64,000 nt of DNA from Amphiura filiformis (Eukaryota > Echinodermata > Ophiuroidea > Amphilepidida > Amphiuridae). The position numbers and the translations under genes were made by a program. The DNA is taken from positions 33,822,353 to 33,886,352 of the forward strand of contig NC_092639.1 of the NCBI RefSeq assembly GCF_039555335.1, in the 5' to 3' direction. Under the pieces are notes generated by a model, which saw nothing but the letters and a program-made list of their open reading frames with translations, was not told the origin of the DNA and ran no database searches. Below, piece after piece: positions 1 to 64,000 of this stretch. How positions within the stretch are numbered: position 1 is the stretch's first letter; each line of letters starts with the position of its first letter.

Positions 1-178
1 AAGTGGATTTAGGGGGGTTCTACACCCCGTTTTATTTTGAAATTTTTGGAAAATGCTGAAATAAATTCTAAAAAAACAACAAAAACTGAAAAAAATGGAA
101 AAAAATAAAATTAAAAAAAAGTTGAAGAAAAATTTAAAGTCGATTTGAGGGGGTGCCAAATCTTCTTCTTTCTTTAAT

Positions 179-283
179 TCTATGTTTGTTTCACTTCCAC
201 GTCTTTGGAATGGAATTCCCTCTGAATTACATCATGTTAACAGCCTTGTCGTATTTAAGTCTGAATGTAAATCGTTTACTTGA
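179..283 (+). mobile_element. LINE reverse transcriptase C-terminal fragment
   Basis: The frame from 179 reads to a TGA at 281-283 and includes RLWNGIPSEL followed by SLVVFKSECKSF. This matches the usual C-terminal ending of non-LTR retrotransposon ORF2 proteins (RLWNSLP, then SL..FK..LK). An A-rich tract lies around it. It is a dead fragment; the superfamily cannot be told from so little. Confidence 0.5.
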
Positions 284-2902
284 ATCTGCTTAAATGATTT
301 TGTGGTGTAACATGTTTTGGCCTATGTATTTTTAATGCCTGTATTTTACATATTTATAATATTGTTTCAAGATTTCTTAATGGTTTTATTTTCAAAAATG
401 TTGCTTTTCTCTATTTTATATACTTTTCATGTGCAGGATGAGTGGGCACTTCTGTGTTTGGACTTTTCAGCCCATTCACTCATCCTGAATTACTTGCTTT
501 TATCATGTGTAAGAAATGTAGAGTGTGTATTAATCTACTGTTATTTTGTTACTTTTGTAGTTTGCAAGTAATTCAAATAAATATTATTATTCTATACCCC
601 CCTTTATTTTGTTTTTTTTGGGAAAAGCTGAAATAAATTATAAAAAAACTAACAAAAAATGAAAAAAGTTTTAAAAAAAGAAAAATTAAAAGACGGCTCA
701 GGGGAGTTCTACAACCCTTTCTTTCTATTTTTTTAATGCTGAAAAAACTAACAAAAACTGATTTTTTGTTATAGGCCTAGGCCTACTGTAAGGAAAATTT
801 ATTTGTGAATTTTTGTGGAAATATTGAAATAAATTATAAACTAACAATATTGAAAAAAAAAATGTTTAAACTGCAAATTGAAATAATGAAAAACTAACAA
901 ACATTTCCAAAAATGTAAGAAAAAAATTAACTGCAAGGAAAATAAAATGTTGACTTTTTAATTTTTTGGAAATGCTGAAACAAATTACAAACAAAATGTA
1001 TTTTAAAAAATGCCAGGAAAACAAACATAGGCCTACAAATATTTGCCTTCAGCTGAGTGATAACAACATGTGCATGTACTATTTTTAATCAAATTCAAAA
1101 CGGCCGTTTTTTTTTATCATCATGCCGTTTTAAAAGAAAATGTGCGGTAGGTGTTTACACATTTTTATTTCAAAAGAACCACCAACGAAAAAAACCCCAA
1201 AAACTTATGTTGAAGTAGACTGAACTTGGCACCCCGCTGACACTAAGAAGCTACTTAAGTACTTGTGAGTATTTAGATGGGAATATTCTAAGGATAATCC
1301 TCCAGCTCAAGTGGTCTTTAGCAACAACATGTGATGCGATTAACCAGCCCCCCTCCCTGTGCGTCTCATTGTCATGGGAAGCACACTGACCACAGAGTGT
1401 TTTGTAACTTTTGCTTATTGAATTAGTTGTTTGGTGCTTTTGTTGAATGACCATTGAAAGAATTGGCAATCATGATCAAAAATTAAGTTTTGAAGTCGGC
1501 TTTGTCACAAATCGCCCAACATTTAATACATTTCGCGGGTGAGAGTTTCAAAGTAGCCCAAATGTCGCGAAATCGCGGGAGCACTTTCTTTGTCGCGGGA
1601 CGGAAGTTGAAAATCGCCCAATTGGGCGCCGAAATCGCGGGTTTGGCAACCCTGGTGCTGGGAGGGGGGGTTAATACGCACATGTCCCTGGTATGCCATG
1701 CAGAAGTTGGTGGCTTCTATAATATAACATGTACATTTTAAAACTTTTAGAAAATGGCTTATTATTTTACATCACTGGTACATGCAATTCAGCATCGAAG
1801 TGGTTACGTAATTCTCTTGGTTACCGGATCACGCTATTTTGATATGCCTTCAAGTGCCATATACTTTGTGTGGTGATTGTTTCGATCGTGGTTCATAACT
1901 CAAGCACGTGATCCCGTTGACATAGTAACATTACGTAACTTCGATACTGAATAGGGTTATTTGCGCAGACACCATAGGCCCCTAATAGCCAGTAGCTTAA
2001 GTGGTTTGCTTGGCTAGATAACAATACATGTACATTGATCCTCTGAACATCTTTATTCCACAAAGATAAACAAAGTATTGTGGGACCAGGATTTCTGGTG
2101 GGACACACCCAGTAAGTACACAATAGGTGAATAGGATTTCTTTATTATTAAAATAATGGATATATTATGTAAAGTACATTTCCACATTCTTGTGTGGGAG
2201 TAAATAAGATGGCTGTCAACTGATAATTTTCAAGTGAATGACTTAAAATTTTGTTTGGTAAATAGTGGCTAGAGTAGGAATTGCACAATTTCTGCATGTT
2301 TATCTGTTTTATAATTAATGGTGGAGGGGTGGGGCTGCTAAAAGTAAAAAGGGAGAAACTTGAGTTTTCAAAACGACCCCATTCACTTAAGCATGGTGCA
2401 TTAGGCCAAGTAAAAATAAAAATATGTTTCTTGTCTGGGTTTTCAAAAATTAGGAGAATGAGGGGCTTTTTATTTTCTATTTTTTATTGGAAAACAACGC
2501 TAAATACCTATATTTGGCACCATATTTTGGGTATTCGACGGACAGATTGATATCTGAAAAAAAGGAGGAGGCCCTTTTTATTTTATTGTATTGAGAGGTA
2601 GGCCCCTCTAGTGATCACAAAACTCTTCTTAAATGATGTATTAATTATTATGCATTTACAAAGCCGTAAAATAAGTTTCAACTTCTGAAACATCTTTTTC
2701 AAGAAGTTATAATTGAAAGTTTACAAAATAAAAATAAATTTGAAAAATCTTCAAAAAAGGAGGAGGGCGCGCGCGCGGACGAGAAACATGTATTTTTTTT
2801 TACTCTGCCTTACTGTGAACTCAAAGATTTCATCAGGTAAATGTTAGTTGTTCCATTAAGTGATAATGAGATAACTCCTATTAAAAATGTCTACCTCATA
2901 AT

Positions 2903-3100
2903 AATTGACCTTTTCGGTAAATCCCATAAGCTTTTGCGAGTACACCTAAGAACTCGTCATTCTGCTTCACGCCGCTCTGCGCCAATGCGCACATCGTTTA
3001 TCGAACAACGTTACTGCGCATTGCAAGTCGGCGTGACGTAAAATGACGAGTTCTCAGGTGTACTCGCAAAGGGTTATGGGATTTACCGAAAAGGTCAATT
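2903..3100. mobile_element. Foldback MITE, family M1 copy 1
   Basis: Near-perfect palindrome with ends AATTGACCTTTTCGGTAAAT and its complement. The inner arms share GAACTCGTCATT and a GCGCA-rich core. Three relatives occur at 9473, 53070 and 63318. It has no coding capacity. Confidence 0.8.
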
Positions 3101-3819
3101 AATATAATGTATATGACAATCTGATCCACTCTGATGATGATGGGAATACTCATGCATGACTGTCCAGGCAGGGCACAAAAGAGCTCGAAAGTACATTGCA
3201 ACTTGTGATAAAGAATAGATAGACCAAAAATTAGGCCATATATAGATTATACACTGAGAAATTGTGTTCCAAATAACAGATTTCTCATAATTAATATCTT
3301 GTCTCATATCATCTCAAAATTATACCGTCTCTCACACCCACATGTAGTAGTCTTTCGAGAAGACTCTCAACTGAGGTTCAAATAAAAAATCCAGAAGTGA
3401 GGACGCCTTTGTCAAGCTTCCCCCAGTAGCCGAGTTTCTTCTTGAATGACCAGGCCCACTGGGTCAGCATTATAGACTATTTAATGGCCCAACACAAAAT
3501 TTACTGGCTCATGCCACCGGGGCACTGTTAAAATCATACAATGATATTATTAAAGTTTATATTAAAGCCTTTATTAAAGTTTAAGAAGTTTGGTGTAGAT
3601 CATGTGTGAGTTACAAATTCAGGTTCTGAGTTGAAATTGTGTAAGTAATATATGCTTATCACAAATTATGATTTGCCAGTGGATGTACATGTGTTACCAT
3701 TGAAAAAAAAGATTGGGAGTTAATCCATTAATTGCGAGGTAAATTTGCATTTTTTGTGCAAGTTTTAGCTCAATTGTGATCTGCTATTCTATTATTGAAA
3801 TAAGTAAAATAAAATAAAT

Positions 3820-4080
3820 GTTTGATATTTATACAGCGCCTTTCACATGTATCAAAGCGCTTTACATTTATTCCGCTATCATTAGAGCATGTCAGCTGCC
3901 ATACAATGCCCAAGGTATGCTCATACATTTGGGCGGCGCTCAATGGACAATATTCCTAACAGCTCCCGATTTCACCCCTGGGTAGAGAGAGGCAAGTAAG
4001 GTAAAGCGCCATGCTCAAGTGCACAACACGATGGCACCGCCGGGGCTTGAACTCGCAACCCTCCAATTGCGAATAATGTT
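3820..4080 (-). mobile_element. SINE-like remnant
   Basis: Read on the minus strand, GCGAGTTCAAGCCCC resembles a Pol III B box. It is followed by a stretch resembling the body of the SINE at 41740 (a GTGCCA...GTGCACTTGAGCATGGCGCTTTAC-type segment). The plus strand near 3835-3870 shows the common ATTTATACAGCGCCTTTCAC tail type. The A-box half is not recognisable. Confidence 0.5.
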
Positions 4081-4222
4081 TCAAGTTAAATAAGTTAATT
4101 TCTGTATTAACATTAATTTGTACTTTCATATCAACACCAAGCCTTGTGGGTCTTACATTAATATCTTTCAAAAATATGCCTGTCATTTAAACTTTGTGTC
4201 TTTTCTTTTGTTCCACCCACAG

Positions 4223-4477
4223 ATGTGATCTTCACCAATGCCGTAGTCAGTATCTCAGCCAGTACGTACACTGGCGAAGGCTCAGGGTTAGATTTTGCAA
4301 TAGTGACATGGGCATCCCCATCAGTAGAATTACCAGACAACTCACAGACCTATACAGTGTCGTCAGACGTTGGCTCCGGAGCTGAATTTCAGATCGGGGA
4401 AACCGTCGTGAAGTACGTCGTCACCGACTCCGGTGGAAGCTCAGTGGCAACTCATTCTTTTACTGTCACTGTAGAAG
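4223..4477 (+). CDS. Exon 1 seen: HYR module 1 (diverged)
   Basis: 85 codons between CCACAG and GTGAGG, phase 1 at both ends. It keeps the HYR skeleton: VTWASPSV, then [21 protein letters not shown] and HSFTVTVEG. The usual DNSG is DNSQ, and GNxxx before the last strand is changed to GGSS. There are no cysteines. The acceptor is preceded by a pyrimidine-rich tract at 4199-4219. It is the most diverged module at this end and is separated from the next by 2.2 kb. Confidence 0.8.
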
Positions 4478-7400
4478 GTGAGGGTTAATTTTGCGAAAAT
4501 GGAACATTTGATTTTGAAACATCAAAATCTTTTCTTTTTTTTCGAAATAAATGTTTTTGTAGTGTTACTTGACAAGTATAATACGCGGATTTAGGGTTTC
4601 TCTACCGGAAGTCAATTTGTGCCGAAATTCCTTCCCACAATGCAATAAGCGTTTTGCATAACAATAGATGCAGTTCAGAGGTTAATCAATATTCTTTGTT
4701 ATGGAATACGATATTGCATTGTGGGAAGGAATTTCGCACAAATTGACTTCCGTAGAGAAACCCTAAATCTAAGGATAAGCTTCAGTTTGATAGGCGTGTC
4801 CACATTTTGAGTTACACCCAGAGTAAAGTTAAAGACCCCTTCAGTGATTCCAGCACAAGTGTAAAAAAATTACAATTATCTATAAATTGAATAATTTGGC
4901 AAAAAACAAAGAAAACAGCAGTATTGATGAAGTTGATGCCCCATTCAAATACATGTAGCTAATTTATATACTGTCAGTATATATTACAGATTCAGTGTAA
5001 ATGCCTTATTTGTCTTAACTACACAGCTTTTATGTGAACAACTAGCAGGCTATGTTAGCACATCAGTGATAATGACAAAGGTTGCAAAATTTGAATTTTG
5101 ATGATTTTTACGATCATCCAGATGAGCAAACCACTGAATGGGCCTTTAACCTTTAACAGTGATAAAAATTCCACAAATATATTCCCTACTCCTACTGTGT
5201 GTCCACACTTAGCTTACATGTACTCTTAGCACTACACCAACCAGGTCCTTAAATTTCAAATAGAGTCATCGATTCAGGTAACCCAATTTGAAATGCACAC
5301 CCCCTGTGTAGAAGATTGTCATGTATTCCATCTAGGGGCTTTATGGATTTCAAATGAAATAGCCCAAATGGCCCAATTTTTCTTTCTGAATAAGTTTCTT
5401 ATAAAGGCAGGTTAGAGGGGAGCATGACCTAGCTGTGTTTGCACTCAAATTTTGAGACAAATAAAGTTGACACACAAGAGGAATGATCTGGGTTCTATAA
5501 AGGAGATTACAAGGCTTGATTTTATCACCCATGTGTATGATTTTTCTCAGAAGGGGGAAAATGCCCAAAATTTTTGTTTTGATATATTATTGGCCTTGAC
5601 TCAAGAATCGCTAGACCTATGAAAATATAAATGTGATTATTGGCTTCCTGGACACATTTCCTATGAGATCATTGTATTAAAGGCTTAATGTACGATTTCC
5701 TTCAAATTTTAAATTTGTCATTATATACTCAAAATGCTGAAATAATACTAGTAATAATGATCGGGAATGGTTTCTGTCCATTTTGAGCTGAAATAACGAG
5801 GTAACGTGAAAGAAACACTGCTTGTTATTTTGGCCGTTTAACACGCAGTTCTATGGGCGGACATAAAGTCACAATTTCTTGAATTATGACTTTATGTCGA
5901 ACTTTGCTCTGTTTACCTACAAACACAACAAATTTGGCTGATTCCATTTAGGTGCAAGTTGTGACATGTGTAAACATTACAAATATGCAAAAAAATCAGG
6001 TTTGAAAAAAATTAACCAAAGATCGTACATTATGACTTTAATAAATCATAAAGAAGAATTCTGCAGTTTAGTAAGAAATGGCTCAAACTGAAAACATATG
6101 GCTCTCCAATTTGGAGCAAAGGAACTGATTAGACCATGCTCCCTCCTACCCTCCCCCACTTTGACCCTACTTTCTAAACCAGAGCTGTACAACTCTACCA
6201 AAGATGAAAGTTGAGTGCCCCCAGAGAAGATATCTTATACTTCCCATAATGCATTTCTCCCATTTCAATTTCCTGTACTGATTTACTATAGGCAACATGG
6301 TTCCATAATGATGAAATGTACCTCAAGTAACAAAGGACCTTGCAAAATATGCTTATAATTTAGTCTCAACTTGAAAACAAATGGAACCTGTACAAAGAGT
6401 GTCCTTTGATGAAATGAGTAATGTATTATGTTGCAAGGGATTCTGGGAAGGGTAAGATATCTTCTTTGGAGTGCCCCCATCCCTTAACAACTATGTGTTG
6501 CAAACAGGATGATGATAACATGTAAGTTTACTTCTTGAAAAAAAGTCATTTTCAGCATTATGAAAATATATATCGGAGAATTAAAAACGATTTTCTGATT
6601 AAGTCCAACTTTGTAGGAATTGTCAAATATAGAAGATACAGCAAAAACATTCATTATTGAAACTGAAAGTGAAATAATATAACTAATTATTGTTGACTAT
6701 TTTTGCTCATTTCAGATTTTCAAGATGATGTATATGCTGAAGTACCCGATGAGATTGTAACAAATACTCGTTACCAACAACCCACTGCCACTGTAGAGTG
6801 GACAGAGCCAACTCTCAAAGATGATTCGGGCTCAAGCGCCTCAGCGGTGACTACGCATCGGGGATGAGTTTCCCATCGGTGACACAATTGTCACATACAC
6901 TGCCACAGATAATGAGGGCAGTATGTTTATGCATTTTTTCACTATAACTGTAATAGGTAAGTCAGACAAGTAATGAAGTTATGTAGATGTATACAGGGTG
7001 AAACAAGTGTCAGTATTACTAATCATACTAAAGAAATCCCATTAGGTGACAAAAAAACCCTGTTTTACGGTAGACAGACCTTTCAACTAAGGTTGGTCTG
7101 TCTATTTTACATGATTTTAGCAAAATTAAATAGATTATTAGGGTAAATCAGGAGAGTTGTGTATCAAGTAAGTGTTACTAATACATATCAGATAAGAGAT
7201 TACATTATACATTTTATTAGTACACTTACTACATCACACACACACACACACCCCAGTCCCCCCCCCCACACACACACAGCAGACAGACCCAAGACATCTG
7301 CACATATGTCCTTGGAATGGAGATGTGATGTCAAAAATGTCCTCAAAGTCAGAGAACACTATGTACTTGGAAACATATGTCCATGGAAAGGAGATATGAC

Positions 7401-10400
7401 TGTTAAAAATGTCCTTACAAAGTCACAATGACTGGGTGTGACAGTCCTTGGGGGAATAGAACACCATAGATTACTTCTGAGGACACGGGCAAGGTCATGG
7501 GACAGCGTGGGTAAAGCCGGGTATATACCTTGTGTAATACTACATCATTAAACACCGCCCCACAAGATTTGTGTGAACAATACATCAGACGTGATTCGAA
7601 CAGGTGATTCAATTGCCATTCTGAAATACCATGTAGCTTGATCCCCAACATGGCTGCCATTTCAGATGTTACTAAACATGTTCAAGCTGGTTTATTTCAT
7701 AGGGTCTATACTGAAGTGAGGTCCTTGGAAAATGTATGCGCTTGTAGGTTTAAGTCCTGGGAACATAGTAAATTACAACCCCCCCCCCCCCCCACACACA
7801 TGCACAGCACACCAACACATCTAGGATATATGCTTATATTTACCCTGATTTTACGCTGTTTTTCAGCTTTTTTTAGTAATTTTCCTCTTTTTTTGTCTGA
7901 GGCCTCTCACATCCCTGATGGATTACAATTGGATTATTCCAATTTCTGTTACTATAAATACTACCTTCAAATTCCACATTTTATTTTCGTAGAAATCAGG
8001 ACAATCAAACAGACATGGATTTTCCACCAAAATGCGTTTTACATAAAGTCTGTGAATATTGTTACCTGGGAAATATAATCCTCCAGAGTGTTTAACAGAT
8101 ATGCTACACCTATTTTCATTTGAAATTATGTTTCATAATTATGTGTTTCATTAATTAAATACAATGCCTGAATTGGATTAGATTTTTCGTAACGGCCGGA
8201 AAGACAAATGGTTGAATGGACAAATTGTGAAAAACACTTGAGTATTAAAATAAAACTTTCAACCCTCATTGAGCAATTTTGTAAAAAAAAACCACATAAA
8301 ACCTTAATGAGGGCATGTAATTTGGATCCAAAAGAAGGCATTTCTTCACAAAAATAAAAAATCTAAAAAAAAAGATTTGACCTAAAACAGGATTTTTGAA
8401 GAAAAATCATAGTAAACATATTTTAATGTAAATGTAAGATGGCTCAAATTCAAGAGCATGTTGACCTCTTTCATCTGATACAAAATTTGTGTAGTTTCAA
8501 AGTTCTGAGCATTTTTCAATTTGTTTTTCATGTCCACTTTGGTGTGGAATTACCCTATATTTTTGATGCATTGGGCTACTCAAGTTGAAATCCACGATAC
8601 ACCCCTATGGAAGACATGGCCTTAATCTTCCACACAGGGAGTGTGAATTTCAAATGGGGTTACCTGGATGGGTGACTCCATTTGAAATGTACACCCCCCC
8701 CCCCTGTGTGGGAGATTAAGGTCATGTCCAGGGACAGGCGATTTGCGCGGAACTTTCTTTCCGCGCAATTCCGCGCAATTTAGGGATACATGATTTGCAC
8801 TAAAAAAAAAAGTTCAGCGCAATTCCGCGCAATTTGCTATTTTTTTTTTTTTTTATCGCCTGTCCCTGGTCATGTCTTCCATAGTGTGTGTGGATTTCAA
8901 CTGGAATAACCCATTGGAAGTAAAAGTCTTGTTTTGGTCAAAATAACATAAGTTTTGTCTTTTTTGGGGCACAATTTTACTGCATATTTGAGAAATCCCC
9001 CAAAAAAAAAATAATTTTCATGCTAAAAATGCATAAGAAAAATTAAAAAAAAACATTTTCTGATAAAATTCCACTAAATTTAATTAGCATTAAATTTTGA
9101 GTTCTAAAAATATTTTCTTTCTTCATTTTTTACACAGATGATGAGATTCCAGTGATCTCGAGTCAGCCAAGCAATCAATCGGCTAGCACTGATTCCGGAC
9201 AAGATACCGGTCAAGTGAATTGGAGCGAGCCAACGGTGACCGATAACTCTGGGGTTTTCTCAGTAACTTCCAATTTCGCATCCGGATCCAATTTTCCGCT
9301 TGGCGATTCAACTGTCACTTATACCGTTGTAGATGCATCGGGAAATGGGGACTCTTTTTCTTTTATAGTCACAGTTTATGGTAAGTATTTTTTTACCAAA
9401 TGTATTGTTTTTTTCCCATTGTTTTGGCATTATCAGTGATTTGTTAAACCAGAAAATACAAAATCATAAATTTAATCCCATAATTTCTTGCGGTTAGACC
9501 CGAGATGTCATTATTTGGGATTTGACATCACGCCGATGCGCACATCGTTTAGCGAACATTGTTATTGCATGTTGCAAGTCGGCGTGACGTCAGATGACGA
9601 CATCTCGGGTCTGACCGCAAGGAATTATGGGATTTATCGAAACATTGTTGCATATTTGTAAGAAGTACTATTAGGTTATTCCAGTTGAAATCCATACACC
9701 CCCTATGGCACACATGACTTTAATCTTCCACAGAGGGAGTGTGAATTTCAAGTGGGTTTACCTGAATGTGTAACTCCATTTGAAATCTACACTCCCTGTG
9801 TAGGTGATTAAAGTCATGTCTTCCATTTAGGGGTGTATGTGTCTCAACCCATTATAGGTGTGCTGACATAACCCTGCTTGTGACAAGACCAAAAGCAACT
9901 TTAAAGTTGATTAAAATAAGAATAAGAACAAAATTTGGCATTGTAGCCAATGATGGAGGTTTTGTATATATACTGGTCAACACACTGTCAGACACAATTG
10001 ATTTGAGCTTCATATTTTTCAGAACTGTTGTTTTCTTACTTTTTGTCATATCTCCATTTGAAAAAAATCAGACTTTTAAGAATTGCCTTTACTTCTAAAT
10101 TTAAGTTATTTTTGTGCTTTCATGGCACCTCCAATGCCTTTAAAATGTGGCCAAAAAGAATTTAAAAATTGCTCAAATATTTTGGGGTAAGTTTTTAAAC
10201 ACCCATATACAATTCCATTCCCCTTCCAATCAAAAATTGATTTGGCATTATCAGTTTCTAATGAGGTGGGACTAAGCCAGGATCAGTATGGGCAATATTG
10301 GGCACATTATCATTCCTAAAAAAGGTGTGGCGACTTCGTAATGAACTCACAAATTAAGTTTTTAAGATAGCCATGCAAGTAATTTAATTTTTTATATGTA

Positions 10401-13400
10401 CATTGTACATTTTGCGTAATTGCTGTGTAAATTATGTTTTGTATTGGAGTAAAATTTGTTGTTCCACAAGTCACAATCACACTTTATTCCTCAGCCATAT
10501 TTGAATGCTTGTGCTCTGGTATGTTTGTTAAATGCGCGCCGTTCACTTACGTTGTAGGGTCCCGCTTTTGCCATTGCACCGCTTCCTGCTCGTGATCATG
10601 TAAATGGGATTGTGCCTAGTGGATCGATAATATTGTACTCATTAACATTTTGCCATGTTTTATGTTTGTTGATTTATTGTGTTTTCTTGTTTTACTTTGT
10701 AATTTTGTGAATGCACCGTCGGGTAGACGTGTGCCGCTGATATAAAAGCGTATGTTCTAATAATAAAATAAATAAATAAATATGTAAAAATATCACATCA
10801 TTGCAAGTTATTATGCAAGCAAAATGCATTGATGCAACTATTTCAAAATGGCTAGTAGAAGAACCACTTGACAATTCTGTTTCTCTTTCTTTATAACATC
10901 TGACACACACTTTTCATCATCAGTGAACTGTAACGTGACTGTGACAGTATCAAGTGTATAATAAGTTTAGTATATTGTGTAGGTATACAGCTGTGTAATC
11001 ATCAACACACTCTATAGAATAGGCCTAATGTGAAAAAAAACCTTTGCCCACTGGAAGCCTATTATATTGATCTATTCATGCAAAAATGCTTCTTGAAATT
11101 CTGTATCTCATTAAAATTGAACCTTTTGTATGGGACAGACTACAGGGCAACTAAAGCTGCCCACTCAATTTCATGATGTGATCATGGTGACCATCCACCA
11201 CAAGGGGGAGTAATGTCAGCAGAACAAGTTCTGAGACCACAACCACATGATAACACTAGTGATTTTACTTGAGGATTCTTTATAAAATATTGTCATTTAC
11301 ATTTGAATATTTTGAGGTATTTTGATTTGAAAAATTTAAAGTCATTTGGAAGATACTTTGATTTGAACTTGTGTGTGGACATATAAGGGAAAGCATCAGA
11401 ACATCATTACTCATTCATCAGGGTTGGATGCCAACAAATTTCTACCCGAATCACGGGTGAAATTATCTAAAAGTTGTTAAATTTTTACTTTAACCCTTGG
11501 CTTCTAAAAAAACTGGGTTATGTGTCATGGTTTAAAGGTCAAATGGGGTCAAATAGTGTGAAATTGCTATAAACCTTGTCAACGTGATACCTCTTGAAAG
11601 CAATTATGGGTGTCCATCTTCGCAGCATAGAGTATCTCAAGTTGAGTTCGGAGATGGGTCATGTGTCATGGGTCAACAGATTTTGGTGATTAGAGTCAAT
11701 TGCTAAAAAACCCTGACCGACCCTACTTGAAAGGTCCATCCGCCCGCAGAACTTTTTTTTTCGTTGCCTTACACTACAGCTAGTTACAAATTTCCAACTA
11801 ATAAATTTTGAAACCCAGGTTGAAAAATATTAATTTAATCAAAATCATGCGGACCCGGCATGCAGGGCCGTGACTTGGCACATTATTTGAATGTCCTTGG
11901 ATAAGTCTTATTTTATTTTCAACAAGGATGGTGTCATGGTAACATTATAAACACAATGATATACATAGCATGCAATCATCAGTGATTATGATGCAAGCAA
12001 GCATTTTGTATGTTCTTTGTGAAGCACTCTACCATTCAGTGCCATTCAGTGCCATTCAGTGCCATTTATATATTTTCATACAAATTTGTTCAGTGTCTGT
12101 GGTGCTATTATCACTTTGAAAAGCTCAATGATATAATCATTTCCTGAGACGAATATCTCAGATCATTTCCAAGAATGATTTATGAAGTTGTTATTTATCT
12201 CAGATCATTTCCAAGAATGATTTATTACAGAAGTTGTTATTTTTTTTTATGTTGCCATTAGTACACCTGAGGTGCCAGGGTATTTTGATGGGGGATGCAC
12301 TTCCAATTTTTGAATGCTTTTTTGTGTGGCACGACAGCACCACCTGTGCTTGCGCAACACTGGGGGGTGGGTGTGGCCCTCAGAATTTTGAAAAATGTTC
12401 AAAATGAAAGCCCCAATGAAGCCATTTCATGCATCAATTTCACTCTTTTATTGGTTATTTACTTTTCAATCGCATATTTTTATTGATTTCATTCACGGGT
12501 GCGGGCCCGACTTTCAGGCCGCATATTTACGTTCACTTTCAGTTTTCTTACTTTTTTTCCCATGCTTTCCCCATCCAATTTTACTTTTTCTTGAAAGAAA
12601 ATTGCTTATTACGCTTGACTTGAAATTAACAGGAGTTTAATAGGGAAAATCATGTAAGACAAAATTTGCCTGAAGTGCAAAAACCATTAAATTTGTAATA
12701 CTTGATTCAGAGTTTTTTCTGATGGAAACAACACTACGATCAGTGCATTGACAGTGTTGGCATGACATCCATTCTCTCACAATGCTGGCTATGTTCATAT
12801 CATGACATCACTGTAGTTTCAAGGACAAATCTGTCTTGTTCAAAGAAACTCACCCGTTTACAGTTGGTTTTTGTGGAATATCAATTTTAAACGACTTACT
12901 TTCTCAAAAAAGCAGTCATTTTCAATGTCCTCATATTATTGATTTTCCAATGATATGATGTTGTCCAAACAATATGCCTTAATAAGGTTTGCAAATTGGG
13001 ATCTCAAAAATTTGACATGTGCAAGAGGGCCGGTGTACAAATATTTTTGGCAGGATATGAAAGGGAGCAAACAATTTTTGGCAAGCTGAGGGAGGGCAAG
13101 CATTTTTGTCACCATGTTTTGAAATTATCCCCCTGGCTCATTATTATTGCACAACCCGGGCAGGGGGGGGGGGCTAAACTGTAATTTTGGTAGGGTGTGC
13201 GGCGTGGAGCGCCAAACTATGGGAACTAAGAACTAATTTTGGGCAAAATAGGGGCTTGATGAACTGAAATTTCAACATATTTGATAGGTCTTGTGACCTA
13301 AAAATCCTGGGCCAAATTATAGGCTTTGGAGCTAAAAAAAAGTCAAAAATTTTCCAAATTTTGACTAAAGAGCTGCAATTGTCAGAGTTTGAGGCTCAAT

Positions 13401-16400
13401 GAACTGGATCATGATCCAAATATGGGTCTTAAGGAACTGCTGGAGAGCCTTAAAAAGGGACCCTTGACTGCTGCACATTATTATTATTATTTATTTGAAC
13501 TATTGCTTTTGTATCAGTGGCACTCATCTACCCAATATTGCGTTCACATACCCATGCACAACCCCTTATATTGGCAAATCAATGATATGGATTATCCACT
13601 GCATAGGAAGAAGGTTACAAGGTGCATGGAAGAAAGAGATAAGAAGGAACCACAACGAACGCATTCACTTTGTACACTCCCTTTACCGACATTTAATTGA
13701 CATTGTTATTCATGAGGATTTACTTTGATAAATACCCCGCGTTAAATAGGTGATTGGTATTGTACTCCATGTATTTGCATGTCTTCTGGAGCGTGTCTGA
13801 AGGATGATTTGAACTAATGACCTTCCGTGCAAGCACTCTATAGGATTTTCTCTGGTGACGTGATCATCGGTCATTGATGGCCTACATCTTTTTCTTCCAT
13901 TTCGCCCAATTTTCCCGAACTTTGATGACTTTTTTCTCAGAGTTGGCAGTCTTTGGCACTGAAACGAGTTAGCTACAATCAACGAAAAAAGTCTTGGAAC
14001 GCTTGCTTGTAAATAACGGAAAACTGTCACCCCCTCTCCCCCGTGCAATGTTGAGAAATGCCAATGTCTTCAGCGGTTCCCCAATGTGTTCCAACATTGC
14101 TTGATGGGGAGAGGGGAAGGGGAAATCATTGTTGTAGATGTCACGTTTCTCCCAAACACAATATAGGTCATTTCCATGAACATAAGAAATTCTGCACGGA
14201 ATCTTGACAGAGTGTGCCAAGCGTTCCAAGGACTTTTTTCGTTGATTGTCTCTACCGAATGCAAAATATTTCATCTAAATTTCGTTTTTTGTCTCATAAC
14301 TCAAAAACGGAATGTCGTATGAGCTTCAAATTTCACACGATTTGAGAGTGGATTATATGCTTTGCAATCATAATAAAATTGTTGATAAAGAATTTGGTTT
14401 ATTTAGGAGTGGTCACCGAAAACACCCCATATGCTAAATTACACACGTTTCATAATTATGGCTCTAAACTGCTCTAAAATGTCGTTTTTGTCCATAGCTC
14501 AAAAACAGAATGTTGTATAAGCTTCATGTTGAACACGATTTGAGAGGGGGTTATATGCTTTGCAATCATAATAAAATTGTTGATACAGAATTTGATTTAT
14601 TTAGGGAGTGGGCTCTGAAAACACCCCATATGCTAAATTACACACGTTTCATAGTTATGGCTTTAAACTGCTCTAAAATGTCGTTTTGTCCATAACACAA
14701 AAACAGAATGTTGTATGAGCTTCATATTGCACACGATTAGGGAGTAGATAATATCCTTTTGAATCATAATAAAATTGTTGATAAAAATGTTGAGTTATTT
14801 AGGGAGTGGTCACTGACAACACCTCCTATGCTAAATGACACAAGTTTTGTAATTATGGCCCTCTTCTGTATGATACTGAGTCAATTTTCGTTTTTGTCTC
14901 ATAACTCAAAAACACTAGAAATGAATTTTTCGTACAATATCACAATGTTTTGCAACATGTTTTCCAACATGTTTTTTTAATGTTATTAAAACGTTTTGCA
15001 CCCTTTATGATATAACCTAACGTGTTAAATTTATGTTTTCACTAAAACTTGTGTTTGCTGAGTATAGGCACATCCGAGCGAATCAGAAAGATTATGATGT
15101 AACAATTTGAAACAACTCATTTCTGAATATTATTTATAACAAAATACGCTTTTGCGATGAGAAAAAAAGAAAAAAAAAAAACAACAATTTAATACACTTA
15201 AAGAAAAATATAGACCACCATTGGGACTCGAACCATCATCAGTCAATAGCCAATAGGTTAACAGTCGGAGGACTAATCCACTCATACGCTGTCATTGCAC
15301 AATCGAAAGTAACAAGTTTTGTTCTTTTATAGTAGTCAGGTATAAAGTGTATTTCTTGTAATTAGAAATGGCAAAGTGTTAACAAGTTTACCATAATGAC
15401 ATAAATGAAATCAATGTTTAATTTTTCAGCATTAAAACATTCTCAATTGGTATAGCAATTGTAAACGTTTTAACCTGACGCTCATGAGATGCGCCTGAAA
15501 AAATATAAAATGTGTTAACATTTTGGACCATTTTGTTGAAATAAACTATACACTTTCAATTCCATTTCTACTATACACGCTATACATTTCCCGATACCTG
15601 ACTACTATAAAAGAACAAAACTTGTTACTTCGATTGCGTAAATGGCAGCGTGGCATGAACGGATTAGTCCTCAGACTGATAACCTTTTGACTATTGACCG
15701 ATGTGGTTCGAGTCCCATTGGTGGTCTTTTTTAAAAAGTATATTCAATTGTTGTTTTCTTTTTTCTTTTCTTGTCTTTTTTTCTCATCGCAAAAGCGTAT
15801 TTTAATATAAATAATATTCAGAAATGAGTTGTTTATGCGTATTTATTTCAATTCAAATTGGTAAACTTAACTGTTAACAAATTTCATATATAAAACGAAT
15901 GTTTCATTCCTTTTGCAATAAAACATTTTCAATTGGTATAGCAAATGTAAGCGAACGTGACGCTTCGTGAGATGCGGCCTAAAAACATAAAATGTCGCTT
16001 TTGGACCATTTTGTCATTATGGTAAACTGATACATTTTGCCGTTTCTACTATAGGGTGCTTGCATGGAAGATCATTAAGTTCAAACCATCCTAAAGACAC
16101 GCTCCAGAGGACATGCAAATGCACGGAGTACAATACCAATCACCTGTTTAACTGGTTTTGATCGAAGTAATTCTTTGTACTCTATGCATTAGCATATCTT
16201 ATGGAGCGTGTCTGGAGGATGATTTGAACCCATGACCTTCGTGCAAACACTCTATACAAGTTTACACTTTCGCCGATACCTGAATACTATAAAAGAACAA
16301 AACGTGTTACTTTGATTGCGAAATGGCAGCGTGGCGTAGCGGAATAGTCCTCAGACTGATAACCTTTTGACTATTGACCGATGTGAATGGTTCGAGTCCC

Positions 16401-19400
16401 AGTGGTGGTCTTTTTTTAAAATAGTATATTCAATTGTGTTTTTTTTTTTCTTTTCTTTTTTTTTTCTCATCTCAAAAGCGTGTTTTAATATAAATAATAT
16501 TCAGAAATGAGTAGTTTAAAATTGTTATATCATAATCTTTCTGATTCGCTCGGATATGCCTATACTCAGCATACACAAGTTTTAGAGAAAACATTTACAT
16601 GTTGGGTTATATCATAAAGGGTACAAAATGTTTTAAGTTTTAATAACATTGAAAATATTTTGGAAACATGCTCCAAAACATTGTGATATTGTAAAAAATG
16701 TATTTGTAGTGTTTTTGAGTTACGAGACAAAAACGAAATTTGACTGAAGTAGAGAGCATAATTACTGAAACTTGTGTAATTTAGCATAGGACGTGTTTTC
16801 AGTGACCACTCCCTGAATAACTCAACATTTTTATCAACAATTTTATTATGATTCAAAAGGATATTATCTACTCTCAAATCTGGTGCAATATGAAACTCAT
16901 ACAACATTCTGTTTTTGAGTTATGGACAAAAACGACATTTTAGAGCATTTTAGAGCCATGATTAAGAAACGTGAGTAATTTAGCATAGGGGTGTTTCCAA
17001 TGACCATTCCTAAATAAACCAAATTCTTTATCAACAATTTTATTATGATTACAAAGCATATAATCCACTCTCAATTCGTGTGCAATTTGAAGCTCATACG
17101 ACATTCCGTTTTTGAGTTATGAGACAAAAACGAAATTTAGATGAAATATTTTGCATTCGGCAGAGACAATCAACGAAACAAGTCTTGGAACGCTTGCTTG
17201 TAAATAACGGAAAACTGTCACCCCCTCTCCCCCGTGCAATGTTGAGAAATGCCAATGTCTTCAGCGGTTCCCCAATGTGTTCCAACATTGCTTGATGGGG
17301 AGAGGGAAGGGAAATCATTGTTGTAGATGTCACGCTTTCTTCCCAAACACAATATAGGTCATTTCCATGAACATAAGAAATTCTGCACGGAATCTTGACA
17401 GAGTGTGCCAGGCGTTCCAAGGACTTTTTTCGTTGATTGTAGTTACGATTATACACATATAAACTATTAAATTAAACAGGTTTCATGTACCGGACTCAAC
17501 CGGAACATTGTACATTATTTAAGAATATTTTGCATCTATTTTTCATCGAAAAAGTCACCAAAATCTTACCTTATTTGCTAAAGATGAAACTCAGCAAAAA
17601 ACGGCCGATTTTGATGACCTTTTCGATGTTTTAAAGACATTTTCTACATAACACGATCAAGAAAACAGTTTGACTGTAGATCCCAAAACAAAGCTACTAT
17701 TCAAGTTCAGAGCATCAGTGAAATTCCATAATCTTACTTCTGGGTAGCGTTTGTTTGTTCTTGGATGGGTTTGTTATAGTTTTTTTCCAGTAATTATTTC
17801 GCCAAGCATCGATCGCGGTAAATGGATCATACATGAAAGTAAGTACCATTGATAGCTTTTCTTTTCATGCGTCAATAGATATGCGGATTAAAACTTGGCC
17901 GATCGAAGTCGTTGTGGTTCCTTCTCATCTCTTTCTTCCATGCAAGGTGTAACCACAGTTTTTTTTTCATTGTGAATTACAATAATAGTAAAGATCAATA
18001 ATCATGTGCCGGAACCTCATGGGGGCGTACGGATTATCCACATTCCAGTAGAGTTTGTAGTGCAATTTTTGTTGTTGTGATACTAAATGTAATAAAAATA
18101 GCAAATCAATTAAAACCTCTTTGGGACAGGGTTGCTAAAAATTACCTACCCATTCCATGAGTGGGACACTTAAAATATCAAATTAAACATCACCCAAAAT
18201 TGAATTTGTCAGAATAAATTTAGAGGCATGGGGGGGGGTCACCATCAGAATAGTCAAGATTTGTCTTAAAAAACTTTTTAATATTTTCTGTGAACTTGAT
18301 CTAAAAATCATCTTAAAAAACCTTTTGCAGCAAAATATGCTGAGATTGGGCAAAATGTACTCTTTTTCTTCTCAGCCTCAGAAGTCACCTTAAAGTAGTG
18401 CTACAGACCGTGTAATATATTTTATCCATAGGGAGAAAAACTGGGAATCACACTCTCTTGGAAACCATGCATGCCCGCTTCGCTTGCTATTCGAGGGGCA
18501 TTGCGGTTTGCGAATAGGGCTTGTGCCCCCTCAATCGCGAGTAGTCTTTGACAAAGAGTTGCAATGCAAGTTTGAGGGTCTATTTTCTTCATTAGTGTGG
18601 AATGCTACTTTGTTCATGTTTAAAGGGTAACTCCATGTGGAGACACTGTTGGCAAGTCAAGTTCATGTATAGGCCTTAAACTTCTATTCAAGCTATAACA
18701 TGCTACTCTCTTTCATTACAAGTCCAATGATAAACCCACCCAAAAAGTATTTATGTTTTACCAGAACTCATTAGGGTTGCATAAATTGTGTGCTTGATTG
18801 ATTTGGTGTTGTGCTCCCTCATATACCCGGTGGGTTCAGTTTGTATTTAAAGGTAGGACGTATGACCGTTCCAGGATTTGAAAATGACCCCTATTTCACG
18901 GGGAATCAAGGACATTTGCAGCAATTTTACCCCCTATTTTGCGCGAAATCAAGGACAATTTGCCCCCAAATACCTCCCCTATTTTTATCATTTTGAGGAC
19001 GCATTTTCATTTCACCCCCTTATCACGAGGAATCAAAGACATTTTTCCGAAATAAATACCCCTATTTTTACCATTTCAAGGGCGCTTTTGAATTTTACCC
19101 CTATTTCACGCGCGAAATGAGGACAATAACGAAAACTGTAGCAGTAAAACGCGGACGAAAGTCTTAGAAATACACCCTATTTTTCATTTCAAGGACAATT
19201 TTGCTCCAAAACACCCCTAATTTGGACAATCGCGAACAATTTTGTCCTAGAAAATTCCGCGGACATTTCTTGAAAAGTACCCCTAATTGGAACCATCATG
19301 CGTACACATTGTCAGTGAAGACTGAACCCACCATAAAAGCACCAATTTTCAAAATCTGAAAAATTGTTTTCTGAAGTCATACGTCCAATACACAAAACCA

Positions 19401-22400
19401 GTTGAAATCCACACTCTCCCTAAGAAAGACATGACCTTAAACTTCCACACAGGGAGTGTGAATTTCAAATGGGGTTGAATAAGTGATTCCATTTGAAATC
19501 TACACCTCCTGTGTGGGAGATTAAGGTCATGTCTTCTATAGAGGCCATCAGCCTTTCGCCATCTTGTGGGTACAAATGATACGCGTGTTCATGCGCCAGA
19601 CACTACGCGCAGGGCGCAGCTTGCCACACAGCTGTTTTCACGCATCGACGCAGTCATTTTGCTGTTCACGCAAGGAGATCGAACGACCATCGCAGCGTGT
19701 ACCCACAAGATAGCGGCATATGACGTCACGCTGACGGCCTCTATAGGGCTGTATGGATTTCAACTGGAATAGCCCAATGTTAGGGACCGTTCATAAAAAA
19801 GGGGGCTCTGAAATTGTTTATTCATCTGAAGGGGGAGCCTTAATTTTTCTTGTAGAACATGAGTTTACACTATTTTCTGTGGGGTTGACGTTTATTTTTC
19901 ATGGCCAAAAAGGTGGGGGGCCTGAAAATGATTTTATGTCAGAAAGGGGGGGGGGGGGTCTAGAAAAAAATGTGAATTATACTTTTCACATCAGAAAATA
20001 AAAGGAAATTGTCATATTAGGGGTGTTATATGACCAGGAAGTACCATGCCTTAAATTAAAATCACCTTCCATCCTTCATAGAAATACTGAATGGTTTAAT
20101 GTATGTAAGCAATAACCCCAAAAGAATACCTAACATTAATTTGCTCAGCTTTCATGTAATTGATAACAATACTTGTGATTACAAGTGTTAACACACTACA
20201 TACCATAATAGTGTCTGGTTTTATAAAGATATAAAGCAGGCAACCTTGCAAGAGTTTTAGGCCCGGTGTCGTCACTTAACATTCAAAGGCGTAACGCATG
20301 ATCGTTCCCTAAGTCAAAAATACCCCCTATTTTGCGCGGTTTCAAGAACATTTTCGTCATTTTTTACCCCTATTTTACACGAAAACGGGTACAAATTAGC
20401 CTTAAAAAATACCCCTATTTTTTGCATTTCAAGTACACTTTTACAAAAGTACCCCTTTTTTAACATTTCAAGAACACACACAAAAAGCTACAAAAACACT
20501 TGTTCTGATTCATTTTCTTTTCTGAGGAGAACTCTGTTGTCCTTTTAATATATAAATGAGGAAAATTACAGAAAAATATATACAAATACATCCAATAGGA
20601 TGCTTCAAACTCGTCACAATCGCGGCACTATTTCTGGCATTTGCCACGAACAATTCCTTTATGATCAGCTTGATCAGGTGCCATTTCAAGAGTTTGTGGT
20701 CCGGTTTAGGGGTACCCAGTTTGTCAAGGCTCCGGAGGCCGGGCGCGTCATTAATAAAGCCGATGAAAAAAGTCTCATGGAATCAGCGGCCAAACTGGGT
20801 AAGTCCCCAGTGACGTAATCGGTGTAAACAAACCATGAAGCAAATAAAACCGAGTCGAGCGTGTTGCTGAATATTTAAGCCGGGATATTAGGAAGGCAAA
20901 AAAGTTTCACAAAAGAGAAATCCGGGAGTAAATTGAGCGAGAAATGGTAAGATTTCTTGGGATTTCAACATTATCAATTTATCATGATTCACAAAATATA
21001 CCCTATTTTTAATTTCGAGTACACCGTCGTCAAAAACAACCCTATTTTTAAACATTTTATGTTCGCGAACATAGTTTAAAAATAACCCCTTTTTTCGCGA
21101 AATTGGGAACGATCATGCGTACATATAGTCAATGTTAAGTGACGACACCGGGGTTTTAGGCCTACACAGGCACAAAGAAAATACCACATGCTTACTTGGT
21201 TTTATCAGAGAAGATGTAATAAAGAGGAGGGTCAACGGAATTATATCCTTGAGATAATCCCGTATGTAATCCTGTCGCATCTATTCATAGTCCTTTATTC
21301 TCAAGTAGTTAGACATCCACTTGAAATATCCTATGATGTTATGTGTGTGACCGCCCATGGTTGACCAATTTTCACTTCAGAATTGAAAATATTTCCAATG
21401 TTTCTATAAAGAATTTGTTAAAAAGTATGAAACGCGTGTGTTAAGGACCTGCTGCTTGGATGGGATACCACATGTGGATAATACAATAAATAAATCGAGT
21501 GCTGTAAAATTTTCCCCCAAATCCATTGTTTTTGTAAATATATAAATTTCTAAAGAAGAAATTTTTAGGATTTTTTTAGATAGGTGATGATTGTTGATCA
21601 TTTCTATTTTATTGTTTTATGTATTTTCCTGTCATTTCCTGCCAACATAATAAAGATATTCTGATAATTGATAACATTCTTTATCATAAATAATAGAGTC
21701 TGAAAGTGGCAACAAGTAGCAAAAATTATAATTTGCCATGGAACTTCAGTCATATTTTATCTGAAATCTGACAAGATGACAGGGTCTGCATGCATGGTGT
21801 GTATGGCATGATGACATGCACACACTGACCTATCCCTAAAAGCAGTTAGCTGCAACTTGTGTATCACACCAATCCCGGGTTCAAACCCTATTGTGGTCTT
21901 CTATTGTAAAGCTGCTAAATAGGGTGATTCATCATTTACTTTGAGTGAGCGGTCTCACACATATTCTGTTTGAGGATAGCTTGATCAACCTCCTCTTTAT
22001 TACATCTTCTCTGGTTTTATATAAAAAGAAATCCTTCAAACAGCTTTACTCTACAGTTATTTTAACACCACAACCAAAAGCACCTGGTTTTATATTAAAA
22101 AGGTAACTGTTAAGCAGATTTAGGCCTAATTGTTAGAATGAGGGTGATCCAAGGTTGATCTAATCTTTGGATTGAGGTTGCTGCACGTTGCCAGAAAATG
22201 TGAGCTTTGGTCTGAATTTTGTTACTTTTTTATTGGAAGAAAACACAATCTACCTTAGCAGGGCACTGAATGAATGAAAGCAGACATTGTAACTACTGTG
22301 TTCAATCCATTAACCCCCTCTAAGTTCAAACCCAGTGACTTTTGATGTTGTAAAACTAGTTATAAGTTCAAATTTGTTTGATTGCAGATTACCATTCTAG

Positions 22401-25400
22401 TAAAGTAAGGCTAATGAAAGCCGGGGGGCAGCCACTCATGTATAAAAGTTGTAAGCATCCGTGTGGATTAACTTTCAAAAATGACCCTTAAGCTAGGAAT
22501 GTTGAATATTTCTCAAGCTAACCCTATAAAAAAGATTTTACTCCAATAAAAACATCCAAAGCGAATAATTGGTTTGAAAGTTAGCCTGAACAAGGATGCA
22601 CAGTAACACATTCTACACACATGTTTGGTCTTATAATGAAAGGCAGAAAAATAATGAAAAACTTACCTTACTTATTTTCAGAAATTATGTGATGGGAAAC
22701 TCAAGGTCGACTGTCAGTAGTAGCCTAATGGTCATTCCCATTAAAATGGGGAATTACCATTAGGCTACTGACAGTCAATCTTGAGTTCCAAATGTTTTCA
22801 ACTCAGACAACTAAGAGCCAGTAAATGTCCTTCACATCAAGTAGCACATTATATAAACAATATTAGCTCATTGGGACCACAAAAGTATACTTCAGACTTA
22901 TAGACGTTATAGGCGTCATAGCCTCATAGGCCCAAAATTGAATCATTATTAGCATATATTAGCTTGAGCTTTTATGGGTTTTATTATTGCCATAAGGAAT
23001 TACTTGCAAAATGAAAATAAGCAGTTACTTTAAACCAATTAACATGTGTATGTCATTTTCAATCTGTTTGTAAATGTAAATGTGAAATACTTGAGTAAAT
23101 GTAGTCTCAGTGTCACATAAGTTTAAAAATAAAATTGTCATGACAAATTATGTATTTCAAGTCTAGGAACTTTGCTTGGTTTGGATATAATGTTGCTTTA
23201 GATTAGATTAGATTTATTAATGTCTTTTCACTCATTACATGATACAAGAATAATACATTATAATATAATGATAATAATAACTATGGAAAATGCATAATCT
23301 TGGGACTGGTTGAGCTGACACATATTTGTGATGGATTATGCATGTTATATAAAAATAAGTCATTTAAGTTTTTCAAAATATGTGGTAAAAACATTTTTCC
23401 ATTGGTTGTTTTCCCGCACAGACAATGAAGGTCCTGTATTTAGCAACACCCCTAGTGACATCACTGTGGATACAGAATCAGGTCTGTCTTCTGCTGTTGT
23501 AACATGGACAGAACCAACAGTGACCGATAACTCAGGAGACTACACAGTAACATCAAATTACAATTCTGGATACAGGTTTCCTTTGGGAACAACCACAGTT
23601 AAATATTATGCATGGGATGCAAGTGGCAACAATGTCACTTTTGAATTTAATGTTACTATTGAAGGTAAGTTTGATTGATTTTACCATGTTATTTATTACT
23701 AATACCACGGAGGTATATAAATAAATGGAGAATGATCGCCAGAATTCTAATCTCTTAAGTGGAGATTATCCTATTACCTCTATTCAATGAGTCACCAAAC
23801 TTGAATGACTAGCCACTTCAGCCAAGCTATTGATCTCCAAGATGGTTATGAGACTCTACCATGGTTCATTGATCGTCACTCCCAAAATTTCCTCATAGGA
23901 ATTGACCCTACATTGACCCGTACCGGAAGGCTTGTAAAAGAGACTGTATAATGAAGTCAGCTAGTCAATAAGCTGTTCAAAGTCGCCAGTTTTGATAGCT
24001 TATAGTTTCAATGTATGATTGTGCGAAAACCCGATGAAATTTGGATGTTCTGTTCTCAAGTTATGAAACTGTTTTCAACACTAGTTGTGCCGTAACTTGA
24101 CAAATATACTTAGTTTTCATGTTCATATATTAAGCTTTTAAGGGGGTCTGAAGGAGTTCAAATATAGTGCAAATGAAAGCAAAACGTTTTTACCTTACAA
24201 TTGTAAAAAAATTATGTTGGGCCAATTTGGGCCAATTGAGTTAAGAGCGAGTAAAATTTACGGAAGTACTTGAATTCAGCTAAAATCTTTTCAACATCAT
24301 TAAACTTCTCATTTTATAATAAATAATTATCAGTATTTAGGCCTAAATGATTATTAATATTATTAGGGGCCATCATTTTCTTTGGAGGGGGGTTCCAAAT
24401 AGGCCTATACCGGGGGGGGGGGGTCATAACCTTTTGGAAAGAAAAATAGGGGGTCATAGCCTAATTTAGTTTTTCAAGAATCATGACCTAAATGTAGGGG
24501 GTCACAATATGACCACAGATATAGGCCTACAGATAGGGTGTTTATTTTATTCAAAAAGACTGATTTCAATGCAATTTTTTGGCGAAAATGACATTTTGAT
24601 ATTAAATTTTCTGAAACATGAGCACTTTCCAATAAACATTATAAGTAACTGCATTTAGCACCCCATTGAAAGAAATGACCAGTGAAACAGACTTAACAAT
24701 GTAATCAGCTTAGCATAATCAATATCCCCTGAAATTGCCTATTCAACAATAATTGGTCATAACCAACGTAGTACAAAAGATGCTTGGCTAGATCATTCTC
24801 CATTTATTTATATACCTCCATGCTAATACTATGTAGATATACACTGTTCCACAAAGATAAATAAAAAAATGAGAGATTCACTTCCTTGATCTTTTGGCAA
24901 AACCTATCAGGGTTCCATAAAACTGTTGCTTTTAGTTACATCTATAATGGAACATAATATTGATTTGTGGTTTTCTTGTGACCAGTCTAAAAAGAGTGAA
25001 TACAATTTTTTTGTGAAATTTTCAACAATAATTGGTATATGTTATACTAAACAGGACTGAATCTTAAAAGCGTTTTGCTATCCATTTAGCAGCTGGATTT
25101 TGTGTGTTGTTTTTTAATATGTTTTAAAATATTTGAGCTCCTTGACTTGGTTAATATGGTCATTAATAAAAATGTGTCACATTTACAACACAACTCCCTT
25201 GACAATCATAGTATGTATTTTCTGTCTCAAAACATTGCTTGGTTTTTTAAATAACTTTGCTTTTCAGTTCATCTTTGGACAGGATGAATGGTCATATTTC
25301 TGAGGGATTATGCTTGTTAATATAAAAACAAATTAAGTCATTCAAAATTTGCAGTCATAAACATTTTTACATCATTTATCACACAGATAATGAAGGTCCA

Positions 25401-28400
25401 GTATTTAGCAACACCCCTAGTGACATCACTGTGGATACAGAATCAGGTCTGTCTTCTGCTGTTGTAACATGGACAGAACCAACAGTGACTGATAACTCAG
25501 GAGACTACACAGTAACATCAAATTACAATTCTGGATACAGGTTTCCTTTAGGGACAACCACAGTCAGATATTATGCATGGGATGCAAGTGGCAACAATGT
25601 CACTTTTGAATTTAATGTTACTATTGAAGGTAAGTTTGATTGATTTTATGTTTTATTTTCTACTATGTAGATATAAACGTTTTCACAATAATAAATAAAA
25701 AAAATGAGAGATTCACTTCCCTGAGATTTTGGCCAGACTTATCAGGGATCTAACAAACTGTTGATAAAAGTGGTTTTCCCAAGTAAAGTGTTGGATGCAT
25801 GCCGTTAGACCAATAGGCCTATAAAATAAACACAGTGTCAGACAAAAGTCTTTGAACAAGGCAAAAGTTCGAAGTCAGCAAAAACATCTAAATCCAGCGA
25901 TGCTGAGGTCTTCATCAGTGCTTGGGCCCCAGTAATATAAAATAGCAATACTCAGAGACTCGTTTCTGATTAGAAAACATTAGCACAAACATGTATTTCT
26001 AATCAAACTGTTGCTTTCAGTTGCATCTTTAATGGAACATAATTGGTTCACAATTTTCCTGTGACAAGCTTGAAAAAAGTTGATTTTAAAATTTGATTTC
26101 TTACTAAACAAATACTCTTACCATTTGTTATATTTCAGACAATGAAGGTCCTGTATTTAGCAACACCCCTAGTGACATCACTGTGGATACAGAATCAGGT
26201 CTGTCTACTGCTGTTGTAACATGGACAGAACCAACAGTGACTGATAACTCAGGAGACTACACAGTTACATTAAATTACAATTCTGGATACAGGTTTCCTT
26301 TGGGGACAACCACAGTTAAATATTATGCATGGGATGCAAGTGGAAACAATGTCACTTTTGAATTTAATGTTACTATTGAAGGTAAGTTTGATTGATTTTA
26401 CCATGTTATTTATTACTAATACTATGTAGATATACACTGTTCCACAAAGATAAATAAAAAAATGAGAGATTCACTTCCCTGAGATTTTGGCAAAACCTAT
26501 CAGGGTTCCATAAAACTGTTGCTTTTAGTTACATCTATAATGGAACATAATATTGATTTGTGGTTTTCTTGTGACCAGTCTAAAAAGAGTGAATACAATT
26601 TTTTTGGGTAAATTTTCAACAATAATTGGTATATGTTATACTAAACAGGACTGAATCTTAAAAGGGTTTTGCTATACATTAAGGGATCTAAAATGAGCGT
26701 TTATTATGTTTACAGTATTTTTGTGGGACATGAGAGCACCTCAGACCTATCGAATTGCATTCTGAATACTGAAGCATGTCTTTTGATATCAAATAATTTT
26801 CATTTTTTGAAAATCACAATATAATACAAATTTTATGACAAATTATAAAAATTTGATATTTTTCAAAATTTTGATATATAACAGTCCTCGAAGTACCGGT
26901 AAATATATAAATCTAATGATTCATTCTTAAAGTGTATGTACTAATGTAGCAGGGAGGAAAAGCCGACGGTCAATTGAAAATTTTGACCTTTTATATTGAA
27001 GATATGGATTTTTTCCCAAAAGACATAATTTTTTTTTGGTGCTTTGGGAAAAAATCCATATCTTCAATACTGAAAGGTCAAAATTTTCAATTGATCGTCG
27101 GCTTTTCATCCCACCTACATACACTTTAAGTATAAATCATCAGATTTATAAAGTTTACTTCAAGTACTGTTAAATATCAAAAATATCAATTTTAATGATT
27201 TGCCATAAAATGTGTATTAAATTGCGAATTTCAAAAAATCAAAATTATTTGATATCAGAAGGACATTCTTCGTATTTAGAATGCAATTCGATATGTCTGG
27301 TGTGCTTTAATGTCCCACAATAAATACTGTCCAAACGTTCATACCCCACCCCTTAACAAAGAGGATATATGGTATAAACCTATTCTTATTTCTAAGAGTA
27401 ACTTTGATGATTGTTTCTTGTTTGAAAGCAACGTACGATAACTTATAGTTAAATTCAATACTAATCACTCCCCTAAATTGCAAACGTACTGTCAGTTCAA
27501 ATATACTTGTTCAATGGAGAATTATGTTATGTTATTAAATCGATCTGCAAGATCTGCTTTTTGTAAGCTTCGTATCAGCGCACATCTGCTCATGGTTGAA
27601 AAGAGTCATTATTCCTCACCAAAAATTCCTCCTGAAGATCATCTTTGTACTTTTGCGAGCTTCACGAGGTTGAAGATGAATTCCATTTTGTTATGCGGTG
27701 TTCACTTTATAATAATTTGTGTGTTAATTTGTTTGAATTATTTGATATCAGAAAGACATTCTTCGTATTCAGAATGCAATTCGATATGTCTGATGTGCTC
27801 TAATGTCCCAAAATAAATACTGTCCAAACGTTCATACCCCACCCCTTAAGCAGCTGGACTTTGTGTGTTGTTTTTTAATATGTTTTAAAATATTTGAGCT
27901 CCTTGACTTGGTTAATATGGTCATTAATAAAAATGTGTCACATTTACAACACAACTCCCTTGACAATCATAGTATGTATTTTCTGTCTTAAAACATTGCT
28001 TGGTTTTTTAAATAACTTTGCTTTCAGTTCATCTTGGGACAGGATGAATGGTCATATTTCTGAGGGATTATGCTTGTTAATATAAAAACAAATTAAGTCA
28101 TTCAAAATTTGCAGTCATAAACATTTTCACATCATTTATCACACAGATAATGAAGGTCCAGTATTTAGCAACACCCCTAGTGACATCACTGTGGATACAG
28201 AATCAGGATCTGTCTACTGCTGTTGTAACATGGACAGAACCAACAGTGACTGATAACTCAGGAGACTACACAGTAACATCAAATTACAATTCTGGATACA
28301 GGTTTCCTTTGGGAACAACCACAGTTAAATATTATGCATGGGATGCAAGTGGCAACAATGTCACTTTTGAATTTAATGTTACTATTGAAGGTAAGTTTGA

Positions 28401-31400
28401 TTGATTTTATGTTTTATTTTCTACTATGTAGATATAAACGTTTTCACAATAATAAATAAAAAAAATGAGAGATTCACTTCCCTGAGATTTTGGCCAGACT
28501 TATCAGGGATCTATCAAACTGTTGATAAAAGTGGTTTTCCCAAGTAAAGTGTTGGATGCATGCCGTTAGACCAATAGGCCTATAAAATAAACACAGTGTC
28601 AGACAAAAGTCTTTGAACAAGGCAAAAGTTCGAAGTCAGCAAAAACATCTAAATCCAGACAGACAGAGGCACAGACAGAGGCACAGAGTCACAGAGTCAC
28701 AGACTACCAGTATTATTATATAGATGATAATAATAACTATGGAAAATGCATAATCTTGGGACTGGTTGAGCTGACACATATTTGTGATGGATTATGCATG
28801 TTATATAAAAATAAGTCATTTAAGTTTTTCAAAATATGTGGTAAAAACATTTTTCCATTGGTTGTTTTCCCGCACAGACAATGAAGGTCCTGTATTTAGC
28901 AACACCCCTAGTGACATCACTGTGGATACAGAATCAGGTCTGTCTACTGCTGTTGTAACATGGACAGAACCAACAGTGACTGATAACTCAGGAGACTACA
29001 CAGTAACATCAAATTACAATTCTGGATACAGGTTTCCTTTGGGGACAACCACAGTTAAATATTATGCATGGGATGCAAGTGGCAACAATGTCACTTATGA
29101 ATTTAATGTTACTATTGAAGGTAAGTTTGATAGATTTTATGTTTTATTTTCTACTATGTAGATATAAACATTTTCACAATAATAAATAGAAAATGAGAGA
29201 TTCACTTCCCTGAGATTTTGGCCAGACTTATCAGGGATCTATCAAACTGTTGAAAAAGTGGTTTTCCAAGTAAAGTGTTGGATGCGTGCCGTTAGACCAA
29301 TAAGTCTATAAAATAAACGCTGTGTCAGACAAAAGTCTTTGAACATGGCAAAAGTTCGAAGTCAGCAAAAACATCTAAATCCAGCGATGCTTCATCAGTG
29401 CTCGGGCCCCAGTAATATAAAATAGAAATACTTGGGGACTCGTTTCTGATTAGAAAACATTAGCACAAACATGTATTTCTAATCAAACTGTTGCTTTCAG
29501 TTGCATCTTTAATGGAACATAATTGGTTCACAATTTTCCTGTGACAAGCTTGAAAAAAGTTGATTTTAAAATTTGATTTCTTACTAAACAAATACTCTTA
29601 CCATTTGTTACATTTCAGACAATGAAGGTCCAGTATTTAGCAGCACCCCTAGTGACATCACTGTGGATACAGAATCAGGTCTGTCTTCTGCTGTTGTAAC
29701 ATGGACAGAACCAACAGTGACCGATAACTCAGGAGACTACACAGTAACATCAAATTACAATTCTGGATACAGGTTTACTTTGGGGACAACAACAGTTAAA
29801 TATTATGCATGGGATGCAAGTGGGAACAACGTAACTTATGAATTTAATGTTACTATAGAAGGTAAGTTTGATTGATATGTAATATGTTTTATTTACTACT
29901 ATGTATATATAAAATGTTCCACAATGATAAATAAAAAATCAGAGATTCCCTTCCTTGAGCTTTTGCCAAAACTTACCGGGGATCTATCAAACTGTTACTT
30001 TCAGTTGCATCTTTATTGGAGCGTAATTGTTTCATGATGTTCTTGTGACAAGCTTGAAAAAAATTTATTTTAAATTTGATTTCTTACTAAACAAGTACTC
30101 CTACCATTTGTTATATTGCAGACAATGAAGGTCCAGTATTTAGCAACACCCCTAGTGACATCACTGTGGATACAGAATCAGGTCTGTCTACTGCTGTTGT
30201 AACATGGACAGAACCAACAGTGGCCGATAACTCAGGAGACTACACAGTAACATCAAATTACAATTCTGGATACAGGTTTCCTTTGGGAACAACCACAGTC
30301 AAATATTATGCATGGGATGCAAGTGGAAATAATGTCACTTTTGAATTTAATGTTACTATTGAAGGTAAGTTTGATTGATATACGTATTAATTACTACTAT
30401 GTATATATAAAATGTTCCACAATGATAAATAAAAAATCAGAGATTCCCTTCCTTGAGCTTTTGCCAAAACTTATCGGGGATCTATCAAACTGTTACTTTC
30501 AGTTGCATCTTTAATGGAACATGATTGGTTCATGATGTTCCTGTGACAAGCTTAAAAAAATTATTTTAAATCTGATTTCTTACTAAACAATACTCCTACC
30601 ATTCGTTAAATTGCAGACAACGAAGGCCCAGTATTTAGCAACACCCCTAGTGACATCACTGTGGATACAGAATCAGGTCGGTCTTCTGCTGTTGTAACAT
30701 GGACAGAACCAACAGTGACTGATAACTCAGGAGACTACACAGTAACATCAAATTACAATTCTGGATACAGGTTTCCTTTGGGGACAACCACAGTTAAATA
30801 TTATGCATGGGATGTAAGTGGCAACAATGTCACTTTTGAATTTAATGTCACCGTTGAAGGTGAGTTTGATTGATTTTATGTTTTATTTACTACTATGTAG
30901 GTATAAACTGTTCCACAATGATAAATAAAAAAGGAGCTTTTGCCAAGACTTTTACAGAGGGATATATCAAACTGTTGCTTTCAGTTGCATCTGCTATAGA
31001 ACATAAATGGTTTGTGGTTTTTCTGTGACCAGCCTGAAAAAGTTGATTTCAAAATTTGATTACTTCCTAAGCAAACTACTGGTACCATTTGTTATATTTG
31101 CAGACAATGAAGATACAATGTTTTCCAACACCCCTAGTGACATCACTGTGGATACAGAATCAGGTCTGTCTTCTGCTGTTGTAACATGGACGGAACCAAC
31201 AGTAATGGATAACTCGGGAGACTACACAGTAACATCAACTTACAATTCTGGATACAGGTTTCCTTTGGGAACAACCACAGTCAGATATTATGCATGGGAT
31301 GCAAGTGGAAATAATGTCAATTTTGAATTTAATGTCACTGTTGAAGGTAAGTTTGATTGATTTTATGTTTATTTTCTACTATGTAGATATAAACGGTTTC

Positions 31401-34400
31401 ACAATAAAAAATAAAAAATAAGAGATTCACTTCCCTGAATCAGGGTTCCATAAAACTGTTGCCTTAAGTTACATCTATCTACTATGTAGATATACACTGT
31501 TAAACAATGATAAATAAAAAATGAGAGATTCACTTCCATTAATTGGTTTTAAAAAATAGCTTTGCTTTCTGTTCATCTTGGGACTGCATTAACTGTCATA
31601 TTTGCAAGGGATTATGCTTGTCAATATGAAAACAAATTAAGTCATTCAAAATTTGTGGTCGTTAACAAATTCACATCATTTATCACACAGATAATGAAGG
31701 TCCTGTATTTAGCAGCACCCCTAGTGACATCACTGTGGATACAGAATCAGGTCTGTCTACTGCTGTTGTAACATGGACAGAACCAACAGTGACTGATAAC
31801 TCGGGAGACTACACAGTAACATCAAATTACAATACTGGATACAGGTTTCCTTTGGGGACAACCACAGTCAAATATTATGCATGGGATGCAAGTGGAAATA
31901 ATGTCACTTTTTACTTTAATGTCACTGTGGAAGGTAAGTTTGATTGATTTTATGTTTTATTTACTACTATGTAGGTATAAACTGTTCCACAATGATAAAT
32001 AAAAAAGGAGCTTTTGCCAAGACTTTTAAAAGAGGGATATATCAAACTGTTGCTTTCATTTGCATCTGCTATAGAACATAAATGGTTTGTGGTTTTTCTG
32101 TGACCAGCCTGAAAAAGTTGATTTTCAAAATTTGATTACTTCCTAAGCAAACTACTGGTACCATTTGTTATATTTGCAGACAATGAAGATACAATGTTTT
32201 CCAACACCCCTAGTGACATCACTGTGGATACAGAATCAGGTCTGTCTTCTGCTGTTGTAACATGGACGGAACCAACAGTGATGGATAACTCGGGAGACTA
32301 CACAGTAACATCAACTTACAATTCTGGATACAGGTTTCCTTTGGGGACAACCACAGTCAAATATTATGCATGGGATGCAAGTGGCAACAATGTCACTTAT
32401 GAATTTAATGTTACCGTTGAAGGTAAGTTTGATTGATTTTATGTTTTATTTACTATTCTCTAGATAAAAAAACTGTTGCACAATGATAAATATGAAAAGA
32501 GAAATTCACTTCCCTGAGCCTTTGTCAAAACTTATCAGGGATCTATCAAACTGTTGCTTTCAGTTGCATCTTTAATGGAACATGGTTGGTTTGTGTTTTT
32601 CTTGTGACAATCATTAAAAAAATTTGATTCTAAATTTGATTTCTGACTAAACAAGTACTCCTACCATTTGGTATATTTCAGACAATGAAGGTCCAGTATT
32701 TAGCAGCACCCCTAGTGACATCACTGTGGATACAGAATCTGGTCTGGCTACTGCTGTTGTAACATGGACAGAACCAACAGTGACTGATAACTCAGGAGAC
32801 TACACAGTAACATCAAATTACAATTCTGGATACAGGTTTCCTTTGGGGACATCAACAGTTAAATATTATGCATGGGATGCAAGTGGAAATAATGTCACTT
32901 ATGAATTTAATGTTACTATTGAAGGTAAGTTTGATTGATTTTATGTTTTATTTACTATTCTCTAGATAAACAAAGTGTTGCACAATGATAAACATGAAAT
33001 GAGAGATTCATTTCCCTGAGCTTTTGTCAAAACTTATCAGGGATCTATCAAACTGTTGCTGTCATGGTTGGTTTGTGTTTTTCTTGTGACAATCATGACA
33101 AAATTTGATTCTAAATTTGATTTCTGACTAAACAAATACTCTTTCCATTTGTTATATTGCAGACAATGAAGATCCATTGTTTTCAAACACCCCTAGTGAC
33201 ATCACTGTGGATACAGAATCAGGTCTGTCTACTGCTGTTGTAACATGGACAGAACCAACAGTGACTGATAACTCAGGAGACTACACAGTAACATCAAATT
33301 ACAATTCTGGATACAGGTTTCCTTTGGGGACAACCACAGTTAGATATTATGCATGGGATGCAAGTGGAAATAATGTCACTTATGAATTTAATGTTACTAT
33401 TGAAGGTAAGTTTGATTGATTTTATGTTTTATTTACTATTCTCTAGATAAAAAAAGTGTTGCACAATGATAAACATGAAATGAGAGATTCATTTCCCTGA
33501 GCTTTTGTCAAAACTTATCAGGGATCTATCAAACTGTTGCTGTCATGGTTGGTTTGTGTTTTCTTGTGACAATCATGACAAAATTTGATTCTAAATTTGA
33601 TTTCTGACTAAACAAATACTCTTTCCATTTGTTATATTGCAGACAATGAAGATCCATTGTTTTCAAACACCCCTAGTGACATCACTGTGGATACAGAATC
33701 AGGTCTGTCTACTGCTGTTGTAACATGGACAGAACCAACAGTGACTGATAACTCAGGAGACTACACAGTAACATCAAATTACAATTCTGGATACAGGTTT
33801 CCTTTGGGGACAACCACAGTTAGATATTATGCATGGGATGCAAGTGGAAATAATGTCACTTTTGAATTTAATGTTACTATTGAAGGTAAGTTTGGTTTGT
33901 TTATTTATTACTCTGTTGATAAAACTGTTCCACATTGATGAATTAAAAAGTATTAGTGTCACTTCCCTGGACTTTTGTCAAGACTAAACAGAGTTCTATC
34001 AAACTGGTGCTTCAGTTGCATCTTTATTGGAATATAATTAGTTTTGTTGTTTTCCTGTGACCAGCCTGAAAAAAATTTGATTTTAAAATTTGATTTCTTA
34101 CTAAACAAATGCCTTAATTACCATTTGTTATATTGCAGACAATGAGGATCCGTTGTTTTCCAACACCCCTAGTGACATCACTGTGGATACAGAATCAGGT
34201 CTGTCTTCTGCTGTTGTAACATGGACAGAACCAACAGTGACTGATAACTCAGGAGACTACACAGTAACATCAAACTACAATTCTGGATACAGGTTTCCTT
34301 TGGGGACAACCACAGTTAAATATTATGCATGGGATGCAAGTGGAAATAATGTCACTCTTGAATTTAATGTCACTGTTGAAGGTAAGTTTGATTGATTTTA

Positions 34401-37400
34401 TGTTTTATTTACTACTATGAAGCTATACTAACCGTTGCACAATGATAAATAAAATGAGCTTTTGTCAAGACTTTTAAAAGAGGGATATATCAAACTGTTG
34501 CATCTTTAATAGAACATAAATGGTTTGGGGTTTTCCTGTGACCAGCCTGAAAAAGTTGATTTCAAAATTTGATTTCTTCCTAAGCAAACTACTGGTACCA
34601 TTTGTTATATTTGCAGACAATGAAGATACAATGTTTTCCAACACCCCTGGTGACATCACTGTGGATACAGAATCAGGTCTGTCTACTGCTGTTGTAACAT
34701 GGACGGAACCAACAGTGATGGATAACTCAGGAGACTACACTGTAACATCGACTTACAATTCTGGATACAGGTTTCCTTTGGGGACAACCACAGTTAGATA
34801 TTATGCATGGGATGCAAGTGGCAACAATGTAACCTATGCATTTAATGTTACTGTGGAAGGTGAGTTTAATTGATTTGATTTTATGTTTCATTTACTATTC
34901 TCCAGATAAAAAAGTGTTGCACAATGATAAATATGAAATGAGAGATTCACTTCCCTGAGCTTTTGTCAAAACTTATCAGGGATCTATCAAACTGTTGCTT
35001 TCAGTTGCATCTTTAATGGAACATGGTTGGTTTGTGTTTTTCTTGTGACAATCCTGATAAAAATTTGATTCTAAATTTGATTTCTTACTAAACAAATACT
35101 CTTTCCATTTGTTATATTGCAGACAATGAAGATCCATTGTTTTCCAACACCCCTAGTGACATCACTGTGGATACAGAATCAGGTCTGTCTACTGCTGTTG
35201 TGACATGGACAGAACCAACAGTGACTGATAACTCAGGAGACTACACAGTAACATCAAATTACAATTCTGGATACAGGTTTCCTTTGGGGACTACTAGAGT
35301 TAGATATTATGCATGGGATGCAAGTGGAAATAATGTCACCTCTGAATTTAATGTTACTATTGAAGGTAAGTTTGGTTTGTTTATTTATCACTCTGTCGAT
35401 AAAACTGTTACGCAATGATTAATTAAAAATTGTGAGAGTCACTTTCCTGGGCTTTTGTCAAGACTACAAGACCAAACAGTTTGGTTTTGTAGTTTTCCTA
35501 TGACAAGCCTGAAAAAAGTTGATTTCAAAATTTTTTTTCCTATTAAAAAATGCTCTTACCATTTGTATTTCAGACAATGAAGATCCATTGTTTTCCAACA
35601 CCCCTAATGACATCACTGTGGATACAGAATCAGGTCTGTCTTCTGCTGTTGTAACATGGACAGAACCAACAGTGACTGATAACTCAGGAGACTACACAGT
35701 AACATCAAATTACAATTCTGGATACAGGTTTCCTTTGGGGACAACAACAGTTAAATATTATGCATGGGATGCAAGTGGTAACAATGTCACTTTTGAATTC
35801 AATGTCACTGTGGAAGGTAAGTTTGATTGATTTTTATGTTTTGTTTACTACTATGAAACTATAAACCGTTGCACAATGATAAATAAAATGAGCTTTTGTC
35901 AAAACTTTTAAAAGAGGGATATATCAAACTGTTGCATCTCTAATAGAACATAAATGGTTTGGGGTTTTCCTGTGACCAGCCTGAAAAAGTTGATTTCAAA
36001 ATTTGATTTCTTCCTAAGCAAACTACTGGTACCATTTGTTATATTTGTAGACAATGAAGATACAATGTTTTCCAACACCCCTGGTGACATCACTGTGGAT
36101 ACAGAATCAGGTCTGTCTACTGCTGTTGTAACATGGACGGAACCAACAGTGATGGATAACTCGGGAGACTACACAGTAACATCGACTTACAATTCTGGAT
36201 ACAGGTTTCCTTTGGGGACAACAACAGTTAGATATTATGCATGGGATGCAAGTGGCAACAATGTAACCTATGCATTTAATGTTACTGTTGAAGGTGAGTT
36301 TAATTGATTTGATTTTATGTTTCATTTACTATTCTCCAGATAAAAAACTTTTCCACAATGATTAATATGAAATGAGAGATTCTATTCCTTGAGCTTTTGT
36401 CAAAACTTATCAGGGATCTATCAAACTGTTGCTTTCAGTTGCATCTTTAATGGAACATGGTTGGTTTGTGTTTTTCTTGTGACAATCCTGATAAAAATTT
36501 GATTCTAAATTTGATTTCTTACTAAACAAATACTCTTTCCATTTGTTATATTGCAGACAATGAAGATCCATTGTTTTCCAACATCCCTAGTGACATCACT
36601 GTGGATACAGAATCAGGTCTGTCTACTGCTGTTGTAACCTGGACAGAACCAACAGTGACTGATAACTCAGGAGACTACACAGTGACATCAAATTACAATT
36701 CTGGATACAGGTTTCCTTTGGGGACTACTAGAGTTAGATATTATGCATGGGATGCAAGTGGCAACAATGTCACTTTTGAATTTAATGTTACTATTGAAGG
36801 TAAGTTTGGTTTGTTTATTTATCACTCTGTCGATAAAACTGTTTCTCAATGATTAATTAAAATGTATGAGAGTCGCTTCCCTGGGCTTTTGTCTAAACAT
36901 GGTTCTATCAAACTGGTGCTTCAGTTGCATCTTTATTAGAATATAATTAGTTTTTTGGTTTTCCTGTGACAGCATGAAAAAAATTGATTTCAAAATTTGA
37001 TTTCTTACTAAACAAATGCCCTAATTACCATTTATTGTATTGCAGACAATGAGGATCCATTGTTTTCAAACACCCCTAGTGACATCACTGTGGATACAGA
37101 ATCAGGTCTGTCTACTGCTGTTGTAACATGGACAGAACCAACAGTGACTGATAACTCAGGAGACTACACAGTAACATCAAATTACAATTCTGGATACAGG
37201 TTTCCTTTGGGAACAACCACAGTTAAATATTATGCATGGGATGCAAGTGGGAATAATGTCACTTTTGAATTTAATGTCACTGTGGAAGGTGAGTTTTGAT
37301 TTGCATTACCTTTAGTACATACTTTCGAACAGTGTTGCTAACAATGGGCTATTCCATTTAAAATCCACACTACCCCTGTGGAAGATTTTGGAAATATCTT

Positions 37401-40400
37401 CAATAGGGGGGGTATAAATTTCAAATGGAATGAACACATTTGGCAGCTCCCTTTGAATTTCATACACCCCCTGAGAAAGATTCAACTTTAATCTTCCACA
37501 GAGGGAGGGCAAGTTTCAAATAGAGTTGGTTAATGTGCTAGTTCCATTTGAAATTCATACTCCTTCTGTGGAAGATATTTCCAAAATCTTCCACAGGGGT
37601 AGTGTGGATTTTAAATGGAATAGCCCAATATTGATGATTCTTGAATATTATTTTCAATTATGCGTTATCAAAAACATTTCCAGTTGATTAAATTTTGTTT
37701 TCTTATTTTCTTATTCACAGACAATGAAAGCCCAGTGTTGTCGAACACACCGAGCGCAATATCAGCATTCACATCCAGTGGACAAAATGGAACTATTGTT
37801 ACATGGACGGAACCAACAGCGAGTGATAATTCAGGGGTCTACACGATTACTTCAAATTACAATTCTGGATACAGATTTCAAATAGGAACAACCAGAGTTG
37901 TATACACTGTATTGGATGCGAGTGGAAACACTGCTTCCTATGCCTTCAATGTTACAGTCATTGGTAAGTGTTTCTGTATTGGATGCGAGTGGAAACACTG
38001 CTTCCTATGCATTCAATGTTACAGTCATTGGTAAGTGTTTCTGTATTGGATGCGAGTGGAAACACTGCTTCCTATGCCTTCAATGTTACAGTCATTGGTA
38101 AGTGTTTCTGTATTGGATGCGAGTGGAAACACTGCTTCCTATGCATTCAATGTTACAGTCATTGGTAAGTGTCTCTCTGTCTGATAGGCAATGGGCTATT
38201 CCATTTAAAATCCACACTACCCCTGTAGAAGATTTAGCTAAAGTCTTCCACAGAGGGAGTATGAGTGTTGAATAAAAATCAAAAGACAATTGGGTAATAA
38301 CTTCAATTTGAAATACTCACTCCAGTTGTAGAAGATAGAGGTAAAGCCATAATACAGGGGGAGTATGGGTTTCAAAATGATTAACCATGACCAATTAGAT
38401 TTGAAAAACATACTCCCCCTGTGGAATATATTTCCAAAATCTTCCACAGGGGTAGTGTAAATTTCAAGTGGAATAACCCAATGCTTAAGGAAATCAATCA
38501 TGTATTAGGTGCAATAAAATTGTTGTCTTGTCCTCCCCCAACCCTAAATATTGCAAATTCAGTGTCAGGTTTTAATTTTCTTTCCATTCAAAATGTGAAT
38601 TTGTCAAATTATTTTTTTGATCTTTTTAATGGTAAATATTGAAATATGCAATATAATGATTTGGCTACTGATTTGTTGAAGCTCAAAAAAGATGGCAGTA
38701 ATTTACCAATAAAGCCCTTTTATGAAATATCATAATGATATGGATGATTTAAAAAACAGCCATATATTAGTTCTGGAACTAAGTAAAAGAATCTATATTT
38801 TCCTACAAACTTTTCATCATACATGAACAGGCAATGAGAGTGTGTCTCAATATCACTGAGTCAACAAGAGTATAACTAATATAGACTGGGGAAACACTAG
38901 TTAAATTTTTGCCAAAAAAAACCCCCTTTTTGCATGTCTAGTGAAAGGAAGTGTACGGCAGTCACAACATCATGTCTTACATGTTAGAAAAATAATTATC
39001 AAGCACGAATCACATGGTTTTATTTAGTAAACTAACTCATATTGACCATAAAAAACAGCTGGCTCTCAAAATGCTATATTCATAATTACCACGCCAAAAT
39101 TGTATAGAGCAATGTCATCATGGTTCTTTGTGCTCATTTGTCGGCAGCCTTTATTGTATTATTGGGACGTCATTGCTCTAGACAATTTTGGCAATATTCA
39201 GAATTTTGAATATCGTGTGTTGAGAGCCGGCTGTTTTTATTCATTTTTATGGTCAATAAGACTTTGTTTAAAGTGAAACCATGTGATTCATGCTTGATAA
39301 TTATTTTTCTAACATAATGTTGTGATTGCTGTACACTTCCTTTAAAATATTGTAAAAAAACACCCTTTTTTGCATGTCTTAATACTTCTTTGTTTTGCAT
39401 TTTGTGTTTTAACAAGTGATGACTCGCTTAACCATCATAAAATGTATTCACACAAATCGTCGGTCACATCACATACAGACCTATAAGTTTAATACCATTT
39501 TAAATAAAATTGTTTCACATACAGAGCTTATAACTTTAATACCATGTTACACAATGTTACTCAAAAGATTCACCAAAATTAGTACTTTCAAGTGTTTTGT
39601 TCATAAAGACTCCCTTTCAGGAAAATTAATTTAGCTTGAGGCTAAGTTAGTTTGAGGCTAATTCTAAAACCAGCATTGTATAGCTTTGTATGTGAAAAAC
39701 TTTTGTCCGATTCCGTATAGAACCCTATGTGATGTGACTGACGAAATATCATTTAATCATGGTTTGCTTATATTACAGACAATGAAGCCTCCATGTTCTC
39801 TGATACGCCCGGTGACATTACCGTCAACACTGAGTCTGGTTTAGCTACTGCCAGCGTAACATGGACAGAACCGACAGTGACTGATAACTCAGGGGTGTAC
39901 ACAGTAACATCAAATTATCAATCTGGAGAGAGTTTTGGTATAGGTATAACACAAGTGATCTATTCTGCTTGGGATGAACAAGGAAACTATGCTTCATTTT
40001 CATTTAATATTACTGTTATAGGTGAGTTTGAATTCAATATATATATTAGCTTTAAGTTTGTATATTCCTTTCTCTCTGTTAGTCACGGTTGAGTGCTTTT
40101 GTTTCTTACAAAAATCAAATTGGTATCACATTTGAATCATTTGATAGGGATTTTATGGTTAAAAATTCAATCTACCAAGATTTTCTTCCACTCATCTCAC
40201 AGATTTTCTTCATTCTCATCATTATTCCTGTGTATACTTGAAAGATTATTGCAGTCCATGTATGTTCAGAATAAGATTCATACAATCTTCATAGTTTCTA
40301 TTAGGATGGAAATTATAGCACTTCTATTCAGCCTTTTCCAATTTGTCCTAAATCTCACTTATTGTATATAATACTATGGGAGTTTGGCAGTTCAGGAAAT

Positions 40401-43400
40401 TCTGGTATAAGGTGTGCAGTGTCTGTCTCACAAAAGGGAAACCTGAGCACATTACACTACACATCTTACAAAGTACACACTTTTTCTGAAACAGTAGGGA
40501 TCATCTCCAGGTCAAAGGCATATTTATTCTACTGGAATTAAATTTCTGTTTTACATACAATGCACTTTGAATAAAGATACACTTGCAAATCTGGTGAATA
40601 TTTAATGATATCACAACCTGTTTTTTTTGTCTCAAATTAATTTCATCTTTTCAGACAATGAAAGTCCGCTGCTCCTCAACACACCAAGTTCAATCATAGC
40701 AGACATAGACTTTGGACAAAATTACGCCACTGTAACATGGACAGAACCAACAGTGACCGATAACTCTGGTTTCTACACATTAACCTCAACCCATAGCTCT
40801 GGTTCACAGTTTAGTTATGGAGTCACAACGGTGACTTACACTGCAGTTGACGAGAGTGGAAATACTGTCTCGTATTCATTTAATGTTACCGTTCAAGGTC
40901 AGTAAATCAATGTTGTAAATAAGTCTTGCAACTTTGGTATTGAAGAACTTGTAGTAAGAAGTTAGTACACTAGCAGATTCCTATTGTGGCCACCTGCACA
41001 GGTACACCGTACTATTCAGTAGCAGGAGCAGGGGAGTACCATTGTAGTACCAGTGCAGTATCACTACTAATGGGTCCTGTGCAGTAACAACATTGGTTCT
41101 GTTAGGTACTTTGTCTGTAGCATTGGCAATGGTGTATACCTGTGCAGGCGGCTGCAATAGGGATCTTGTAGTATAGTATTAGGAGCATGCAGTCACTCTT
41201 GAGCATGGTGCTTGGAATGTAAGGCTGCTGCTTATGATGATGATTCGGATAAGGATGATATGACAATTTTGCTACTGATGATTGATGATGGTTGTGTTGA
41301 TGATTGATGATGAGGATGACAAAGACGATGGTAGCATTTGAAAGCATAATATTGGCAGCCTTGAAACTCATTTCACAATGTCTTACATTGTGACTCTTCT
41401 TTTATTCTTCCCCAATATACAGATGTTGACCCACCTGTATTCACCAATCTCGTTGGTGACGTCACACAGAGTACAGATTCTGGTCTTGCTACAGCTAATG
41501 TAACATGGACAGAACCAACAGTGACTGATAAATCAGGAATTTACACAGTAACATCGAGTTACACCCCTGGATCAACTTTTAGTTTAGGAATTACAACTGT
41601 AACATACAGTGCAGTGGATTGGAGAGGCAACACAGCAGAATATTCATTTGATATTGATGTAGTAGGTCAGTATTAACTCTCTCCATGCGGGTGTTGACTG
41701 CAGATGACAAAATTCAAATGAACAAAAAAAAAAGGAAGGTTTTATTTCAAACTCTAATGGTGACCCGCAGGTCAAATTGCTAGAATTGAACATTAAACAC
41801 AACTAAACAAACACAATGCAATTTGCAGGCAGCAGCTTAATCAGCGCCAATATTGCAACATTGAAACAAACAACTATACAAACATCCAATCCAACCCAAC
41901 CCCATCCCCCAGTAGGCAATGAGGATAAAGTGCCTTGCCCAAGGACACAGCACGTTGGCACGAGCGGGGCTCGAACTCACAACCTATGAATTATGAGTCG
42001 GGTGCCTTATCCACTTGGCCACTCGTGCTCCCCAAATAATTTTTACAAATTCAAAAATCTCAGAATTGTACATTTTCATGACCATATTTGGAATCAGTAT
42101 GAAAAATACATCAAAATGAGTACAAACAAGCCTAGTATTGGTTCAGAGGCTCTTAAGATAGCTCTTGATATTTTGAGAAAATATCAAAACCTTGGCTTTT
42201 TATGTTGAAGCCTATACAGAGCATAAAGATGAATAGTATTATTTTCTTCGGGACATAGGGATATTATGGTGTGTAATGTGGTCCAAAATAGTAACAAATT
42301 GTCTGTGAATGATAGGTTTACATGTAATTTAATGCATTAGCAATTTTCTGTTGCATTTGTATTGTTTTATCTTCCAAGACCAATCTTGATATTAGTGATG
42401 TAATTGGTTAATTATTCCACACACAGGTTAATTATTCCACATACACTAAAACTGAACTACCCGATTCCTATTGCTGGCACCCCCATAAGTACACTGCTGC
42501 CCAGCTACTTTGTGGCTTTTCACCAGTGCAGTACCAGTCCAGTACCAGTGTGGGTACTGTACATATGATTCTGATGTGTGTACTCTAAGAGTGCCTACAC
42601 AGGTACTCTGTAGTACCAATGAAGTATCTATGTGGTAGTGTACCTCTGGTGAGGCAGCAATACAAATCTGGTAGTGTACCTTTGATACTGAATGTAGTTC
42701 CATGCCTCAATAAACAAGTGATAATTCATTTTATTGTTTGTGTATAAATTTCCAAACCTTTAAATTTTATCCTGAAGTCCACCAAATACCATTTCAAAGG
42801 TTTTAAAGTTTCAAAAGTTTACAAATCAAGCTTGGAGTGATTACTACTTTCTAATCGATATGATTTCTCCCCAAATCTGACATTACAGACGATGAACCAC
42901 CAACCTTCCTCACCACTGTCAGCGACCTGTTTGAATATGCCGACTTGGGCCTAGACCACACCAGAATAACGTGGACAGTACCAACTGCCATCGATAACTC
43001 GGGCGTGTATACAATAACAACAACTCAACGATCAGGAAGTGATTTCCAAATAGGCGACACCAATGTTACTTACACTGCGGTAGACAGCTCTGGCAACACT
43101 GCTTCTTTCTCTTTCATAGTCACTATAAATGGTAAGATCAGTGTCTTCATTTGCTTGAACAAAAATATTTGAATAATTCAAGACTGTAGATCAAAGTTTA
43201 TTATTGGTGATTTTTTTGATAGGCAAATCCAATGTTTTTTACTCACTTTCTGAGTTTTTGATGACAGGTTATATCATCTTGATCACAGATATCCAGGCTC
43301 ACTGCACTACCAAAGTTGATTATTTTGAACAAAAACATGCAGGAGTAAAGTGATACCAATATACCACTTCAAATCAATTATTGATTTTCTATAATCAATG

Positions 43401-46400
43401 TTCAATATCTTGCACTTTACTTTTTTTTTCCATTACAACCATGGTTCAAATTGAAACAAATTTTTTTTCTTCAAAATGATGGCAATACCGTAAAAACTCG
43501 ATAGTTAGCATATGTGCTTACTATTGAGTGCTTTTGAAAACTTGAAATTGTACCAAAATCCAGAACTTTACCAACTGAGCTAATGGGGTTGAGACATAAA
43601 TTTGCAGGTTTACTTGTTTGTATAGCTAGGTGTATTGATGATTTGCTCAAAACCCTTTACACTTTTGTGGATGGGGAATTTCATGTTTGCATGTTTTATA
43701 GTGCTCGATAGTGAGCACATATGCTAACTATCAAGTTTTTACGGTATAAGTTTTAAAAAGTATTGTGAGTAGGGACCATATCGAGAGGAACAAACTTTGA
43801 TGAATCATTTATGTTAATTGACCTCATTTGACTGTGACCGTATTACTTGTGAAGTACACGTAGACAAACAAGAAATTTGGGCAATCTTTGTAACCCAAGA
43901 AGAGTAAATTTGACTTAAAATTTGGCATGGGGTGTGGAGAAATTTGGCATTTGGTGCGGAATTTTTGCAGTTGGAGGGAAATGTTGCCTTTCCAAAGAAA
44001 GAAAGACATTTTGTGACCAATTGTGGGAAATGATGCTATCTTTGTGGGAAATTTTGACATAACTGGGAAGTAAACTTTCTTTCCAGGCTTACTGGAGATT
44101 CTCATGAACAATTTACACTGTCTATTGTTTTAATATGCTAACAAAGCAACTTTGTTTTCAAATCTGATTATCCACAGAGACGTTACCAACACTAGCACCA
44201 CCAACCCCAACAGCTCGTACAGTAGGCTGTCCACCGGGTCAGCTGGCATGCCCAGAGGGAACATGTATACCAGAGGATTATTTCTGTGACAATAGACCTG
44301 GTGATTGCTTGGATTATTATGATGAGTCTGTGGAAGCTGGATGTGGTATGTAATTTTTAGTATTTTACTTAAAGGGTCATTTCGTGATCCACAGCCCCGT
44401 ATCCCCACTTTTTTCAAACAAAGTTAAGATTTTTATACCACAAGAAAGCTCTGGCTACATAATGTGTATGTCTAAAAAGTTTCTTGCAGATTAATTCACT
44501 TTGCAAAATATCATATATATAATGTTATAACTCAAGATGATAAACTGTAGAACAATTTTTAACAGTCATTGCAACTCGGTGCTCAGCTGGTTTTTTGTGA
44601 TATAGTTTTCCCAATTTGTACTTCGATAAAATGTATCATTAATAATAAAATAAGTAAAATCATAAACAGCAAACTATTTTTCAATGTGTTTCTCTTTTTA
44701 TCCATAATATTTTTTGCTTAATTTTGTTCTACAGCTCCTTGTGCAGCGTCTGAATACCGATGTCCTGAAGGCTTGTGTATAACAAAGGATAACATATGTG
44801 ATGACTATCCTAATGACTGCTTGGACAACTATGATGAATCTGATGTACTCTGCCTAGGTGAGTAACAGCTATAGTCTATATATCTACCTCGAGTCACCGG
44901 CACTTGCTTTGAAGTTCAACGTGTGCTGCATTGGCTTAGTGTGCTTTCTTGCGTGTACATATTCAGCTTGTTGATCGTACACGTAAAAGTATGTCCACAC
45001 ACCAAGTAACGCTAAGCTAATGCAGACCATATTGAACTTCAAAGCTAGTGCTGGTGATTCGAGGTAGATATATAGGATATAGACTATACACTATAGGGTA
45101 TAATGTGATATGCACATGTCATACCTAGTAATGCACTGATACACCCTAGATCTGAATCTAATGATCATGTTGCTTGCTAAATCAGTGGATCGTTTCGAAA
45201 AGAATACAACAGATGTTCAAAACTAGATTGATCTTGATGCATATCTTAACCTTATTTCATTGTTTCATGCATCATTTTGTTGACCTCAACTTTTTCATTT
45301 TATACTGTATGATTTTTACGCAAATAAATTCAATTGGAAGATAAAAACTTCTCTCTTTTCAGACATGTTTAGACTGTTATACTACCAACTCCAATAATAT
45401 TCATGTTACCAACATACTTATATCTGTGTCTACAATGTATAGTCATGTCAATAAAGCAATTGTGACATAACAAATTGTTGTCCTTCTAAAATGCAGGTAC
45501 TTGCCGCACACGTGGAACTCCCGAGAACGGAATAGAGATGGGGACATTCAAGTACAATTACAAGAGTGGTGAGAATGCCACATTTGGTTGTAATTTTGGT
45601 TACACCATGGTTGGTTCAGCTACAGTGACTTGTGTAAATGGAGTCTGGAGTGATGACTTACCTTTCTGTTATGGTAAGTACAAGGGTGTGTTCCACAGGA
45701 GGGTGTGCAAAGGGAGCACCAGCTGCCACAGGGTCTACGCCTCTGTAAAAATTTTGAAAACCTCAAAACCATGTAATAATGATTAAATTTTTGATCCAAA
45801 CACTGATCATGGATGAAAGATGGAGTAACCATATGAAAATTCCGAGAGGTAGGAGTAACTTTCTTGTGTTTGGATCAAAAGTTAAAAACATCAATAATTC
45901 AATATACCAATACAGATGAACTTAAGTAAAACTTGTAAACAGCTTCAGGCCACACACTTAGGTTTTTGTGTTTCTCCACAGAGAGTTGCACTGACTTGAC
46001 ATCACCTAGGAATGGAGCAATCGATATGTCAGATACTGGTCATGGTGGATTGACTACCTTCGCATGTAATACTGGGTATCAAGAAAGCAGCATATATCCT
46101 CTAGAGTGTGTTGACGGCTCCTACAATGGCAGCGTCACCACATGCTCAGGTTTGTATAATAGAAAAGTTCATGCAATAGATACAAATACTGTACTGCCTT
46201 GTGTGTTTTTGTATGAACATTATTATTTTATATAATGAGATAATTGCTAATTAGCGTAATTGCTAATTAGGGGACACAAATTAGTGTGACTATGTATGGT
46301 ATTGAAAACTTGTGATCATAAAAAAATAAAAAAATAACACAAGGTAGCAATGATGTATTTCATTTTTTCTTCTTTTTTTTTGCAAAAAAAAAGTTAAAAA

Positions 46401-49400
46401 AAAGAAACAAGAAAGTTCCAAATCCTTTATCACACGCAATTTTAATATTTATTGAGTGGGGGTACTAACATAGTGACCTTTCATATACTTAAAAATGCCC
46501 ATTGTTATGGAGATTTTGAAAATCATTAATTAAGAAGCAAACCATTATGTTAATCTTTCCACTGTTTCACCTCTTCTCCTCTTTTGATGTTTACAGAGAT
46601 TAATGAATGCGATGTCAGCCCATGTCAGAATGGGGCGACGTGTATTGATGGCATCGCCTCATTCACATGCACCTGTGCTCAAGGATGGAATGGAACTCTA
46701 TGTGATGAAGGTATGTAAACATACAGCCACCCCCACCCCACCCCACACACACATTCGTCATATACACACCCACCCCCACACAGAGATTAATGAATGCGAT
46801 GTCAGCCCATGGAACTCACTGTGGTGAATGTATGTAAACACTCAGCCACCCCACCCCACCCCACATCCATCATATACACACCCCCACAGAGATTAATGAA
46901 TGTGATGGCACTCTATGTCAGGAATGCGATAACATGTATTTATGAGATCAGTACATTCCATGCACCTGTGCTCAAGGATGAAACGGAACTCTTTGTAATG
47001 TGCAGTGTTGCCAAAACTTTTCAGCTTCAAGGCGCGGCGCATTGACTCGCCAGGCCGCGGTAAAGGATTCTCAAGTAGCCCAATTTTCTAAGCTTCAAAA
47101 AAGCGCCCAATATTGGATATTTGGGCGGATTACCCGAATTTAGAACGCAAAACACCCAATTAGGCGGAAAAACACTTGACTTTGAAACTTCCGGTACTTA
47201 CTGGGAAGTTACTGACCGATCAATAAATGGTCACAAAACCCATTGTAATTTCAATTTGGAGCTTCAAAGACTCAAAACCTTTATAAATCGGCTAAATTGA
47301 AAGGAAAATACATCAAATTAGTGCCGCGGCCTGAGACTGTCAACAGTAGCCCAATTTTAGACAAGTAGCGGCATGCTTTTTTGAGTAGCGGCAAGTGATC
47401 GCCAAGTAGCCCAATTGTGCGCCTAAGGCGCGGCGTTGGCATCACTGGTAATGTGTAATGATGGTATGTATATGTACAGACAGACAGACAGACAGTCTTG
47501 CATACATGCACACCCCCACATATGGTACACACCAGTGGTATGTAACTCAGTAGACTGATTTGTTCCTCCAATTATTTTTGGAGAGGTTGATTTTGTGATG
47601 AAAAAAACTTGCTTTGGCACATTTAATGCATAAAATACTGTTAAAAACTTTTTATCATAATAAATATTGATTTGAGATGATACAATACTTAAAAATTAAA
47701 CTTTAAATCTTTTTCATTTCAGATATCAATGAGTGTTTGAGTTCCGACCTCAATGAATGCCATGCCAACTCTGTCTGCAGTAATCTGCAGGGCTCTTACA
47801 ATTGCACCTGTTTGGTTGGTTTCCGAGGAGATGGATTAAGTTGCCTAGGTAATGCACTGACAATGTATAAAGCTAATTGATATATTTTATGCTAAACTTC
47901 ACTAGCTTTTGTACTCCCTATGATTCATTGGGTAAATAAACCATGAGGTTGGCCTGTCCTTTGGAGGGGATGTTAAGTTGTCTGTCCTACATACAGATAT
48001 TCATACCTGTCGTCTGACGATTGCCTTTTAGGCATGAAACTCAGAGTAACGACTACCTATTCTGGAAGGTCTGTTCTTTGAATTTTTATACGCTCTCCCT
48101 TTTGGGATTGAGCACTTCATTCAAAAGATAGTCTAACTATGAGTAAAATGTTGATATTCATACCTCTATATCTTATGCCCCTGTCATACTGTTATGCCGC
48201 TTGCCGCTACGGAAAGCGGCATGGCATATGAGCCAATGACAAGCCTTGATTGTGTTCATTTGTCTGCAGTGCACATGCTTCATGCCACTCAACGGCAAGC
48301 AGCATGGCAGAATGAAACCAGCATATATTTAATCAGTTTTTGAAAAACCTTAATGTCTTTCCCAATCCATTTGGGTTGCAATCAAGAGGGACCTTAGGGA
48401 AAATAATGTTTTGTCACTAAAATATTTTTCATTTTATGTTACAGAGAACTTCTTCTTCTCCTGGGGTTTAAGTGCTGGTGATTCAAGCCTACGGGTCTCC
48501 TTTGATAACAGCGACACACAATTCACAGAGCTTATATCAGAAACCATTAGACCACCGAGAGGATATCCATTCTTTGGAGAATATTTCTACAGTATATATG
48601 TAAGTGGGATACAAGTGTCTAAGAGTGTCTAATTAACTGCCATTATTATGTCAGTCCATCATTTGCATAGTCAAGTTTACTCCTAATGGGCAAATTAAAA
48701 ATAATTAAATTTAACAGATGTTGAATTGCAGTTATAATTAAGGAAAGATTTATAAATAAAGGCCATAGTAACAAATATTATAATGCCTTGAACCTCCAAT
48801 TTAAAACAGGAAATTTTCCTCAAAATGATTGAAGGGTAAACCTAGCCCCGATTTGTAGCTAAAGCACTTGTTGTACTTCCATGTCCCATTGGCCCCTGAA
48901 CATGTTTAAAGCAAAACCTCCTATGCAACCTCGTGGTAGATTTTTTAAACATGTTCAAGGACCACATAGGAGGTTTTCCTACCCAATGACGATGAGGATT
49001 TTTTTGGAAGAAGGTGATGTAAATGACCATTTGTTTGTTTATTACTTTAATATATAAATGGCTGACTGCATGCCATTGGAAGTTGCTTACCCTTGTTTTA
49101 GGTCATGTTTATATTATATTCTATTAACTACAACCTTCTAATTTATGCAGTTCACTGAAAATGGTCTGTTCCTATTCATCCGTGAGAATGACGATAAGTA
49201 CGGTTTCCCTTACCCATATGAAGCTGGGTTTGCTGCTGACTCTGGGGACAGGATTGTGGCACCATTCTGGGCTGACATTGACTTGTCTACCGATGTAGGA
49301 AATGTCTATTTCCAGGTAAGTAACCTTATACCTTTATTGAGCCAATCAGCAACATGGTAAGAATGGTGGTAAGGCTGAAGAGGTTTAACCCTATGAGTAC

Positions 49401-52400
49401 TACCTGCTGAGACATATTTGGTAACATGTTGCCAAAATTGACCAAATTCTTGACTCATTCAATAAGAATCCAGCGCGAAAATTGCAGCTGAGTGGTGGAC
49501 TCCAAAACTGAGTGGTAGTCTGTGCTGCCTGCCACCGCCCACTGTAGCTACAACACTGATGATTAACTTTTCTGGACCTGATGGCCAGATTGCAAATTTC
49601 AGACAATCTGACTGGCCAGTCTTGCTCTAAATAGTGCTGCATATGACAAAGAATTGGTCTTCATGGTACTTAAACACATTGTAGTTGGGCAGGAAAATCC
49701 TCCTATGTGCTTCTGGCCCCTGAACATGTTTGAAACAAAACTGCCAACAGGTTACATAGGTGGTTTTGCTTTAAACATGTTCAGGGGTCAATGACACATA
49801 GGAGGGTTTTCCTGCCCAATGACGACATAGAAAACAAAAGGGTATAAGCTGTTAAATGCATGTTTCCTATGGAAGGTGACTGGGGCGGATACCAGAAAGA
49901 TCTGTATAAAAGATGTCTGTATTTTTTGTTGATAGGTGTATGATGCAGCTACTGCTACTTCGAGTCAGCTGGCTGTCTTAGCAGATGCTTCTGATAGAGT
50001 CAGACAGACAGACACTAGCCTGGATCTTCTCGGTATTACGTTTGAAGCTGATTGGATGCTGCTAGTCACATGGGAGAAAGTTCCAGCATTCCGGGCTCAG
50101 TTTACAGGCAGTAAGGTAAGTATTTAGGAGGAATGCTATACTGCTACTGCATTTTCTTCAGTGCAGTTAGTGGGGTCGAGGTGCAGCTTCAAATCATGAT
50201 GTTTTGCTCAAATCACTGGTGTACTGGTGCTGAATAGTTATGTGTGCAAAAGGCCTATCTGAAGCCTTGACATCAGTGACAGCACTATTTAAAAAAAATT
50301 GCATTTTTTCTATTCGATGCGGTCAAGTTAGCGTAATTGTTGAAGTGTTGCACCCTATTTAGCTATCCAAGTTATCCAAATCCATATGCCCCTTAATCTC
50401 TCACACGGTGTATGAATTTCAGATCGAGTTGCCCATTCTGGTAACCCCATTTGAAATAAACAATCCCTCTGATAGATTGAGGTCATGGCTTCCATAGGGT
50501 GTTGTGTGTCTGTGGGTGTTTGTCAATGTAATGATCTCTTGTTTGAATCTGCATGTGTTGTTTTATTAAACAAAAATAAAAACAGATTAAAATTGAGCTA
50601 GCTTAACATTTCCTATGCACAGCCCATAACTAAGCATTTCCCTTAATTGCACATCCACAGATGCTGCCATGGCATGAGAATGGTATTAAATTATTCACAA
50701 TGCAAGTTTTGGGTAACTTTCAAAACTGTGTATGAGAAATAATCTTTTGAAATGTTTATGAAGTAATTGCAATATGTTTTCCCATACCCGCATACCCAAG
50801 ACAGCAGCCATTATCCTGTGAGCAATATTAAGACTCATTCTGTAAGTGTGATTTGTGCATAGGATGTGTTAAAATTATCAGTGACTGCTGATTACTTTTA
50901 ATGCAAGAAACTTGATCCAAAGCTTATTATAGTTGTAATCAACTTCATCATTTCAGCCTAACACATTCCAAGCTGCAATACTAACAGATGGAGTCTACAG
51001 CTTTGCTATCTTCAACTACAGAGAAGAGGAAATGCTGTGGGATACCAACCTTCTACAGAGCAAAGATGTTCTCATTGGCTACAACAGTGGAGCCGAGATG
51101 TACAGAAATGTACAGCAGGAAAACCCACCATTTGAATCAGTAAATTCCAGGTATCGCCCGGACCAGGTGGTCGGAAACACCGGACAGAATGGCAGATGGG
51201 TTTTGCGCTTGGAAACAAATGACCAGAATACAAAGAATTATAAAAACCGCTGTTTGCAATGGTACAACAAGTACGTATATAGAGTCAAATGACATTTCAA
51301 TTGCTGAGTATGTATCTGGTATAGTTTGTTCCGCTTATAATTGGCGAAAAATTGAGACTTGTAACATATTGTATAGATATAGAATTGTGTGCATGCACAT
51401 GACTCGCAGTTAGGTGCAGTATCACCCTTGTTGCGTGGAGCGTAAAGCAGCATTATGCTCGTAATGCGTGATTGGTGTAAGCTGATGTGAATTTAAGTTA
51501 CTGGGCATTATTGATGCATTCCGTAACAAAATATGAATAATTTTTGCCAATTATAACCAGAAGCAAACTATAGGAGGAAGCAACATTCACTTCAGTTGCA
51601 CATGTCTTCAGTGCTCTCTCTATGCAGAAGGAAAGTGCATGGAAAAATGTTCCAAGTCACTCAATTTCCTAACATTTCTGACCAAAGTCAGGAACAATGT
51701 AGCGTAATTTCATTGCTATTGTATCTTTGTCTTAAAGAAAAGAAAGGACTGTTGATTATCATTATATTTATTTTGCTACATTTGATGAGCACCATAAACA
51801 TTACATAAAATTTTAATAGAAAGTGTTTCCAATAAAATTTTTCCAATTTTAAAAGTTTTTCCATCGCTAATTGTGAGAAAACATTTACTTACTCTGTCCA
51901 TCGTGTTTGCACGTGCGCGAACATCACCATCATCACTCGCTCTTTGCGTAAATACCTCGCAAGGATACGTGCATATATCCTACTTGTGAGCATCCATCGG
52001 TTCTAGCATGGCTCGTTTACGACAGGAAAGCCAGGAATAAATAATGTTTATGCCCGCCTATCGATCGAGCCTGCATGCTGTTATGTAGCGCGTATGTATG
52101 AACACCCGACCATGCCCTTAATTCTATTAATAAACCCCTAATTTTCGATTATGTCACATATAGCCAACCGGATCCATCAACATGGAGCTCTTCTCTTGGA
52201 ACCTGCCCATGCAGCTTTGAACAGGCTAGAACAGACAGTAGCTATGGCGTAGGTGAAAGTATTGTAAACCAGGCTGATATGATATTAGCACTTAATGCTA
52301 CACAATATGGCTTGGATGAATCTGTACTACAAAGACTTGCTAATCTGTATGGTAAGTCGACTTTTTGTGTTTTTTATGGTTTTTATATATATGAATGACC

Positions 52401-55400
52401 AGACAATGACCAGGGATTGTTTGTAATAAACTGTTAGTTTTTGTTACAGGAATTGTGAGTTTTGATAGTTTTTATTTGGATTTCATTTTTTATTTACAAC
52501 AGTGGCATTTATACATGTTGGTTCATCCACATAAAAGACAATAAGTATATAAGTAGAAACATGATAAATACAATGCAAGGAATATACAACAAACGGCCTG
52601 AGATGACATGATGACAATTTACTAGTACAGGGTAATTGAGTTGCAATATTTAATGTATGTTAAAATTTGATTAACTGTCATACTTGAATCTTAATTTGTA
52701 CATTGTACATGTTGCCGCCCGGCTTGTTAAGCTGGTTTCATACTACCCTGCCGCTTGCCGCTGAGTGGCGTGGCGCACGCGCATTGCAGACAAACGGCCA
52801 CAATCAAGGCTTGTCATTGGTTGAAGCGCCTTGCTGCTTGCCGCAGCGGCAAGCGGCAGGAAAGTATGCTGGGGCATTACATTGACTAAGAAGTGTGAAC
52901 ACATAACTCCTATACTTAAATCCTTCATTGGCTGCCTGTAGAGAAGCGCATCATATACAAGCTTATGCTTCTTACTTTCAAATGCCTCAACAACCTGGCA
53001 CCTGACTACTTATGTAATCTCATCACCATCAAAAAGCCAACTCGTGCTCTTAGATCTAACATTACCACCAATTCACCTTTTCGGTAAATCCCATAAGCCT
53101 TTGCGAGTACACCTGAGAACTTCGTCATTTTACGTCCACGGTGATCTGCGCCCGATCGCACGTGGTTTATCGAACATCATTACTGCGCATTGCAAGTCGG
53201 TGTGACGTCAAATGACGAGTTCTCAGGTGTACTCGCAAAGGGTTATGGGATTTACTGAAAAGGTGAATTTGCAACGCAAGTCTGTCAATACTGTTACTTA
53301 CGGCCAGAGATCTTTTTCATATTCAGCTCTGGAACTGTGGAATCAACTCCCAATTCATGTCAGGAACTCCAAGTCTCTCAATCAATTCAAGGGCTCACTA
53401 AAATCTCATCTTTTCAACATTTGACTGTGTTTATTTTGTATCTTTGCATATATTATGTGTAGTTTTAAGTTGTAGTGTAAGATTTTTGTACAGCGCATTG
53501 GGGTCATTTTGACGAAATGCGCTTTATAAGTATGCCTTTTCATTTCATTCATTTCATTTCATTGCAGACGACCCACTGGTCACCTTAAGTAAGTTATTAA
53601 GATTCTCTCATCTTCAGCCCAGAATAAACATCCTATTTGCAGACCAGCTATATAATTTTAACACCCGTATACCTTTCTCTAATCATAAATGCAAGTCCAT
53701 ACAGTCCAGCCTCTTTTACCCAGCCATAATGGGACCAAGCATCGGCCTGTCAAGGGAAAAATCTGTATAAAGAATTATGTGTAATTCTGAATTGAATGTA
53801 TGAAGTGCTGAAATTGTGACAGCAAAAAAGATGACTCAATATGTGGTAATAACACTGAAAGACTGTGGTATTTGAATGCTTTATGCAACATAGATATGTC
53901 CTTCTTAATGCTCCAGAGCATGTAGCATGAACTAACATGTGAAAGCAATAAAGTCATGTTTTCCTGTAAAGATCACATGGCCAGGCAACAGAGAGATCCA
54001 TATAAAAGAGGTCTGGATAAGGGAGGTTGGACTGTATGTAAGAGGACTTGGGAGAGCCCACTGCATAGAATCAAACCTTTAAGGGGGTACTACACCCCTC
54101 GATAAATTTGTGACTATTTTTGCATTTTTCTCAAAACTAATAACACACTGATAACAAAAGTTATGTATATTATAGGGGCAAGGAATCCAATTACTACACT
54201 GGAATTTCAGTGACCCAAGACAAGCGGTTCGAAATTTCAGTGTAGTAATTGGATTCCTTGCCCCAATAATATACATAACTTTTGTCACCAGTGTGTTATT
54301 ATTTTTCGAGAAAAATGCAAAAATACTCACAATTTACCACAGGTGTAGTACCCCTTATAATATCAAACATATCAATTTTAATTTAAATACATTGCCCCTT
54401 TTCTTAATTCCCCATTACCTGAAATCAGCCCTTCCTTGATATCAAACATAAAAAGTTTCCCGGAATCTTACTTTATTTTATACATTTATCATGTTTGTAT
54501 ATATTCTTAATCATGTTAAATACATTCCCTCTTATTCTAATTTCCCACTACCTGGAATGAGACATTCCTCGATATTAATTAAACATACAGTTTCTCTGGA
54601 TCTAATTTCCCACTACCTGGAATCAGACATTCCTCAATATCAAACATAAAAAGTTTCCCTGAATCTTACTTTATTTTATTCATTTATCATGTTTATACAT
54701 ATTCTTAATCATATAAAATATTACGCCTTAATTTCTGACTACCTTGAATCAGACCTTCCTCGATATCAAACAAATCAGTTTCTCTGAATCTTACTTTATT
54801 TTAAACATTTATCATGTTTATACATATTCTTAATCATTCTTATACCTTGAATCAGGCATTCCTCGATATATTATATATACATTTTCTCTAAATCTTACTT
54901 TATTTGATACCTATACATCATATTTATACATATTTGTAATCATGTTAAATACATTCCCTCTTATTCCAATTTCTCACTACCTTAATCAGACCTTCCTCAA
55001 TATCAAACATATCGGTTTCAGTTCTCTCAAATATTACTTTACATTGTACATTATTATATTCTTGATCATGTTAAATATATTTCTTCTTATCCCAAATTCC
55101 CACTTCCTTGAACATAACTTCCTCAATATCAAAGTTTCCCCAAATATTACTTGACATTGTACATATATGTGACACGATCTGGTCCATGGGGGCCAAAGGC
55201 AGCAAATTTGAAACTGAGTTAAAGGTAAAAATGTGGAGTAAAAAACCCCAACAAAATACATAAGAAAATAGACATCAAAAAAATTCACAACTTTAAAATC
55301 AAGTATGCTAGACCTTTGGTGTAACTCAATTTTTTTAAATGCCTCCTTTGGCCCCATGAACCAGATTCTGTCACATATATCATTCTTTCCCAGATTCCCA

Positions 55401-58400
55401 CTATCTTGAATCAGACCTTCCTTAATATCAAGCATTGGTTTCAGTTTCCCCAAATCTTACTTTACATTGTACATATATATATTCTTAACCATATACATTC
55501 CCATTTATATGATTTATGCCAATTTCCTACTACCTTGATTCTGCCCTTCCTTGATATCCAAGTATCGGTTTTAGTTTCCCCAAATTGTACTTTGCTTTGT
55601 ATATTTATACATATTCTTAATCATGTTGAATTCATAAACACGTATAATCTCAGTTGCCCACTATATCTTGAATAAGACCTTCCTCAATATCAAACATATC
55701 AATTTCTCTGAATCTTGCTTTATTTTATACATTTATCATGTTTGTATAATTATATTCTTAATCATCTTTTAAGATGATTAAGAATATATACAAACATGAT
55801 AAATGTATAAAATAAAAATGATAATAATGTATTTAAAAATACATTTCCTTTTACCTGAATTTCCCACTACCCGAGTGAATCAAACCTTCCTCAATATCAA
55901 ACATATTGGTTTAAGTTCCCCCAAAATCTTACTTTACATTGTACATTTATATTTTTAATCTTGTTGCATACATTCCTCTCTAATCCCGAATTCCCACTAT
56001 CATGAATCTCTAATCTTCTCTAAAATATCTTTGACTTGATTTATTTTTCTTATTTATCTGTGTCTTATTTTCTTACACAGTGAGAAATTAAGCATTTTTA
56101 TTTTCATAATGCTCTGGGCTGTTATCAATTTCTGTTCCATCTCCTCCATTGTTGATTGTGTCTCTGCTCCAAAGGTCATAGTTGTTAAGCCACACTGATA
56201 AAAAATTCTTCTCCTGAATAATGACATTGGTATAGCCTTGCCTGTCAAAATTTTTTTATGCATTCCAAAACATCTGCATCTTGATTTTACTCTGATTGGA
56301 TTTTCTCAGCTGGGCATGTGTACTGACCTAGATATTTATAATTATCAATCTTTTTGATATTCTGTTATGATTGTTTCTTCTGTATCAAAATTGGTCTTGA
56401 ACTTTGTTTTTCCGTTGTGCATTTGCAAGCTAATGTGTTTACTGTCTCTCTTCAAGCTGGCTAGTTCTAGTTGTTCTTCCATATCTTTCACTGATGCTGT
56501 TGTTAAAGCAATATTATCTGTGAACCTCTGCGAACCTAAGATCTGTTAATATCTGTTATTAAAAGCACCTTTTGGCAACAACAACACCACCTTGTTTTAT
56601 GGGCCAGACCATCCCTGATTTTGTATTTTGGAAATTGTTTTGCTGTATGCATGTAAAATCAGCTGTTTTGGGTTTTTTTTGGTACAAAATGTAACTGATT
56701 TTGACTGAAATAAGAGAGCAAAGTGAGCAAGTGAATTGCTATTATTTTGACAGATTTTGGTGATTTTTGAGGATGGTTTTATGGTCATATGTAAACCAAC
56801 CATACATAAAAGGCATGTCCGCCTATAGAACAGGATGTTGTTGTTTTTTGTCGCCTTAAGTAAGTTTTTAATCTGTCTCTTTGTTTAAGCATTCTTCCCT
56901 GCCATTGGGTTTACATGTACCATGCTGCTTATTGAGATTGTGCTGCGCCTATATTGGACTAATCCATTTAATGTCCTCACTCCCCCTGTGGAATATTTTG
57001 GAAATATCTTCCACTGGGGGAGTATGAATTTTAAATGGAATTAGCCCATATAACCTATTCTATTTGAAACTACCCTCCCTCTGTGGAACATTTAGATTGA
57101 ATCTTTTTCAGAGGTGTATGAAATTCAGATGGAGCTGCCTAATGTGTTTATTCCATTTGGAATTCATACTCCTCCTGTGGACAATATTTGCAAAATCTTC
57201 CACAGGGGTAATATGCATTTTAAGTGGAATAGCATATTTCAATTTAAGTCACATGTGGCATTTTTATTATTTACAGCTATGTTTGATGATCTGAGCAACT
57301 GATATAAAATAATTAAATTTCTAAATATCATCAGTACATGACAAAGTATACAAGATTGTATGACTTGCCCAGCTTAGAAGGTGTCACATATGATCAGGAC
57401 AAATCAATGAACTTGAGAGGAACTCATTGATCTTCCTTAAAAATTTTCCTTTACATTTTTGAGGGGCAGTGCGGTCACATTTATAGAAAAAAACCAAACC
57501 AAAATCGAATCGAATTGTGAAAAAAAAAAAGATGTGGACATACTTTTGAACCAGAAGCAGGCAAGAATATCATTTTTGACATCATCTAAAATGGGAAATT
57601 ACAGAAGTCTGTCAACCACGCTGTCACATGTTTTCCATCCAAAAAAACCCAGCCGGAATAAGAAAATTATTGAAACCTCAATTCTAAGTCACAGGCCAAT
57701 TTTATGACAAACTACAGTATGACAGTTTACCTGTGTGAATCCTCAATATATATGATGAATCTAATTTAGTGTTTGATCATAATCTCTTTCACAGACACCA
57801 CTCTGTGTATTCAGTCAACTATTCCAACTGATGATGGAGCGAGCATGCAGTGTTGCTACAGATCTGACGAGTCTTTGATCATTGGGTATGAAGGACCGTG
57901 GTCAAGTACTTTCATTGAACGTCAATACTACATCACGGGACAGTTTTACGATGAGCAGCAGTATGTGGATTATCTGAGTGAGTAGTGAATGCGATCTGTC
58001 TGTACACTGTAGCAAAGTTTTTTTGCCTTTTTTGCCAATGTAGTGAGCATGCTTATTATGAAACGAAGGGTTTGGAGTGCAGATTGGTTGATCATATTAT
58101 ATCATGAAATGTTGACACCTCGCACATTGTACAAGCCATGTAACCAATTGCACAGTTCTGCATTTATGTGATTAAGATAAATAAAATGTTTGTAATGCAC
58201 AATTGGTGTTCATATTTGACTATTCTTGTCCATGAAACAAAAATCAATTGCGAGTGATAATGCTGATCATGCAGTGCAGAATAATGGTCTGACTTTTGTC
58301 AAACATGATACCTTATTCATACATACTCACGATATAACGACGTTTCTGATTGGATTTGGGCCCTTTTTTGCTGGTCATAAATTCCGTTTATGACCAGCAC

Positions 58401-61400
58401 ACAGGGCATAAACAAGCTGCGCCACGCAGCGTTGGAACCCAATTAACACGATCCACGATTTGCTAGTGTTATGCGTACATCGCCAAGCGCATGTCACAGC
58501 GCCCATCTCACGCTGGAGCGCAAAAGATGACGCGTATCACGTGTTGACTCCCGGCCGTTGACCTCATGAGCCGAGCTGCTTCCTGCAAGTAGGCCTACCA
58601 ATTTATGAAGGAAAACGGTATGGAAATGTTATTTAAACTTGTAAACCCTTATTATTTTCATCTGTATTGAATTGCTAAGAATGTTGGGTATGTATGAACC
58701 CGTTCATTCATAGGATTTCGGGCACGATCGCTGTTTATGCCCTCAATCCTATTAATGAACCCCTAATTTTTTACATTAAAAAGCCAAAGAAATTCAATAT
58801 TACAATTATCTATAATCTTACTTTCCATTTCAGATGAAGATCTGCTACCAAGGTACTACTGCTGCACAGAGTCACAGGATCCTAGTTTCTGCGATTTGTA
58901 TTATGAAAAGCGGCCTGCTGGCACATGCAATGGATACGAAGCACCACAATCAGGTATGTACTCACAGTCATGCTTTCTTTCTTTTTTTTGTAATTCTCAT
59001 TCTTGTTTTCTGTTGCTTTTGTTTTCTTGATCAGTTTTCTTTTCTTTCCACTTCTTTGTTTTTTGTCTCTTTATCCCTTCTCTCTTTCTGTTTTATTTGT
59101 TTTTGTGTCCAACCTATTTTCATTACTATCTTTATTTTGATTTGCAATATTGATTTTAAGAGTATGTTCATTATATAATTTGTAATAGTTTGGATAGTAT
59201 GATTATATAATCATTGTTAAAAAAATAAGTTGTAATGAAAATTAACTTAATGGTCTTATTTAATGAATCTTCAAAATAAATTTCTTATACTTATTCTCAC
59301 TTTTCCTCCCAGGTTGGCTGTTTGGTGATCCCCACATGAGGACCATGGATGGTTATCAGTATACTTTCAATGGCAAAGGAGAATATATCCTGGCAGAGGT
59401 CGATGATGGACTCTTTGTCCTTCAAGGTAGAAATTGTAACATAATCTCCAGTTTCTAGCACAAAGTACTTTCCTTCTCTTTGATGTGCAAAGAACATCGT
59501 ACTTTATATTCTTTTGAAACACATAGCTTTTTTCCACCAAAATTCAAAAATTTCAGAAATGTAAATTTTCATGACCATATTTGGAATGAGCATGAAAAAT
59601 GCATTAAAATGAGTACAAACACGCCTAGTATTGATCCAGTAGTTCTTAAGATAGCTCTTGATATTTTGAGAAAATATTTCAAAACTTGAAATTTTTCCAT
59701 TGAAGCGCATGGCTAGCACGCAGAGCATTAAAAGAAGATTGGAAGAAGATTGGAAATCGTAGTTAAGAATGGACATTGTACATGGTGCTGGGTGCCGTCA
59801 AATCGTCAGCTACCAACACCTAATGAGTCAAATTTGCAGTACAGTATGCCCTGTTGTTTAGGCTCTGTGCATACACAAATTGATCAGTCAAATTTCACAT
59901 TCAGAGCCCTGATTCATCATTGCCTAACAAATCTAATGTTACACTTGTACCAATTGCAGCTCGTATGGGAGAACCTCTTAATGTGACGGTAGGAGGTGAG
60001 GGTGCTACAATATTCACTGGTGTGGCAGCTATGCAAACGGACTCTGCACAAGTTGAAATGGTGATGAATGCCGAGGGAACCGATTTCAGCGTGTTACTCA
60101 ATGGAAACACAATGATTGACAAATCATCACTTCTCAATGGTATGCTATTTTATGGACATAACCAAATATAAAAATTCTGATAAGTTGTTGTTACTTTTTT
60201 TTTAACAATATGCTAAACTGATACTAGCTTTTAATATCAGATTTCTTCCATTTTAATTTTGAGCCAAACTAATGCTCAAGATAAAAATGGGATATTCCAG
60301 TTGAAATCCATATTCCCCTATGGAAGGCATGACCTTTATCTTCTACAAAGTGAATGTGAATTTCAAATGAGGTTACCTGTATGGGTGACTCCATTTGAAA
60401 TCTACACCCCCTGTGTGGGAGCAGGTTAAGTTCATGTCTTCCATAGGGGGTTTATGGATTTCAAAATGGTAAAACCCAATGTAAGAAAATTTTGCTATTC
60501 CATTCCAGCACCTAGATCATGAATGTATGTATTGGTGAATCTGACTGGCTGTAACGAATATAGCACCTTAAGCTTTGGTTTTCACATGTTATTTAGTTCA
60601 TCAAGTACATTACAGTTACGTACAAATTTGAAGTTTGAGAAAAATTGAGGGCCTCCTCTTGAGTAAATCTTTCAACAGGCGGTACATGACATACATCATG
60701 TGACATGCAAGGCTGCCAAAACTACAAGGCTGAAAGCCAGAATTTTGCTCTGACATAACATATTTAGAATTGTTCATGAAGATTTCAGGTTTACGTGTTA
60801 ATCTAATGGCAACATCAAAAATGGCGATATCGCATCCGACCTCCCCAGGCTAACAATATTGCTTTAAAGGTCCACAATTGTTGGCCTAGTCAACTGGCAG
60901 GTTTGTGCAGGAACTAAATACCAACAATTACTAAATGTTTATACTAGGATTTGGGCAGGTAACCTTGTCCTTAAATATCACAGTGTTCTTTTAGATGGTC
61001 AAGACTTTGGCGAGTTGGACACTTTTATTATCATGGATTATGTTATGCCATAAAATACTGAGCTTGTGTAACACTTAATGAATAAATCCAGATGTGCTCT
61101 TAACCCTTTAAGTAGAATTTGGATATGTCAATGGTAAAATTTTGTTACACTACCAGATATGCCACAAAGTTGAGAACGAATGTTCACAAAGTAACATCAG
61201 TTTTTTTTTCTTATAAAATAATTGCCATCAGTATAACATAAATAAGCATGCCATTAAATTTGACTCAAATATATTTATGATTCTTCAGGTCCGTATTTCA
61301 ACCCAGCTGATCGTAGTTTCTACTTGGAGCTTCAGCGAGATGACTACACCTCCCCAATAACCGGCAAAGACCGGGTGGTCGTCTACTATAGCAGTGGTAT

Positions 61401-63934: not shown

Positions 63935-64000
63935 GTAAGAGCACTGAAATAGTGAAAGGCCTAATCATGATCTTATAACAAATCCATGTAAGGGTATTTC

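Follow-up and report, generated by a model that had tools for sequence, protein, structure and literature searches.

Several systems bear on the gene described here, and the accounts of them used below are extracts of the cited papers. The closest in kind is the KIV-2 repeat of human LPA, which has a 5.6 kb unit present in 1 to about 40 copies per allele; between its KIV-2A and KIV-2B standards, two amplicons show 87 and 120 differing positions (PMC11462820). HYR domains are familiar from sea urchins. Strongylocentrotus purpuratus has 21 hyalin genes (PMC11212366), EBR1 carries multiple HYR repeats (PMC8403831), and EBR1_5 has seven HYR domains with positive selection in three of them (PMC5521101). 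MUC4 has the order NIDO-AMOP-VWD (PMC9080433, PMC5039420), and the GDPH motif in its VWD domain is a putative self-cleavage site (PMC8660890). Intron-bearing coding arrays such as KIV-2 and arrays of HYR domains are therefore already known. A literature search that covered subscription journals thinly, and is weak evidence of absence, found no paper on the present array. In the text available, PMC7853314 alone joined AMOP, NIDO, VWD and HYR, as domain lists in legends.

The window analyzed is a 64,000-nucleotide stretch of Amphiura filiformis contig NC_092639.1 (33,822,353 to 33,886,352, forward strand) that contains no N. Plus-strand positions 23422..37288 contain 21 HYR exons arrayed in tandem with their introns, with borders set from splice sites (Table 1). 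AG precedes and GT follows all 21 exons, and 20 of the 21 are 243 bp long with one of 244 bp, so the exon count and sizes in an earlier note on this DNA are correct. The phase-1 borders described there hold for the 243-bp copies, which are phase 1-1, and not for the frame-broken 244-bp exon 4. The array is thus a tandem series of frame-neutral exon-plus-intron units. Of the array exons, two were scanned with Pfam HYR (PF02494) and match at 61 and 61.5 bits (E = 1.4e-16 and 9.9e-17), and exon 22 matches at 62.2 bits, against a cut-off of 21.7; the Pfam scan was confined to the plus strand outside 19893-23421 and the array introns. An HYR profile built from the 20 readable array exons was searched against the window in all six frames. 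It recovers all 20 copies, its plus-strand matches outside the array are eight more HYR exons, three of them upstream and five downstream, and its best minus-strand match in the whole window has E = 0.49. The 21 HYR exons are real. A predicted model of one HYR domain has a mean pLDDT of 83.9 and consists of six strands and no helix. The model had no match among solved structures at E = 0.001 or better, the best being a PKD domain (E = 0.075, TM = 0.55), and the HYR domain had no sequence match in the PDB.

Table 1 Features of the HYR exon array and its flanks (positions are those of the window)
Feature	Position	Strand	Basis
Upstream diverged HYR exon	4223..4477	+	HYR profile
Upstream HYR exon, broken frame, end approximate	6716..6952	+	HYR profile
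Upstream diverged HYR exon	9138..9380	+	HYR profile
Array exon starts 1-7	23422, 25387, 26139, 28147, 28878, 29619, 30122	+	Splice-site borders
Array exon starts 8-14	30617, 31104, 31691, 32180, 32682, 33163, 33643	+	Splice-site borders
Array exon starts 15-21	34139, 34617, 35123, 35574, 36051, 36557, 37046	+	Splice-site borders
Insertion in intron 1, missing from intron 3; 41-bp inverted repeats at its bounds	23718..24822		
One-exon block: intron 1 end, exon 2, intron 2 first 268 bp	25088..25897	+	Self-alignment
Insertion in intron 3, missing from intron 1; long self-inverted repeat	26684..27842		
Exon 4, 244 bp, frame broken by one extra base	28147..28390	+	Exon borders, reading frame
Intron 4, junction	28391..28877	+	Sequence comparison with intron 2 and upstream of exon 1
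Two-exon block, exons 8-9	30631..31370	+	Matches 31705-32446 (exons 10-11), 96.4%, 742 columns
Three-exon block, exons 15-17	34136..35459	+	Self-alignment
Three-exon block, second copy, exons 18-20	35571..36893	+	Self-alignment
HYR exon 22, first diverged exon past array	37721..37963	+	HYR profile, Pfam
HYR exon 23	39779..40021	+	HYR profile
HYR exon 24	40655..40897	+	HYR profile
HYR exon 25	41423..41665	+	HYR profile
HYR exon 26	42889..43131	+	HYR profile
LDL-receptor class A match	44228..44344	+	22.7 bits, below 24.1 cut-off
LDL-receptor class A match, second	44737..44841	+	19.4 bits, below cut-off
Sushi match	45532..45669	+	Over cut-off
EGF match	46608..46694	+	Over cut-off
Calcium-binding EGF match	47722..47844	+	Over cut-off
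NIDO (nidogen-like) match, best stretch	50951..51214	+	62 bits, over cut-off
AMOP match	57797..57982	+	18.9 bits, below 25 cut-off
VWD domain start with GDPH motif	59315..59413	+	21.0 bits, below 22.9 cut-off
C8-3_MUC4 match	62910..63011	+	Over cut-off

The 20 readable copies encode 19 distinct proteins with a median identity of 92.5% (range 83.8-100%, 190 pairs). Total exon divergence averages 6.4%. The same 190 exon pairs have a mean dS of 0.145, a mean dN of 0.046 and a pooled dN/dS of 0.32, which indicates purifying selection across all pairs, and the likeness of the exons is largely due to this maintenance of the protein. The introns are another matter. They had been described as nearly the same, and this description fails: the 20 array introns range from 208 to 1765 bp, and the 14 that are shorter than 300 bp differ by 15.9% when pooled (95% interval 13.5-18.4) and by 0.4-24.7% in single pairs. 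The pooled value comes from a multiple alignment, which is more careful than the pairwise alignment that gave 12.7%. The motif GKFD followed by a stop, thought to recur in the introns, is found after 13 of the 21 exons and not after the others. The exact block TACCATTTGTTATATT precedes the acceptor in seven of the 21 and is not shared by the rest. The 3′ parts of introns 1, 3, 4 and 9 are unlike those of the other array introns.

The comparison of intron with synonymous divergence proposed in the earlier note was made on the exons of the same 14 units, which differ by 13.7% (9.2-18.8) at synonymous and 4.8% (2.7-7.1) at nonsynonymous sites. The 15.9% measured for the introns is similar to the synonymous value, with a ratio of 1.17 (95% interval 0.82-1.76). 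The introns, which are not protected, have accumulated about as much change as silent sites, and the match between the two rates upholds the view that introns were amplified together with their exons. Intron divergence far above exon divergence had been named as evidence against that reading; it is absent when judged against synonymous sites and is nearer to being the case when judged against total exon divergence (15.9/6.4). A scan along the exon found codons 8-25 nearly without synonymous differences. Gene conversion centered on the middle of the exon was considered and is not supported, the middle-third synonymous difference being 0.087 (P = 0.09).

Divergence is unevenly spread along the array. 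A single difference in 237 sites separates intron 12 from intron 13, and a single one in 243 separates exon 13 from exon 14; recent blocks are 0.4-4% apart, and other array introns are ~15-25% apart and fall into classes separated by ~20%. The array is layered and not a single recent burst, because intron classes ~20% apart rule out one uniformly recent event. The proposal that the array is recent or homogenized therefore stands for some blocks (0.4-4%) and not for the array as a whole, given the intron classes and the mean dS. Comparison of the array with itself yielded 183 matches of at least 200 bp, and the block repeats were taken from 45 of them. The longest match listed pairs exons 15-17 and their introns with exons 18-20 at 96.7% over 1325 columns, and self-alignments of this length and identity exclude a chance origin of the repeats. 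Exons 2-3 match exons 5-6 at 95.4% over 1015 columns, and exon 1 with the bases before it matches exon 5 with the bases before it at 98.8% over 416 columns. The one-exon block around exon 2 recurs at 27849-28658 around exon 4 with 98.5% identity over 811 columns.

A period of three units is present in the downstream part of the array. Introns 13-20 differ by 7.4% at spacings divisible by three versus 19.8% otherwise, and exons 14-21 by 3.2% versus 7.0% (P = 0.0006 for each); the stretch in question, units 13-21, was picked after inspection of the intron alignment. Period three was not seen across all 21 exons (P = 0.58), and periods of two, four and five were not seen in any exon or intron set tested. 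Maximum-likelihood trees recover the block partners from both parts of the unit, with supported groups 14/17/20, 8/10/15/18 and 11/12/13/16/19 for introns and 16/19 and 17/20 for exons. Layering of this kind is what successive unequal exchanges involving an exon plus its intron would be expected to leave.

Intron 4 is a visible seam of one such duplication. Its first 268 bp equal intron 2 at 99.6%, its middle is 53 bp of simple repeat, and its last 166 bp equal the sequence directly upstream of exon 1 at 98.8%. Introns 1 and 3 are ~97% alike outside one insertion of ~1.1 kb in each, so both insertions postdate the copying; each, with its inverted repeats, is probably a mobile element. The extra base of exon 4 follows a GG pair, and reading then runs into stops. 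If spliced in, exon 4 would truncate the protein.

The exons downstream of the array lie on the same strand, with matching phases where checked. NIDO, AMOP and VWD follow in this order on one strand, with AMOP and VWD scoring below their cut-offs. Single exons often score below Pfam cut-offs, as do LDLa, AMOP and VWD in this gene. From sequence and exon phase, the array and the downstream domain exons probably form one gene with one transcript joining all exons, and the HYR repeats would then sit where MUC4 carries its mucin repeats and replace them. The window ends right past the C8-3_MUC4 match, before any membrane anchor could appear. Four 67-bp copies of the donor region follow exon 22. 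Their alternative use would not be productive, since the second shifts the phase and the rest lie beyond a stop.

We consider it likely that, within a large MUC4-like gene, successive unequal exchanges amplified a single HYR exon and its intron. One, two or three units at a time would be gained or lost, each unit adding or removing 81 residues, and any whole number of them stays in frame because the exons are 243 bases long and begin and end in phase 1. Once a block had been duplicated, its units would diverge, with introns changing at about the rate of synonymous sites and amino acids changing about threefold more slowly than neutral sites because each domain must fold. The protein is predicted to have a stalk with ~26 or more HYR domains, followed by LDLa, Sushi, EGF, NIDO, AMOP and VWD domains. 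The MUC4-like downstream exons make a role at the cell surface or in the matrix more likely for this putative stalk. Variation of stalk length between individuals is plausible.

Exon distances correlate with distances of the preceding intron (r = 0.45, P = 0.0002) and weakly with those of the following intron (r = 0.15, P = 0.11). Halves of the same intron agree with r = 0.67 and halves of the same exon with r = 0.39. Between exons 9 and 11, successive thirds show 0, 1 and 8 differences. The weak correlation between exon and following intron indicates that single units are mosaic and that more than plain block copying was involved, and the distance correlations taken with exons 9 and 11 place the exchange points, it seems, within or just after exons. 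This placement fits the idea that the exon, being under selection, would provide the most favorable homologous sequence for exchange. A bolder, tentative extension, one that we would not favor at present, makes the coding exon a recombination platform: exchanges would concentrate in exons because protein selection preserves similarity among the 243-bp exons as the introns drift, reshuffling of intron classes would yield higher-order repeats comparable to those of alpha-satellite, and the MUC4-like stalk would vary in length between individuals by 81 residues per step.

Mosaic units, the sharply uneven divergence of exons 9 and 11 along their length and the near absence of a link between exon and following-intron distances would also be produced by continuing gene conversion that homogenizes the 21 units at a stable copy number. 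This account is unlikely. Distinct intron classes ~20% apart coexist side by side, the alike stretches span whole exon-plus-intron blocks in register, and intron 4 is a duplication junction. Somewhat less likely again is a misassembly of part of the array, with two haplotypes or repeated reads placed end to end. Exons 1-2 and exons 3-4 with their introns do resemble two alleles with one insertion each, the 98.5% match over 811 bp has simple-repeat filler at its junction, the near-identity of introns 12 and 13 and of exons 13 and 14 is of the kind that such an error would leave, and two HYR exons are frame-broken, so small sequence errors are possible. However, most units are distinguishable, with neutral sites 13-16% apart and far beyond stutter, and few are near enough to be suspect. 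It is improbable that the array is a splicing cassette whose exons are skipped or chosen, giving stalks of several lengths: each intact exon could be left out and the frame kept, exon 4 would have to be omitted if the extra base in it is genuine, and mutually exclusive use of tandemly arrayed exons is documented in Dscam (PMC1397879), but Dscam copies are diverged alternatives, the copies in this array are 92.5% alike and its splice sites are uniformly good.

Repeated unequal exchange, if it built the array, leaves a clear and datable record within one gene of the growth of a repeat protein. The introns serve as neutral clocks next to the protein repeats they accompany, and the history of exchange is legible one block after another. 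Should copy number vary between individuals, the gene would offer a set of natural variants in the length of one stalk, through which the number of domains could be related to a trait.

The array belongs to a known kind and has an unusually readable history. Bacterial HYR arrays served as a yardstick, with 58 loci from one scan and plus-strand frames only. They resemble the array in carrying many HYR domains per frame, at least three in one frame in 46 of the 58 loci and up to 41 (locus L007), but they have no introns and are more diverged, with median repeat identities of 0.29-0.72 in the 40 frames listed versus 0.925 in this array. Sea urchin hyalin and EBR1 share tandem HYR domains in extracellular adhesive proteins. 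The extracts describing them include neither a near-identical amplification of intron-bearing HYR exons nor a NIDO-AMOP-VWD tail, and the positive selection in three HYR domains of EBR1_5 contrasts with the pooled dN/dS of 0.32 measured here. The gene shares with MUC4, as described in the cited extracts, the order NIDO, AMOP and VWD, the GDPH in VWD and tandem repeats in the extracellular part, and differs in its additional LDLa and Sushi exons; the serine/threonine-rich mucin repeats of MUC4 have folded HYR domains in their place. Like LPA KIV-2, the array is an in-frame coding repeat whose unit contains intron sequence and which encodes a run of like extracellular domains. The LPA unit as described has two exons versus one here, and LPA units are closer to each other than those of this array, in which neutral sites are ~14-16% apart and the introns lack, across the array, the near-identity of those in KIV-2.

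Synonymous differences among the 20 readable copies of the tandemly arrayed HYR exons were 0.007 in codons 8-25 versus 0.171 elsewhere (scan P = 0.005). Only 1 of 18 third positions varied in this segment compared with 31 of 62 in the remaining codons, and seven other sites within codons 8-25 were variable. A splicing or RNA signal embedded in codons 8-25 is a possible explanation. Comparison by eye showed that the bases of this segment are not shared with HYR exon 23, a diverged exon 3′ of the array.

The 67-bp tandem unit is a copy of the end of HYR exon 22, the first diverged exon 3′ of the array, together with its 5′ splice site. When the four copies were examined, only the first gave an open, in-phase exon 22. 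Motifs such as AATGGAATAGCCCA and TCTTCCACAGGGG were seen by eye to recur in both orientations at 37330-37620 and 38180-38480, and these stretches are possibly a small mobile element.

Repeats, insertions and individual exons located in the window.
Feature	Position	Copies	Details
Tandem repeat, unit ~198 bp	14277-14859	2-3	
Tandem repeat, unit ~197 bp	16710-17138	2-3	
Insertion in intron 1, ~1.1 kb	23718-24822		41-bp inverted ends
Insertion in intron 3, ~1.1 kb	26684-27842		Long self-inverted repeat
67-bp tandem unit	37907-38176	4	Copies 98% alike
Upstream HYR exon	6716-6952		Reading frame broken
VWD exon	59313-59426		GDPH motif

The upstream HYR exon shares a broken frame with array exon 4, and the breaks in both reflect either exon decay or small sequence errors. 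The GDPH motif of the VWD exon, which lies downstream of the array, is described for MUC4 as a putative cleavage site in PMC8660890.
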